Shown here: in pieces, positions 1 to 64,000 of the stretch
How the letters are laid out: the number at the start of each line of letters is the position of its first letter
Position numbering within the stretch: the first letter of the stretch is position 1
Translations under genes and position numbers: made by a program
The notes under the pieces: model-generated
Databases searched by the model: none
What the model saw: the letters and a program-made list of their open reading frames with translations, nothing else
What the model was told of the DNA's origin: nothing
Origin: Trichodelitschia bisporula
Taxonomy: Eukaryota; Ascomycota; Dothideomycetes; Phaeotrichales; Phaeotrichaceae
NCBI GenBank assembly: GCA_010356995.1
Contig: ML996710.1
Location: 30,455-94,454 of the forward strand
Reading direction: 5' to 3'
Length of the DNA stretch: 64,000 nucleotides

Positions 1-48
1 TCAACGACCGTTTTACTCGAACCCCCCAACTAACGTGACATCTCCCAG

Positions 49-588
49 GGCATCCTCATCGGTCCGTCCCTGCAGTCGGCGCTGCAGAAGCAGATTCCCG
101 GCCTCAAGACATACCCCGTCTTGTATGCCGCGTCCCTCGCGACCAACATCAACACGGTGCGCACCGACCAAGCCTCCATCAACAAGGGCGTCGACGCTTT
201 CAAGCAGGCCCAGGGCTGCAGCGTTATCATTGCCGGCGGCTACTCGCAGGGCGCCGCTGTGATGCACAACGTCATCTCCAAGAGCCTTGACGCCGGCATC
301 AAGGCCAAGATTGCCGGTGTTGCTCTCTTCGGCGACACCCGCAACCAGCAGGACAAGGGCCACATCCCCAACTTCCCGACTGAGCGCAGCAAGGTGTGGT
401 GCAACAAGAACGACGGTGTGTGCGGCGGTGCGCTCAACGTCAATGCCGGCCATTTGTCCTACAGCAACGCGCAGATCGGCGAGGCCGCCACCTATCTTGC
501 CACGCAAGCCAAGTCGCTCAAGGCCGGCAGCGGCGCCGTGTCGGGTGTGGCGGAGACGGCGGCGGAGACGACCGAAGCGTCGGGTTAA
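49..588 (+). CDS. Cutinase, last exon (5' end outside window)
   Basis: Secreted serine esterase that cleaves ester bonds of plant cutin. The exon starts after a 3' splice site (CAG at 46-48, branch-like CTAAC around 30) and reads open from GILIGPS to a TAA at 586-588. The cutinase hallmarks are present: nucleophile Ser in GGYSQG (Ser codon 244-246), catalytic Asp in CNKNDGVC (Asp codon 412-414, flanked by the usual two Cys), and His in AGHLSY (codon 451-453). The order and spacing match the cutinase family (alpha/beta hydrolase, CE5). A short Ala/Ser/Thr-rich tail follows the domain. The signal peptide and the N-terminal half lie upstream of the window, so whether the gene is intact cannot be judged. 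Confidence 0.93.
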   Translation, partial: GILIGPSLQSALQKQIPGLKTYPVLYAASLATNINTVRTDQASINKGVDAFKQAQGCSVIIAGGYSQGAAVMHNVISKSLDAGIKAKIAGVALFGDTRNQQDKGHIPNFPTERSKVWCNKNDGVCGGALNVNAGHLSYSNAQIGEAATYLATQAKSLKAGSGAVSGVAETAAETTEASG

Positions 589-3365
589 GCGGGTGCTTAC
601 CTTGGGCGTTTTGTCTTGGACTGCGCGTGGCGTCTTGCGTGGCCCTTGGGTGGTAACTCGCCTGGGGCGGTGTTGTAAATAAATGCGCTCAGTTGGAAAT
701 GCGAAACATCTGCATCTGTAGTCTTGCCACTTGTGTGTTGCATTCACTGCTGTCATCACTTCGCTTTCAGTATCCACTGCCACTTCACGGGTACATGGCG
801 CCTACATTTTCGTGACACGCTTGCCACATCTCGGGCCGCCGCTCGCTTGCCGACTCTCGCGATATGGGGTGGTGAGATGCCGAGAGCACTGAAATAAATT
901 GCCTCCTATGGGGCCGCAGGATTCACACTCCCACTCTCGTCTTCGCATAACTCCAACATGCCCGACGTTGACGGCCTGCCAGACGCGGCGCAGGGGTGCG
1001 TTCCGCGGATATCATGGGGCTTAATTAGCGGTTCGGTGAGGGTTCGCCCGGCACTCTGCGCGGCTGGGGAAACCTTGCGCTGCGGGGTCGGTACGGAGAA
1101 GGGCCAGATGCTCCGGAAATCGAGAATGAGCCTTGGGTAAGGCGTTGTAGGCAGTTGACGCCGGCATTGCGCCGACGTATTACGAGTGCAGAAATGACCG
1201 GTCGGGGCGTGTTGGACATACGCGGTTTGCGGCTGGGGTAAGTGGAGCAAATTCCGGAGGAGACATCAGTCAAAGTCATCGCTCTCGATGCTGCTGGCCT
1301 TGCAAAAGCGTAGTACTCTATGGGTCACGGGGCTTCCTGTCGGCAGAGTCAGCAGCGTCGGCAACGGATCGGTCGTCTGGTGGATCAAAGATTCCGGACC
1401 CCACAGTCAATACCTCCGCGGAGGGATCGGCATGCGGGGTTAGATCGTTGAGCGTTCGGGACGCCTGCTGGTCCGGTCCACGTCCGAATCGGGAGCGAGT
1501 GACATTCTCGAACGTTTCATGTCAATGCTTGAACATGGAGCTTAGGATGGCATTTTAGCTCAAACAAGGGGAGCTCGGACACCTTTTTCGATTTGCAAAT
1601 GAAACGTTTGGTGCGAAAATCGAGATAATGGCAAGGAAGAATCAGCGGTGCCCAAGGATGGATATGCCGCCTGCCGACCTGCCCGAATCCGGATTCGCCA
1701 ACCGACCGGCTGGCCTTTTTTCATTCCCGTCGGCGAGATGCTGAGGCCTGCTTGATCAGCGACAATCCATACCCGGCCACTGAACAGGACACTCACCGGC
1801 AAACGGACTATCGGCCGCCCATGGGCATCGAATCGCCCGGCCCTTCCAGCTTGCACTCTTACCCTCCCAGCAACGCCGCGCCGAGCAACGGCACCCTTCT
1901 AGATGCCTTCCATGAATCCTCTCAGTGCTTGCACTAGATGCATAGGCTTGATACGTGCCATAGCTACAGTGTGAAGTAAAAGATCGTGAAAAAGACAAAG
2001 AGTAGAAGAGAGAGAGGAGAGAGGAGAGAGGAGAGAGGAGAGAGGCGAGCCCAAAAAAATAATAATACATATACTGGCCCCTCCTCTGTCCCTTCCTCCA
2101 TATACGCCTTCCTCCCATCGTGCGCCCATTCCATCACATGCACCTTCCACCGCCCCGTCCCTTCCTTTCCTTCAAGCTCCTTTCTCCCATCGTGCGTACA
2201 TTACATCACGCGCCACTCCCACCGCCACGTCCCTCCCAAATACCGACATGCTCCTCCCAACAGTAAACATGTCGCCTTGGTGCCATACATGCCCGAACGC
2301 CCTCTCCGCTTCAGGTCTCTACACCAGCTTCACCGCACGGAGGGCGACCGGCGGGGTTACGGGCGAGGCTTGAGTTGCATGCTGGGAAGACAATGGGGTG
2401 GCTAAGAAGACAGTGTTTGAGGCAAGATGAAGGCGGGAAGGGTGGCCATGATGCGGTGATACATTGCCGCAGCTGATGGCGATCACGTTGGGCTATGGCT
2501 GGCGTTGATGATGGGCCGCGTTGGCGATGGGTGAGAGGGGGCCTACGGCTTAGACCGGTAAGCAGCTGAAGCTTGACATACCCAGACTCGTGTTTGAGAA
2601 GGGATAGGCTGGTGATTGCTACGGACTTGGCCAGAGTTGCTCCGCATCCCGTCGTCTTTGTCGTGCTGTTCCGTCCGGTCAAAAGGACGTGCGTCCTCGG
2701 ACTATACGTTGCCGCCAGACTTGATCATGCGCTGGCCTGGAAGATAGGCCAGAGATGCGATGCCAGGAGTCGGACATGTCTGGGGTTCAAGATAGCTGGG
2801 GCACAAAATGCCACCGGACGAAACGGGACTGGCGCGTTTCTGCTGGCGTGGGGTGAAGGTGGCGGGAATAACTTAATGATAATACCCGGCGCTAGCGCAA
2901 GTTTGCAGGTTTTACCACAGCACCGGGTAGGGAACATTCGCATGCCTCACGCTCTGGGGGGGGGGGGGGTTGATGAGGAAGGGGAGAAATGGCTACGAAA
3001 CTGCAGTAAGCGGACCATTTTACGAGGGTCGGGGTGAGTATGCGACGGGCACAACAAAGCTCAATGCCGCCGTGCATCGCTTGGCTCAAGCACGGCGCGC
3101 GGGCAAATGGCACATAGGAGAAAGCAAACAAGAACAAGAACAAGAACAAGAACGATGAATTCCAAGATGCGAGCACCACACCCAATGCAACACCACCCCC
3201 AATGCAACACCACCACCAATGCAACACCACCACCAATGCAGCCGCAAACCAAAGCCGCCCGACGCCTCCAAATCTAGTCTATACCATGCCATCCATGCAA
3301 CGCTGCAACCCAAACCCCCGCCTTTCCCAAAAAAAAGAAACCACCAAAGCTCAAGAACCCAACCA
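589..3365. other. Intergenic region with simple repeats, no supported gene
   Basis: No open frame here has a recognisable domain, plausible intron structure or convincing codon pattern. It holds a purine-rich (GAGAGAG)n tract at about 2007-2045, a G12 run near 2957, an AAGAAC hexamer tract at about 3123-3152, and a 17 bp tandem repeat at 3184-3240. The stretch near 1980-2240 resembles other short polypurine/TCCTCC segments near 15.0, 29.6 and 35.0 kb. Confidence 0.6.
3123..3240. repeat. Hexamer tract plus 17 bp tandem repeat
   Basis: About four copies of AAGAAC are followed, 30 bp later, by three full and one partial copy of AATGCAACACCACCMCC (3184-3240). It lies about 125 bp beyond the stop codon of the small minus-strand gene at 3366-3599, so it falls in the 3' flank of that gene. 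Confidence 0.85.
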
Positions 3366-3599
3366 TCACCAGAACCACCGCCGCTGCAGCCTCAACTCCG
3401 CCAACTGCTGATGGATATTGCGCAGCTCGGCCGCACTCGCGGCGCGGGCCTCGTGCAGGGCGCGCACGTGCTCGGCCTTCATTTTGTCGAAGTCCGCCTG
3501 CAGCTCGTGGTGCCAGGGGTAGAGGACTGTGACTTGGAACCCGAGGGCCGTGGAGCCGATGAGCAGGTTGGTGATGGTGAGGGTGCGGGTGAAGCGCAT
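3366..3599 (-). CDS. Small membrane-anchored coiled-coil protein (77 aa)
   Basis: The 77-residue product begins MRFTRTLTITNLLIG. An N-terminal hydrophobic segment (about residues 7-26) is followed by YPWHHEL and a charged heptad-like helix (about 33-72) ending in LRLQRRWFW. A single N-terminal helix followed by a coiled coil is typical of small fungal mitochondrial inner-membrane proteins. I recognise the general pattern but cannot assign a named family. The ATG at 3597-3599 was chosen because the basic/hydrophobic start begins there; the in-frame extension upstream is low-complexity and looks like 5' UTR. It is transcribed away from the carbonic anhydrase gene across a roughly 600 bp divergent gap. 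Membrane topology and mitochondrial location are inferences. Confidence 0.7.
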   Translation of the reverse strand: MRFTRTLTITNLLIGSTALGFQVTVLYPWHHELQADFDKMKAEHVRALHEARAASAAELRNIHQQLAELRLQRRWFW

Positions 3600-4194
3600 C
3601 GTGGACTTTTTTTGGGGGGTTGCGGGTGTGGTTTGCGGGGTGTGGTGGGAGAGGAGAGGAGTGAGGAGTTGGCTGACGTCAGATCTGAAATGCGGGGAGT
3701 TGTGGTTAGCCTCAGAGTGTGCGGGAGGGAGCAAGGACTGGAGGGAGCAGCTTCATGCACGTACCGATACAGTAAATCGTAGTTGTAGGAAGCGAACGAG
3801 AAGAATGAACAACTTCACGTCCCAAACCAGCCAAAGAGCGACAGATGATAGAAACACTCGTAGACTTCCCCTCCCCCAATTATACCTCTCTCCGCCCATC
3901 AACCGCGCCACCCGCAAACCCCCGAAGTCTCCGAGGCCTCCGAAAAGCCGAACCTCAATTCGTGGCGCGCGGCGCGCTAAAGCACAGTACCTTGCAGCGG
4001 CAGGCGCAAATCGAACCACCTCTCCGCCCCTTCCACACAACGGCGCATCCAGACCAGCGCGATCTGCACCGCAAACGCCTCCCACAGCCGCACATTAGCC
4101 GGGGCACCCCGCACACCGCAAACTTTTTTCTCGTCAAACTTCCTCCTCGAGCCTTTAACTCCCCGTCCTCGCCTTCTCTCCGTCCTCGTTACCT
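3600..4194. other. Divergent intergenic region
   Basis: The gap of about 595 bp between the divergent small-protein gene (minus) and the carbonic anhydrase gene (plus). It should hold both promoters and 5' UTRs. I see pyrimidine-rich stretches upstream of the carbonic anhydrase ATG but no distinct TATA box. Confidence 0.5.
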
Positions 4195-4963
4195 ATGCTC
4201 GCCGCCCGCATCCTCTCCACGCCCCTCCGCCGCCTCCCACACTCCACCGCTGGAATCGCATCCTCCGCTCCCCGCTCCGCAATGGCCGTAACACCCCCCC
4301 CGCTGGCCTTCACCCGCACGCCCGTCCACCGTGGCCTCATCCCCAGCACCAGCCAAGCCGGCCTCCCCGCCTCCAAGCCCCAAGTCCTCTGGCTCGGGTG
4401 CAGCAGCAGCGGCTTCCACGAGACGCGGCCGCTAGGCCTGGAAACCGAAGAACTCCTCGTGCACCGGAACATCGGGAACCTGTTCGCCAACCACGATCTC
4501 AGCACGGAGAGCTCGGTCGAGTATGCTTTGCGGATACTCAAGGTGCGTGGAGCGAGGAAATGCGTGTGCAAGGGGATTAATGGGAACAGGTGAAGCACAT
4601 CGTCGTCTGCGGCCATTACGGGTGCAAATTCGTAACCCCGGACCAGGCGGAGGACTCGCCCACGGGGCCGTGGCTCAAGTACGTCCCCCTCCCCACTTCC
4701 CCATCCTTCTTACTAACCGATACCCCAGATCCGTTGTCGATCTCTACGACTCCCTCAAGCCGGCCGTCGACCGCGCCGCCTCCACCCCGGCCGACTGCGA
4801 GCGCATCTTCGCGGAGCTGAACGCGTGGAAACAAGCCCAGGACTTGAAGTCCACGCCGAGCGTGCAGGAAGCGGTGCGCGAGCGCGGGCTGCAGGTGCAT
4901 GCGTTTATGTACGATCCTGTAAGCGAGGAGTGCTGGGAGCTGGCGCCGAAGGATAAGGAGTAG
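4195..4963 (+). CDS. Beta-carbonic anhydrase homologue, altered active site
   Basis: Three exons, 4195-4542, 4590-4678 and 4729-4963, give 223 aa. Both introns are short (47 and 50 bp) with GT/AG ends, and the second has a perfect TACTAAC branch site (4711-4717). The core matches beta-carbonic anhydrase: [45 protein letters not shown]. The three zinc ligands are kept (Cys69, His125, Cys128), but the catalytic Asp/Arg pair of the usual CxDSR motif is replaced by Ser71 and Gly73. The family normally interconverts CO2 and bicarbonate; loss of this pair suggests reduced, altered or no hydratase activity. The first 30 residues are Arg/Ser/Ala-rich without acids, like a mitochondrial presequence, and Met30 offers an internal cytosolic start. 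The splice model is supported by reading-frame continuity and homology. Confidence 0.9.
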
Positions 4964-7634
4964 GGTGTGGAGGGGTTTGATTAGGGGTTGATAGGGGAAC
5001 GGGCATGGAGCGCTGCTGCATTTGATATCCGGAGCGTTATACGTAGGGCGGTGTTTAGGGAATGGGTGTTTTCGGACTGATGAAGTTTTACTTGACACGT
5101 CGTGACCATTGTCTGATACCTTGATAAATATGCCATTTCAGGCCATACCCCGCCCGCGGTTAAGGCCCCCTACCTCCGTCCACAATCCCATATGACGCCC
5201 CACGCCACATGGCATGCCACATGGCATTTCTCAGCCAGGCCTTCACCCTTCCAATGCGCACGTGCTAAAATGCCTTAGACCTAGAAGCCGTAGCGCATCG
5301 AGACCAATCCAGACGCCATCTCTTCCCCCTCCCTCGCGTGCCCACCCCGCCTCGGCCAGCCCACGCTCAACGAAAAATCCGGGGAGCCTCGGCCCCGCAC
5401 ACGGCACCGGTGCGCGCAGCCGACAGCGGGGCACAAAAGCGCGCGTACTTAGTAGTCTAGCTCCGACTCGTTCTTGTGGTGTCGAGCGCCGCAAGCAGAT
5501 GGTAAGTTGCGGAGAGGTACCTTGCGACACTTCTCCCTTCTCCGCATCTCGTCGCGCATTCCCCAGATCCCGAACGGTAGCGTTTGGAGGGCGTGTGTAC
5601 GGTATCGGTACCGGTATCGGGGGGGAGGGGGAGGGGGGGTTTTCTGGCCTCCGCGGAGTTGCGATGACCCGCGCTAGCCGAGCGCCGGGAATACCAGGAC
5701 GCTAAAGTGTTCTAGCCCGCGCCGAGCGGCCCGAAGGCTCCGGATTCGCGACCCCGCATGGAGAGGCGGGGCGAGGCTGAGATCGGCGGTCTAGCCTTGC
5801 AAAAGATGGCAGGGTTGGTGTTAGGTTAGGGAGGAGGGATGGGAAAGTGGGATGAGAGGGGATTGGTTGGCGGAGAGGGGATGGGATGAAAAAGGTTGCT
5901 GGGGAATAGGAATATTTGAGGCCCGCAGGCGCAAGGTCTCAGCGGAACTTGGATGGTGGAATTGGGAATTGGGGCATCGCCGGCGGTTTGAAAATACGGT
6001 GTAAATCAACTATGATTGCGAGTCCCTGGCCAGCATACGTTTTATGTGGAGTGCAACGAGCTGCTTTGAGTGGTGATAATTTATACTCCCATCTCTCCGG
6101 CGCAGAAGATCTGATTTACGGGTTTGGGCCTCATATGAAGGGATCGTGAATATGGCCTCCAGCGACTACCCCTAGTCTCGCTGCACCGCCATAGCTTCAA
6201 TTGCTATCGAATTTTATGAGTGACTAGATCAAGGCCTATTTTGCATGCTCAAATTGAGTTTATATCCATAAATGCCGTATTCGCCGCGTGATTGCCCGAA
6301 ACGTAGTGGACCCTTCCTATGCACATATATTAGCTTTTCTCTCCCAATTCAAATTGAACCGTTTACAAAGTTAGTAGACCCATCGATGCAGCTCCTTGCT
6401 ACGTCCTAGCAGAATTCCATTAACGTGAGTTGAATGCAGCTTATGATGCGGGGCAGTCCGTCGGCACGCAACCCTTGCAAAAAGCTGCTAAATGCATCAC
6501 TCAGATCCTTTTTTGAAGATGGGCAGCATACTTGCTAGGCCCTTAGATACAGGTTCATATACTGGAAGCAGCTGATATGAGTTGTGTGGGGCTTATGCAT
6601 ATGTTCAAGGGAAGCTCTTGGTGATGTATCCATTCCGCCGCCCTTTCGTACACGTTTTGCTCAGACAACTCGCTCAGCCATTCTAACCGGAGCCTCAGGA
6701 ATTGGACCAGATCGTTTGAGGCCCATCTGAGCTAAACAGAAGCAAGGCAAAGCTCCTGCAAAGCGGCCCGCAAGAGAGCCTTGTCCATGCGGCCCGCCGG
6801 CCCACAGTCCGGGACCCAAGCCTTCCCACAGCAAAGTTACCCGCAACCAGGATAAATAAAAGGCCGGTTCCGGTTTGGTGAACGCACGACCCCTCCGATT
6901 ACCGCATTCGGCCTAGTGCCCACTGTGAATGGTCGCGGACTTAAATTCCAGTTCTCCTGCTTTGAAAACTTCCTCTCCACAACATCATCATCAACATCCA
7001 CTTCTCAAATTTGTGTCTCTGGTATATACCCTAGGGGAAAGGGGAGCAATGTGAGTTTCTCGCAGCGTTCACGAACTATTTGCGTTACTAACATTGACTG
7101 TAGCGTGCAGTGTTACCCAGTATTTGAAGGGTCTGCAGCCATTGCCTCCAGCATTCATCGTCTTTGCTACGATGACTTCCTACGGTCCATTTCGGTACCT
7201 CTGACGGTTGCCTGTTTTCAACTGAAAGTCGGGGGGCTAACCGGCCCCTTCGCTATTTGCATCGTCGCCCCACAAACAGTGGGTGATGCGCGACCTCGGG
7301 GCGGCGCTCATTGCGACCTCGGAGTCGTATCTGCCGTTTGAGTGGAACGCGGCATTGCTCAAGCTGCCGTGCTTGTATATGATGAAGCTGCAACCAAACA
7401 GCGCAATACAGCGGAGAGCTACATTCAGCCCCGAATCTGGCAATCTACCGGGCGGCCGAGGCGGGGACGTCTGGACTGGAGTATATACTCAGCGGAAGTA
7501 TAACTTCAAGCTCCTATCTGGCTCTCTTAGTTCTTGGCGGGAGATGGCCATCATTCAACACCACCCCATTGTTCACCACTCTCTCAACATCACTTCAACT
7601 TACCATTTCCCACAACCACGCCAATTCAGGCGGG
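4964..7634. other. Intergenic region, no supported gene
   Basis: Only short overlapping open frames in all frames, none with a domain or an intron-exon pattern. GC falls after about 5.8 kb. From about 7.48 kb the sequence changes character: TATA-like words followed by a pyrimidine/CA-rich leader that ends at the first of two duplicated introns. Confidence 0.55.
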
Positions 7635-7681
7635 GTAAGTACTCCATCTCCAACCCAACAGACGACTGCTAACCATTCTAG
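7635..7681 (+). repeat. Duplicated 47 bp intron, copy 1
   Basis: The intron-like segment begins GTAAGTACTCCATCTCC and ends CTAACCATTCTAG. It is about 91% identical to copy 2 at 7989-8035 and has exactly the same length. The sequence just before each copy looks like an untranslated leader (CA-rich, no long frame). Confidence 0.8.
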
Positions 7682-7762
7682 GCTGTCGACTTTATACCGC
7701 GTTTAAGTTCACGGAAAAACCCTAAGACCGTGCAAAATGCTGCTCCCAAGGCAGGAACTGGA

Positions 7763-7771
7763 CTATAAAAG
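7763..7771 (+). promoter_or_regulatory. TATA-box-like element
   Basis: CTATAAAAG lies about 225 bp before the second duplicated intron and about 290 bp before the ATG at 8054. It is a good match to a core TATA box. Whether anything is still transcribed from it is unknown. Confidence 0.4.
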
Positions 7772-7988
7772 CCCGCACAGTTGGTCCACCACATCTTCAC
7801 AACATCCGCAACAACCTCCACCAAAGCTGCCACCAAAGCTGCCAGTAACTCCGCCCACGAAACGCTGACAAAATCTCACACCAACCGCACCTCTAAAAAC
7901 TTCTCACAATCTGGCCTTGATTTCACCAATCCTAGCACCACCACTTCAATTAATCAGTTCCTTCAACAACTATAAGTCGGGAGGCAGT

Positions 7989-8035
7989 GTAAGTACTCCA
8001 TCTCCAAACCTGCAGACGGCTGCTAACCATTCTAG
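7989..8035 (+). repeat. Duplicated 47 bp intron, copy 2
   Basis: This is the partner of the segment at 7635-7681, with the same donor, branch site and acceptor and about four differences. A short frame follows it with an ATG at 8054 (75 codons, Lys/Ser-rich). Confidence 0.8.
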
Positions 8036-8053
8036 CCCCCGGAGTTCACAAGA

Positions 8054-8526
8054 ATGCCGCGAACGACAGCTATAGCGATTATACGCGACGCCAGCACATC
8101 GCCGCTCGTCTCTGAACGAGACAGTATAATCACGGCCCTTCTATTCGTGCGCAACACCGATCCGGACGTTCCCCCCACCATTCCCTCCAAGAAAAACCTC
8201 AAGAGCTCGGGCAAAGGCACCATAAAGACATCGGCCCTCAAAAAGTATAAGGCGGTATCGTCGTCGAAGGTTCTATAGCCCGCATCGTCGAAGGTCCACA
8301 AGGCCTCGACGGCGAAGCCCAAGAAGAAGCTCTTCCAGGCGGTGGACGCCGAAATGGCTGCGACGCTCGGGGCGATCCTGCCGGGACTTCCGAAGGAGTT
8401 TTGAGATGGGGCGCTGAAGGAGCCTCCCATCGAGCCCGTCGCCGAAGAAGCCAATTGCGCAAACGAGGCTAAGAAGGCGGAAACTTTATCCAAGGGAACC
8501 AAGGTCCCAGAGCAGCCTGCCAGCAC
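8054..8526 (+). pseudogene. Decayed Lys/Ser-rich coding fragment
   Basis: After the duplicated intron an ATG at 8054 opens a frame reading MPRTTAIAIIRDAS... with a Lys-rich stretch (KKNLKSSGKGTIKTSALKKY). The same frame keeps a protein-like composition past a TAG near 8276 (ASTAKPKKKLFQAVDAEMAA...) and past a TGA near 8402 (VAEEANCANEAKKAETLSKG). This is the pattern of a gene that has picked up nonsense changes. Composition is basic then Ala/Glu-rich, and no domain is recognised. It could equally be chance in GC-rich DNA, although a good intron and a TATA-like site stand in front of it. Confidence 0.35.
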
Positions 8527-9366
8527 TCATCGACTGCGACGCCACGGCCAGGGCTGCTATGCCCTTTCCCTTTGCTGAATACAGCACGACTACTGCCCCC
8601 CCTCAGTCTATAGCCGCACCCCGGTGTCGATCACGTCAGGTACAAAACAATTGCGGGGTCTTTGCGTCGGCTGGAGTACGCTCCCATCTCTCCAGTTACG
8701 AGGACCTTGGGCCCACGGGCCCTGGGCAACTGGCCCCGAAGGCTTTGGCGCCGTCCGCGGCGCACATGCCCAGGCTGACCGTCATGGCTACTGGAGCTGA
8801 ACCCGCTATAGTAGCAGTGTGCTTGCGCTATATATCCCCATCATCAAAGATCCTCCAAGATCGCCATCCAACACATGCACACCGACAAGATCGATGCCGA
8901 TGGCGCGGCCGTCGGGGTTCGCTATAACCGTAAGTTCTGCCTTGTGCTCCCCGCATCATGCTGACACAAAGGAGCCAAGCATCAGGGCGTGATTGTCAGC
9001 AAGATGAAGCCCCGAGCGAAAAGTCCAACACCACTCGGACTCAGTCGACGCCAGCGAGGAGATTTCACGCAAATCCCCCTCCTCCGAGGATCGCAAGACG
9101 CCCACGAGTACATGCAAGCCTCCCCGCTCACGCTTTTTGAGCACGATACCAACAGGGTTGGGTATAAAACACTGGAACGTTCATCATCACACCGCTCACA
9201 AGCCGCGCCTAAGCGTGCGCCGGTCGCCCATGGGAAGTCAAACATCAAAAAGGTTCTGGTCAGCCACTTCCCGGATACAACATTCCACTTCAACACCCTC
9301 ATCATTCTTCACCGTTCTCCGACAGGACCGGGATTTCCAGCTCCTCTATAAGATGACGCCTACGAT

Positions 9367-9387
9367 GGGGGGGGGGGGGGGGGGGGG
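9367..9387. repeat. Long G homopolymer
   Basis: About 21 consecutive G. Such runs recur in the window (near 2957 and 53646-53670) and are error-prone in sequencing, so frames crossing them are unreliable. Confidence 0.9.
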
Positions 9388-10319
9388 CGGCTGGCCCGAA
9401 GGCCCTCCCATGAAATTCCGTGCACGCAGACCCTGCTTCAGCTGGGTATTATGAGGGGGGGCGACCGCGGCTCTCAAAGTCGCGGGTGACGACGAAGAAG
9501 CTGAGCCTTCGTCGCGTCCCTGTGGCCGCAGAGGACGGTTGCAGACCTACGGCTTGAGCAACATCTGGAGATACCATCCTCTCTCTCATCATCATACGAC
9601 TTTTCGACAGTGGCTTCGCGACGAAGCCGCTGACCGCTTCGCCAAGAGGACGGGCATCAAATTCCGCCCAACGGCGGCTCGCAAAGCCGCCGAGATGGCA
9701 CTTCCGCCGGGCCAGGTAAGTCTTCATTGTTTCTCATATATGGGTATCAGGAACTAACACTGGTGGACCAGTCCGCTGCAAAGTCTGTCATAATGGAGTA
9801 TGACTTCACATGGCTTGACCAAGATTGCAGTTTCGATGACAGATGCTTGTACCGCAGCTCGCTGAAGCTGCTGCAGAGGACGCCGACTGCGGCTCGCGAT
9901 GCCGCATCGGAAGCCGCTGATGTTTATACCCGTGTCTATATACACACTGGTGGCTGCAAGGGGATCAAGCAGCTGTCTAGAATTCCCCTTAGGAGATGAA
10001 CCCCCTTTGACCGGCGAACTACTTCTCACATCTTCGCCGCGCTGCGTTGAACTCAAGCCAGAGGACATCAGTTTCTACTCCCTTCACCTGTTCTCCGATC
10101 ACCAGTCAAAGCGCACCTTGGATTTCGGGTTCAATGGGCCCCTATACGACAATACCCGCTCTCGTTCGAGCGTGGTGCGCCGCCATCGCGGTCCGCGATG
10201 CTTCAATTCATCCACCGAACTCAGACATCCAATTGTGCTTCGACATATATATCGATTCCTCGACTTGAGGGTCTCCGGGTTTGCCTGGCACTATATATCG
10301 ACGGTGAAACAATAGCGCC

Positions 10320-10858
10320 CATTCTCACCCAGCAGTTGCCCGGATCGCCCCACAAGTCGCTCCGGTCGTGCAGCCTGATGCTCCCGCCGCCGCGCTTGTC
10401 TCTGCCGCTACTCCGGCCGCCCGGTCTGTTGCTCTCGCATCCGAGGATGTCACTGCCACCACTCCGGTGCCCGGCCTGCTGTATACAACCACCGAATCCA
10501 CAGCAACATGTCTGTTCGATTTGTTTCTATATATCGCAAATGCCCGTGCGCTGCACTGCAAGAAGGATGTGGAGAGCCGCGCTTCGGAGAACGAGCATGC
10601 GAATGCGGTGGTCTGTGAGCAGAACGATATATGAAGCCCCACTTTGATGGGCAACCATGCGGATGCCGCGGGCTGTGAGGAGAAGAACAGTGCAAATCCA
10701 GAGAGCCATACTGCCGCTGGGGCCGGCGAGGATGAAACCTATGCAGTAAGTCACCCCAACGTACAAGGACATAGAATGTAAGCTAACAGCTGCAAGTTCT
10801 ATCAGCGTCTTTGGTCGGCCGGCAGAGAGACATCGTACGCAAGACTCCATACCTGTAG
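10320..10858 (+). pseudogene. Decayed Ala-rich coding fragment with intron
   Basis: From about 10320 a frame reads Ala/Val/Thr-rich protein (PDAPAAALVSAATPAARSVALASEDVTATTPVPG), then ARALHCKKDVESRASENEHANAVVCEQNDI. It continues beyond a TGA near 10632 with NHADAAGCEEKNSANPESHTAAGAGEDETYA up to a good intron (donor GTAAGT at 10746, branch GCTAAC, acceptor near 10797). The steady composition across the stop and the intact intron suggest a former exon. No family is recognised. Confidence 0.35.
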
Positions 10859-11222
10859 GATTATATAGAGCCTGCCGCCGCTCAAACCACCAAGGGTTGT
10901 CACCCCCGCTTCATCATGAGACCAGACGCCGCGTCGTCCGCACCCTCAACAGCCCCAGCGCAGCCTGTCGGCATCACGAAGGCGAAGCGCCGTGTTAAAT
11001 CCCGCCCCGGCGCATTTCTCAAGATTCTGACGACTTGTCAGACGACATAGTCGCGGCCTTCGTCTTCCAGCCCGAACCGGTGCGGCCGTCGGACTTTAGG
11101 TGGCCTATATATTCGCCTAAAGTCCAGCAGCCCTTGTTTGCTGAGGCTCGCGAAGCTTTGATGGAAGCAAGCGCTGACCTAATTTCCAGTATGTCAGACC
11201 GCGCGGGTTCTGCTGGTTTGAT

Positions 11223-11330
11223 ATACTCCGGACGTCTCCTTTGACCATCTACAACTTCGAGGGCGGCCAGGAACAAGTCATCAACACTACGGCGGGCTGT
11301 GGCGAGGCCATCCGTCGCTTTCAGCACATC
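11223..11330 (+). pseudogene. Fragment related to the four-exon gene at 33-34 kb
   Basis: The segment reads LTIYNFEGGQEQVINTTAG then CGEAIRRFQHI and aligns without gaps to LTVYALEHGHELVINTTVG and YGAATRRFQHV of the complete minus-strand gene at 33196-34049. DNA identity is roughly 75% by eye over about 90 bp. Frames on either side are broken, so only this conserved patch remains recognisable. It ties the debris region to an intact gene family elsewhere in the window. Confidence 0.6.
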
Positions 11331-12145
11331 TATATTTCTACGGCTCGCCGTTGTGGCCATATCAAACCGTCAGCGTCGCCGCAAGGCTCACCGGGAGCAG
11401 GAAGCGACCGCTGCCAACGCTACTGCCGCCGACACTTCTCATGACAACGTCGATTGCTGTGGCACCGCTGCCCTCCTATTGGACCCCGCGGGGCGCAAGC
11501 ACCGCATCCCCGCGCAACGTAGGCGTTGAAGATAATTGATCTGCTGGTTGCTACGAACATTGTGCGCACACTTTCAAACACAGACGGAGAAAGCTCGTCT
11601 TGAGGTCGAGAATGACGAGCACAGGCGGAAGTTCGAAATGTCGTCGAGCGCTTCTTATAGGTATGTGCCATTTGCTGCTTACTTCAACATGATCCACTTT
11701 GCTCACCGTTGTTAGATAGACTTTACCCTCAGATCTACACTCGCGAGGAGCTGGCGCCGGTGCCCCGCCTCTATAGGCCCTCGGCGCAGTCAGTTTATAG
11801 CTATACGTGCGTTCGGGCCGGTGATCCCCAGCTTTTCCAAAGCCACAACCATCATGGTACTGTCCTCCTATATACCGAGTATACGACACCTTCGCTAACA
11901 TCTCAGTCCTCCTTCAAAATGAACTACTCCTCTCTGCCTTCAACATGCTCTACGGCATCACAATCGAAGAGGCCGGGATCATCGTCGTAGTCGAGTAAGT
12001 CAAGTTCGCTCAGGGGTTCATCAGTCGGATCGATGATGCTCGTGAGTCGCAAGGTTGGTCGGGGTACTCAACTTGGCAGCGCACACGATCTTCGCGCCTG
12101 CCTCGCTCGGGCCGGACGATCTGCAGCGCCACGGATAGCCCGCAT

Positions 12146-12259
12146 GTCGAGGCAAAGCGCGTATACATCCGTCTGGCGGCCGCCAATATAGTGCCCGGCA
12201 AGCGGGGGAGCTACCCTGTCGAGTTGCTTCTTGCAGTATATATCAGCCCGTACGTACGG
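12146..12259 (+). repeat. 114 bp direct repeat, copy 1
   Basis: Starts GTCGAGGCAAAGC and ends with the TATATATCAGC motif and CGTACGG. It matches 12829-12942 over the same 114 bp without gaps, about 86% identity by eye, and most differences are transitions. The copies are 683 bp apart. Confidence 0.85.
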
Positions 12260-12499
12260 CCTGCCCCGCCTAGCTTCTTCTTCATCGTCACGCCTGCCCC
12301 GACAAACTTCACCCTCATGACCGCCCCGGCAAACTTCATCTTCGCCAGCGCCTAGCTGGCTCGCTCTGTCCCACGATCTGCAAGCGCCGTGCCAAACGAT
12401 GGGGACCCAGATTGCGATCAATCGTTACAAGGGCATGCGCGCCCTCGGCTGGAGCAAAGTCAACTCGAGGCTCACGCGCCGTTGGCTGGAGCAAAGTGA

Positions 12500-12650
12500 A
12501 CGCGCGCCGTTGGCTGGACGAAGCGCCGGGCTCGCAAGAAGCACCACGCTCGCAAGAAGCACCGCGCAAGAAGCACCACGCTTGCAAGAAGCACCGCGGT
12601 CGCAAGAAGCACCGCACTCAGAAGCACCGCGCTCGCAAGAGGCCGCAGAC
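12500..12650 (+). repeat. 18 bp minisatellite (GCTCGCAAGAAGCACCRC)n
   Basis: About six imperfect copies of an 18 bp unit, some shortened to 14-15 bp, preceded by a duplicated CGTTGGCTGGAGCAAAGT segment. One frame gives a basic RKKH-type repeat, another SQEAPR, so any frame through it is low-complexity. Confidence 0.8.
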
Positions 12651-12828
12651 AGCCCAACTTCAGGCAGAGGAAGATGCCGCTTGCACAGGTGTTGTCAGTC
12701 AACGTGAGACTCGACGTGGCCCAGACTCGACTGGTCATCTTGACTGGCTCGCACTACCTCATTGATACGATGAACAAGCGTTCTGATAAGTTCTCCGTCA
12801 ACCAGAAGACAGGCGACAGTGCCCGTAC

Positions 12829-12942
12829 GTCGAGGCAAAGCATGTATACATCCGTCCGTCGGCCGCCAATATAGTGCTCGGCAAGCGGGAGAGCTGCCTC
12901 GCATAGCTGCTTCTTGCAGTATATATCAGCCTGCACGTGCGG
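12829..12942 (+). repeat. 114 bp direct repeat, copy 2
   Basis: Partner of 12146-12259. The central 17 bp (around 12895-12911) is the most diverged part; both ends are nearly identical and include GGCCGCCAATATAGTGC. Confidence 0.85.
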
Positions 12943-13087
12943 TTGATGGCGAAAATTAAGACGAGAAAGACAGCAGTTCAAGCACAGCAGAGTGCGCCCA
13001 GCACTATAAACGTCAACGTATGAAGCAACGGGTCCAGGGAGTCGGCTGCAGGGCCGCGTACCAGCCTCCCGCCGTTTGCCGGACGGC

Positions 13088-14443
13088 CTCTTCCTGCAGC
13101 ATATATCACTCTCCGAACTCCGTCCATCTTGTGCGTTGCTCGTTTGAGAGGAAAGAGCTCGAGCGGTTCGGCGTCAAAGTGGATGTGCGCGGCGTCCCGT
13201 GGACGGAAAATGCTGCAAAAGGTGGTATATGCGGACGTGGCGCCAACATTGTTGTCATCTAGCTGCGGGCCTCAAGCCGGGAAGTGGAACGTGTTCTCGT
13301 CGCCACGAGATCCTCATCAGCATCCTCTATGCGTGCGGACACGACACGGGCGGGTATGGCTTCCGCCCGTGCAGCCTCCGTCACCCGCCGCATGCGCGCG
13401 CTGAAGATGATCGACGCGCCTGGCCCTAACATCCTCCTCTGGCCTAAGGCTACGACTCTTCAGCCGCCCGTCCCAAAGTCCATCAGCGCGGGAGATATTT
13501 TGATAGAGGATGCCTTCCCATCACCGCCGCCAACGCCGCCGTACACCCAAGGTCCGGCTGCTGGCTTCTCTTGCCCGGTGTCTTCTGCAACTAGGACCGA
13601 GGCGCACGAGTGCACGGCATGCGCTGTCGAGAAGATTCACAAGGAAGCCCAGGATCTGGCCGAAAAGATATAAACCGTTCTTCGCTGCTTCTTGAAGCAT
13701 ATATACCTCATGCCGATCCTCATAAAGGAAGAAGACAGCTCTCCCACGGCGAGCCCGAAGAGTTACGAGCGCATGATCAACGTCGCCTTGCCCTTCCGAG
13801 TTCGGGAGGTTCGGGTGCAGTCGACCCCTGCTGCTGGAAGTATATATCAGCGCGCAGCGTTCTGGCTCCTCCACCATATAAGCGGCCATGAGCTCTCAGG
13901 CCGCTCTGGAAATCACTAAGGCGACCGAGGAAACGTACGGTTGTGAGGGGTCACTGTATGGGCAGGCCGACATATCCATCATCAGCAGTATCAACATGTT
14001 GACTCCGGCATCCATCGCTCGAGGCGAAGTGTCATGGTCTCAGCACGTCAGGCCCTGCCAGTGCGTTGCTGAACCATACCACGTGATGCAGCCGCTCGGT
14101 GCCAAGCCCAGGGTCCACTCCCACCCCGCACCTGCATTCCAGTTCTAGACCTTTCATGTTTCCTCTTCATAGCAGTATTTTCAGTCATACACGCACTCAG
14201 CACATTTGATGTCCCAGACGTTGCCCGTGACACGAAGAGTCTCATATGTTTGCTTTCTCGCCCATCAACCAACAAACGCCTTCGAAGGCACCGGGTCGTC
14301 CCCAGTCGCGTTATGATTCTCGCTTCTCCTTGAAGCATATATCACTCTGTAGCCTAGGCTGAAAGCTCATCATCAGTCGGTCGCCGCTCTATCACGAAGC
14401 TTATGTCGACTCGTGGGCCCCTTCTTCTTGAAGCATATATACG
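13088..14443 (+). repeat. Dispersed CTTSTTGMAGYATATATM motif cluster
   Basis: A short motif of the form (G)CTTCTTG(A/C)AG(C/T)ATATATC/A occurs at 13088-13110, 13685-13706, 13829-13850, 14322-14347 and 14421-14443, in addition to the copies inside the 114 bp repeats (12225-12246 and 12908-12930). All seven are on the plus strand. CACT or CAGC often follows the TATATA part. Their common origin as repeat remnants, or a conserved promoter-like element, cannot be decided from sequence. Confidence 0.65.
13284..13673 (+). other. Open frame of 129 codons in debris region
   Basis: The frame begins MERVLVATRSSSASS and ends ECTACAVEKIHKEAQDLAEKI with a TAA. The C-terminal half (SAGDILIEDAFPSPPPTPPYTQGP...) looks protein-like, with a Pro-rich linker followed by a CxxC and a charged helix. 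No family is recognised. It ends at one of the TATA-type words (AAGATATAA), as several other broken frames here do. It may be an exon of a decayed gene or chance. Confidence 0.3.
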
Positions 14444-15644
14444 ACGCGGCTGAACAGTCTGACGGCACCATTTCGTCTTTCGAGGGCCTTCTGATCGGCA
14501 AGCCTCGGTGGAATGTGCTGCTACCTGCCTGCATTGTTTATAAGCACCGGATTGATCGGCATGTTGATCGGACTCGCGAGACTGCCTTCCGGTTGGGGTG
14601 GGTACTCGACGATTTCGGTCTTTGGCTTACATATATCCGCACCCCGTCCGCTCCCCCCAGAATGTGCTTCCAGATGCACTATCTGTACTCGTGCGGTCAC
14701 GATCCAACAACATCCGCCCTGCCCAAGTGAGTCGGAAGCGTAAGGCCGGAGTCAGCAAAGAAGGACATCGAGCCAAACAAGCGCTGAGACCGGCGGACAC
14801 GACTTCCGCCCACGTCGTCGTCCTGTGGGCTGTGTTCAGTCGGATCGAATATCAAAGTGTTCTCAAGAATTGTATACGGAAAGAAGGCGGATGTCGAAGG
14901 TCGCGGTGGTTTATTTTACTGTAATACTGTTCGTGCCATACTGTGCTGGTGTCTTGTGCCTATGTGACATTTTCAGATGAAGGGGTCGTGGCATCATAAA
15001 GGATATCAGAAGAGTGAGACGACGCTCGAAAATGAATCTATAACGATATCAAGTATCCTCATACTCATTCCTCCCATTATGCGCATGTCAGATCATGCTC
15101 CAGGCTACTTTTGGCTACCAGTCGGCGCACTCCTCGCTGACAAAGAAGAATATCTCGGACTCTGTCACCGCCACCGATCGCGCTATGGAGAGCATGGTAC
15201 GTCAGCGCCGGAAATCCAACACGGCAATATGGTATACAGTCCTACGTGCAGTCTGCCTCATCCTCTCCAATCAACAATATCCCCACACCCAGCCCGCCTC
15301 CGCCCGCCATCCCCCCCCTCCCCAGCCCTAACCGCCCACCGATCGGAAAATTCCTAACCCTAACCCAATCCCCGCGCCGATCCCCCTCAAACAAGGCAAG
15401 CCCCAGCCTCGGCCAACGCAAACATTTCCCAGAAGCGTTGGGCCCGCGCCGTCCCGCAGCGCTAGCCCGGTGGAACACATATGTCCCTGCAGGACCCTGC
15501 ATATTGGCGATACCCGAGTCCGATGGCCCAGGCCCGGCGTCACTCGCGGACTCTATCTGAATTCGGAAATCGGAGGATATATGCCGGGACCCGCACTTCA
15601 ATTGCCCGTTTTGCGCCGATCTCTAACTTGCGTCGCTCACTAGC

Positions 15645-17553
15645 ATGTCTTTCGTTATCCAACTCGCCGGCCTCGCGGCGCTCGCCACGATGGCGGCGGC
15701 GCAGGCCAAACTCGCCTACAACGTGCGCTCACTCTCTGCTCCCGAGCCCGCTGACCGCATCCGCAGTACCCCGACTCCCCCGCCTACCCCGCTCCATCCG
15801 CTTGGGCCGCCCTCAATACCTCCGTCCCGGGCCAGCTCTTCTCCTGCGCAACCTGGAATCATCCCGCCTGCGGCGACGTCTCGCTGCGCGCGACACACGT
15901 CCTGCTCGCGCGGTCAGAGGAGCACATTGCCCCCGCTGTGGCCTTCGCGAGTAAACACAACATTCGGGTTTCGGTGCGGAATACGGGGCATGATTTCATG
16001 GCGCGGTAGGTTGCCCATCTTTGGTATGAATGCGAGCTGAGATGGCAGGCACTCCGCGGCCGGTGGGCTTACGGTCGTCACGGGGGGCATGAAGGGCGCG
16101 ACGCCGGTGGATGTGTGGGTGCCTAGCGCTGGCGGCGAGGCGTTTAAACAGGCTGAGAAGGCGAGGGGGCAACAGGCTGTCATCATTGAGGCGGGCATGA
16201 TGTGGGCAGAAGTCCTCCGCGTGCTCTCTGGCAAGGGGAGGGCCGCGGTGCACGGTGCGGATCCGGTGAGCTTTCATCATCCTCACATCCCTAACCCCAA
16301 CCCTCGCGCTGTTCACCGCATTTGCCCACCTGCTGACCCTTTAGTCCGTCGGCGCCTCCGGCGGGTGGACCCTCGGCGGCGGCCATGGGCCATACGTAAA
16401 CCTGCACGGCCTAGGCTGTGACAACGCGCTCGAATTCACCGTCGTCCTCACCAACGGGACCATACTCACCGCCAACGCCGACAGCCACCCCGATCTTTTC
16501 TTCGCGCTCCGCGGCGGCGGCGGCGGGACCTTCGGCATCGTCACCCGGACGGTGATGAAAACCTTTAACCAACCAAGCATGCCGACGGCCATGCTCACCG
16601 TCAGCTACGGCGACAAGGGGCGGGACGGATATCTCGACGCCATGGCATATTTCTTCGCGCAAACGCCAAAGATGAACGACTTCGGCGTCACCGGGTACCC
16701 GGTCATGAGCGAGACGTCGTACGGCGGGTCGCTGACGGGGCCGGGGAAGACAGAGGACGAGGTGCGCGCTTTTGTCACACCGATGGTGGAGAGGATGCGC
16801 GCGCTTGGGGCGAAGGTGAGCATGACGCTTGGGTCAAGGCTGGGGGGCATGTCGAAGGGCGATTTGGGCGCGCTTGCGGGGCTGTTTGGTGGAGCGAAGG
16901 GCGCCGGGATGGGGGGCTTGCCGAAGGGCGATTTGAGTGCGCTTGCGGGGCTGTTTGGCGGAGCGAAGGGGGCAGCTGCGCCTCGCAATTCGGCGACTCT
17001 GTTCTATGGCCCGGACGGCAGCATCCGCGTGCCTGATGTCCTGGGCGCGCTCCACAGGCACCGCAAGCGGCAGGCTGTCGATATGTCGCCTGTGCACCAA
17101 ACGCCGGTCGCGAGCATGGCATCGCGCCTTCTCGCGCGCTCGGCGCTGAGCGAGGAGAATATTCCAGCCATCCGCGCAATGCTGGCAAACGTCACTGGCT
17201 TCCTGCTGCCGTATGGGAACCTCGGCGGGCAGGTGTCCAAGAACAAGGCCTTGGATGTTGGCGTCAATCCAGCGTGGCGTGAGGCGAGTATGCACCTTAT
17301 TGCGATTAGCTTCAATGTGACGAACAACTTGCGGGCGATGGATGGGTTGAGCGTGGACTCGGCTGCGTACCTGAATGAGGCGGCGGATGTGCAGGAGAAG
17401 GATTGGAAGCGGACGTTCTGGGGGCCGAAGGAGCACTATGCGAGGCTGTTGGAGGTGAAGAAGAAGTATGATCCGACTAACACGCTCTGGTGTTTTCCGT
17501 GTGTTGGGGCGGACGTGTTTGCGCAGAAAGAAGGGCGGTTGTATGTGTCGTGA
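15645..17553 (+). CDS. Secreted FAD-linked oxidoreductase (BBE/VAO type)
   Basis: Four exons, 15645-15722, 15767-16005, 16049-16265 and 16345-17553, give 580 aa. The first residues (MSFVIQLAGLAALATMAAAQA) form a signal peptide. The FAD-binding type 4 domain shows RNTGHD, whose His101 is the usual covalent flavin attachment site, and SVGASGGWTLGGGHG. The second, Cys-type flavin link of bicovalent members is absent. The C-terminal berberine-bridge region is clear (AAYLNEAD-like segment, FWGPKEHYARLLEVKKKYDPTNTLWC). Such enzymes oxidise sugars, alkaloids or polyketide intermediates; the substrate here cannot be told. Odd feature: a 23-residue internal tandem duplication (KGDLxALAGLFGGAKGA twice, about 16843-16980). 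All introns are 43-79 bp and in frame. No biosynthetic cluster partners lie next to it. Confidence 0.9.
16843..16980 (+). repeat. 69 bp in-frame tandem duplication inside the FAD oxidase
   Basis: Two adjacent 69 bp units, each encoding GG(M/L)(S/P)KGDL(G/S)ALAGLFGGAKGA. They differ at a handful of positions and keep the frame, so the enzyme gains a Gly/Ala-rich insertion of 23 residues. Confidence 0.85.
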
Positions 17554-17826
17554 TGTTGTTTGGGAATCAAATGTCTCCGCATATAATATGACGTCATTTT
17601 CGGCTCATTAGCCGGATCACACGCATCGGTCCCGAGATCCACAGAAGTCACTTGCGCAAGTGTACAAGCACTCATTGCAATGAGATTGTATGGAACAAGT
17701 GGGAAAACCAGTCATTGATAAACAGCAAACATATCTCTAAAGTCCCCCAACAGAAGCGAACAATCAAAACAGTAGCGACAGACATAACCATAACCATGAC
17801 AAGAAAACACAACAAGCGACAGGCCC

Positions 17827-18459
17827 CTAAAAGATAGAAATAACCGCCCCAACAATCGGTCCAATCGTCTTGATGATATCGAGCACCTCACCCAGCAACG
17901 CAACAATGCTCCAGTTCATCTTCGTGCGACAATGCAGCGTATTGCTCTGCACAATCCTGGCCCAATTGCGCTGCACATCCGCATTATACCGCGTCTGATC
18001 CGCATCCGAATCACGACTGCCAGGCGAGAAAGTGCCATGAATAGTCCCGGTCCGCGACAGCGCATACGCACGGCCATCAGCATCGCGCAGCGCACACGAG
18101 ATGCCGTAGTTGTACGTCGCGGCGCCGGAGGCGTGGAAGTGCGTCTGGAAGCGCACGTTGCCGTTCGAGTTGAACACCACGAGCGAGCTGCCCGACGCTG
18201 CGACACCGCCGGGGAAATGCCAGTTGTTGGGGTAGGAGAATGAGGTGGGACTGGCGCGCTTGGATAGCGTGCTGTTGTCGAAGCTGGCGATCGGCTCGAT
18301 GGCGGCGTCGAGTGGGATTGCGAGATCGGGATTTGCGGCGGCGGCGGCGGCGGCGGAGGCGTCGTCGGCGATGCTGACTTCGGATGGGAGGGCGGCCGGG
18401 AGGGCGTTGGTGAGGGCGAGGCCGCTCAGAAGGAGGGGAAGGATGGTCAGGAACTTCAT
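17827..18459 (-). CDS. Secreted protein with Kex2 site, unknown function (210 aa)
   Basis: The protein starts with a classic signal peptide (MKFLTILPLLLSGLALTNALP), followed by an Ala-rich propeptide and a Lys-Arg pair at residues 67-68 (STLSKR/ASP), the typical Kex2 processing site. The mature part is rich in aromatic, Asn and Gly residues (SYPNNWHFPGGVAASGSSLVVFNSNG, HFHASGAATYNYGISCALRDADG), suggesting a beta-rich fold. It has two Cys and ends in a hydrophobic helix (LGEVLDIIKTIGPIVGAVISIF). I do not recognise a named family. It is single-exon and converges on the FAD oxidase (273 bp between stops). A TATA box lies about 145 bp upstream of the ATG. Its size and processing fit a secreted fungal effector or defence-type protein, which is inference only. 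Confidence 0.75.
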   Translation of the reverse strand: MKFLTILPLLLSGLALTNALPAALPSEVSIADDASAAAAAAANPDLAIPLDAAIEPIASFDNSTLSKRASPTSFSYPNNWHFPGGVAASGSSLVVFNSNGNVRFQTHFHASGAATYNYGISCALRDADGRAYALSRTGTIHGTFSPGSRDSDADQTRYNADVQRNWARIVQSNTLHCRTKMNWSIVALLGEVLDIIKTIGPIVGAVISIF

Positions 18460-18604
18460 GGTGATGGTTGAGGGAGTGTGGTGTAGGGAGTGACTGAAGA
18501 CAAAAACGAAAGTGTCTGAAAGTTGAAGCGAGAGTGGACTTTGATGCGAAGCTGCTTGATGGAGAACTGGAGCGATGGCCTTCTTCTACCGCAGATCGTC
18601 TGCT

Positions 18605-18611
18605 CTTTATA
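18605..18611 (-). promoter_or_regulatory. TATA box of the secreted-protein gene
   Basis: On the minus strand the sequence reads GGATATAAAGAGC, about 145 bp upstream of the ATG at 18459. This distance fits a TATA-driven fungal promoter with a short 5' UTR. Confidence 0.5.
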
Positions 18612-21200
18612 TCCGCGGTCACTGGCAGTCAACTGCATCTGATCCATCGAAGCAAAGGGCTGGCCGTGATGATCGCAAGACCTTGTGCTTTTAGAACATG
18701 GAAACACCCAATGAAGCTCTTCAGCGTACCATCATCAATGGCCCAAAATTTCCACATTCCGAGCTCCGACAGAAGGCTGAGTGCCAACTCACGATACAAC
18801 CGCATCACAGGACGTCCAGCAAAACTAGAACACAAGGCTGAGCCGACAACCCCGCCCCCACATGCGATCTCTGCGTCACTGAAGTCTCCCATCTGATTTT
18901 AGCCGAAACGGCCATGCACCTTGGCCGAGCACCTTGGCCGAGCTCGGCAGCCTCTGTGGGCGACCGGCTGGCCAAACCACGGAGATGCTGCCATCGGCTG
19001 AAAACTTTGCGGAGGGGGCGATTGGATCGAGGGCCGACGAGTATATGGCCAAGGCGGTAGTTGCCGTTGAGCTGAGGTGTGGGGGCCGGTCTTCGGGGCT
19101 GACCGAGCCTTGGCCGATCTGGGCGATCGCTTCTCTCAGTCTGGATGGTCTAGACCCAGACAATGCAAAGATGTGAAGCTTTCGCAAGATTTGTTCATGC
19201 TTCGACTTGCAGGGGGTTATGGCCCTTGGGAGGAGTCTAAAAACGGAACCCGTTGTCGGAGTTCTCATGGCTTTCAAGGATGTCCGTCAAGTGGCCAATC
19301 AGAAGCCCTGGATCCTCCCGCTCTGAACGAGGCTGAACATCGGACGGGAGCACAGCCGCACTACGAGTTCAAGTCCCACGTCTGCCTGCAATTCCAAGGG
19401 TTTTCGAAGCGGTAGAGTGCGTAGTAAATGATGAGTGTCTGTCTTCAGAGCGGCGAGCCGCCTGGGCGATATGGATCAGGACCAAACGCTCTCCGAAAAA
19501 GTCGTGGCCGCCCTGCCGGGTAAGCGTTCTTGACTGAAAACAAATGCAATGAGGAAACCAAGCTCGTATATCGTTGAGCTGCCTCCTACAGCTTGCAATC
19601 TGCTGGAACTGAGTCAACCAGCCGTTTTGTTGCGCTTGATACTGCCTGTCCTCCGTAGCTAAAGAAGACATATATCCAGTGGGGGGCCGACCATCATTTG
19701 TTTGGGGAGACCGACAGAGAGAGTGAGGAGGAAAATGCAGTCTTCGTCCAGCCTAGGTGGTAGGATTGCACATAATAGGACGCTATTTGGATATGTTGTA
19801 GCCAAAGTAGCCAATTGCACTGTCGAGTCCGCCGTCTAGACTGGTCCCGAGAATGGCGGGTAATCACTCCGTCCAGTGGGACGAAGATTTACTATGATCT
19901 AGAACTAGACGGTTCCTGAACATCTTGGCCTGCCCGATCCAACATGCCACAGGTTGAATTTCAACGTCAGGTTACTGGGTTTCCATTTTCTCTATCGTGT
20001 CCATTTTCTATATCTCCCTAGCGGTCTCTATTAGGGACGCCAATGATAGCATCCCGCAGATATTCGCTATGCTTTGACGGGTTACACTGGTACTGCCCTA
20101 GACCGGAGTCGCATATTCCAATTGTCCCATTCTATCTTTATCCCCATCGTTCCCTAACGTTGATATCAGAATATAACGCCTTTCCTCCAGTTCGCCATAT
20201 ACGTACTCGCGTCATCTCTGCACGCTAAAAGCGCGCGCTACTGACAGGTATAGAAGCGAGATCATCGGCCTGAGCAGCTGTCGCTGCAGCACCAAGGGGC
20301 CTCAATCGGCTCGTCGAGATCATTTTCGGATATAGAGGTTATCTGTCGTTGTTCGTCGTTTCCGAGTTGATGAGTTCGTCCGTCTTTTTGTCAGTCGCCA
20401 TGTTCTCGTTGTTCGCAATCTGGTTAGTGGAGGCGCATGTGGTGGTCGGGAGCTCCTGCTTTTTGACTCCACCTGGAGTCCGACGGCGAATGCACCTGGT
20501 ATATAAAGTATACGGTGATATGGCGCATCAGTATAAAGCTGCTTTCGTTAATGATGGCTATTGGGGAGAGCGCAGAGTGTGCAACTGACTGTTACATGCC
20601 TATTCCGCAGCCCCGCTGCAACGACAAGACCTACTGCATGAGGCTGTGACATCGAATCGAACGCCCCGAAACCGCTGGATTGCTGCCGTTCACTTTGGCT
20701 TTCTGCGTGTGGATCTGCGTGTGGATGATAGTCACGCTATATTGTGACGCCTCTGAAGAAGCCAGAGCTCATTGGGGGCGGCCCACAAAAGCTATACGTA
20801 GAACCCATATATGTATAGGGGTTTGGGCCTCCTCGTTATATACACGGACTGTAAGGGTAATACGATTAGCGCCCGACATATCTTAAAGAGGCAAGTTGAC
20901 GCGGTTGACGAAAATAGCATGTCCTTCGGACCCGTGGTGAGTATCCCCTATGGTACAGCTTTAAGAAATACGTGGAACATTAACGCACAGAGCATGCCAT
21001 TTCCCGTGAATAAAGGCACATCCGCTTCATGACAGCTACGAAACAAGCAAACATATGCCCCTTGAATAACTCACGTCTCATTCGCCTACCACACTCCTCT
21101 GGTAACCAGGTTTGCCCTTCGGCAAAGAGACCGAAGTCTCCCTGCCCGCTTTCCGCAAATCTGACACCTCGTTAGTGCTTGAAGACTTCAACCAGAACGC
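18612..21200. other. Intergenic region, no supported gene
   Basis: About 2.6 kb with only short frames. TATA-type words (near 19670, 20500, 20805 and 20835) resemble those of the 7-15 kb debris region, so part of this may also be decayed sequence. No domain, tRNA or clear repeat was found. Confidence 0.5.
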
Positions 21201-21974
21201 CTAAGCCAGCTCCAACCGCTCCAGTCCATCGACCAATCCATCAACGTGACCGTTCTGCTCAAGCGTAACAAGAGTTGAAACCAGGTGGACCCTCTCCTCG
21301 TGGTTGAACACATTCCAGCGATGCAAGACCTCGACTTTGAACTCGTCGCCGTCCTGAAGCCAGTCGTTCTGCGCTCTCGCCACATAACCATCCATAGTAT
21401 GCGCTCTGAGCAGCCACACGCGTCCCCGAATGACAGTCGCAAGATACTCCGGCATTTTTGGCGGGCGCCTCTTGGTGGTGGCCGGCAGATTCTTAAGACG
21501 CAGATTCCAAGCCTTCATAGCCATGAGCACAGCAACAGCCTCGCCAACATGACCATGCCGATCGCGCAGGATGGAGACAACCAAGCCAGTACCCACGAAG
21601 TCGGCGATCACACTTGCAGCCTTGTCACCGAAGGAGTACTGAAGCGAGACGCGGCGCAGGGCGGAACGAAAGAAGTACTCGGAGACGAGAAGGAGGAAGG
21701 CTTCGATCGCCATACGTACGCGGTCTTTCCTGTCCTGGCGGTGGTAGGCTTGCGCGAGGGCAAGCATGCCGACGGCCTCGCTCAGGGTGTTGCACCGGGT
21801 TGCTTCGGCGGCGTTGCCTGGCTGGCTGAGGAGGGTCAGGATGGCGGTTTCGGAGGCGGGGAGGGGATGGGGGATGGCGGAGGAGGAAGGGAAGAGGATG
21901 GTGACTTTGAGGTATTGGAGGTGGCTATTTTGCCACCTCCCGCCGGCGATTGAGCTCCGGACGGCGAGCGGCAT
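21201..21974 (-). CDS. Hypothetical alpha-helical protein (257 aa)
   Basis: Starting at the ATG at 21972-21974 the frame encodes MPLAVRSSIAGGRWQNSHLQYLKVTILFPSSS... and runs to TAG at 21201. The body is Leu/Ala-rich and probably helical (TLSEAVGMLALAQAYHRQDRKDRVRMAIEAFLLLVSEYF, then GEAVAVLMAMKAWNLRLKNLP). The frame is open a further 93 codons upstream, but that part is Ser/Thr/His repeats and looks like untranslated leader. No known domain is recognised. The helix-turn pattern around AQAYHRQDRKDRVRMAIEAF recalls TPR-like repeats, but one example is not enough to call it. The length without a stop and the changed composition at Met94 support the shorter model. Confidence 0.55.
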   Translation of the reverse strand: MPLAVRSSIAGGRWQNSHLQYLKVTILFPSSSAIPHPLPASETAILTLLSQPGNAAEATRCNTLSEAVGMLALAQAYHRQDRKDRVRMAIEAFLLLVSEYFFRSALRRVSLQYSFGDKAASVIADFVGTGLVVSILRDRHGHVGEAVAVLMAMKAWNLRLKNLPATTKRRPPKMPEYLATVIRGRVWLLRAHTMDGYVARAQNDWLQDGDEFKVEVLHRWNVFNHEERVHLVSTLVTLEQNGHVDGLVDGLERLELA

Positions 21975-22537
21975 TATGATGGTGAGGCCGCCGGTGATTG
22001 AGGCGGTTGAGGAGTGATGAATGAGGGATGTTGTTGAGAGAGTGGTGTGAGATGTGGTTGAGGAGGTGATGAATTGGCGTGGTGGTTGGAAATGGTAAGT
22101 TGGGGAAATGGTGTGTGGGAAGTGGAAGGCTGAGGAGGTTGTCGAGGGATGGTGAAAAGAGGAGGTGGTGTGGAAAGTTGTGCATGTTGATACGCAAGTT
22201 TGTGGGCGACGACAGAGTTGGTGAATGGAAGACTGCCAAGGAGCGATATTCAAAGTTGAAGTAGAAGTCTTGGAGGTTTGTCATGTCTAGCCTGCTTTAA
22301 GCTAATAGCTATCGTGTCTTCGCACAGTTTGTGCTGCACGGCCGCCATATACTTAAGCATAGATGGCTGCCTCAGCCTTCTGATCTGTCATTTGATGAGA
22401 AAGTACCTACACAATCATAAGCACACTCTGAATCCCCACAGCCAGCTCACTAGAAAGTCCATCAGCATCTCGAGATCAAGAACGCGGACTCCCGTCTCCC
22501 TCCGCCGAACACAGCCTCCCTCCCACCTCCCACCCCC
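21975..22537. other. Upstream region of hypothetical gene
   Basis: 563 bp between two minus-strand genes. The part next to 21974 is GT-rich on the plus strand (a CA/CT-rich leader for the minus-strand gene). The rest shows nothing distinctive. Confidence 0.45.
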
Positions 22538-23326
22538 CTAAATCGCCGTCCACCCATTATCCGCCCCCACCAAACTCCCATTCACCGTCCCAACCCCGGG
22601 ACTCGCAAGCAGCACACACAACCGCGCAACCTCCTCCACCTTATTCCACGGCGTCTCAGTAGCAAACGTCTTCCCCACCAACGCCACCCCCTCCGCATGA
22701 TACTCCCTCTTCCGCCCCTCCCCCCCCATCCCCGTCTCCATAGCCCCAGGTAGCACCCCAACTGCCCGAATCCCTTTCGGCCCGTAAAAGGCCGCTGTGT
22801 TCCGCGTTAGGCCCACCAATGCGTGTTTACTCGCTGTGTACGCGGCGCCGGCGCGGTGCCCTCGGATCCCGGCGGCCGAGATTATGTTCACGATCACGCC
22901 GCGCGTGCCGTCGTCTCTGGCCTCCTGGGCGAGAAACTGGCGCACGCAGGCCTGGCTCGTCAAATACGGGCCGGTGACATTGACGAGCAGGTTCTTATCC
23001 CACATTTCGCGCGGGCAGTCCCCGACGGGGGCCATGGCGTCGTTGATGGCGGCATTGTTGATAAGGATGTCGATGCGGCCGTACTTGGTCACCGCTTGTT
23101 CAACTGCCGAGGCGACGTCGGTGTCGGAGGAGACGTCGCAGCGCAGGGTGAGGAGGGTGGGCGAGTCCACGGCATCAAGGGCCGCGGGGCAGGATTCCAG
23201 CGCGGAGGGGTTGACGTCTGCGATGATTACGTTGGCGCCTTCGGCGAGAAGGGCGCGGGAGATGGTTAGGCCGAGGCCGGAGGCGCCGCCGGTTACGATG
23301 GCGGTGTAGGAGGGGAGGAGGGGCAT
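22538..23326 (-). CDS. Short-chain dehydrogenase/reductase (SDR)
   Basis: A single-exon 262-residue classical SDR. The cofactor-binding motif TGGASGLG is at residues 12-19, Asp37 at the end of strand beta-2 (IIADVN) favours NAD(H), the NNAA structural motif starts at residue 90, and the catalytic Ser150, Tyr163 and Lys167 are in IISAAG and YTASK. The length is typical of the family. It reduces or oxidises an alcohol/ketone in the cytosol; the substrate is not deducible, though the sequence is of the FabG/gluconate-5-dehydrogenase-like type. The extended GMGGEGRKREYHAEGV loop replaces part of the usual substrate lid. No neighbouring gene suggests a pathway. Confidence 0.93.
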   Translation of the reverse strand: MPLLPSYTAIVTGGASGLGLTISRALLAEGANVIIADVNPSALESCPAALDAVDSPTLLTLRCDVSSDTDVASAVEQAVTKYGRIDILINNAAINDAMAPVGDCPREMWDKNLLVNVTGPYLTSQACVRQFLAQEARDDGTRGVIVNIISAAGIRGHRAGAAYTASKHALVGLTRNTAAFYGPKGIRAVGVLPGAMETGMGGEGRKREYHAEGVALVGKTFATETPWNKVEEVARLCVLLASPGVGTVNGSLVGADNGWTAI

Positions 23327-25421
23327 TGTGTTTTGAAGTGGGGGTGATGAACGGAATTTTGAGCTAGGGGATGCGTGCGGGGGAGGGATGTTTTATGCTA
23401 GTCAGGCTTCCGTGGAACGGGATGGGCGCAGGGATAGATTGGATGTGATGTACTAGGGACGGGTAACTTAATATACTTGCCGGGGGATAGGTCGCTTGCA
23501 TTAGGACTGCACATCTCGGGGGCGGATGATGGGGACTGAGGGGAAGGATTATAGTTGTGGTTCGGAACGAGGCTAACCGCTCCAGCTCTCACGGCCCCGC
23601 ACCGACAAGTCCCATCCCATGCAAGGCTGATCCACGTGACCTGCCGCGGAGCTCTCCACCACTCACTCCCCAACGGCGTATATCCTGAGGACCTACAAAA
23701 CACTCAGCTCCCCAGCGCCTCTGACAGGCGCTTCAAAACCACTGAGACTTACACATTTACACCTCATCGACTTTCAGTACCACATGCCCACCTCGAGCAC
23801 CGTGGAAACGGCCTCCCGATCGTCCCAACACCGCGAGCTTTAATGGCGCCCTCAGCGTGCCCCCGTCAAGTTTAAAATTCTTCAAGGAGCTCAACCCGCA
23901 ACCAGCAGTCATGCGGATTGCGCTGTCCGGCCTGGTGTCCGGCCTCCTTCGCGCCGGGCGTAGCAGGGCATGGATCTAGGTCGAGATAGATACTCCGCCG
24001 GGGACTCCATAAGCGGAGAGCAAAACGGAACAAACCTTCCAGCCAGCCCACCCAACCCCCACCACCCCCCCAAACCCCACCCTCCCCCTCAATCCCGATA
24101 CTCCGCTACCTCAATACCATCCCCCCCCGCCAGCCCCCGCGTTCAAAGCAGGGACATATCCCTCCAGCCGCATCATCCCCCGAATCCAACCCCACCGTTG
24201 AACGTAGTCCACGCGGCCAATGGAAACGTCCTTGCATAGCCGCGGTAAGGGCGGGGGGGGGTGTACGTCCCTGGGCTGACCTGGGGAGCTCGCAGGACGT
24301 ACCGAGTATCAGTTGGGGATGTCGGGGGTGGGAGTGGGGGCACGGCATACGCGGACTTGACATGCGGAGGGGGGTGGGGGGGGGGTTAAGCCTTCAGCCT
24401 CACTCTACGCCCTCACATCTTACTAGGACTAAACCAACGCCATCTCCGCACCGCGACCGCACACTCAGCCTAATCCACTCCTCAAACCCAACAGGCAACA
24501 CCACTCCGCCCACCCCGCTAAGCCAACATCAAGAACAGGTCAAAGCCTGCAGGCACGGGCGAGCCTCAACGGACGGCAGCCCAGAGCGGGGGTGAGATCC
24601 CGCGCCGCAGCTCTTAGCACCCGGTGCAGAGCATCCTGCCTAACTCAGCCTCTCGCCCACTCTCAAATGCAAAACGAGAAAGCACCTTCGGCTCGCCCGC
24701 CACCTACACAGGGTCGAGCTTCAATCCCGGTCCGCTTAGTGCTGTTCCTCGAGATTTAGTTTATATACTTCTGTCATCGCGTCATCGCGTCATCACGAAC
24801 GAACACCGCCCTCCGCATTGCGAACTGGCTCAAGACTGGGTTCAGCGAAAGGAGGCGGATGCTTAAGGCCGGTTCGAGGAGGGGAGAGGGGATTCGGACC
24901 TGCTATGTGACGCTGATGGGGAAGGGGGTGCTATGTGCGATTCGGTGGGAGAGGGCGAGAGCGAGGGTGAACTTGTGAGAGGGGGACAGCGAAGCGGATG
25001 GCGGGGGGTAGATGAGGCTGGAGGGGAGGATTGTAGAAGACTCGGTTTGCGGGAAGGGCGGTCTGAAATGGCCGAGGCTGGATGTGGTAGATGGATTGCA
25101 CGTTGGCTGTCAGAAACTTGACGGCACATGTTCTCGAAAAGAAGTGAGAAAGGCAAGGACTCAGAGCCAAAGTCCTAAAGTGAGTAAGGAATGAAGGGCA
25201 CTGCACAAGGGAAAGCAGCATAAAGAGGAAGGCATCTCAATGCCGCCAGCCCAAAGGCCACAAATGCATCACAACGCAATCACGTCAAAGGCATCAACAC
25301 TCAGAGATCCTCATTAGGATTAACGATTAAAAAAAAGGCCTCCCAACGCTTCAACCGCTCCGAGGACCACCCCAAACCATCATCACATATCCAAAAACCC
25401 CATCATGAGCCTGGAGAACAC
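23327..25421. other. Intergenic region, no supported gene
   Basis: 2.1 kb of C-rich sequence with homopolymer and CCCCACC-type tracts (24030-24130, 24250-24390). Open frames are short and proline-rich in every direction. No gene is supported. Confidence 0.55.
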
Positions 25422-27716
25422 TTAGTTCCAGCTCCCAAAGTCCTTTTGGCACCCAGTGCCACAGTACGCCTCAGTCTGTCCGCAGTACCCCCACTGGGAG
25501 CAGCAGAAGCCCTCGCCGCAGGTGAAGCCAGTGTTGCCACCGCAGATACCGACGGGGGAAATCTTGGCGCCCTTGCGGTCCTTGCCAGCGTGCTTCGGCT
25601 GCGTGTCATGCTTAGGCTTGGACTCGGCAGCACCAGTGGCGACGGGGACGGTGGTCGTGAGGACGGTGGTGACGGTAACGGTCTCGTAGACAACGGCGGG
25701 CTTATCCTCGCCCTTGTGCTCGCCCTTGCCCGCGCCGTGGCTGGGAGCACCAGTCGGCTGAGCGACGGGCTTGACGATTACGGTCGTCACGGTCGTAGTA
25801 ACGACCTTCTCGACAGGCTTGCCACCATGGGGCTTGCCGTTACCCTGTGCAGGCGCCGAAGCGACGGGCGCAGCAGTAACAGACGCAGCCGGGGAACCAT
25901 GCTCAGGCTTGCCCTCGCCCTTGCCGTTGCCATGCTCAGGCTTGCCGTTGCCAGCACCGCTGGAAGGAGCAGCAGCAGCAGACGAAGCTGGGGCAGCACC
26001 GTGGCCGGGCTTGTTGTCGCCGTGCTCGGGCTTGCCGTTGCCGTGGCCCTTGTCAGCACCAGCGGCGCCGGTGGCGGCGGGGAGGTCAGACTCGCAGGGG
26101 GAGGTGGAGGCGGCACCGGCACCGGCACCGTGGCCGGGATTGCCGTGGGCAGGAGCGGAAGCGACCGGGGCAGCAGAGACGGAGGCAGCGGGGGAGCCGT
26201 GGTTGGGCTTGCCGTTGCCAGCACCAACGGAAGGAGCAGCAGCAGACGAAGCAGGAGCGGCGCCGTGGTCGGGCTTGACGTTGCCATGGCCGTTGCCGTG
26301 AGCAGGCGCAGAGACGGAAGGAGCAGCGACAGACGAGGCAGGGGCCGCACCATTGCCATTGCCATGGCCGTGGCCAGCGGTAGCGGAGGCGACATCAGAC
26401 TCGCAAGGCGAGCTGGACGCAGCACCAGCGGGGAGAGACTGAGCGGGGTGCGACTGCACAGGGCGGCTGACGCCGGCACCGCCAGTAGGAGCGACAGCAG
26501 ACGAACCAGCAGGGTGAGACTGCGCAGGGCGGCTGATGCCGGCACCACCAGTCGGGGCGACAGCGGAACCAGTACCGGCAGCGGCGCTCGAGGCACGGCT
26601 CGACGGGTACGAGGCGGAGAAGGAGGACTGGCGCGCGGAGACGGAGTGGATGGAGCTGGCGGCGCCGCTGGCGGAGGCAGAGGCAGAGGCGCTGGCGGAG
26701 GCAGAGGCGCTGGCGGCCGAGGCGCTGGAGCGCGCGGAGACGGAGCCGATGCTGCTGGCGGCTGCGGAGCCGGAGGCGCTGGCAGAGACGCTGGCGGAGA
26801 CGCTGGAGGCGCGAACCGAGCTGGACGAGGCGCGGACCGAGCTGGACGAGGCGCGGACCGAGCTCGACGAGGCGCGAACCGAGCTGGAGGAGACGCGGAC
26901 CGAGCTCGACGAGGCGCGAACCGAGCTGGAGGAGACGCGGACCGAGCTCGACGAGGCGCGAACCGAGCTGGATGACGGGCGGATAGAGCTCGAGGACGAG
27001 GCAGCCACGTTACGGTACCAGTTAGCCTCCGGGTCGCCGAGGCACTGGCCGAGGGTCACAGCGCGGAGGTTCTTGGCCGCGATGGCACGGAGCATGGCAG
27101 GTACAAGAACCTGAGTGGTGGCGGTGTTGACATCGTGGGACAGGGAGAGGGTGCCGCCGGCATCGAGGCCCGCCTGGTACAGGTCGATGGAGGTCTGGAT
27201 GGCATCGGGGTATTCCCAGTCAAGGGTGTCGATGTCAGACATGATGATCTTATAGCCAAGCTTCTTGAGCACGGCGTCGTTGGCAGCGTTGTGGCTGAAG
27301 AACGGCGGGCGGAAGTAGGTCGGGATCTTGCCGATTATGGTCTGGAAGGCGGTCTCCAGCTGGGTGATCTCGGAGGTGAGTGCCGCCTCGTTCAAAGTGG
27401 CGATGTCCGGGTGCGACCAGGTGTGCGAGCCGACCTGGTGACCGTCGGCGATCATGCGCTGCACGGTGGCGACGCGGTCGTAGATGTAGTCGTAGTTCTG
27501 CCCGTTGAGGAAGAAGGTCGCCTTGGCGCCGGCGGCAGCCAGGGTGTCGAGCAGACCATCGGTCAGGGCGGACGGGCCATCGTCAAAGGTGATGGCCACG
27601 GTGTTGGGGACCGTGCACTTGGTGATGACAGTGCCGGCGGCGATGTCGCGGCGGGTAGGGGAGGCAAGGGCCAGGCCCGAAAGCAGTGAAACGAGAGCGA
27701 CAGACTTGATACCCAT
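25422..27716 (-). CDS. Chitin deacetylase with long linker and C-terminal CBM18
   Basis: A 764-residue secreted enzyme that removes acetyl groups from chitin, modelling the cell wall or hiding it from plant chitinases. Signal peptide MGIKSVALVSLLSGLALAS; polysaccharide deacetylase (CE4) domain at residues 33-225 with all five motifs: TFDDGP (43-48, Asp45 and Asp46), HTWSH (His98/His102, metal ligands), RPPFF (136-140), DTLDWEY and LSHD (His194). Then comes a Ser-rich segment of VRASSSS heptads (238-330) and about 370 residues of Ala/Pro/Gly/His low complexity. The C-terminus is a type 1 chitin-binding module with eight Cys (CGGNTGFTCGEGFCCSQWGY...). The start is placed at the signal peptide; the frame runs 80 codons further upstream without protein-like character. 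The linker, about half the protein, is unusually long. The whole chain may be wall-attached. Confidence 0.93.
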   Translation of the reverse strand: MGIKSVALVSLLSGLALASPTRRDIAAGTVITKCTVPNTVAITFDDGPSALTDGLLDTLAAAGAKATFFLNGQNYDYIYDRVATVQRMIADGHQVGSHTWSHPDIATLNEAALTSEITQLETAFQTIIGKIPTYFRPPFFSHNAANDAVLKKLGYKIIMSDIDTLDWEYPDAIQTSIDLYQAGLDAGGTLSLSHDVNTATTQVLVPAMLRAIAAKNLRAVTLGQCLGDPEANWYRNVAASSSSSIRPSSSSVRASSSSVRVSSSSVRASSSSVRVSSSSVRASSSSVRASSSSVRASSSSVRASSVSASVSASASGSAAASSIGSVSARSSASAASASASASASASASASGAASSIHSVSARQSSFSASYPSSRASSAAAGTGSAVAPTGGAGISRPAQSHPAGSSAVAPTGGAGVSRPVQSHPAQSLPAGAASSSPCESDVASATAGHGHGNGNGAAPASSVAAPSVSAPAHGNGHGNVKPDHGAAPASSAAAPSVGAGNGKPNHGSPAASVSAAPVASAPAHGNPGHGAGAGAASTSPCESDLPAATGAAGADKGHGNGKPEHGDNKPGHGAAPASSAAAAPSSGAGNGKPEHGNGKGEGKPEHGSPAASVTAAPVASAPAQGNGKPHGGKPVEKVVTTTVTTVIVKPVAQPTGAPSHGAGKGEHKGEDKPAVVYETVTVTTVLTTTVPVATGAAESKPKHDTQPKHAGKDRKGAKISPVGICGGNTGFTCGEGFCCSQWGYCGQTEAYCGTGCQKDFGSWN
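26797..27000. repeat. 21 bp tandem repeat in the chitin deacetylase linker
   Basis: About ten units of 21 bp encoding the heptad V-R-A/V-S-S-S-S on the minus strand. Units are near-identical, so copy number is likely variable between strains and the assembly may have collapsed or expanded it. Confidence 0.85.
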
Positions 27717-30329
27717 TGCGAAAGAGTGACGAGGGTTGGAAAGTGAGTGACTGAAGATGAACTTGCCGATGGGACAAAGGGCAGGCGCGACATACTTATT
27801 ATGCGAGGAAATGAGGGCGCCGAGCGGACTAGCCGCTAGTTCCAAGGGGTGAAGGGGGTTCACGGCAGGGTCATCCGTAAGTCGGTCAGCATGGAGCCCG
27901 GGGTGGCAAGCGCTACCAATCTTTTCGCGATGCCGAAGCCGCATGCAGAAGACCATGCTTTACGCCATGTGGGTTCTTTGTGCTGTACTCCGCGTGCGTC
28001 CTGGCTCGCCCCCATGTCGTCGTATCCAGCTGCTGCCTCACAAAGGAGCCGAATTTCCATGCCCAAGAAGGGGATCGACGACAACAGCATGACTCCGCGA
28101 AGACGCTACATACACTATCGTGGACCGGCGCCTTGGCCTGCAGTTCGACGCGAAGACGGTGCCTCTCGTCTTTTCGCATCGTCCATGGTAGGGCGCAGGT
28201 TGCTCCCAAAAAAAGATGCGCCCCACCCAGCGTGTGGTTTTGCGCTTACTGCCAACGTGCCATTGAGTCGGAAGTGAAGACGATTGAACGAGGTGGTCAA
28301 GCGGAAGAGAGTCGAGCAAGTCCGAATTAGGTCATTGGTGGTTGGGATACCACGGCTCACATGATTTGCGCGCGTCGTTGCCGAGGGATGCGCCAAGTGG
28401 CGGGTGAAATGGCGTTCCTGCGTTAGCGGGCGTACGGGAAGGAGCAAAGAATGACGCGAGTGGAGGTTGGCTGGAAAACGTCTTTTCCAGTCCCTCGGCC
28501 ACTGTTTACCATCGCCTTCGCTGCCACGCTGTCGAGTCCATTTTTGCCGTACTCTCTTCCGGTTGCTCAGGGGCGCAAGGTTTCCGCGGGTTCATGGAGA
28601 GCCAAGGCGCCATCGGCCCTTTACCCCCAAAGCGCACAAGGCAGGGGAAGATGCAATTTTCGCCAGTCGCGCAGTGCCCGTAGTCCGGTAGTCTAACCGC
28701 CTAGCTGCGAGTCCGGTTCCTTGGAGCGGAGACTTGGAGTCGAGAGAGTGGAGCCGTGCCGTCCATCACGGCGAGCAGCAAACTTCGCTATGATGCGTAT
28801 TTCGGGCAGAGCGGCACACTAAACGCGAATAGTCGCGTTTCGCAGGGTGGCATCGCCTTAGTTGTGGCCATTTTTGTCCTTTGGTTCCATGATGTTCCCT
28901 GCTTTTGGCCCTACCCGTGGCCCGACTCCAAATTCTCCCCACTCTTTTGTGATGCTATCGCTGGTTCGCGTGTTGTGTGTGGCCGGTGAGGGAGACGTCG
29001 GGGTTGCATCGCGTGGAAAGGGGAAAGGTTGGGGTGCGGTGTCGGCGGATATCTTTTGTCCGTGGGGCCGGAGGGTCGTGTAGGCTGGCTGCTCGCGAGT
29101 CTGGCGTCTTGGTGGTGAGCATGCGCTGGCTTCACGACGGGCACTTACCTTGTGTCTCTCAAATGAAAGCGACGACCGATGATGCGGGCGATGAGTGGGT
29201 TGCAGTTTGTAGATGATTGGGACGTCGTCGTTTGAGGTCCTTGTGGAGAGCTGAACACGAATCCGCCAAGCGATCTGTGCCACATTCAGCCGCACGCGGG
29301 TGATGGGCAACGGGGCGCATCGCGGGCTGACGTTGAGGGGCTGAATCTGAGATTCTGAGATGCAGTGCGGGGTTGATGGACCTCCTGGAGATTCTCAGCG
29401 TGAACGCCATGTGGTCTGCGATGAACCATATGTCGCATTCTAGATGAAACACCAGTCTCGTAGCTGCAGATCTGAGGATCTGCCTCGTTAATTGGATCCT
29501 GGGCCGTGCAGTCGATGGGAGTAAGGCTCGTACACAGACACAGTATCTGTGTAAACCGAAGATTGAAGTAGAAGACGAGGAGAGGAGAGGAGAGGAAGAG
29601 ACTCGGAGACTCACGATACCTGAATACACCATGTCAAGTATCCTCCTTTCCTCCTTTTTTCTACCATGCGCTCGTTACATCATGACCCTGAGTATGCGCC
29701 TTCCTGACATATCAATGCTCCTTCCATAACCACATCAGCAGTGCCAATCGATGCCTTTGTTTGGTGATGGTTGCCGTTTGAAGTTGTGCACGCCAATGCC
29801 GTTCATGTTGTGAATATCGTGCAGGCTGGCATACAAACATGATACAAAGATGCGCAAGGCAAAGCTTTATCTAGAGAATCAAGTTTGAAGCAAGTAAACC
29901 GTGGTGGTGGACATAGAGCATTTTTAATACCTTTATGTTGACCATCGGTTAAAGTTAAAATGGCCCATCGTGAGCATACGCGTCCAGTGGATCCTCAAAC
30001 CACACCAACGTCCATCTCACAAGATACGGGAAAAATACAGTCACTATAAGAATCAATCGAGAGCGAACTTAATTCCATGCATCATTTGTCAACCGGGATA
30101 TCTACAAAGAACCCAAAACGCCAGCACCGTTGCTCATCCCTAAACGCCATGCGGCCAACGTTTTTACAGCCCATTCCAACGCTCAAATATGACACCCGCG
30201 AGTTATACCGACAGTCGATAAACAGCCCATTGGATAAGGCCTGATGCTCTCAAAAGAGCAAGCCTGAGAGCCAGTATCGTCACTCCCATCAAACGCCAAC
30301 AGAAGGTATCATGAGTACAAAAACAAATC
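27717..30329. other. Intergenic region, no supported gene
   Basis: 2.6 kb. The first 200 bp hold the chitin deacetylase promoter and leader. The rest shows only short frames on both strands. The part at 29560-29720 (polypurine then TCAAGTATCCTCC) resembles segments near 15.0 and 35.05 kb. Confidence 0.55.
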
Positions 30330-30369
30330 TCAGTCACCCTGTCGCGCCATCTTGCGTCTCGGCACCCAG

Positions 30370-30403
<34 letters not shown>

Positions 30404-31334
30404 CAGCCGCCTCCGTGCTGCTGCTCAGCACCGGAGTCTCAGACCGCTTGCGCTTCGGAAAGGGACGCGGAGCCAGCGGTCGCGGCTCACGCTTCTCAGC
30501 GTAGCGCTTCTCAGCCTGCGCAAGCAGCGAGTCCAACTCTGCGTGTGTGATCGAGATGGTCGGAATATCATCGACGCCGTCCAACGCCCCGAGCGGACAA
30601 AAGTCGACGAGAGATAGAACGAGCACACCGTCTGGGACTGATGCAGGGCCCTGGCGAAATGCCACATCCTTTACTGCTGTACTGCATACCCCGATTTCTT
30701 TACCATCTTTCTCCCCCACGGCGTAGCGGTACAGCGAGTATACAGCACGCGGACCGGTGGTTGACGGCCGGTATTCAATATCGACCGTAAGTACGGTGCG
30801 TATGTGGCCCTCCGACAGTTCCATATATTCATGAGCAAGGATGGGAAGAGCAGCCCTCTTGGTCGAGTATCCGATCTCGATGACGAATGGCGGAAACACG
30901 GTATTGTCGAAGCCGAACGCTGAGTCGGGAGACTTAAGTACGCCGTCGCCCAAGTAGATGTCGGAGGTACAATCTAAGTCGATGTTCGCAACTGCAGCAT
31001 TGATCTTGTCATCACCCGTGAGAGCTTTGATGCGCCCGTGAATTGTCCGCGTCAACTTGAACGCAAAGAGGTCGTGCAGCGCCGTAGGCATACGAACCGT
31101 TAGGCAGGCGTCAGTGGGAGAATAGTCGAAGCGCGTTTTGAGCGCGAGGCCACGGAGGGCATGCTCGAAGCCAGCGAACTCGGCGGGTGTGAGGGGGAAG
31201 CTAGTCCACGGCGCGCGGGCGTGGTCGATGTGTGAGAGGATGGCCTGGGCGCGGGGAGGCGGGGATGGCGAGCGAGAGGAGGGTGCGCTCTCGGGCGGCG
31301 TAAGGGTGCGAATCTTGCCTAGCGAGGAGGTCAT
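30330..31334 (-). CDS. Fungal PD-(D/E)XK nuclease-like protein with poly-Asp tail
   Basis: A 334-residue single-exon protein. The Pro/Ser-rich N-terminus is followed by a core with SPDSAFGF...PPFVIEIGYSTKR, then LAHEYMELSEGHIRTVLTVDIEYR. This arrangement (PD, then E-x-G/S-Y-S-x-K, then a basic VxxxDIEY strand) is typical of a PD-(D/E)XK-like domain found in many lineage-expanded fungal proteins of unknown role, distantly related to Uma2-type nucleases. Whether it cuts DNA is unproven. The C-terminus is basic (KRYAEKREPRPLAPRPFPKRKR, a possible nuclear localisation signal) and then carries a run of about 11 Asp encoded by a (CAT)n trinucleotide repeat (plus-strand reading). The gene stands alone between two large intergenic gaps. 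Confidence 0.75.
30370..30402. repeat. (ATC)n trinucleotide microsatellite in coding sequence
   Basis: An almost pure run of about ten TCA/ATC units that encodes the poly-Asp tail of the minus-strand PD-(D/E)XK-like protein. Length variation would change the acidic tail without a frameshift. Confidence 0.9.
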
Positions 31335-33195
31335 GTCGGAGAGCGGCGCATGGCTGGGGCAGCGAGAGTGCTGGCGGAGGGGATGGAGATGATGCTGTTC
31401 GAGAGTTGGTGATGGTCGGCATTGTCGGCGTCATGGTGTTGAGGGAGTCGGGATGGAATATGTATTTATCCGAAGCATCGCGTTGACAAGTTGTGTGGCA
31501 TGAGTGCGGAACAAAACAAGCATGATTCGTGCTAACACCCGCGAGACCCGCGCTCTTCAGTTCAAGGACTGGTCAAAAAAGTGATGTCCATCCGTCTCAG
31601 CAAAACGTGGGGGAGGAGGGTGACATCACTTTTTCGACTAACCTTCGGTACCTTCGAGTGACAGGCGCTCCTGCTGGCAGCAAGAAGCGCATACGCCAGG
31701 CGCCAGACGCCCAAGGGCTACACGAAAAAGTCGTGGCCGTCCTCGCGCACAAAAGCCGCATGCAGGACTGCCACGATTTTCCCCATAGCCCTTGGCCCAT
31801 TCTCCTACGCAGCCGTGACAGCTCAGCAGTCGCGATCCGGCAGAGGAGCAGGCGCGACCCATTCACGAGAAGGACGTCACAGACCCCGCCTCGCACTTGC
31901 CTGCCCGTCTTCGCGATGCTTTCCTCTGGCTTCAAGGGCGCCAGTAACTCGACGTGCACTCGACCACCTCTTTTCTCCCACCATCAGGCAATATCTACGT
32001 GAATGCCGCTTCTAACTCATGACGGACACGCAGTCTGCTTTGCTACATGACCCCGCTGCTACCCGAACGGTCTGCAGCACTGGCTTGCCGCGTTTCTAGC
32101 CGTGTTCGTGTTCGGGTCCCTTTCGTGATGTTAGTGTTCTCCGGCCCGTCGCAGGCGGCGTCGGTCGCGCAAAACTGTTTAGCTTTCCGCTTCAACCAGC
32201 TACCGCATGCTTTCTCTGACGCTCCGCTTCATCTACTACGTATTTTCTCATGCTGCTCGGCAGCACGGGATTGACATTGACGATAACACTACCAGCAAAG
32301 TTACCAACATCTTCCACATGCTTTTCTCTGACGACGCGTCTCTCTGCTCAAGGCTCCAAGCTTGTGTCTTCCGCTTGCACTCGCGACCGCTGTGCCATCA
32401 GAGGAACAATATGGTACCGAAGCCGTGGTGGAACACGGGGCATCACAGTTTCTTTCCGACGGCGGGATATCTCAGCGATGCTTCAAGGGCCTGTCGTAGA
32501 ATTCGCTGCTGCCTCTGCTTGCTAAACATGCTCATGAATCCTGCAACCTTTTTCGCCATCAACTTTGCCTACTTGGTTCAAGCGGCCGGCCGTGTTATCC
32601 CGTGCTAACTTAACGAGGGCAATTCGAGCGCTTTGCGAGGGTGACCTGAAGGACGTTCGGCCTGACTCGGGGATGAAATGAAGATATTAAAGCCTGAATC
32701 TCATTTCATAAGAATGACGGACGGCTAGCGTCACTTCTGCTGGACATTCGCCCACAGTACGGATGTATGGCCGTGGCTCGCTGCAAATGTTCCGAATGTG
32801 CCGACTTTGCCAGCTTGATGGGGAGGGAGGGCGTGCGTGTCAAGCCTATGATGGGGTCGCGATGGTGAGTGAGAAAAGATGTGGCACGGTTAAAGTCCAT
32901 TCAAGCGTTGAATGCTGTTGGAAGGGGCCAGAAGGATCAGATTGGTAATTACGGAGTTCGAGTGTGTTACAGTTCTTTCTGTTTGCGCAAGCATATCCGC
33001 CACTCTTTATGTATATATATCAGCAGATAGTTAGGTTGCAGGAAATTGACCAACTCATCGCAGTACTCCAAGACCCTAAAGTTACAACAGCCGTCACCAT
33101 CCAAATAGGGGCACGTCACCTTCCATGTATTCCAGGGCTAGGTGTCCTCAAATCAGACAACTCGGCCGCGGTTTCCACGCTAACGATACGGTAGG
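31335..33195. other. Intergenic region with an inverted repeat, no supported gene
   Basis: 1.9 kb. Short frames only. A 17 bp inverted repeat sits at 31572-31588 and 31622-31638. Segments around 32150-32350 repeat a CATGCTTTTCTCTGACG-type word twice. No domain was recognised in the longest frame (31529-32002). Confidence 0.5.
31572..31638. repeat. 17 bp inverted repeat, 33 bp loop
   Basis: GTCAAAAAAGTGATGTC at 31572-31588 is answered by GACATCACTTTTTCGAC at 31622-31638, with one mismatch. It could fold into a hairpin in RNA or be the remnant of a small inverted-repeat element. No gene end lies close by that would make it an obvious terminator. Confidence 0.7.
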
Positions 33196-34049
33196 TTAAT
33201 CCTCTCTACGGAACATTAGCACTTGCGCAAATTGAGGGCGGACACTTACTCGGCGGGCATGAGGAGCCGAAGGGCGCCGCCTTCATACCGAAGGCACGGC
33301 AAGTCATGTTTCGCACATCGAGCACAGGCGTAGTCGAGACCATTCTCATATGTGGTTTTCTGCCTCGAGATGCAGTAGGAGTACATGCATCTAACCTCCC
33401 GAGCCGTAGCGAAGTACTGCTTGTACCACCTGAACTGTTTTGTCTCGACGACATGTTGAAAGCGACGGGTTGCCGCGCCATAGCCGACCGTGGTGTTGAT
33501 GACGAGTTCGTGGCCGTGTTCGAGGGCGTAGACGGTCAGGTTGAACGTCTCGGCTACGTTGGGGCGGTGATCCAGGCGAACGATCTTTATGCCGCGATGG
33601 AGGAAGATGTCATCAGCAAAGCCATCAGGCTTGCTCGGCCTATTCCGCCGAGGCTTTGAGCCAGTCGCGGTTTGAAGCTCTACGTGAGGACCTTCGCAGA
33701 TATTGGCGGCTCCATTGTCGCTCTGTTAAAGGCATGAGTATACTCCCATCTTGATATGCGAAAGGAAGTATTACCGGATTGGTGAAAGCTGGCTGCGGAG
33801 CGGAAGTGTCCCCACTAATGAATGAGCGCGTCTCAACGATCAGGCTGCCGTTTTGGGCAGGGTCCTGCGTCTCAGCCTGAGCTGCTTGCTGCCCGAGTAC
33901 GTTCGCCTGGCTGTAAGGGATCTTAGATGCTGTGCTATTATTGCAACGCCGAGTTAGCAATAGGTTTAGGTTAACGATCTGCTCCGTGCAAGGAGGATGT
34001 TTGCGCGCAGAAAAGGGGCGCGTAACTGGGCGCATTACCTGTCATCCAT
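33196..34049 (-). CDS. Four-exon unknown protein with C-terminal Cys motif (217 aa)
   Basis: Exons on the minus strand: 34039-34049, 33775-33934, 33250-33722 and 33196-33205. All introns have GTAA-type donors and AG acceptors, and two have GCTAAC/GCTAAT branch sites. Joined, they give MDDSTASKIPYSQANVLG... to ...LRLLMPAEED, 217 aa without a stop. The N-terminal 90 residues look disordered. The core reads HRPNVAETFNLTVYALEHGHELV then INTTVGYGAATRRFQHVVETKQFRWYKQYF. The C-terminus is Cys-rich (CMYSYC and ACARCAKHDLPCLRY), possibly metal-binding. No known family is recognised. The splice model rests on frame continuity and on the match of the INTT...RRFQH patch to decayed sequence at 11223-11330. 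The first and last coding exons are only 11 and 10 nt. Confidence 0.65.
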
Positions 34050-35420
34050 TATGATACCACAAACGTAGAAGTTGGACTGTTGAATAGAAATTGGCTTTGA
34101 TACTGGTATTTAGGACTGATAGTTGATGGTAGCGGGGTTGAAGGGTGAGATGGAGAAAAGGAGGTGAAAGTCTACCTAGGAGCAATTCTTACCCCCAGTG
34201 CGGTAGCCATGCCTTCTGTTTGCCCAAAGATATGGCCATCTTACACCTCTTCGGACGGAAACCACCTGCACCGGCAATATCTCGCTCTCACCATCGTGCT
34301 CGCAGACGTTGTCAAGAGTTCAATCGTCTACTTTCAAGAGGCCCCAAACGGGACTAGTATCTTTTCGTGGTGTCTGCTGTAGGGGCATCATTTCGACTAT
34401 TACCAGCCGTAAGCAGCTAGATGTTAGTAGTAGGCCGTCTAGAGTATGTATCTGAGATGAATGGGACAACGGGATCAAATATGCTTAAGCCTGGCGTCCC
34501 TAGATGCCGCTGGCTCGCGGGATGCATCCGACTACTAGCAGCTTCGCTCTTTACCGCAAAGCTCATGCGCGCACTGATCTTGTACTGAGGTCCGGGCCCT
34601 ACTACTTCTCCTATGCATGGCCGAGAAAGGGGGTCCTTAGACCAGTGAATACATACCGGCTAGGTATTGGGAGAGAATGTGGAAAGCAACGTCACAAGCA
34701 GTGAGTGTAAGCAAAAACTAAGTTTAAAGACGAACCTCCGAAGAGGGCCGCGGTGTAGGCTAGTCTAAGTACACTTGGTACCCTCATCACCTTCCCGGGC
34801 TTCGAGGGCTACTACCTTAGCGATAGAGTAAACAACCCAAGGGCCATTACCTCTTATGTGCGGTATGCCTGCTTTATGCCCTCTAGTTACTACTACCATT
34901 ACAGATGTGCCTGCCCTTATACGATGTCTCCTGCCCCACACCAGGAGGAGGGGCTTTCTGATGGAAGTAAAGCTCTCACATGTGGAGCGGCAACTGTATA
35001 AACTAAAGACTGAAATAGAAGACAGAGAGGGTCAGGGAGTCAGAGACTATCGAGACTTAAATGCACATTGCCAAGTATCCTCCAGGGCAGGGAAAGTCTG
35101 CTATTCTCAGCGACGCTGACTGTCGATGACTTCATTCCAGCTGATGTCGACCGCCATCTGTGATGACACCTCTTAGATTTCGGCAGGTTAAGCATTATCT
35201 GGTGACGTCCCTAACAGCCTACAGCAGCACAGAATAGACCACCCTAGCTTCTCAGGCTCGAAATAATCAGTTGTCGTAGCTCGAGTATGAACCCCCGCAT
35301 GATCATATCCCGCTTCTCCGCTTCATGCACATCCGCCTCCTAGTTCTAGAGATCCAAAGCTTTGACAATGCTTCCCTTGCTCCCCACGTCATTATCTCCC
35401 CGCCGCCCGCCCGCTCTCCT
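34050..35420. other. Intergenic region, no supported gene
   Basis: 1.4 kb with only short frames. At 34990-35090 a polypurine stretch followed by CCAAGTATCCTCC resembles sequence at 29560-29660. No domain or RNA gene was seen. Confidence 0.5.
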
Positions 35421-35615
35421 CTACATCATCTTCGAAGCACGCTTCGCAGGCGGGAGCGTCTTGGCCCGTCTGCACATGAAGCAGTGCTCGCAGATGTAGT
35501 AGGTGTGCTCAGTGCTGCTATCGTTTTCTGCATCGGACACCGGCGTGTGAATGGAAAGTATGAACTGGTGGTGACAGAGGGATCGAAAAGACAGGATGCG
35601 GGTGGCGCGAGGCAT
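35421..35615 (-). CDS. Possible small Cys-motif protein (64 aa)
   Basis: The frame reads MPRATRILSFRSLCHHQFILS... and ends TYYICEHCFMCRRAKTLPPAKRASKMM. CEHCFMCRR with a following basic tail could bind metal or nucleic acid. There is no recognised family, and the frame could be chance. It is kept because the composition is protein-like and it stands in an otherwise empty gap upstream of nothing else. Confidence 0.25.
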   Translation of the reverse strand: MPRATRILSFRSLCHHQFILSIHTPVSDAENDSSTEHTYYICEHCFMCRRAKTLPPAKRASKMM

Positions 35616-35959
35616 GGTGACTAACGTGAAGGGTGAGTTGCAGGTTTCATTCACGGGGAGAGATGCCTTACCTATTAAGAAGACTTTGATGAGCGAAGGC
35701 GGGGGTAACATAGGTTGTGGGGAAAAGGTCACTCAATTAAATGCGGAATCACCGAAGCTAAACAGTGAATGGCGGCGTGCTCTCTGTTGCGATGGTTGTT
35801 AGGGATTTGAAGCAACGTAGTCACTGTCGCGGCCGGAACAGGGAAAACGATCACAAGGTCTAGGAAGAACACAGCATGAATTAACAATATTAACAGGGAA
35901 GGAGCGGCGCACAACACTCAAGCAAAGCAAAACAGCATAAAACAAACAAGACTCAATCC

Positions 35960-36918
35960 TCAAGCCGTCCCAACCTGCGCCAGCTTCGGGTTAACCTTGC
36001 CCAACCCACCACACTCAACACCACCCCCCTCCGCCGTCTGCAGAATGCTCGTGGACGCACTGCTCCCATCGCAGTACGTAACCCAGCCATCAAGACTCAT
36101 AAGCTTGGTGATAGTCGAAAAGGCCTTGTTGGCGCAGTTCTTGCGCAGCGTGCCCGAGCTAACGCTCCGGCTCGACACATACTCGACATGGTACACCGGC
36201 TTGCCGAACCCGGCGTACGCCTCGCAGTCGCCCGAGTTCTCGACACACTGCTCGTTGACGGCAAACTGGACCGTGTTGGTCACCGACGGGATGATCTCAA
36301 TCGCATTCTTCAGCCCCATCGCCAGGTTGTACTTCGCCGCCTCCGCGGCCAGCCGCCGCGTGTACGAGATGGCGTCGTTGGTCGTAAGGCTGAAGCCGCC
36401 GCCATTCTGGTTGCCATACCCGTCTGAAAGTGTCAGCTGACAGTCAACCCGGGCAAAGGGCCTCACATACCCATGTTATCCGGGTCAATCGCATCGCAGC
36501 CCTTGTCAGACGCAAGCTTGATTCGCTTGGCCATAATGTCAAACACGCTCTGGCTGCGGACGTTCAACCAACGCTCGCCCGGCCACTCCGGCAAGCAAGC
36601 GCCCTTGTCCGACTCCTGGAAGCTGCTCCAGTCCGGCCGCCAGTCCTCGCTGGTGCCCGCGCTGAAGTAGCACATGACCTTGATGCCCTGCGACTTGAGC
36701 ATCGAGATGGTGCTCGCCGGCGTGTTGAACAGGTCGATGTCGAAGATGTCGACGTTGGAGGGCGCGAGCGCCGCGGATGGATTCACCGTCCCCGACAGAA
36801 TCATTTGGATGCTCGACCCGACGTCGGGCTGCCACATGGCCTCCGGGACATCGGGGGTGTCGGGTGTCGGGGCGGCGAGCGCAAGGCTAGCGAGGAAAAG
36901 AGCTGCGAGGGGTGACAT
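35960..36918 (-). CDS. Secreted GH114 glycosidase (endo-alpha-1,4-polygalactosaminidase type)
   Basis: Two exons, 36471-36918 and 35960-36423, joined over a 47 bp intron, give 303 aa. Signal peptide MSPLAALFLASLALAAP. Family signatures: MWQPDVGSSIQMILSG, NVDIFDIDLFNT, IKVMCYFSAGTSEDWRPDW, and the catalytic-barrel strand GCDAIDPDNMDGYGNQNGG, in which the intron splits the Met-Asp junction. Then come AAKYNLAMGLKNAIEII, EQCVENSGDCEAY and GKPVYHVEY. GH114 enzymes cut alpha-1,4-linked galactosamine, a component of fungal exopolysaccharide (galactosaminogalactan), so roles in matrix remodelling are likely. Length and motif order are normal. A TATA box lies about 95 bp upstream of the ATG. Confidence 0.92.
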
Positions 36919-37010
36919 GATTGGCTGAGGAGGTGAGGCTGGAATGCTGATGCAAATGTAGGGATTTAGATGAGTTTGTGGCAGATAGATTGCGGCCGCG
37001 GGCTAGACCT

Positions 37011-37016
37011 CTTATA
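37011..37016 (-). promoter_or_regulatory. TATA box of the GH114 gene
   Basis: The minus strand reads AAGTATAAGAGG about 95 bp upstream of the ATG at 36918, a usual spacing for a fungal core promoter. Confidence 0.45.
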
Positions 37017-38229
37017 CTTCGTCGAACCACCCACAGCCAGTGCACCGCTCGGCCGCGCTGGTGCAAGGCACGAGGCACGCAGGCAACGATAACGCGTTAA
37101 TCCCGCAGGCACGAGTCGCTGCACCGCCGCAACGAAAGCAGCAGGTCGGCGCGCGCATCAAACGTGCGTGCGGACGGAAGACTGCTCATGGCTAGACCGG
37201 GATTCTCCCGCCCCAAAGCTTGTTCAGACCCCACGCGGGATCCATGAGCGGGTCATGTCTCGGCCTGCCTGGGGGGGAAGGTGGTGGCCGCCTGCCGCAT
37301 CGGGCCGGGTCTGGGCGCCGCCCGTTGGAGCGATTCTGGATGCGGGAAGAAGCCCACTAGGCGGAAGAGGCTATCGCGGGACGAGGATCATGGAGGATGA
37401 GTGGTGGCGTATTTTTGTGATTCGTGGAATAGTCGCACACGACTCGTTGCGCTGTGATAGATGAGCCTGTGAAGGCCCTTCTCGTTCGCTTTGCGACTGC
37501 GCTTGTACGCTTGCACTCTTCTTGTTGTTCGCTTCGGGTGGGAAACGTAGATCACCCGCCGCCGCACATGCGGGCCGGGAGCTGTGCGGTGCGACCCGAG
37601 ACAAGGTCATCGTTGTGCGCGGGCCACATGAGGGAGAATCGCCACGGGCAATAGTCTGCTTCGGTTAGGTTGCCTTTGGGCAGCAATGGACCGGCGCGTT
37701 GGTTGCGGGTTTATCAAGGCACGATGTCATAAAGACTATTGAGTCGTGTTGTTGCCTTCTCTTTTGATGTCACAGGCGCGACTCGTTGTGATAACGTTGA
37801 TATGAATACTTAAGATATCGGGTATCGTCGGTCGGGGACTTGGTCCGGACCGAAAACAAGCATAGCCAAGTATGGTTTATCCAGAGCGCGCTTTTAAGAG
37901 TCCAGTTTTGTCCCTTTGATACGTCTAGCACCTGCGAGCCTTGCCGTGGGTGGAATGAATGGAGAGGAAGAAATGGAGACTGTGCGTAACTTCCTCACGT
38001 GCTGGTGAATTAGTCGGCGCCCGCTCGGTTGCAGTACGACTTCGAATGGGTGACGGTCTGCCTCGCGCGGCGCATGGTCTTGACTTGGCTCTGGTTCCTT
38101 CTGGGCAAATTCGGCGGCAATGTCCAGCTTAAGTTGCACAACTTGTACTGGAGCTGCTTCGTCAGCTTTCGTCCGCCGTTCGTCCTGTGTTCTTGTTCGG
38201 CAGTCTTACGAGGGCCATCCCCTTCGTCC
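37017..38229. other. Intergenic region, no supported gene
   Basis: 1.2 kb. Frames are short and show no domain. The part at 38000-38229 is open on the minus strand directly downstream of the broken coiled-coil paralogue and may be its former 3' end. Confidence 0.5.
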
Positions 38230-38935
38230 CTAGTTCTCTTGCGGCTCTGCCTTGATCTCATGGTTCTCTTGCGGCTCTGTCTTGATGTTATGGTTCTCTT
38301 GCGGCTCTGCCTTCGTTTCGTGGTTCTTTTGCGGCTCTGCCTTCATCTCGTGGGCCCGAACCAGGTTTGCCTCTGGGCCCGACATTGCACCGCGTGGGCA
38401 GTCTGTGGCCGTCCTCTTCAGAGCTTCAGCTCTGTTCATTTCGTCCGTCCCTTCAGCCATCTCTTTCGCCCAGAAACCGTCTCTGCTGCGCGCTTAGCAC
38501 CGCTCTTTTCACAATGGGGATCAGATATTCGATTGCCTCATACTGATCATCCACCACAGTACTCAGGCGGCTCAAGGCGACGTCCCCGACAGATGCTTTT
38601 GCTTTCCCCACTTTCAGAATCTGCTCCACCAGCTTTTCGGCGATACGAAGATAGCGTAAGGCTGGTTTGAGGAGGGTATAAACGGTGCGCAGCTACGGGG
38701 GTGTGCGAGGACCGGGGCCGTCTGAGTTTGTAGTGGAAGTGATGAAATACTGGGTACAGAGCTTGAGTAAGGTGCGGTATACGGCCACCAGATTCCTTCC
38801 CAGTTTCGATATGGAGGCGCGCCTTTTTCAAACAGAGTTCTCGATGCGGTGGAGAGTTTTGTCTGCTGATTCTAGGGATCTCTCCGCGGATTCCAGGGAC
38901 CCGGCAGCAATATCGAGAGTAATGGTGTCAGACAT
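38230..38935 (-). pseudogene. Broken paralogue of the coiled-coil gene at 40000-40686
   Basis: Reading from the ATG at 38933-38935, MSDTITLDIAAGSLESAERSL...LHRIENSV stops at a TGA (38828-38830) where the intact paralogue has GGA. The same frame then goes on (KRRASISKLGRNLVAVYRTLLKL) to a TAG at 38693-38695, then LRTVYTLLKPALRYLRIAEKLVEQI...STVVDDQYEAIEYLIPIVKRAV. Near 38460 the match shifts frame to EMAEGTDEMNRAEALKR and ends in four EPQ(E/K)NH-type decapeptide repeats. Alignment to the protein at 40000-40686 is clear throughout. Two stops and one frameshift make a functional product unlikely. It is about 1 kb downstream of the intact copy in the same direction, so tandem duplication is the likely origin. 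Confidence 0.8.
38231..38350. repeat. 30 bp tandem repeat, four units
   Basis: Four consecutive 30 bp units of the type TGGTTCTCTTGCGGCTCTGC plus 10 bp. On the minus strand they encode a decapeptide H-(E/N)-x-K-(A/T)-E-P-Q-(E/K)-N. They lie at the 3' end of the broken paralogue and are absent from the intact copy. Confidence 0.9.
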
Positions 38936-39999
38936 GGTGAGAGCGTGTGGGCGTAAGAGAGCGACGATGGTGAGAGTGAGATGATGGCGAGAGTGAGAAG
39001 ATAGTGAGAAGGAGCAGACGATGACGAAAGTGAGAAGATGGTGAGAGGGAGCAGATGGTGCGAGTGGGAGAATAGCTGGTGACGGTACTACTGTGATCAA
39101 TCGACGCCATATCAACGCCTCCACCGCACATGACAAACAAGGGAGCAGGCATCCGCCCCGCCTTGCCAAGATCTTTGGTGACTAAGCCGATGGTTGCTCT
39201 GATGCCGCACTCTTTGATAGCATGAGAACAAGCGATTGAATATTGCTGAGATTTAAATTGAGGATGAAAGACGCGGGTTCTAAATCTGTCTAGCCGGTCG
39301 GATTTTGGATATCTCATTGTGTTGAGTTTCTATGGAAGTACAGCCTTGAGAAGCGTCCGGCTTTTGTCCCATCGCGACCAAGCCACTCAGAAACTCCTGG
39401 CCACCATATGAGGGTGTCAGTGCGGAGGGAAACGGCCACGACTTTCTTAGTAGCCCTTATGTTTGAAGTGGCGACGGAGACAACGATTTAGGTGTTGACC
39501 ACTTCAAAATGTTAAAATGTGCACCTCGTCGACATGATTCTAATGCTATACGGTATCTGTTATCTCACTATACACACGCTGCATGAGTGCATCGTGTTTT
39601 CAACCTCGAATCTGACATTTGATGGGTGCGGGTAAGTCTTGGCGCCGAGCTTACCGTGCTTTTCCTTAGCGTAGCCTTACAGCCTTCATGCCTTTACGGC
39701 CTTCACGGCTGTGCAGGGGTGCGGAGGCCGCCCCTGGTGAGGGCAGGCAGACGCGGGGACGGGTGGAACGGTGAGGTCATTATCTATTCGATGTGATAAG
39801 GTACAATGTGGAAGAACAAAGAACAGGAGCTCCGAATCCAAGCCCAAGTCCAAGTCCAAGTCCAAGTCCAAGTCCAAGTCCAAGCCCAAATCCAAATCCA
39901 ACGCCAACGCCAACTAGACCAAGATCCGTGTCCAGCTTCAGCTCCAGGCACACAAAAGCTAATAGAAACGCCCGTCCTGCTTACACGCTCCTAATGGAA
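38936..39999. other. Intergenic region with purine and hexamer repeats
   Basis: The first 130 bp upstream of the broken paralogue is a degenerate GTGAGAGTGAGAAGATG tract that also occurs, shorter, upstream of the intact paralogue (40687-40745). A (CCAAGT)n hexamer tract lies at 39841-39913. No gene is supported. Confidence 0.6.
39841..39913. repeat. (CCAAGT)n hexamer repeat
   Basis: About ten hexamer units, becoming CCAAAT and CCAACG at the right end. Translations are low-complexity (PSPSPS or QVQVQV), so frames through it are not genes. Confidence 0.9.
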
Positions 40000-40686
40000 T
40001 TAGTGTCGTGCTGACCTTGGTCCAGCACCGCGGCTGCGGCTGCGACCGCCCCGGTACTGCCTTTCGTACCCGACCGATCCGCTGCTGCGACTACCGCTGC
40101 TCAGGTACCGGTTGTCCCTCTCTTTCTCCAGTTCTTCAGCCATCTCTATTGCTTTGACTCTCTTCATTGCCTCGGCCCTCTTCATTGCCTCAGCCCTCTC
40201 CCTTGCTTCAGCCCTCTTCATTTCGTCCGCCTCTTCGGCCATCTCAATTGTTTTAGAAACCGTCCCCTGCGCGCGTTGCACCGCCATTCTCACATGGGGA
40301 ATCAGGTATTCGATCGTGTTGTACTGACCATCTACCACCATGTTTAAGCTGCTTAGGGCGAAGTTGCCCGCATATACCTTCGCATACTCGACGTTTTGGA
40401 TCTGCTTCACCAGCTCTTCCGCGGTATGAAGATGATGCATGCCTGGTTCGAGGTGGGCATGAAGGGCGTACTGCCATGGAAGTATGCGACAACCTCGTCC
40501 ATTTACGTTTGTGGCGGAAGTGGTGCCGTCGTACGGGGTATAGAGCTTGTACAAGGTGCGGTATACGGCATTGAGATTTTCGTGCAATTTCGAAAGAGAA
40601 GCGCGCCTTTTTCCAATTTCGGTCTCGATGAGGAGGAGAGCATTGTCCGCGGATCTGAGGGAATCGGCAACAGTGTTGAGAGACAT
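40000..40686 (-). CDS. Coiled-coil protein with RG/RS-rich tail (228 aa), array-edge paralogue
   Basis: A single-exon protein starting MSLNTVADSLRSADNALLLIETEIG. The N-terminal 150 residues are a series of amphipathic helices (KRRASLSKLHENLNAVYRTLYKLY; HLHTAEELVKQIQN; NMVVDGQYNTIEYLIPHVRMAVQRAQ). A strongly charged coiled coil with RAEAMK hexapeptide repeats follows (about 160-195), then a Ser/Gly/Arg tail (SSGSRSSGSVGYERQYRGG, RSRSRGAGPRSARH) of the kind found in RNA-binding proteins. No named family is recognised. A broken copy lies at 38230-38935. It is the leftmost intact member of a run of short helical genes that continues to 52.4 kb; whether it belongs to the same superfamily as the DFxxDF proteins is uncertain. 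There is no signal peptide, so the product is probably intracellular. Confidence 0.7.
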   Translation of the reverse strand: MSLNTVADSLRSADNALLLIETEIGKRRASLSKLHENLNAVYRTLYKLYTPYDGTTSATNVNGRGCRILPWQYALHAHLEPGMHHLHTAEELVKQIQNVEYAKVYAGNFALSSLNMVVDGQYNTIEYLIPHVRMAVQRAQGTVSKTIEMAEEADEMKRAEARERAEAMKRAEAMKRVKAIEMAEELEKERDNRYLSSGSRSSGSVGYERQYRGGRSRSRGAGPRSARH

Positions 40687-42000
40687 GGTGAGAGGGTGTC
40701 AGTGATGAGAGAGAGCAGATAATGAAGAGTGAAAAGATGGTAAGTATGATTTGATGTTGAGACCGGGTGAGCAGCTGGTGTTGATACTGTAAGCCAACGG
40801 CGACGACAGCTCGGCCTTTATCCCCAAGACCATGCAAGGTACAGTCGGCGAGCGTCAGCAAGCGGCGAACGCATTTTACTTTTCTTATTAGGAGATCATC
40901 GCACTTCCTGCCGCGGGTGCCGATTCGATGGCCAAAAACGGTGGCCGCGAGCAAGTTACCTAGACGCCTCAGCCTGATCAGGGATGCCGCGAAATCTCAG
41001 CTCCGATTGCAGGGGGGCAGGCCTCCAGAAACTAAGGACCCAATCGCGGCGGCAACGTGCCGGCAGGGCCTCTAACTGCAGGTTAGCGAAAAGAGAGGAG
41101 GCAGCCGGAAGGCACCCGAGTCGGCGAGCCAAATGCGTCGATGCCTCAAAGAAGTCCGCCGGCACTACCCAGAACACACACTGCGGAACAAGTCATCCCC
41201 ATTCAACTCGGAGTCTCTGTTTATCGTCGTCCAGCCCATTCGGTGTCTTCCACGTGCGAATCCTCCGATTCCTCTTCAAGTTCGTGGACGTGGGCTGTCG
41301 GAACTGGAATTTATACTGCGATCCTGGACTCCGTGGCCGGTGCTCCCTCGGGTAAGTGAAGGCGGATCTGAACTTCTGCGAGCTAAATCTTGTTCTTTCA
41401 TCGCTTTCGAGTCGGCTCGAGTACCGGTTGAAGACGTATTCCAGCCGTCATTTGGAGTACAGTAGAGATTTTTGGACCTCAACGCACTCGTGGCGATGCT
41501 GACAGAAAAGGAATGGAGCTGAAGTCGCAAGCTCAATGCAGCGCGTGGCGATGGCTTTATCTAAGGGAACCTCAGAGCACCCGGTCAACTCACTCACAAA
41601 AGTGAGGCGTGAACCGGGCCTTGTCGGACGCATCGAGCCAGATTAATGAGGCGTTTGTAAGGCGGATGCGGCCCCAACAAACCTACACTGCACCGTCGGC
41701 CAGGTCTACTGGCCACAGTCTCATGGAAAGCGACGTTGAGGAAGCGAGAAATTAGACATTCGTATTGATCTCATGTACGCCGACAACACAAACGCCGCCT
41801 GATGTCCAGCCTTAGAGCACCCAGTATGAAAAGCCCAAGCAAAGGTGAGGTACCGATAAACACGGGACCAGCCGCACGTCAAAGCCATTCATGCTTTCCT
41901 CTCACACCAAATGGTAGGCGAGGCGCTGACCTCGTAATCACCCCGCGAGAGCTATAACATCGTCAGCAACGTCTCCAGCCAGCGAACTCGGAAGACCATA
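40687..42000. other. Intergenic region, no supported gene
   Basis: 1.3 kb. The first 120 bp is the purine-rich leader shared with the broken paralogue. The longest frame (41133-41465) has no domain and no paralogue in the window. No RNA gene was seen. Confidence 0.5.
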
Positions 42001-42390
42001 CTAAAAAGAAACTTCATTGATATCATCAGCAGCCAGTTCGAGCCGGTGCAGCGTGTCGCAAAGAGCGGTCAGCGCATCGCGCACCTTCAACAACCCGTCC
42101 ATTTCGAAACCGCGCCCATTGCGGCATACGCCCAACATGGTACGTCGGAGGTCTTCGCAGCGCGTGATCGCGCTCTTCATCACTGCTATTGCCTCGACAC
42201 TGTGCTTCTGCACGCCCGTCTCTTGGATATGCGCCGTATACTGCATCAGGACCTCGGCCAGTGTCGTCGAGATCTCATCGACGGAGATTTTGAGCGATTG
42301 GAGGTTTTCCGCGGCCTTGGTGTCCCAGTCGCAGAGACCGTAGAACTCGCGGTAGACATCGGAGAGGATTTCGTAGATTTGGCTGAGCAT
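42001..42390 (-). CDS. Short helical array protein M6 (129 aa)
   Basis: Starts MLSQIYEILSDVYREFYGLCDWDTK, chosen because the neighbouring paralogue at 43794 has the equivalent MLSQ start and because the upstream in-frame 35 codons are unlike any copy. The protein is all-helical in appearance: TKAAENLQSLKISVDEISTTLAEVL, HSVEAIAVMKSAITRCEDLRRTMLGV, and a last helix ALTALCDTLHRLELAADD equivalent to the FxDAIxRLxE helix of other members. It is single-exon with no signal peptide or membrane segment. Function is unknown. It is the most diverged minus-strand copy and lacks the second half of the DFxxDF motif. Confidence 0.6.
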   Translation of the reverse strand: MLSQIYEILSDVYREFYGLCDWDTKAAENLQSLKISVDEISTTLAEVLMQYTAHIQETGVQKHSVEAIAVMKSAITRCEDLRRTMLGVCRNGRGFEMDGLLKVRDALTALCDTLHRLELAADDINEVSF

Positions 42391-43049
42391 TTGGGACGAT
42401 ATGGAGAGAGACCAGAGCGGGTGGGTCGTTGAGACGGGGAGATGGACTGCTATTGAAGCTCTTGTGGACCCCTTGGACCTTACCACAGCCCCCACAAGAA
42501 GGTGGGTGTGGCGGAGCTTGGGTTAAGAGAAACACGATTGAAAGTTTAAATAGTCCACGCAAGGCACTTTCTTATCGTGGAGCGATGGGTCTGCGACGAT
42601 GATCCGACCACAACCAGCGATATATGAATGCTCAAAATTGGTCTGCGAGCACAACCAAATGTGGAACCAGCTTCTAACAATTTTATCAACTTTCTTTGCG
42701 TTGCTGGGAGCTGAGATTCTTTCCAGAGTTCATGGCGTGTATCATCCTTTCTTTCCATTGAGTGATGGCCTTGCATGCGCGACGTCGGGGACCCCGCGTG
42801 GGGGGGAAGTCATGACTGCTTCCCCTGCCGATTTGCCCCAGGTGTGCGGCTATCACTTTTTACGCAGCAAGTGGACGTGACGCATCCTTCAACGAGTGGA
42901 ATATCTCAAGGACGGAGCATAAATCGAAATAAATGGCCATACATAATCCCTTCATCGCTCATACTCGCAGACATCCCTTTCTTGTCCTTCCCAATCCTGA
43001 CAAGCTCCTCCAGATCCAGCTTGAGTAGCTCAATGCACCCCGGAAACGG
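42391..43049. other. Intergenic region within the paralogue array
   Basis: 660 bp. Contains the upstream sequence of M6, with a GGGGGTGTGG-type tract. No further copy of the family could be recognised in either direction. Confidence 0.45.
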
Positions 43050-43316
43050 TTAAAGGGTTCTGAGGTCGAGAGCATGCTCGAGATACCGAAGCCTGCGGAT
43101 AATTTTTTGAAGCGGTTCGATTATGGCATGCTTCAACTTCTCTGTGCCTGCTGCGTCCGGTCGTTCCATGAAATCACTGTAGAAGTCCTGGCAAAGCATG
43201 TGAAGTTCCGCAGCCCTTTCGGGGTGTCCCCATTCGGCCTTATCAAAACAGTCCTCAATGAGGGCTTCATTCTCGTCGAGAAATGTCGCAACGATTTTTC
43301 TCATCTCGGATGACAT
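43050..43316 (-). CDS. Short helical array protein M5 (88 aa)
   Basis: MSSEMRKIVATFLDENEALIEDCFDK, then ERAAELHMLCQDFYSDFMERPDAAGTEKLKHAI and a last helix LQKIIRRLRYLEHALDLRTL. The centre carries the array motif DFYxDF followed by a short Asn/Pro-type loop and a helix, as in the other copies. It is shorter than its neighbours because the C-terminal helix is missing. It is single-exon with no targeting signal. The small size and the shared motif are the only evidence for a real gene; function is unknown. Confidence 0.6.
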   Translation of the reverse strand: MSSEMRKIVATFLDENEALIEDCFDKAEWGHPERAAELHMLCQDFYSDFMERPDAAGTEKLKHAIIEPLQKIIRRLRYLEHALDLRTL

Positions 43317-43793
43317 TTTGGATTATGCTGATGTTGACGGGGAGTGAAAGAAAGGTTGAAGTCGGACTGAAATACACAATGCATCGAAGCAACCGGCATC
43401 AAAAGCGGGGTCAATCATGTCTAGACGGGGGCGGCGTGTTGAATTTGTGGCGGCAACCTGGGGTGGCTGGAGTGGAGCCAGGAGACAGGGGTCGTCTCCC
43501 GGCGATGTATATAGTCAGCTCACTTCCTACTGCTAGTCGGCAAAGCAATTCAGTCAAGTTCACACTTCATTTTAACACGGCGTCAGTAGGAAACTAAGCG
43601 CAGCAGCAAACTCACAAACGCATAGGCGGCAAGATGAAGCGTACCTCCTTCCCAGCATAATTCCTACCACTCATGCCTCATTTTGAGGCCGCCTTTCTCT
43701 AGCCTTCTCAACTTCTACTACTAGCTCATTCCACGCATCCCAAAGCCTAAAAGCAGACTCGCGCGGATACGGGACGTTCGGACCGCCTACAAC
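43317..43793. other. Intergenic region containing a dispersed repeat
   Basis: 477 bp between M5 and M4. It holds the 141 bp repeat at 43438-43578, which has an inverted copy at 54048-54189. Nothing else distinctive. Confidence 0.6.
43438..43578 (+). repeat. 141 bp dispersed repeat, copy 1
   Basis: Runs from GTTGAATTTGTGGCGGCAAC to CTTCATTTTAACAC and matches the reverse complement of 54048-54189 at about 85% by eye. It contains CCAGGAGACAGGGGTCGTCT, a TATATAG word and AGCTCACTTCC. Matching stops sharply at both ends. No terminal inverted repeat or target-site duplication was seen. A solo piece of a small mobile element or a transposed promoter fragment is possible. Confidence 0.85.
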
Positions 43794-44093
43794 TCAGTGA
43801 TCGAGGATGTTGTACACAGCTTGTAAAAGCAGCTGACACTGTTCCGCCGCTATCTTGACCAACATGAGCATCTCGGTGCTTTGCTTTCCTCTCTGGATTG
43901 CTTCCGGTTGGGTGTTCTTGTTCAAATCTTCGTAGAAATCGACGGGGATTGTGCGTAGTTTCTCGTATAGATCGAGGTGCCTTTGTACCAAGAGACTTTC
44001 ATCCAGTTCCTCTCTGGCCTTGATGGACTCGGCCCTGATTTTGCAGATTTCGTCCAGGATATTAGCAAACTGGCTCAGCATTTCTGGTGTCAT
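43794..44093 (-). CDS. Short helical array protein M4 (99 aa)
   Basis: Starts MTPEMLSQFANILDEICKIRAESIKAREELDESL. The core reads LYEKLRTIPVDFYEDLNKNTQPEAIQRGKQSTEMLMLVKIAAEQC, then LLLQAVYNILDH. The DFYEDLNKN...AI(Q/D)RGKQ(S/R)(T/S)EM block is almost the same as in M2 and M3, which fixes it as a paralogue. The ATG at 44091-44093 was chosen because the copies share a start just before this helix. Single-exon, no targeting signal, function unknown. Confidence 0.7.
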   Translation of the reverse strand: MTPEMLSQFANILDEICKIRAESIKAREELDESLLVQRHLDLYEKLRTIPVDFYEDLNKNTQPEAIQRGKQSTEMLMLVKIAAEQCQLLLQAVYNILDH

Positions 44094-44303
44094 GTCGGAG
44101 GAGGGTGCCGAAAGATGACGTACTGTGTAGTGAGGGTGGTTGCGGGCGAAGCTTCTTGACCGAGGAAGGCCCAAGGGGCCGCTCGCTAATGTGGCATCGC
44201 TAATGTCACAGCACAGTCACACCGTTACCGCCATCCGGTCACTCATACATTGATCCTCACATTATTGCTGTCTCCACATGTCTGCCAACTGACACCCACC
44301 GGC

Positions 44304-44705
44304 TTACAGCACCTTTTGAAGCCGCGTCTTTTTATCCTTTTCAACATCCTCCTCTAGCCTAAATATCGCATCCCAAAACGCGCGAGCAGTTCTCGCTCTG
44401 AGTAGATCCGTCGCACAGTCTGTTTCGAGCCCCTTTTTGAGAACGTCGGAGAAGCACACGCTCCGCTCGATTATAGCCTCGAGCAACGTGAGCATCTCGG
44501 ACCTGTGATTTCTTCTATCGATCCCCTCCGATTGGTCGTTCTTTCGAAAGTCTTCGAAGAAATCGGTGAAAATTGTGTGCAGTTCATCGAGCAGTTCTCG
44601 GCCTTTATCCGCGGAGAGTGGTGTCGAGCCGTCATATACCCTTTCATCCCATTCGGTTATGATGGTCCGGGCTTCGAGAAGGACTTCTGTGAGCTGATCG
44701 AACAT
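44304..44705 (-). CDS. Short helical array protein M3 (133 aa)
   Basis: MFDQLTEVLLEARTIITEWDERVYDG, then LLDELHTIFTDFFEDFRKNDQSEGIDRRNHRSEMLTLLEAIIERSVCFSDVLKK and a C-terminal helix TARAFWDAIFRLEEDVEKDKKTRL. It is a full-length member: three to four helices, with the DFFEDFRKN motif at about residues 51-59. It resembles M2 along its whole length (the C-terminal FWDAIFRLEE matches LWDAIQRLDE) and P9 on the other strand (FFNAIEQLAE). Single-exon and cytosolic in appearance. No function can be assigned. Confidence 0.72.
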   Translation of the reverse strand: MFDQLTEVLLEARTIITEWDERVYDGSTPLSADKGRELLDELHTIFTDFFEDFRKNDQSEGIDRRNHRSEMLTLLEAIIERSVCFSDVLKKGLETDCATDLLRARTARAFWDAIFRLEEDVEKDKKTRLQKVL

Positions 44706-45027
44706 TTGCGATGATATGTCGAGAGGAGTGCCGAATGAAGCGTATTGAGGATAGCTGTCGGCGCGACTTCATACGTACTGCGCAAAGGCAGCTTCTTGAT
44801 GCGGGATCGTTCAGTTACGGCACAAGCCCCGCGTTATCATCCCGTGACATCCGGCTAGTGTCGCCGCGAGCGCGGCCGACATCTACCGCACAGAACTGAT
44901 GTGGTTGCGAGTCCGCGATGATACCGAGTTACGTGATGCGAGCCAGCATTGCGGAGATAGATCTGGGAGACTCTTTTCTTCAACAACAATTCAGTCATTC
45001 ATGCCTTTCCCAAAACACTGCTATGTA
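44706..45027. other. Array spacer between M3 and M2
   Basis: 322 bp upstream of M3. Contains a CGTGACATCCGGCTA-type stretch that also occurs upstream of M2 (about 45557-45580) and a related form upstream of M4, so flanks were duplicated along with the genes. Confidence 0.5.
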
Positions 45028-45444
45028 TCACCATATCCCCCAACAGGAACCGGATTCCACTTCCTTTTGAGATCCCCCTTTTCTGTCCTTTGCAACTTCA
45101 TCCAGCCTCTGTATCGCATCCCAAAGTCGGTGGTGAGTCCTCCTTATCATCCCCGAGAACGCACAGTCTACAGTTCCCTCCGGCTCCTTTTTGAGGACTT
45201 CGTTCATGTCCCGGCACCGTGCGACCACAACGTTGATTGACGCAATGATCTCGGACCTCTGCTTTCCCCTGTCAATTGCATCCGGTGGGTTGTCGTTGAA
45301 GTCTTCTAGGAAATCGGTGAGGACTGTCTGTAGTTCATCGACTATTATGTAGATATCGCTCAAAACGAGCTGTATCCGTGCTGCCCTCCATTTAGTCGTG
45401 ATGTAGGTGGCTTCGCGGAGGACGTCGTCAAGCAGGTCGGACAT
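45028..45444 (-). CDS. Short helical array protein M2 (138 aa)
   Basis: MSDLLDDVLREATYITTKWRAARIQLVLSDIYIIVDELQTVLTDFLEDFNDNPPDAIDRGKQRSEIIASINVVVARCRDMNEVLKKEPEG, then HHRLWDAIQRLDEVAKDRKGG. It carries the array motif DFLEDFNDNPP and the RGKQRSE block shared with M4. The ATG at 45442-45444 aligns with the start of M3; the frame is open upstream to 45558 but that part has no match in other copies. Single-exon, with no signal or membrane segment. Function unknown. Confidence 0.72.
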   Translation of the reverse strand: MSDLLDDVLREATYITTKWRAARIQLVLSDIYIIVDELQTVLTDFLEDFNDNPPDAIDRGKQRSEIIASINVVVARCRDMNEVLKKEPEGTVDCAFSGMIRRTHHRLWDAIQRLDEVAKDRKGGSQKEVESGSCWGIW

Positions 45445-45759
45445 TTCTGGCGATTTGTGGAAGGCGATTGCCGAGAGGAAGGGTTTTGAAGATGGCTGTC
45501 GGTGAGGCGGCTTGATATGGCGTCGTTGGGGCACAGCACAGCCTACCGTTATCGTCACCTGACATCCGGCTAACGTCGCTGTAGGCGGTGATGCCGAACA
45601 GTAGAACTAAACAGAGAAGGCAACTATGCTGGTAGGTAGTCCAAGATGGAAAGTCAGTTGCGGCTCATAACCTTATTTTGTTCCATAAAAAACCCATTGC
45701 ATGAAAGACTCATCATCAACCTAATATAGGTTCTTTGCGCCGGACTCCATCACCGGAAG
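45445..45759. other. Array spacer between M2 and M1
   Basis: 315 bp. Includes the CCTGACATCCGGCTAA segment shared with the M3 upstream flank. No separate gene is supported. Confidence 0.5.
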
Positions 45760-46239
45760 CTAATGCCGATCCCGTCTCGAAGACTTTACCGCCCTCTCGC
45801 CTTCCCGTTTGAACTCTGCACGCTTGGTATCGTGTACAGCTATGTAAAACTGGATGAAATACACGGTTTCGGGGCTGCTATACTCTACCCACGCCTTCTT
45901 CTTCTCCTTAACCGGAGCACACTGGGACGCTTTTGCCTTCTTAAGCTCATCCCAGTATAGCTTACCCCAGACTGTTAGTTCCCTAAGGTAACTAGAAAGC
46001 CGTCCCCACGCTGCGCGGTCGTGAGTCAGCTTCGGCGGGTTCTTGCGAAAGTCGTGGTTGAAGTCCGAGACGTTACTTGTTCGTTCACGCAGTAACGCCT
46101 CTTTCCTGCCGTCTACGGCGTCCTCGTCGACGCAGGAGTTGATTTCACTGGAATGGGCTATGTAGTCTTTGATGAACGCGTCGATGCTGTTCATTGTTGC
46201 TTGCACCGATGGGTTGGGCGTGGAGTTGTCGGGTGGCAT
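45760..46239 (-). CDS. Short helical array protein M1 (159 aa)
   Basis: MPPDNSTPNPSVQATMNSIDAFIKDYIAHSSEINSC, then LLRERTSNVSDFNHDFRKNPPKLTHDRAAWGRLSSYLRELTVWGKLYWDEL, and a basic C-terminus (KREGERAVKSSRRDRH). It has the array motif as DFNHDFRKNPP. The start at 46239 gives a Pro/Asn-rich leader; the internal Met16 matches the start of the paralogues better, so the real start may be there (144 aa). It marks the right end of the minus-strand half; the next copy lies on the plus strand after a 683 bp divergent gap. Confidence 0.62.
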   Translation of the reverse strand: MPPDNSTPNPSVQATMNSIDAFIKDYIAHSSEINSCVDEDAVDGRKEALLRERTSNVSDFNHDFRKNPPKLTHDRAAWGRLSSYLRELTVWGKLYWDELKKAKASQCAPVKEKKKAWVEYSSPETVYFIQFYIAVHDTKRAEFKREGERAVKSSRRDRH

Positions 46240-46922
46240 GGTGCCCGCAGGTGGCGCGAGATCGCGGGAAATCGACGATATCGAAGGGAGCTTGCTTTAG
46301 GGTAAGGCTGTCGAGGGCGGGGCTCTGGAAAAGAAGTCAGTCTGGAGATATTGTCGCGCGACAGACTGTCGTCGGAGGTGATGTTGAAGACGAGGTCATC
46401 GCCGCACAGCTCAGAACTCAGCGTGTGCGGCGGGACCCTGGGCAGCCTAGAGAAGTTGTAGCCGTCCTGGCTAGGAGTCTTTGTGGAAGGGTCGGTAGCG
46501 ATATTTTTCAGGTTGGCCTTGCCCAAAAGGCTGCCCGACTCGTGAGGGGTAACAATGACATCAGTTCAATCGTCCGCGTCTCGCGATGCTTGCTGGCATA
46601 GCTACATGCTCCGCCTTCCCCTGCCGATAGGCGCAGAAAAATGCGGTTGAGCATCTGAGGCCCCCGAACTATTCGTGGCCGCCCTTCCCCAAGGCTACAG
46701 TCCGAGTACGGAGTACTGTACCACGCAGCTGAGGCCGGGAGGCAGCCACGAGTGTTTCGGGCCGTCCCTTGACTCGCGGACGGGCTTGATGCCTTGCTTG
46801 CTTTAGTTTCTCATGCTCCGAACCGCGTGCGATTTTTGACCGGCCGGTCCGATCAGTGCCTCCCCTGCTTCTACTGCGTACCACTTCTTCATTTCGCTGC
46901 TTCGTCGCTTCGACCAGCCGCC
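46240..46922. other. Divergent gap at the strand switch of the array
   Basis: 683 bp between M1 (minus) and P1 (plus). It is GC-richer than the array itself and has only short frames. It marks where the orientation of the paralogues inverts, so an inversion breakpoint may lie here. No repeat was recognised across it. Confidence 0.5.
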
Positions 46923-47285
46923 ATGCCATCACCGGAGGCCTTGGAAGCGCCCCAGCTACAGAAAATGAATCTCAAAGACATACACTTTCTGGTACTTGAA
47001 CTGTGCGGAGACGATAGGCAAAATGCTAATACCGCGAAGAGTGAAGTCTTCGGCAATGTCTTAGACTTCTGCGACGGTATACTTGCTGAGGGGGATGCCG
47101 CGGTTACCTATAAAATGCTAAGGGAGTTGGCTTTAGAGTCTTTGGGGGACCTCGCCGGTCTGCGCGAAAACACCGAGCAGATCATCTCGGGAATCACCCG
47201 TTTAAATATAGGCATGGACCTGAAGATATGTATTGCGCGTAACCGGTTCGATGAGTGGATCAACAACAACTTGAGGCCAACTTAG
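46923..47285 (+). CDS. Short helical array protein P1 (120 aa)
   Basis: MPSPEALEAPQLQKMNLKDIHFLVLELCGDDRQNANTAKSEVFGNVLDFCDGILAEGDAAVTYKMLRELALESLGDLAGLRENTEQIISG..., ending KICIARNRFDEWINNNLRPT. It is one of the few undamaged members of the plus-strand half and defines its layout: an LKDIxFxVLxxCGDDRxNANTAK segment, a (D/N)xxDFCDD motif, a Y-K-LRE helix, a REx(I/T)xxIIS helix and a KxCxxR...F-x-(E/D)-W/F-xxNNL end. Single-exon, no targeting signal. The TAG is followed by GAAGCCTACTC, a motif that follows most other copies. Confidence 0.75.
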   Translation: MPSPEALEAPQLQKMNLKDIHFLVLELCGDDRQNANTAKSEVFGNVLDFCDGILAEGDAAVTYKMLRELALESLGDLAGLRENTEQIISGITRLNIGMDLKICIARNRFDEWINNNLRPT

Positions 47286-47517
47286 GAAGCCTACTCAACT
47301 GTTATATCGCATGATCCGTGCTGTGATCTTGCAAGTCCATCTGCGATAACGACTCAAGCAACAGCCAAAGGCTACAGGGAAAACCGTACTACTGGTGATA
47401 CCCCGCTCTCTTTAATCGGCTTCCTAACGCGCCTTTTGAGCAGCTAGCCCGATCTTTGCCTCCGTCTTTGCACAGCCGCTGCATCACTTCGTCACTTCGC
47501 CACTTTTGCCTATCAAG

Positions 47518-47853
47518 ATGCCGTCGTCGGAAGCAAACCAGCAACTCCAGACGCTTTTCAAGGATTTCGAGTTCCTGGTATTGGATGCACGAGAGGACGT
47601 TGCCAACAGCGCTGACATTGTAAAGGATGAACTCTGCATCAACATTTCAGACGCCTTCGACGATGTCAATGTTGAGGGGGTTTCAGCGCTTTTACGAGAT
47701 GTTACTCTTCTCCGCGACGAGATCCAGAAGATCATTTCGTTTGCACGTTTAAAGCATATCAGGGAGACAAAGCTATGTTTTTCGAAGGAGATGATGAGGG
47801 ACATTCATAAAAATGTACTCGAGCTTAATAAGAAGTTATCGACATTAGCATGA
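47518..47853 (+). CDS. Short helical array protein P2 (111 aa)
   Basis: MPSSEANQQLQTLFKDFEFLVLDAREDVANSADIVKDELCINISDAFDDVNVEGVSALLRDVTLLRDEIQKIISFARLKHIRETKLCFSKEMMRDIHKNVLELNKKLSTLA. It is an intact frame with the family layout of P1. The stop is a TGA, and the ancestral TTAGGAAGCCT motif lies about 10 bp beyond it, so the C-terminus is slightly shorter than in other copies. The ATG follows the conserved leader TTTTGCCTATCAAG (CTTCTGCCTATCGAC in others). Function unknown. Confidence 0.72.
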   Translation: MPSSEANQQLQTLFKDFEFLVLDAREDVANSADIVKDELCINISDAFDDVNVEGVSALLRDVTLLRDEIQKIISFARLKHIRETKLCFSKEMMRDIHKNVLELNKKLSTLA

Positions 47854-48074
47854 GGCAGTTTAGGAAGCCTATTCCGTTGTTATGTCGTCGTGATCCTTTG
47901 CCGTGTCCTTCAAGTCCATCTAAAACAGAGGCTCAAGCAACGGCTAAGGGCTACCCGAAAGGCTTGTCAGTGCCCCGCTCATTTTAATGCGGGGCATCTC
48001 GACGCCTTTTGAGCGGCTAGTTCTAACCCAATCTACACCCCGTTTCCACCGCTTCGTCGCTTCTGCCTATCGAC

Positions 48075-48457
48075 ATGCCATCGCATACTTCGGAAACTCT
48101 CCAGCAACTTCAAACACTTCTTAAAGATATCGAGTTTCAGGTACTAGATATGTGCGGAGAAGATAGGGAAAAGCTTACACTGCGAAGGATGAGCTGTTCA
48201 GAAACGCCGTCGATCTCTACGACGACCTTACTGGGGATATGAGGTCGGATGAAGCGCTGATTTATGCGAAGCTTAGAGGGGCAGTTTTGATGCACCTAAG
48301 GGAGAACGTCTGTCAACGGGAGTACATCCAGGAGCTTATTTCGAGCTTTCATAACGCGGACGTCAAGTTATGTTTTTCGCGAGAGGGGATGGTGAGATAT
48401 CATACTGAGATGCTCGAATTCAACGAGTTTATGGAGAACAATCTGGGGCCAACTTAG
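48075..48457 (+). pseudogene. Array copy P3, frameshifted
   Basis: From the ATG at 48075, MPSHTSETLQQLQTLLKDIEFQVLDMCGEDREK is in the family frame. Then one base is missing (GAAAAGCTTAC where P1 keeps an extra base) and the frame runs into a stop at about 48240. The family frame resumes as TAKDELFRNAVDLYDDLTGDMRSDEALIYAKLRGAVLMHLREN... to ...FNEFMENNLGPT and the usual TAG. Only one frameshift separates it from an intact gene, so it is young or the base call should be checked. An internal ATG at 48239 could still express the C-terminal 72 residues. Confidence 0.78.
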
Positions 48458-48656
48458 GAATCCTACTTACTGTTACCACACAATATCGCCATGACCTGGC
48501 CCTGTGGTGCATATGCATCTGAAATAGCCGCTCAAACGACGGCCAAGGGCCACCGGGGAAAGGCTTATTAGAGCAATACCCTGCACCTTTTGATCGACCA
48601 GCCCAGTTCTCGTCTGATCCCCTGTTCCTACGTCCTCATCACTTCTTCCCATCGGC

Positions 48657-49048
48657 TTGCCATCTCCCGGCACCTCGGAAACGCTGCAGCGACTTGAAGC
48701 GATTTTAAAGGACATCGACCTTCAGGTACCAGATTTGGAAGGAGATGACTGAGAAAAGCTAGTACCGCGAAGGAAGAACTGTGCGCCAATATTATAGATT
48801 TCTGCGACGACACAAAGGATTTTAAAAGGGATGAGGCAGCTGCTTATGAGAAGCTACGGGAAGGAATCTTAACGAAGCTAAAAAGCGTCGCCGTCATACG
48901 TGAGGGCATCCAGGAGTTCATCTCGGACGCTCGTTCCGGTGATGCTGGGGACGTGAAGCCATGTGTTTCGCAAGATACAGTGATGGGATTTCACAAAGCT
49001 GTGGTCGAGCTTCAGGAGTTCGTCGATAATGATATGAGGCTAAGTTAG
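48657..49048 (+). pseudogene. Array copy P4, start lost, stop and frameshift
   Basis: The position that is ATG in other copies is TTG (48657-48659) in an otherwise conserved context (CGGCTTGCCATC). The frame reads PSPGTSETLQRLEAILKDIDLQVPDLEGDD, then TGA, then a one-base deletion at the same GAAAAGCTA site as P3. The family frame continues as TAKEELCANIIDFCDDTKDFKRDEAAAYEKLREGILTKLKSVAVIREGIQEFISD to ...FVDNDMRLS and TAG, followed by GAAGCCTACATGCTGTT. Three separate lesions mean it is not functional. Confidence 0.8.
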
Positions 49049-49242
49049 GAAGCCTACATGCTGTTATCATGCAGTATATCGTCATAACATTGCTATGTGG
49101 TGCATATGTATCTGAAATAGCGCCTAAATAATGGCTATTGGCCACCGTGAAAGGCTTATTAATACCCTACGCCGTTTGCTCGACTAGCTCAGCCTTCAAT
49201 ATACATCCCGTTTCCACCTCCTCGTCGCTTCTGCATCTCGAC

Positions 49243-49628
49243 ATGTCATCGACCAGTGTTTCAGAATCGCACCAGCGACTTTAAGCGGTTCTGAAGGACA
49301 TAAAGCTCCAGGTACCAGACATGTGCGGAGACTATAGGGAAAGCGCTAACGCCGCGAAAGGATGAACTATGCGCCAACGCCTTGGAATTTCTTGGACGAC
49401 ATTAAGGGAGATATTAATAGGGATAACGTAGTTGCTTACGAGGGGCATAAGAGAAAAGTTTTAGCGAAGCTAAAAGATTTCGCCCTCATCCGCGAGGCCA
49501 TTTTGGAGATGATCTCGAGTGATGGCGGGGACAGGAAGCTATGCCTTTCGCAGGACGAAGCAATGAAGTTTCACAATCTGGTAGTTGGGCTCAAGGAGTG
49601 GGTCGATAATGAAATGATATCAGCTTAG
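49243..49628 (+). pseudogene. Array copy P5, stop and frameshifts
   Basis: The ATG at 49243 is kept. MSSTSVSESHQRL is followed by TAA where other copies have CAA or GAA, then AVLKDIKLQVPDMCGDYRESANAAK. Small insertions near 49357-49390 shift the frame twice. The rest is open from 49362 (MNYAPTPWNFLDDIKGDINRDNVVAYEGHKRKVLAKLKDF...) to ...LKEWVDNEMISA with TAG and the GAAGCCTACTCGCTGTT motif. The C-terminal two-thirds is well preserved, which suggests recent decay. Confidence 0.8.
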
Positions 49629-49810
49629 GAAGCCTACTCGCTGTTGTCGTTATGATTTTGCCCGGTCGTAGATGTGCATCTGATGAAGCGCTTTCAACGG
49701 CTAAGGGTTACTGGGAAAGGCTTATTAATGCCCTACGGCGCTTAATCGACGAGCTTAGCCTTCCTCTTACACATCCCACTTCCACCTCCTCGTCGCTTCT
49801 GCCTATCGAC

Positions 49811-50218
49811 ATGCCATCGACCGGTACTTTAGAAACGATCCGGCAAATCCAAGCGGCTGTGAAGGACATAGACGTTCAGGTACCAGATACGAGTATATGC
49901 GGAGACGACGGGAAAAAGCTAACACCGAAAAGGATGAACAATGCGCTATTATCTTGGACTTCTTCGACGATACTTTCGGGGATAGCAAGGGGAATGATAC
50001 AGTTACTTATCAGAAACTAAGAGTTTTTTTTTTTTTCAGAGTACCGAAGAGAGGTCGTCGACGTTCGTAATCAGTTCCTGGGTACTATCTCGCTCTACGC
50101 CGATTTGAGGGATCGCGTGTACGAGGACTCGAAGATATGTTTTTCGCAAGGTACAGCGAGGAAATTTCGCAGTTGTGTGAGCATTTTCAGTGCATTCATC
50201 GATATTCTAATAAAATGA
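49811..50218 (+). pseudogene. Array copy P6, frameshifted with T-run
   Basis: ATG at 49811: MPSTGTLETIRQIQAAVKDIDVQVPDTSICGDDGKK. Deletions at the GGGAAAAAGCTAACACCG site shift the frame. The family frame resumes as EKDEQCAIILDFFDDTFGDSKGNDTVTYQKLR, then meets a T12 run (near 50024-50036) before REVVDVRNQFLGTISLYADLRDRVYEDSKICFSQGTARKF and a TGA. The T-run is also a likely sequencing trouble spot, but the earlier shift alone breaks the gene. Confidence 0.75.
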
Positions 50219-50511
50219 GGCTAGCTTGGGAAGCCTAGTCGCTGTCATCGTTATGACTATTGCCCGTCGTGCGTGTGCATCTGATGAAGCGTTTAAGCAA
50301 CGATATGGCTATGGGCTGGGCGAAAAGATTATACGCCCCTCATTAAAATGTTGTAGCCTGGTTTCACTCGGATTTATACTAAAAAAAGCAGAGACTATGT
50401 GGGGCTGCGGCCATCACCTTTAGGCCCCACTTGCTTTAAGGCCGGGTACTCCCGCAACTTTAATCGGTTAGCCCCTCCGTTTCTGCTACTTCCTCACTTC
50501 AGCACATCACG

Positions 50512-50905
50512 ATGGCATCGTCCGATACCTGGGCGGAAACTCAGCAACATGTCCGCACGATACTTGAAGACATAGACCTTTTAGTACTAGACGCGTACTC
50601 AAATGATCGAGAAAACGCTAACACGACGAAGGTAGAACTCCTAAGCAATATGTCAGACTGCTGCGACGATGCTTTGAATGTGGGAGATTTCAACCAGAAG
50701 CATAGGGATGAAGTCGCAGTGGTGTGTACCGGAGATGGAGATGATGCGTCAGAGTATCCGGATGACCGCCTTGGGTATAGTCCGGGAAGGTGCAGGCAAG
50801 GACGAGAAGACGCATGTTTCCAAGTTTTTCGTGAGCGAGATGAAGAAGTTTCACGACAAAGTTTATGAGTTAAACGACAGTATGAGGAATCCGAAACCTT
50901 CTTAG
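50512..50905 (+). pseudogene. Array copy P7, single frameshift
   Basis: MASSDTWAETQQHVRTILEDIDLLVLDAYSNDRENANTTKVELLSNMSDCCDDALNVGDFNQKHRDEV is in frame. About 50715-50730 the reading shifts by one, after which the family C-terminus is read as EMEMMRQSIRMTALGIVREGAGKDEKTHVSKFFVSEMKKFHDKVYELNDSMRNPKPS with the usual TAG GAAGGCC. The first frame on its own gives a 118-residue protein with a foreign C-terminus, so a truncated product is possible. One lesion only, so it is the least damaged of the broken copies together with P3. Confidence 0.75.
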
Positions 50906-51212
50906 GAAGGCCATTTCATGAGGTCTTCTAGAGGAAGGATATTTCGCTGTTGTGACCGCGCACCAGTCGTTCCGCCTAACCTCCCTGTACGAGTACTCCT
51001 ATCGGGGCGTTCCCAGCCTTAGCCTAAGACGTCTTGTATGTCGATCTGAGATGGCGCTTAAGTAACGGCGAAGGGCCGTCTAGAAGGCTTATATCTATGC
51101 TTCGCTCCCTCTAATTAGGTACTCCCGCGACTTCATCGGCCAGCCTAGCCCCAGCCCGCATCTCTAATCACGTCTCCGCCGCCCCGCCGCTTCGCGACTT
51201 CCCCCCAACAAC
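50906..51212. other. Array spacer between P7 and P8
   Basis: 307 bp. The end contains the conserved pre-ATG leader in altered form (CCGCTTCGCGACTTCC). Also repeats the GATCTGAGATGGCGCTTAAG-type segment found upstream of other copies (for example CATCTGAAATAGC near 48510 and 49110). Confidence 0.6.
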
Positions 51213-51695
51213 ACGCCAGAGTCCGTCCTCACGCCCGAAACGCTCCAAAACCTTCAAGCCGCCCTCAAAGACCTCGAAACCCTAGTAAACCCCCCCTTAC
51301 GAGGTATCCAGCGAACGAGGGGCAAACCGCTAACCCCGCAAAAGAACGAACTCTGCGCCAACATCGCCGACTGGTGCGAGGACGTCAAGGGAGCCCCAAA
51401 CATCAATGAGCCCGCACGGGAGAATGTATTAGCGATTCTGAAGGCCGGCGCTACACTGCTTCAGAGTGCTACGGAGAGGACGGCGGAGATAATCCGGGAG
51501 AAGGGTAGCGCGAAGGTGAAGGTTTGTTTCCGGCGAGAGACGTTGGAGGAGTTGGATGCTGCCGTGAGGATGCTTACTGAAGTTACGGAGACGTCGATGA
51601 AACGACGATTTTGGGGAGGAATGTTGAGCTGTTCTGCTTTTAGCATCTGCATGTGCATTGGTCGCTTCATTTATTCGTCATGGTCGCCGTCCTAA
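51213..51695 (+). pseudogene. Array copy P8, start codon lost (ATG to ACG), extended C-terminus
   Basis: The frame is open for 160 codons from ACG at 51213, the position of ATG in the other copies: PESVLTPETLQNLQAALKDLETLVNPPLRGIQR..., KNELCANIADWCEDVKGAPNINEPARENVLAILKAGATLL, KVKVCFRRETLEELDAAVRMLTEV. There are no internal lesions. The C-terminus is about 35 residues longer than its relatives and hydrophobic (MLSCSAFSICMCIGRFIYSSW), perhaps a membrane segment. No alternative ATG lies close upstream in frame; the first internal Met is far downstream. Initiation at ACG is possible in fungi, so it could still be translated; otherwise it is a start-loss pseudogene. Confidence 0.65.
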
Positions 51696-52009
51696 GCATC
51701 TTTACTTTTGCGGCGTCTTGCATCTACCTAATAGCCTTCACGGAGTGGCTGGAGGCTACCAAGCAAATGTGATGACCCAGCCCCCGATAGTCGCTGCCTG
51801 AATCCCCGGCGAAAGCATAGGAAAACCCGACTACGACTTTTGGCCTCGAAGTAATAATTTTTAGGGCTATAAGATGAGGCTCATGAATACCCCGCACGCC
51901 GCGCTCTCTCCAAATACCGCGCACTGCCCCAACTTCTCATCGGCCAGCCTGATACCCACCTGCATCTCCCATGTCGCCCTTCCACCGCCTAGACGTCCCA
52001 CCTGTCGAA
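51696..52009. other. Array spacer between P8 and P9
   Basis: 314 bp. The segment just before P9 keeps the leader pattern (CACCTGCATCTCCCATG... CACCGCC), but the conserved CTTCTGCCTATCGAC is replaced. No gene. Confidence 0.5.
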
Positions 52010-52399
52010 ATGTCATCATCCGGTATCCCGGCCGAAACCCTCCTACAACTCCGCGAGCTTGTCAAGGACGTGGACTCAATATTCGGTTATGATGATGCTG
52101 ATGGGGAGGCCATCCTCGCACTACTGGATGAAGCACGATGCAATATCTTAGACTTCTACAATGATTTCAAGCGGAATTCCACGGTTACCAATGACAAAAT
52201 GAGGGGGGAGATACTTGGGCTTCTCAGAGCCGCCTGTCGAGAGTTGGACATCATTGAGCGTGCCATGTTGAATGAAGAGGCATGGGCTTTCTGCATGGGG
52301 GCCAAGGTACTTGAGGAGAAGGAAAAAGCGCGCCAGGGATTTTTCAACGCTATTGAGCAGCTCGCCGAGATGAGCGGGTATAAATTGGTGAACCTTTAG
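52010..52399 (+). CDS. Short helical array protein P9 (129 aa), bridge between both halves
   Basis: MSSSGIPAETLLQLRELVKDVDSIFGYDDADGEAILALLDEARCNILDFYNDFKRNSTVTNDKMRGEILGLLRAACRELDIIERAMLNEEAW..., then ARQGFFNAIEQLAEMSGYKLVNL. The N-terminus matches the plus-strand copies (ETLxxLxxxLKDI). The middle and end match the minus-strand copies M2/M3: DFYNDFKRN, RGEILGLLRAACREL, FFNAIEQLAE. It therefore links the two halves into one family. The ATG at 52010 aligns with the start of P1-P7; a further in-frame ATG at 51971 would add 13 residues. The frame is intact and single-exon, with no targeting signal. Confidence 0.75.
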   Translation: MSSSGIPAETLLQLRELVKDVDSIFGYDDADGEAILALLDEARCNILDFYNDFKRNSTVTNDKMRGEILGLLRAACRELDIIERAMLNEEAWAFCMGAKVLEEKEKARQGFFNAIEQLAEMSGYKLVNL

Positions 52400-52974
52400 T
52401 AGTCCGTTTCGCTGGTATATCTCCAACATCCACCACGCACTTTTCATTCCGTTCATTTAACCTTATGATAGCCGACATCCCCATCCTCTTCGTCCCGTGG
52501 CGTCTGGCCTGTCCATCTGCGACAGCGCTTGAGCAACACCCAAAGGCACCTCGAACACGCCGCAGCCACCATCGTCCTCAAAACCGCCCAAGCAAGACGG
52601 GCACAATTTTCGGCCAGCACTTTGCACGTCAGCAGCTCGGCCCCGCTGCGCAATACTCGGGACGCGGGCGTGTCGGCGCCATCCCGCCGCTGGCCGAGTC
52701 GGATAGTGCATCAGGCCTGGCAGGTTCTAGCCCGCCCGGCCCTCGACCTGCGCTTGCCACCGGACGCTGTCGATGTGGCCGCCATGGCTGATTTCAGACC
52801 GTCTACATCGCGGCGGACATCTGAGCGGTATACACTTTAGGGGCATCGCGACCGGCCCCGTGCACGCTGCGATGCCGTCAGAGCAGACAGACACAACGAC
52901 ATTGATAAAGCTCGTTATAAAACCCAGGACCCCTTCCCCCCCCTCCCCCCCGCAACCCCCAGCCACCCCCCAAC
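52400..52974. other. Intergenic region, no supported gene
   Basis: 575 bp between P9 and the convergent ABM-like gene. The right end is C-rich (52930-52990). Open frames are shadows of GC-rich sequence. Confidence 0.5.
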
Positions 52975-53740
52975 CTACCGCCCCCAAAACCCCTCAAACA
53001 CCCTCACCCTCGTCCCCCCAACCCGCTCCCCCACACGCCAAACCCGCCCATCCGCACCCCGCGCTGTCACCCCTTCCCCTACCAAAGCCTCCTCACTCCC
53101 AACCTCAATCCCCACCTCCCGCCCCCGGATCTCTCCACCATGCACGACACTCAACTCATACACCTCCGGCGCAGCGCGCATGCGGCCCTCCACGCTCATG
53201 AAGGATACTAGCGCGTTTACTTCGGCCGTGGCGACGTGTGCTGAGAAGGCGGCTGAGGTGGCGTATCTGGGCTGTTAGTTGGGGATGCGGNNNNNNNNNN
53301 NNNNNNNNNNNNNNNNNNNNNNNNNNNNNNNNNNNNNNNNNNNNNNNNNNNNNNNNNNNNNNNNNNNNNNNNNNNNNNNNNNNNNNNNNNNNGGGGCGGG
53401 CGAGGGGAGAATGGCAAGGAGGAGGAAGGGAGGGAAGGAAGGAAGGGAAGGCATGAGGACGGGAAAGAGACATACTCCTCCACCATCCACACCCCCGTCT
53501 CGTCCTCCAGCGGCACGCAGGCGGCATACCGCGTCACGCCCGGCTCGTGGGCTTGAGCGTAGCACGCGACGGCGGCCGCGAGGGTTAGGAGCTGTGGGTG
53601 GGCTGGTTAGCTGGCTGGTCTGGGGAGGGTGGAAGGGGTGGCCGGGGGGGGGGGGGGGGGGGGGGGGGGGGAGAGGAGGGGCTCACCTCGTCCCGCGCGG
53701 CGCGGCTGGTCGTGGGCAGGTAGGCGATTATGAAGGGCAT
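52975..53740 (-). CDS. ABM-like (antibiotic biosynthesis monooxygenase fold) protein
   Basis: Three exons on the minus strand: 53687-53740, 53472-53591 and 52975-53271, giving 156 aa: MPFIIAYLPTTSRAARDE, LLTLAAAVACYAQAHEPGVTRYAACVPLEDE then TGVWMVEEY, and PRYATSAAFSAHVATAEVNALVSFM... to ...VRVFEGFWGR. The pattern of a short strand, a helix, RY-x-(18)-EEY and an AHxxTxxVxxLxxF helix is that of the dimeric ferredoxin-like ABM fold. Members include quinone-forming monooxygenases, but many fungal ones are uncharacterised. The extra C-terminal beta-rich tail of about 60 residues is not part of the basic fold. The second intron (53272-53471) contains the assembly gap, and the first has a 26 bp C-run (minus strand). 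Splice sites are GT/AG, with CTAAC elements before both acceptors. Confidence 0.75.
53291..53392. other. Assembly gap (102 N)
   Basis: 102 undetermined bases flanked by purine-rich (plus strand) sequence. By the exon model above it lies wholly inside intron 2 of the ABM-like gene, so it should not remove coding sequence. Confidence 0.98.
53646..53670. repeat. Long G homopolymer
   Basis: About 25-26 G in a row, inside intron 1 of the ABM-like gene. Its true length is uncertain. Confidence 0.9.
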
Positions 53741-54694
53741 GATGGATACTGTGGGGGAGTGGATGATGGGGGAGGGGTTATATGCCCGCCTGCCCGCTCG
53801 CTCGGGTACGGTTCTCCGGGGGGTGGGGCTTATCTAGGGTGGATGGTGCGATGCGTGCTGGGCGGGGTGGGTTAGGGTTAGGGTTGGGACGAGGGTGAGG
53901 ATGGGGCTGAGGGTGTGGGCTGAGTGGAGACGGCATGGCGAGGGCGGAGGGGCATTTGGAAAGTCGTGGTGCCGACTGGGATAGTCTTTGCTGCTTGGGA
54001 GGGGAGGGTGTTGGGGGAAAGTGGCCATGACCTTTTGGAGGGGGGAAGTGTTAAAATGAAGTGTGAACATGATAGAGTTGCTTAATTGACCAGCAGTGGG
54101 AAGTGAGCTGGCTATATATCTCGCCAGGAGACGACCCCTGTATCCTGGCTCCACTGCAGCCACCCCCAGGTTGCCGCCACAAATTCAACAGGAAGCGACT
54201 TGGAGGAAGGCCCAGTGGCTGCCCCAGAGGTTATGTCGCCTCCCCACCGGCTCTTGCTGGTACACAGAGACTACCGGCGAGGGGGACTTATCTTTCGGAT
54301 AGCCCGCGGCTTTTGGATGTGTCGGGTAACCCCGCCCCAAAGTCGCTACTTCGTACTCAGCGCACGCCGTACCCAGACACGGCTCCAACTTTCCAGAGTG
54401 GTGCAGCGACCTTTTTAATGCCCTTAGACGCGAGGGAGCGCCGTTCTGCACTCCGCGATACCTGCCATCGTTCCCATCTCCAAAGGCTCAGTCGTCAGAC
54501 CATGCCCGCAGGATTTACCCGAGCAAAAGTAAGCCCGTTTTAACGCGCAATCCCGCCGCAACGCGCGAACAAAGACGCTGCGTACGAGGCGCATTCAGCC
54601 GGAAAGCGGCATTCCGCCGACAAGGCGTGTTTGCATGAGTGGCGCACAGCTTGTTTTGAGGTCTACATACCGTAACAGGACGGCAGCCACGGAT
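53741..54694. other. Intergenic region with dispersed repeat and telomere-like words
   Basis: 950 bp. Contains GGGTTAGGGTTAGGGTTGGG at about 53868-53887 and copy 2 of the 141-142 bp repeat. No gene is supported; frames at 54103-54543 are the repeat read through. Confidence 0.55.
54048..54189 (-). repeat. 142 bp dispersed repeat, copy 2 (inverted)
   Basis: Reverse complement of 43438-43578, about 85% by eye, with the same ends (GTTGAATTTGTGGCGGCAAC ... TTCATTTTAACAC). Contains a TATATATC word in the same relative place. The flanks of the two copies are unrelated. Confidence 0.85.
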
Positions 54695-55642
54695 TCACAC
54701 GGCGAGTGGAATGGGTTGACGCTGGTGGGTACCGTTACCTAGCAACGGGGGGCGCATATCGCACCGGTGGATGGGGAGGCGATGGTGGTGGTTTGGCTGC
54801 GGAGCTGGGTAGGCTGTAGTAACTTGGGCGTAATGTTGTGCTGCCTGCATGCGAGGGGTGATGGTCGGACTGCAGGCGGATAGGCGGAATGTACTACCTT
54901 TGAGGTTCTTGATGACCGGCGCCGATGTCGGGCATGCGTTTTTGCGAGTTATAGTGGCGGAACGCGCGGCATACTCGGGCACCAGAGCGCCAGTCTCGCA
55001 GGACGGGGCAAAAGAAACGAGCGCTGCTGCTTCCGCCCGTTGTGAGTATCGGGTGAGGAGAGGGAGGTGCGGTTGATGTGGGAGGCGGTTGGCGGCGATG
55101 CTGCGAGGGTTGGGCCCGACACGTTCCTCCCTATGGGATATGCGCGGCGACTTGGAGGCGTGGTGACATATGGTGACTACTGCCTCCTTGCACGCTTTGC
55201 TACTCACTTTGCTACTCACTTTGCTACTCACTTTGCTACTCACTTTGCTACTCACTTTGCTACTCACTTTGCTGCTCACTTTGCTGCTCACTTTGCTGCT
55301 TACTTCGCTACTCGCCTTGCTCGTCCCGGGCGGTAGTGGAACCACGCGGCGCGCGAGATGGCTCGCACTGCATGAGGCGGCAGCGCCGAGAGGGAGGGGG
55401 GGAAGCGAACGACAGGTGCAGTTCCAACGTGAGAAGGTGAAGAGCAGGACTATGGAAGGAAGAGGAAGAAGGAGGAGGAGGAGGTACGTTGTTCGCCTCG
55501 CTGAGAGGGGGCGAGGAAGAGACGATCGGGATCGCTGCGGTGACGGGCGGAGGATAAGAAATCGGGTTGCTTGCGGTGCCTGAAGACGCCTCTGCGTCTT
55601 CTTTTCCTCCTCCAGCTTGTCCGCTGCATCATCGTTCCTCAT
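54695..55642 (-). CDS. Doubtful ORF spanning a 12 bp minisatellite (315 aa)
   Basis: Long open frame: an acidic start (MRNDDAADKLEEEKKTQRR), a hydrophobic stretch TTYLLLLLLPLPSIVLLFTFS (possible membrane helix), nine to ten SSKV tetrapeptides encoded by a 12 bp tandem repeat, then a Pro/His/Thr-rich tail without recognisable domain. A single-pass protein with a repeat-bearing Ser/Lys stalk is conceivable, but the repeat keeps every frame open and the tail composition is not distinctive. It is listed with low confidence because it is the only candidate between the ABM-like gene and Argonaute. Confidence 0.25.
   Translation of the reverse strand: MRNDDAADKLEEEKKTQRRLQAPQATRFLILRPSPQRSRSSLPRPLSARRTTYLLLLLLPLPSIVLLFTFSRWNCTCRSLPPLPLGAAASCSASHLARRVVPLPPGTSKASSEVSSKVSSKVSSKVSSKVSSKVSSKVSSKVSSKVSSKACKEAVVTICHHASKSPRISHREERVGPNPRSIAANRLPHQPHLPLLTRYSQRAEAAALVSFAPSCETGALVPEYAARSATITRKNACPTSAPVIKNLKGSTFRLSACSPTITPRMQAAQHYAQVTTAYPAPQPNHHHRLPIHRCDMRPPLLGNGTHQRQPIPLAV
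55196..55320. repeat. 12 bp minisatellite (TTTGCTACTCAC)n
   Basis: About ten units, the last three varying to TTTGCTGCTCAC and TTCGCTACTCGC. Head-to-tail with no spacers, so it is not CRISPR-like. Copy number is likely to vary. Confidence 0.92.
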
Positions 55643-56425
55643 ACCTCCCCTCGTGCAGAGCTATTTTATCCCAACTGATCTATCGCTACGTTTAGGGATC
55701 CTGTGCTGCTGAGTTTATAGACTAGGAGAAACCGCCTATCTTACTTCGTTTATCCAGCAGCATATTTCAGCGCCCCCGCAACGCATTCCTGTTGCGAGGC
55801 CTGAGCGTTGTTACCCCGCAGCTGAGCTGTCGCTAGCTTTGTGGTGGCTTTCACACATCCGCCTGCAAGAGACGAGCTTCCGTTTGCTTCGCTCCTCCTC
55901 TCCTGCTCACAAATAACCGGTGTCCGGATGCCGGGGAGCGTTCTGACGCGTGCCCACTAATTGCGCACCCGCGTACAAGACTCACCGCCCGCTCGCTGAG
56001 CTGCCGCGTCAAACGCCGAGCACACACACACGTAAGCCGCCTGGCTCGTCCTTCTCACTCCCCTCCCTCTCCCTCCCCGCCCAAAGGACCGACAAACGCA
56101 ACAAAGTTTCTCCCAAGCAAACGCACTTTGTCTCGTAGCCGGCTGGCGTCCATCACCAATATACACAAACGTCAAAGCCCAACTCAAACCACCCTCAAAG
56201 ACACAAGCTCCGCCTGTCCCCCCCCCCCCCACGACAAAACTCCTCTCAAACCCAGACAACCTCCCCTCTGTCTCCCCCGCAATCTCCCAAAACTTCAATC
56301 AACACACTCTTCTCCTCCTGTCAACCTGCTAGCTTAAAAGCTCTACTCTCCCCGCAAGGCCTTTTTCAAGCTACGCTTCCGAGCATCACACTCGCCTTCA
56401 CACCCTTTTCAACAGTACGACAGAC
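55643..56425. other. Upstream region of the Argonaute gene
   Basis: 780 bp with no gene. The last 350 bp is C/A-rich and pyrimidine-rich (for example CCTCCCTCTCCCTCCCCGCC), typical of a fungal promoter and 5' UTR of a TATA-less housekeeping-type gene. Confidence 0.55.
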
Positions 56426-59400
56426 ATGGCAGACCGACGCGGTCCTCCTCGCGGCCCTCCTCGCCCACAAGGTGGCGGCGGCGGTGCTGGCCGCGGCGGC
56501 AGCGGTGGTGGGTATCAAGGCGGCGGCGGCGGTGCTGGCCGCGGCAGCGGCGGTGGTGGATATCAAGGCGGCGGTGGATATCAGGGCGGCGGCGGTGGCG
56601 GCGCTCCTCGCGGCGGCGCTCCTCGCGGCGGCGGAGGCCGTGGACGCGGAGACGCCCCTGGCGGCTTCCGTGGCGGTGGGCGCGGTGGCGGCGGGCGCGG
56701 GGCCCCAGCCTTCGTGTATAGGTCAGTACTTTGCTCCTCGCGTCCTGCCCTTCCTGATGCTAACGGCCCAGTGCACCCGGCGGCGGGTACCCCGCCCCCG
56801 ACGCCACCGTCACGAGTCTCGAGAACGCAATCCAGGCCTCCGCGCCCGATCTCAGCCGGCTGACGACGCGCGACGACGGGGTCCAGATGCCCATCCGCCC
56901 GGGGTATGGGACGGGTGGCTCGCCTGTGGTGCTGTTTGCGAATTATGTGTCCCTGCAGGCGAGGAACGATATGGTGCTTTATCGGTACCATTTCGATGTT
57001 ACGCCGGACATTCCGCCGAAGAAGAGGGCGCGCGTTGTGCAGTTGCTCATGACGGAGGAGCCGTCGATTGCGGCTGGCGATCCGGTGTCGGATATGAAGA
57101 GTATTCTGATTACGCGGAATAGGCTCGAGCAGGATGAGATGCTGGTCCGCGTTGCGTATCGGCCTGAGGGGTTGGAGGAGGCGGGCGAGAATGCGCCGGT
57201 GTATACGTGCAAGCTGCTGTACACCAACACGCTCTCTATGCAGAGTCTCCTCGACTACCTCAAGAGTCAGAACGCGGTCGCGCGCTACGACGACACGCCC
57301 CATCTCCTCCAAGCCCTCAACATTATCTTTTCTCAATTCGGCAAAATCCAACCCGGCCACGTCACCGTAGGCCAAAACAAAACCTTCAACCTCGGCACCC
57401 AGGACTTTGGCACCCTCGACAAAGGCGGCGCCCTCCTCGCCCTCCGCGGCTTCTTCACGTCTGTCCGCGCCGCCACCGGCCGTCTCCTAATCAACATCAA
57501 CGTCTCCAACGGCGCTTTCTACGGCGACGGCATGCTCGACGACCTCGCCACCGCCGCGAACAAGCGCAAGTTCAAGGATTTCGACAAGTGGGCCAAGGGG
57601 TTGCGGGTTGAGCTCACGTACCTTACGTCCAAGAACGCGGCGGGGCAGACTGTGACCCGCGTCAAGGGTGTGTGGGGATTGGCGAATAAGGGGGATGGGC
57701 AGGGCGGGGCAAATCCGCCGCAGGTGCCGAATCATGGGGCGGATGCGTATGCTGTGAAGTTTTTTTTTGAGGATCAGAGCGTCAAGAAGGCGGAGGGCGT
57801 CCCGAAGAAGAAGAAGGCCCAGGGACCGCTGGGGGCGAGGTATATTTCTGTGGCGGAGTATTTTAAGCAGAGTATGCTCTCCCCTTTCTTTTCTCCCCTT
57901 TCTTTTCTCCCCTATCCCCATCCCCTCCCCGCCCTCACTTGTGCCTGCGCTAATATCCTTAGGGTACAATATCGTCTGTCAGAAGGGACCCCCCGTTGTC
58001 AACGTCGGCAACAAGGCGAACCCGAACTACGTCCCCATGAACCTCTGCAAAGTCATCAAAGGCCAGCCGTACCGCGCCAAGCTCAGCGGCGACGAAACCG
58101 CAGCTATGATTTCCTTCGCCGTGCGCCCGCCCTGGCTCAATGCGAAGAGCATCACGGCAGACGGTTTCCGCACCGTGGGGCTCAATTCCGCTGACAATCC
58201 CCTGCTTGTGAAGTTCAACCTCGCCGTCAATCAGAGCCTGATTACCGTCCCTGGGCGCGTGTTGCCGGAGCCCCGTATCGATTACGCCGGGGGGAAGACG
58301 GCGTTCGTGCGGAATGGCAGCTGGAACATGCGCGACGTGTGCTTCCGCCGCGGCGCGACGCTCAGGAAGACGGATTGGGCGGTATTGTTCCTCAACGCCA
58401 AAGGCGACACCTTTACGCAGGACTACGCCGTCTTCCGGCGCGTCGTCCAGGAGTTCACCGACACGCTCAACAGCATGGGCGTACGCACCGAATTCCCGAC
58501 TATCTTCGAAGACGAGCTGGAAGTCGACCACGTCAACGACGAGGCCAAGCTTGGGAAGAAGTTCACGGAGTATGTGAACCGCCGCCTCAGGCTGATTCTT
58601 GTGATCTTGCCGCGCGAGAAAACGTACCCGCTTTACCCGCTCGTCAAGCATATCGGGGACGTCAAAGTCGGGATTCATACGGTGTGTGTGGGCGCGAATA
58701 AGCTTACGAGTCAGAAGGGCGCGGATCAGTACATGCGCAACGTCGCCCTGAAGGTGAATCTCAAGCTCGGCGGCGTGAATCAGGCTGTTTCCGCCCTCGA
58801 ACAGCCTGGCCTGATGAAGGAAGACAAAACCATGTTGGTGGGATTGGACGTCACGCACCCGCAGCCCGGCGCCCCGCCCACCGCGCCCTCCGTCGCGGCG
58901 ATGGTCGCGAACATCGACTCCGATCTCGCGCAGTGGCCCGCGAGCATCCGCATCCAGGCCCGGAAGCGGCAGGAGGAAGTCGACGACGTGAAGGGCATGC
59001 TGCAGCGTCATCTCGGGCTGTGGAAATCCGCGGGGAAGCACGCTTCCTTCCCGGAGAATATCCTTGTGTACCGCGACGGCGTGAGTGAGGGGCAGTATGA
59101 GCGCGTGCTCACGATGGAGGTCCCGCAGATGAGGGAGGCGTGTCGCGCGGTGTATCCGGCTGATCTGACGAAGCGCGGGTTTCCGCATTTGACTGTGGTG
59201 GTCGTGGGCAAGCGACATCATACCCGATTTTATCCGACGAAGTTGGGGGATGATGATAAGGGGAATACGAAGCCGGGGACGGTGGTTGATCGCGGGGTTA
59301 CGGAGGCGCGGACTTGGGACTTTTTCCTCCAAGCTCACAGTGCTTTGCAAGGCACTGCCCGGCCCGCGCACTACGTCGTGCTGCTGGATGAGATTTTTAG

Positions 59401-59668
59401 GTCTCGGAAGGGGGGGTCGGGGAAGAGTGCGGCGGATACGCTCGAGGGGTTGACGTATGCGCTGTGCAGCGCTTTTGGGCGCGCGACGAAAGCGATTAGT
59501 GTGGTGCCGCCGGCGCGGTATGCGGATTTGGTGTGTGATCGGGCGAGGCATTATGCGAGGGGGGCGTTTGGGGATGATGGGGGGAGTTTGGAGAGTGGGG
59601 TTAGCGAGGTGAGGACGAGTGATGTTTGTGTGCATGAGAGGTTGGTGGATAGTATGTTTTATATTTGA
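56426..59668 (+). CDS. Argonaute (QDE-2-like), complete
   Basis: Exons 56426-56721, 56772-57871 and 57963-59668 give 1033 aa. Small-RNA-guided RNA slicer at the centre of fungal RNA silencing (quelling). Domain order: Gly/Arg-rich RGG-type N-terminus (1-98), N domain with linker L1 (about 120-315), PAZ (about 330-470, YFKQRYNIVCQKGPPVVNVG followed by YVPMNLC), linker L2 and MID (to about 720), and PIWI (about 725-1033). Slicer residues look complete: Asp in GLDVTHP, the glutamate finger in ARKRQEEVDDVKGML, Asp in YRDGVSEGQY, and Asp in YADLVCDRARHY, the DEDD variant common in fungi. The two introns are 50 and 91 bp with standard ends. The gene is intact, so slicing competence is expected. No Dicer or RdRP gene lies in the window. 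Confidence 0.95.
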
Positions 59669-60728
59669 GTTGGAGGGGGGCAAGGTGGAGGGGTGGTTTT
59701 GAGGGAGGGGGGGGGATGGGTTGGGTAATGATGGTAGTAAGGGAGGGATTGGGAGTTGGATTGATCGATTGTATGGATGGTGCGTTCGTTGCTGCTGATT
59801 TGCCTTTGCCTTGTCGGTGATTTAATCTTCAACACCCACCGCCGTGACGCCTGCGGACTTGGACACAGCGGACGTTACTACCGCGCAAGCCCCGCCGGCC
59901 ATCAGACTCACGTATCAAACCCCACCCCACCTCCATTCATCACTCTCTCAACCCCGCGCCCGCCGCCCGGGTACGAGCACCTCCGTATCCACAGCCTACC
60001 ATCAGCCTATCTACGCGACGGCATCGGGCACGGTAAGGCTAGGCGAAGGCATATCACCGCTTGCTGAAGGCGCGCCTGATGGCCCTGGGGGTGGAATGGA
60101 GTTGGAGCGGAGTGGGATGAGGGGAATGGAGGGCTGTGGGAGAAGGGGTGGAAGGGGGTGATGGAGGGGAGGGAGGGGCGGTGGGATGGGTGGGAGGGTG
60201 GAGGGGTGAGGAAGGTGGCGGAGAATTAGACGAGGCAGCGCATACTCGCCGGTTCTTGACAATCGTTTATCTACTCGGTCATCAAACTTCATATACTTAG
60301 CCCGATCTCCGTCCTAAGTTCATCGCGGCGCTGTCTTTCATTCACCGCACAGGGCATATAAAGGCCTGTCCCATCCCCTCCCATCCCCCTCTGCGCCAAA
60401 CACGACCAATACGAGTAAGCTCGCACCGCACGCCATCCCATCCGGTATGGAAGTAAAAAAAACGTCTGGGGAGGTTAACTTCCATATCTGCAGAGTGAGA
60501 AGGGCGCGACGCGGAGAGGACTGAGATAAGCAATGGGTGGATACACGAACTTATCTCTGTGGATGAAGTTTAGAAGGGAATTTGGCGGACAGATTCATTA
60601 ACCTTTTCTTTTACGCCGCGCGAAATGGTCTTCCTCCCTAAACTCATCCCCGCGCCATCTCCGCCCCCCCCCGGCACCATCCACCCTCCACGTCATTAAT
60701 TCCCCCTCCAAAACCGCCCTCAATAAAT
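59669..60728. other. Intergenic region, no supported gene
   Basis: 1.06 kb between Argonaute and tRNA-Thr. Contains the 3' flank of Argonaute, a (G/A)-rich and GGTGGG-rich stretch at about 60130-60225, and a few TATAAAGG-like words near 60356. Nothing protein-coding. Confidence 0.5.
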
Positions 60729-60817
60729 GCCCCTTTAGCTCAGTTGGTAGAGCGCGGCACTAGTATCTGCTCACAGCGGTGATGCCGAGGTCGATAGTTC
60801 AACTCTGTCAGGGGGCA
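60729..60817 (+). tRNA. tRNA-Thr (anticodon AGU) with 16 bp intron
   Basis: A full cloverleaf can be drawn: acceptor GCCCCTT/AGGGGGC, D-arm GCTC..GAGC, anticodon stem CGGCA/TGCCG, T-arm GATAG-TTCAACT-CTGTC, discriminator A. The anticodon AGT is at 60762-60764. A 16 bp intron (60766-60781) sits directly after position 37, the standard nuclear tRNA intron position, and must be removed by the tRNA splicing endonuclease. The A box (TAGCTCAGTTGG) and B box (the T-arm, slightly off consensus with GATAGTTCAACTC) serve as internal promoters. Confidence 0.92.
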
Positions 60818-60819
60818 GT

Positions 60820-60832
60820 TTCTTTTTGGGCA
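60820..60832 (+). terminator. Pol III terminator of tRNA-Thr
   Basis: A T-rich stretch (TTTCTTTTT) begins 1-3 bp after the tRNA end; five consecutive T are enough for RNA polymerase III termination. Confidence 0.5.
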
Positions 60833-61381
60833 TTTGGCTTTTTGGTATTTTGGCGTTTTGATCTTTTGGGCCTTTTTGGCCTTTGTGTGCGGCGAGGGTG
60901 CGGGGCTGGCACGGATGCGGTGTTGGGGTGTGGGTTAGGTGGAGCTGGGGGAGGGGTGGGAGCAGAGGCGGGCGGGGTGGGAGGGGTACGTGCGAGGCTG
61001 GACGAGGCTGGGATGGGAACGGGGTTGTATGGTGGCGTGGGTGGGGGGGAGGGGAGGGCTGGTGGTACGGCGGGGGTTATCTTTGATGTCAGTGGCTGGC
61101 CGATGAAGGGGGTGTTCGACGAGAGGAGCCAGATAGGCTGTGGAGTTTGAATTGCAGTGGTGGGGGCGAGGTGGGGTGGGTACTGCGGGGGAGGAGGGCT
61201 GCGGCGGAGATGTGCAAAAAAACGAAATTGTGATTGAAAGTGCGAATGAAGACAAGGGAAGACGAACGAAAGAGCAGCTCGAGACAAATTGCATTTTGTG
61301 CCGTGTCAGCCCTTAAGATGCTTCCTAAATGAGATATGCACATTCTCGGGTGAGTATAGCTCCTGCCTTAAGGTCTAGCGC

Positions 61382-61391
61382 AACAAAAAAG
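61382..61391 (-). terminator. Pol III terminator of tRNA-Pro
   Basis: On the minus strand the sequence directly 3' of the tRNA reads CTTTTTTGTTG, a T6 run about 6 bp beyond the mature end. Confidence 0.6.
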
Positions 61392-61396
61392 ACAAT

Positions 61397-61485
61397 GGGC
61401 CCAACCGCGATTCGAACGCGGGGCCTCTCGCATGCTTGGACCTTGAGAACCCAAAGCGAGAATCATACCACTAGACCATTGGGCC
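61397..61485 (-). tRNA. tRNA-Pro (anticodon UGG) with 17 bp intron
   Basis: On the minus strand GGCCCAATGGTCTAGTGGTA begins the gene. Acceptor GGCCCAA/TTGGGCC, anticodon stem CTCGC/GCGAG, anticodon TGG at 61451-61453, T-arm CCGCG-TTCGAAT-CGCGG, discriminator C. A 17 bp intron (61433-61449) follows position 37. Both tRNA genes in the window carry such an intron. The downstream plus-strand run of A (AACAAAAAAG, 61381-61391) gives a T-run terminator on the minus strand. Confidence 0.95.
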
Positions 61486-61985
61486 ATCGATTACGTGAGC
61501 CATGTTGTAATTAAAATAATAACTAAGTGGTAAAGTAGGTGGGTGAGGGTGGGGCTTGGAAGGGGGGGTTTGCGGAGATGGACGGAGGGGAGAAAGTGGT
61601 GAGGGTGGGGATTGGGGGAGTGAGGGAGCTGGAGTTGCGGAAGGCAAAGGTGATTCGTTCCAATGTCGGAGGATGGAACAAGAGGGGGATGTGGTTGGCC
61701 ACCGCGGAGAAGGCAGGCCTGGGTAAATGGAGGTGCGGTCGATGCCGCGGGTATTGCCTTGTTTCATGGCAGAGGATCAAACAGGAGACAAATCACGCAT
61801 ATCATGCTGCCCACGGAAAGCAAAGAATCATTCGCTATCTAACCGGGTCCGTCCGAAACCGTCATGGGTATATCCGCCTTGCGCCGTAAACAAACCATTC
61901 ATCCATGTGTCCATCGCTATGACCATCGTCTTGAATATTTACACCTACGAGCGCAATTCCCCCGTCCTCCGCAAGAGTCCTCCGC
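61486..61985. other. Intergenic region, no supported gene
   Basis: 500 bp between tRNA-Pro and the membrane-protein gene. AT-rich at the start (AATTAAAATAATAAC), then GGGGAGG-rich. No gene is supported. Confidence 0.5.
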
Positions 61986-62927
61986 CTAGACCGCCGGGCG
62001 GCGGCGCCGACGGAACACCGGAGCCCCGTCGATCAAGCGCAAGAGAGCCCACCCCGTAAACAGGCCGAACGGAATCGTAAGTCCGAGACCCAGGGCCACG
62101 GCACGGTGCGCGAACTCCGACGAGATTTGCTTGCTGGAGTACAGAGCGCCGTCGGGGGAGAGAGGGTCGACATAGGGGCCGGTGCTGGTGGGGAGGAGGC
62201 AGGTGGTGAGACTGGCGCTTGTGGTGATGGTGGGTGGAGCGTCGGTGGGGATGATTGGGAGGTCCGTGTCCGTGTCTGTATTGAGCGTTTCCTGGGAGAT
62301 GGATGTGCTGAGCGTTGTCGAGGGCGACGTCGAGGAGGACGGCACAACGACCGACACGACCGACGACTGCTGGCCAGGCGGAGCGGACGACGACACGGCC
62401 ACAATCACGCTGGACGACTTAACCGGCTCCGGGGCCACAACCGACACCGACGACACTGCGGCCGCCGAAGTCTCGACCTTGCTAATCTTAAAGACCGACT
62501 TCGTCCCCGGCGTCGGCTTAACCATGCTCGCCTCCACCGTGTGCCCCTCCGCACCACCGCCCGACTCATGAATGGCATCAAAAGGCGGAAGCAGCTTCGG
62601 CATGTTGCTCGCAGTGACCGTGCTCTGCTCCGGCTTGATCTTGACCATACCCGTAACCACGGCGGAGACGATGCGCGTGGTTTCCTGCAGGGAGAGGGCT
62701 GAGGCGAAGACGGCGGCGGGCGGCGCCATGGGAGCTGCGGCGGGCGGGATGGATGCGGCCTCTTTGTGGGTGCGGGAGGCGGGGATGGTGGTGGCCTTTG
62801 GCGAGGGGGCCGGCTCCTCGCTGGCGTAGGTGAAGAGGGCGGACGGTGCGTTGGTGTAGATGGAGAGGGCGTTTTGCGCGGACATGTTTGCGGGTGGTTG
62901 TGAGAGTTTGGTGGCGGTGGGGGGCAT
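61986..62927 (-). CDS. Ser/Thr-rich single-pass membrane protein (313 aa)
   Basis: MPPTATKLSQPPANMSAQNALSIYTNAP..., with a long Ala/Pro/Ser/Thr/Val-rich central region (for example SSVSVVAPEPVKSSSVIVAVSSSAPP), a single hydrophobic helix near the C-terminus (AVALGLGLTIPFGLFTGWALL) and a short basic tail (FRRRRRPAV). This is the layout of a tail-proximal transmembrane anchor with an O-glycosylatable Ser/Thr stalk, or of a sensor-like surface protein; no signal peptide is seen, so orientation is unclear. No known family is recognised. Met15 is an alternative start, and an upstream non-coding exon is possible. Single open frame with no internal repeats. Confidence 0.5.
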   Translation of the reverse strand: MPPTATKLSQPPANMSAQNALSIYTNAPSALFTYASEEPAPSPKATTIPASRTHKEAASIPPAAAPMAPPAAVFASALSLQETTRIVSAVVTGMVKIKPEQSTVTASNMPKLLPPFDAIHESGGGAEGHTVEASMVKPTPGTKSVFKISKVETSAAAVSSVSVVAPEPVKSSSVIVAVSSSAPPGQQSSVVSVVVPSSSTSPSTTLSTSISQETLNTDTDTDLPIIPTDAPPTITTSASLTTCLLPTSTGPYVDPLSPDGALYSSKQISSEFAHRAVALGLGLTIPFGLFTGWALLRLIDGAPVFRRRRRPAV

Positions 62928-64000
62928 CTGGGTGGGTTGGTGAGCGGAGTCTCGGGAATGGGTGAGGGAGCGTGTGGGGATGTGGGGGAGAGAGTTGGTG
63001 AATGCGGTGGAGGAGGGAGTTTGTGGGCGGCGGAGGAGGGGGCGCTTGTTCCGGAAGCAAACTTACATGTACGGCGGCGGGCGGCCCGGAAATAATCCAG
63101 GTCCGGTATAGTCTGATGGTGGAGTTAGATGGTGGTGTTAAGGCTGATGTCGGTTGGGCTGTATGATGGATTCATAGAAGGGTAAGTGTTTGCCTCTCCG
63201 GCAAGTTCGAAGGCCGCCATGCTATAAGTTTGGTGTATGGTACTCGGCTCGGCCTAGTCTAGTGCGGAAGTGGAAATCATAGAAGGTAGGTCTCAAAATC
63301 GGCCTTGCTGTCCACGGGCCAACAGGACCTTCGGTATAGATGCGCCGGTGATGTTTATATCTGTAAGATCCAGCCGCCGCAGATTCCGGTGACTTGCTGA
63401 GCTTGACGTCCTCCGAGGCGGGGTTTCGGTCGGACTCCAAATGAACGGCAGACGAAGGCTGGTATATATCTAGAACGTTAGTAATTCCACGCTGTCAAAA
63501 ACGCAGGGCTCTTCCCCGCGTTTGTCATGGTATTCGCGCAGCTTTTTTATGAATTCCTCATATTCTGGCGTTTTCTCGATGGCTACGGATGGACCGGCCA
63601 CCGAGCTGCGGCGCGGAGGTATCGTAAATAAACGTATATATACTTAAGAATGTTGAGTAACGTAAGTTAGCTCCGGACAGCTAGGAAGTTTACAATCTGA
63701 GGGATGGTTGATGGTTTTGACGTTGCTGAAGGGTGTAGCGCATTCGGGCGCAAAATATGGATCTGCGGCCGTCGAATGTCGTAACCGTGGTTGTATATAG
63801 AGCGACTACGGCCGCCGCCGCCGCCGCAATTGCCGTTGAAGCCTCGATGATAGGCATTGCGGTCGCAACAATAGCCGAACTGGTTGTCACTACGATAATT
63901 AGTACTATTGGACGGAGAAGTTCCCCCTTACATCTCATATTCCTTATTACTGGAGAGGGAAAGCTCGGAGGAGTCGGAAGTTTGGTACCTGTATGGAGAT
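62928..64000. other. Intergenic region to window end, no supported gene
   Basis: 1.07 kb. Upstream region of the membrane-protein gene followed by sequence with TATATA words (near 63465 and 63637) and a (GCC)n tract at about 63811-63826. The last frame (63690-63938, minus) is Ala-rich and without support. Confidence 0.5.

Follow-up and report, generated by a model that had tools for sequence, protein, structure and literature searches.

Fifteen related units, six on the minus strand and nine on the plus strand, lie at 42001-52399 of the window (the whole 64-kb stretch of Trichodelitschia bisporula DNA that was analysed), and they belong to a family of ~52 units that are spread over 16 places and 12 contigs of this one 25.65 Mb genome. 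The family consists of tandem arrays and singles with about half of the units broken, is larger than had been reported in the initial annotation of the array, and is undergoing birth-and-death turnover with dispersal. Reading frames are kept while the protein changes fast. With moderate confidence, the products are taken to be soluble scaffolds that would bind a putative partner through a diversifying face, probably in an intracellular conflict. The way the copies differ suggests that one protein face is being pushed to diversify, which is common among recognisers of moving targets. A family of ~50 copies, found in a single fungus so far and carrying a localised diversifying signal, is an entry point to a probable molecular conflict, and similar small families may be easily overlooked in other fungi, given that just five members were returned by protein-database searches.

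Organisation and homology of the array

The array claimed in the initial annotation was confirmed in part: the 15 units are present at the stated positions and, with M6 as a doubtful member, homologous beyond chance by self-tblastn and profile searches. A view of the units as largely intact genes stood for the 7/15 with an uninterrupted ATG-started frame over the domain (only M1, M4, M5, M6, P1, P2 and P9), and did not stand for most plus copies, which were frameshifted or had no start. The units were delimited as follows.

42001..42390, minus strand: M1, intact, 129 aa; outside-window profile E 1.5e-8
43050..43316, minus strand: M2, 88 aa, short, C-terminal part missing; outside-window profile E 7e-4
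43683..44093, minus strand: M3, in-frame stop followed by a recognisable C-terminal remnant; M4 and M5 align across the stop
44304..44705, minus strand: M4, intact, 133 aa
45028..45444, minus strand: M5, intact, 138 aa; four-helix bundle predicted
45760..46239, minus strand: M6, 159 aa, frame intact; membership doubtful, tied mainly to P9 (2e-4 to 3e-4)
46923..47285, plus strand: P1, intact, 120 aa
47518..47853, plus strand: P2, intact frame, 111 aa, internal stretch missing
48075..48457, plus strand: P3, frameshifted, two pieces
48660..49048, plus strand: P4, broken, without ATG, with a stop and a frame change; open C-terminal piece
49244..49628, plus strand: P5, broken, early stop and frame change
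49811..50219, plus strand: P6, broken, three pieces, contains a T run
50512..50905, plus strand: P7, frameshifted, P1-like N-terminal half
51222..51692, plus strand: P8, frame open, no ATG in front
52010..52399, plus strand: P9, intact, 129 aa; links plus and minus copies

The database counterpart of M1 is hypothetical protein EJ06DRAFT_256536, which has a different tail, probably that of a spliced product. Since roughly half the units are broken, some of the family may be in decay. Repeat-induced point mutation was rejected as the cause of decay, since the array's TA/AT of 0.62 to 0.88 and second dinucleotide index of 1.06 to 1.20 are within the range of 2-kb bins over the window (0.45 to 1.01 for TA/AT, 0.98 to 1.37 for the second index).

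Self-tblastn joined minus copies to each other (M4-M5 at E 1e-18, M3-M4 at 2e-8 to 3e-8) and likewise plus copies (P4-P5 at 6e-19, P1-P3 at 9e-12, P1-P4 at 2e-10), with weak ties for M1-M5 (8e-4), M2-M4 (0.002), M6-P9 (2e-4 to 3e-4) and P9-M4 (3e-4). The pattern [DE]FxxD[FLDG], itself derived from the motif list of the initial annotation, occurred in six open frames of at least 60 codons in the whole 64 kb, all six inside the array. Profile tests were built without the rows under test and were controlled with reversed frames. A profile built on 29 outside-window rows matched M5 (2.7e-10), M4 (3.8e-5) and M3 (1.4e-3) as well as M1 and M2 (values listed above), with 0.49 as the best of 4405 reversed frames. 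P9 was matched by a plus-only profile at 3.1e-6 (best reversed frame 0.86) and by a profile of 34 non-plus rows at 3.7e-4 (best reversed frame 0.016); the best of P1-P8 against the latter profile was P4, at only 0.1. The halves are therefore joined through P9 and not directly, and the role of bridge that had been assigned to P9 was confirmed. The DFxxD segment aligned in both plus and minus copies, and the tree grouped P9 with three plus copies (97/90). The iterated profile matched M6 at no better than E 6.1, and M6 was absent from the held-out profile results among the matches listed; on these sequence comparisons its membership is doubtful.

Relation to known families and predicted fold

Searches of Pfam, NCBIfam and PHROGs gave scattered matches only, each by one of 17 members, so that no family was matched by more than one of them, in agreement with the earlier statement that no known domain was recognised. 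The best single matches were at 2.5e-4 (BORCS6, Pfam), 0.001 (NCBIfam) and 0.01 (PHROGs). A BORCS6 identity for M1 (9e-4, 2.5e-4) was rejected because no other member matched and the M1 frame, which scored 19.7 in the 9e-4 match, was below the BORCS6 cut-off of 35. Pfam profiles of HeLo, HELL and Goodbye gave no match at E up to 1, with 10 window proteins or with the 17 members, and none of the PDB sequences matched below E 0.028, the best being a designed protein. Protein-database searches returned five members, from T. bisporula only. One search omitted M4 although it is present in that database, and another omitted the deposited forms of M1 and of a C8 copy, both of which were rows of its query and were returned by the other searches; such searches thus miss known paralogues, and it is with this limited reach that homologues from other species were not returned. 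No description of the family or of a similar module was found in the literature, among the matches listed.

The M5 model, predicted from an alignment of 13 rows, all from the window, was a four-helix bundle (pLDDT 84.3, pTM 0.75). The P1 model was too poor for use (pLDDT 64), so that of the same helical bundle expected for both halves, the minus part was predicted and the plus part was not. The best structural matches were generic four-helix bundles (designed 6egc, ABLE 6w6x, PsbQ 1nze and Borrelia Vsp1 1yjg); the 50 matches listed included neither HeLo nor MLKL, a listing that excludes no fold kinship. No transmembrane stretch was seen in 28 sequences (best 19-residue hydropathy 1.47), and net charge was negative in 25/28. 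Secreted or membrane proteins were rejected on this lack of a strongly hydrophobic stretch, judged by hydropathy only. In the full explanation, which is given about an even chance, the proteins are small (~120 aa), soluble and for the most part acidic, each with a single predicted four-helix-bundle domain.

Sequence change and selection

Indels were compared in the 3/10 pairs with both copies intact, where 8/8 within the gene were multiples of three, versus 10/36 in the flanks. Substitutions at codon positions 1, 2 and 3 amounted to 0.34, 0.29 and 0.33, respectively, and to 0.45 in the flanks (8/10 pairs), the genes being less diverged than the flanks. Site models were fitted with custom code to 13 dispersed copies over 119 codons, the window copies being outside the sample; branch lengths were fixed apart from a scale factor, and silent sites were near saturation. 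Model M0 gave omega 0.93. The step from M1a to M2a gave 2dlnL 59.3, with omega 2.9 at 27% of sites, and was reached in 0/40 null simulations (highest 15.8). The value was 54 to 71 in five other alignments, 67 with the ten closest rows, 90 on a star tree, and 30 and 39 for the two halves each on its own tree; the misalignment control was numerically unstable. The 61 core columns alone gave 2dlnL 6.5, which is within the null range and was exceeded by 4/40 full-length null simulations. The family had been called fast-evolving, and omega 0.93 with a site class near 3 in the dispersed copies bears this out.

The signal was unevenly distributed along the domain, helix borders in the 13 copies having been transferred by alignment. 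Helix 2, which holds the DF core, was constrained (omega 0.58, 2dlnL 8.75 versus 1), with a Glu and an Asp invariant in 13/13 copies, and the loop preceding helix 4 was likewise conserved. Helix 4 had omega 2.61. Helix 1 as a block was not above 1 (omega 1.07), so its case for diversification rests on single sites. Posterior omega followed the helix pitch in helix 1 (p 0.003) and helix 4 (p 0.005) and not in helices 2 and 3, a periodicity that could also reflect a buried, conserved side. From the codon models of the 13 dispersed copies we infer that most sites under diversifying selection lie in the regions of helices 1 and 4, which are adjacent in an up-down bundle.

The NG86 method understates the ratio when transitions are frequent. 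Pairwise NG86 on protein alignments gave pN below pS in 44/45 pairs listed, with corrected ratios of 0.24 to 1.13; these are lower than the site-model 0.93, and protein alignment pushes in the same direction.

Candidate roles and genomic surroundings

In the favoured scaffold reading, each copy would have a constant and a variable side. The constant side, formed by helix 2 with its invariant Glu and Asp and by the KR..T..E loop, would hold the fold or a shared partner, and the variable helix 1/helix 4 side would bind a changing target within the cell. The role would most likely be one in a conflict, such as self/non-self recognition, protection from mobile elements or mycoviruses, or a counter-move to these. 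A more specific proposal is put forward tentatively: the fungus would have a set of small recognition proteins inside the cell, made by multiplying a single four-helix scaffold and varying its helix 1/helix 4 face from copy to copy, for allorecognition, drive or genomic-parasite defence. The initial reading, a new, fast-evolving fungal family with recognition only a guess, is supported. Fungal NLR sensor domains and het genes likewise carry positively selected residues, there on a predicted exposed surface (PMC10197012). In those proteins the variation sits in a repeat domain within a large receptor, whereas in T. bisporula it would be in two helices of a small stand-alone bundle.

A decaying family or repeat-borne frame of little present function, with omega near 1 from relaxed selection, would account for the broken half of the units, the overall omega of 0.93, the nearly equal change at the three codon positions and the five members returned by protein searches (of limited reach). 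It is considered rather unlikely, given that the 8/8 indels in intact pairs keep the frame, the flanks diverge more than the genes, helix 2 is constrained around two invariant residues, and a site class with omega ~3 is not expected under relaxation. The array might also bring together two or three helical families of separate origin (minus type, plus type and M6), alike through the low information of helices; P1-P8 miss the non-plus profile directly, the P1 model is poor and M6 is tied mainly through P9. This is judged very unlikely, in view of the matches of P9 to both profiles well below the best reversed frames, the alignment of the DFxxD segment in both halves and the position of P9 with three plus copies in the tree.

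In a killer or meiotic-drive family like wtf of fission yeast, biased inheritance spreads the copies, which diversify mutually and decay once fixed. Such a history would fit diversifying, tandem and dispersed copies in the tens, about half broken and in one species so far, and is nevertheless unlikely: wtf proteins have transmembrane segments, and the T. bisporula proteins, a predicted soluble four-helix bundle, have none by hydropathy. Two of 47 5S rRNA genes had a copy nearby in the same orientation, at ~0.5 and 1.0 kb, where 0.18 were expected within 2 kb, in a test that was post hoc and with 5S proximity at only 2/16 places. The wtf genes of Schizosaccharomyces likewise number in the tens, in tandem and dispersed, with many copies broken and with fast divergence (PMC9562144). 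Some wtf genes are associated with dispersed 5S genes, most of those outside S. pombe adjoining them (PMC9562144). Another reading takes the family as free-standing death domains akin to the HeLo/HELL/4HB executioners in NLR systems of fungi, and would suit the predicted four-helix bundle, the multiple copies and the filamentous ascomycete host. A relation among HeLo, MLKL 4HB and plant CC domains is discussed in PMC10197012; HeLo, HELL and Goodbye-like NLR domains also share with the present family an ascomycete host and, on its predicted fold and proposed role, a small helical bundle and a diversifying conflict setting. This reading is nonetheless highly improbable: Pfam gave no match to domains of this kind, the scan of 20 neighbouring frames found no NLR gene, and by hydropathy the T. 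bisporula proteins have no membrane-like stretch or membrane-prone first helix, whereas an N-terminal helix with transmembrane propensity is a key element of HeLo-type domains in PMC10197012.

A scan of large frames adjoining outside copies, which left out C3:1060 kb, C6, C29 and C8:219 kb, covered 20 frames; 14/20 had a Pfam family, beside 10/16 places and all different in kind, and there was no recurrent partner gene. Polysaccharide deacetylase was the sole family to occur twice near copies, beside C7 and 14 kb from the window array, and was rejected as a linked partner, the two occurrences being taken for chance. A dispersed repeat of ~230 bp near single copies L054, L057 and L059 was not part of the unit because none lay beside the other copies examined. 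A broken dispersed relative of P9 was found at C4:166 kb (71% DNA identity over 304 bp). ARAGORN gave no tRNA in 15 loci, and Rfam gave one tRNA near each of two C7 clusters.

Units of the array

The window (30455-94454 of contig C24, 334,532 bases) belongs to an assembly of 25.65 Mb. When the units were compared with the whole window by tblastn, the array proposed in the initial annotation was recovered at 42001-52399 as 15 related units, six on the minus strand (M1-M6) and nine on the plus strand (P1-P9), with strong matches among M3-M5 and among P1-P8 and weak but consistent matches for M1, M2, M6 and P9. The DFxxD pattern was present in six frames of at least 60 codons across the 64 kb, all six inside the array. 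Judged from the DNA and from frame changes in tblastn, M1, M4, M5, M6, P1, P2 and P9 (7/15) retain an ATG and are open over the domain. M1 corresponds to the deposited hypothetical protein EJ06DRAFT_256536 (Trichodelitschia bisporula) except for a different tail, which in the deposited form is probably spliced. Of nine plus-strand genes claimed, most proved to be pseudogenes.

Condition of the remaining units
M2: short
M3: early stop, recognisable remnant after the stop
P3-P7: frameshifted or stopped
P8: no ATG in front

Family membership and extent in the genome

The genome was searched with M4, P1 and P9 and then with outside copies, and the fetched regions (L046-L059, own coordinates) were searched with a profile. 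Units were tallied by eye on match lists that overlap; the search counts are lower bounds.

Units outside the window
C8, 804-813 kb: 9
C8, 219 kb: 1, relic
C12, 89-93 kb: 5
C3, 863 kb: 2
C3, 1060 kb: 1
C4, 1323 kb: 1
C4, 166 kb: 1
C18, 523 kb: 1
C6, 1194-1196 kb: 4
C11, 885-887 kb: 3
C7, 99-100 kb: 2
C7, 180-182 kb: 3
C13, 186-187 kb: 2
C29, 14 kb: 1
C2, 940 kb: 1

Together with the 15 inside, these 37 units bring the family to about 52, spread over 16 places and 12 contigs. In the profile table, 17 of the 37 retain a start and are open across most of the domain (one with an internal gap), as do 24/52 once the window is included; the family is larger than claimed and more decayed. Large neighbouring frames matched a Pfam family in 14 of 20 cases scanned, beside 10/16 places (e.g. 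RRM protein, fructose bisphosphatase, Rad10, Rox3, Ssl1, TPR protein and PHAF1).

Profiles were built without the rows under test, to limit circularity. A profile of 29 outside-window rows found M5, M1, M4, M2 and M3 at 2.7e-10 to 1.4e-3 (best of 4405 reversed frames, 0.49). P9 (52010-52399), previously described as having a plus-like N-terminus and a minus-like C-terminus, was found both by a profile of 34 non-plus rows (3.7e-4; P4 0.1; best reversed frame 0.016) and by a plus-only profile (3.1e-6; broken C4 copy 1.7e-5; best reversed frame 0.86), and the minus and plus copies are thus joined through it, as had been suggested. These tests are independent in sequence and not fully so in row gathering, because window queries gave the first access to some outside rows, and every row was delimited with an iterated profile containing some plus copies. 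Membership of M6 is doubtful (E 6.1 in the iterated profile).

A tree of 38 rows had few firm branches (5/35 starred). Copies grouped by place, with 15 changes of place (minimum possible 12; shuffles 25.7); window rows were not a single group in the best tree, and the starred branches were compatible with one. We read this pattern as tandem duplication combined with dispersal.

Repeats and RNA genes near family copies
L048:1273-4021: long repeats in a tandem-like arrangement (66-81% identity), close to the C12 cluster
L046:5987-6464: three C/D-box snoRNAs in a row (snR75, Afu_513, Afu_300), just past the C8 cluster
Window 29511-29737, 34959-35083, 1935-2016; L053:788-994; L054:4612-4835; L057:3923-4152; L056:9220-9397; L059:4783-4858: dispersed repeat of ~230 bp; at three places with a single copy (L054, L057, L059) it lies upstream of the family member

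Fold, frame keeping and diversification

Of the fold comparison proposed for both halves, the minus half gave a four-helix AlphaFold2 model (M5, 13 window rows; helices 2-25, 28-51, 60-85 and 94-124; pLDDT 84.3, pTM 0.75), and the plus half a helical, poor one (P1, 9 rows; pLDDT 64, pTM 0.38). The best PDB structural alignments of the M5 model were generic four-helix bundles, a likeness that says nothing about function. Among 28 sequences, no membrane segment was found by hydropathy and net charge was negative in 25.

DNA of ten pairs was aligned over genes and flanks. Where both members were intact (three pairs), gene indels were multiples of three in 8/8 cases (flanks 10/36); pairs with broken or partial members had indels of other lengths too. 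Substitutions at codon positions 1, 2 and 3 were 283/823, 241/821 and 268/820 (flanks 1362/3019; 8 pairs, the P9/C4 pair and the U pair left out). The frame is thus guarded while replacement changes are hardly restrained. NG86 on protein-based alignments gave pN < pS in 44/45 printed pairs and corrected ratios of 0.24-1.13, lower than the codon models; protein alignment biases towards pN < pS, and NG86 yields too low a ratio where transitions are common.

Codon models were fitted to 13 intact dispersed copies (119 codons), with window copies left out. M0 gave omega 0.93 and kappa 2.5, and a class above 1 gave 2dlnL 59.3 with omega 2.9 at 27% of sites, which bears out the proposed fast evolution; 40 data sets simulated under the nearly neutral model gave 15.8 at most. 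The 2dlnL was 54 to 71 in five alternative alignments, 67 for the ten closest rows, 90 on a star tree, 30 and 39 for each half on its own tree, 70 for gap-free columns and only 6.5 for the 61 core columns alone. A misalignment permutation control was numerically unstable and shows little.

With helix borders carried over from the M5 model by alignment, omega was 1.07 in helix 1 plus loop (not different from 1), 0.58 in helix 2, 1.02 in helix 3, 0.78 in the loop and 2.61 in helix 4 (2dlnL 11.5 versus 1). Of the 19 sites with posterior >0.9 (4, 6, 10, 13, 17, 21, 22, 26, 28, 70, 77, 103, 104, 107, 108, 114, 115, 118, 119), 17 fell in the regions of helices 1 and 4. Posterior omega tracked helix pitch in helices 1 (p 0.003) and 4 (p 0.005), a pattern absent in helices 2 and 3; part of this signal could come from a conserved side that is buried. 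Apart from the start, the invariant residues (13/13) were Glu 43 and Asp 50; Asp 50 is the D of the DF core.

Relatives, possible working and other features

In keeping with the earlier statement that no domain was recognised, at most one of 17 members matched any given Pfam, NCBIfam or PHROGs family, and no PDB sequence fell below E 0.028. Searches of 5.77 billion proteins returned T. bisporula only (M1, M4, M6 and the C8 copies EJ06DRAFT_529966 and EJ06DRAFT_411151) and missed known paralogues in the same database. The family can be called an orphan only provisionally, because of such misses and because genes this small may be unannotated in other species. This is a real, fast-changing protein family for which no description was found. 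Conflict-type families that expand, decay and diversify are a known kind; this one and its scaffold appear to be new.

Helices 1 and 4 lie side by side in an up-down bundle, and the two variable faces would therefore form a single surface. A constant scaffold would carry a variable binding face, and copies would be multiplied, tested one by one and discarded when useless. Targets would be moving ones, usually products of conflict (other genotypes, selfish elements or mycoviruses).

Two 5S rRNA genes (L049:4103-4221, L050:5794-5912; C3 and C13 places) lie on the same strand as family copies and within about 1 kb of them, 2/47 with 0.18 expected in a weak, post hoc test. According to PMC9562144, most wtf genes outside S. 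pombe adjoin 5S genes; the likeness, at these two places only, is weak.

Other features of the window
38208-40686, minus: orphan pair beside the array, an intact 228-aa copy (frame without a Pfam match) and a broken copy, 51% identical, the only two found in the genome
43437-43578 and 54048-54190: inverted pair of 143 bp, 88% identical, without an Rfam match, one copy directly upstream of M2
56887-59668, plus: Argonaute gene (ArgoN, ArgoL1, ArgoL2, Piwi) split between two open frames that overlap and that an intron probably joins
25422-27956, minus: polysaccharide deacetylase that also has a chitin-binding domain and, in its middle, a long stretch rich in Ser and Ala; a second polysaccharide deacetylase adjoins a C7 cluster
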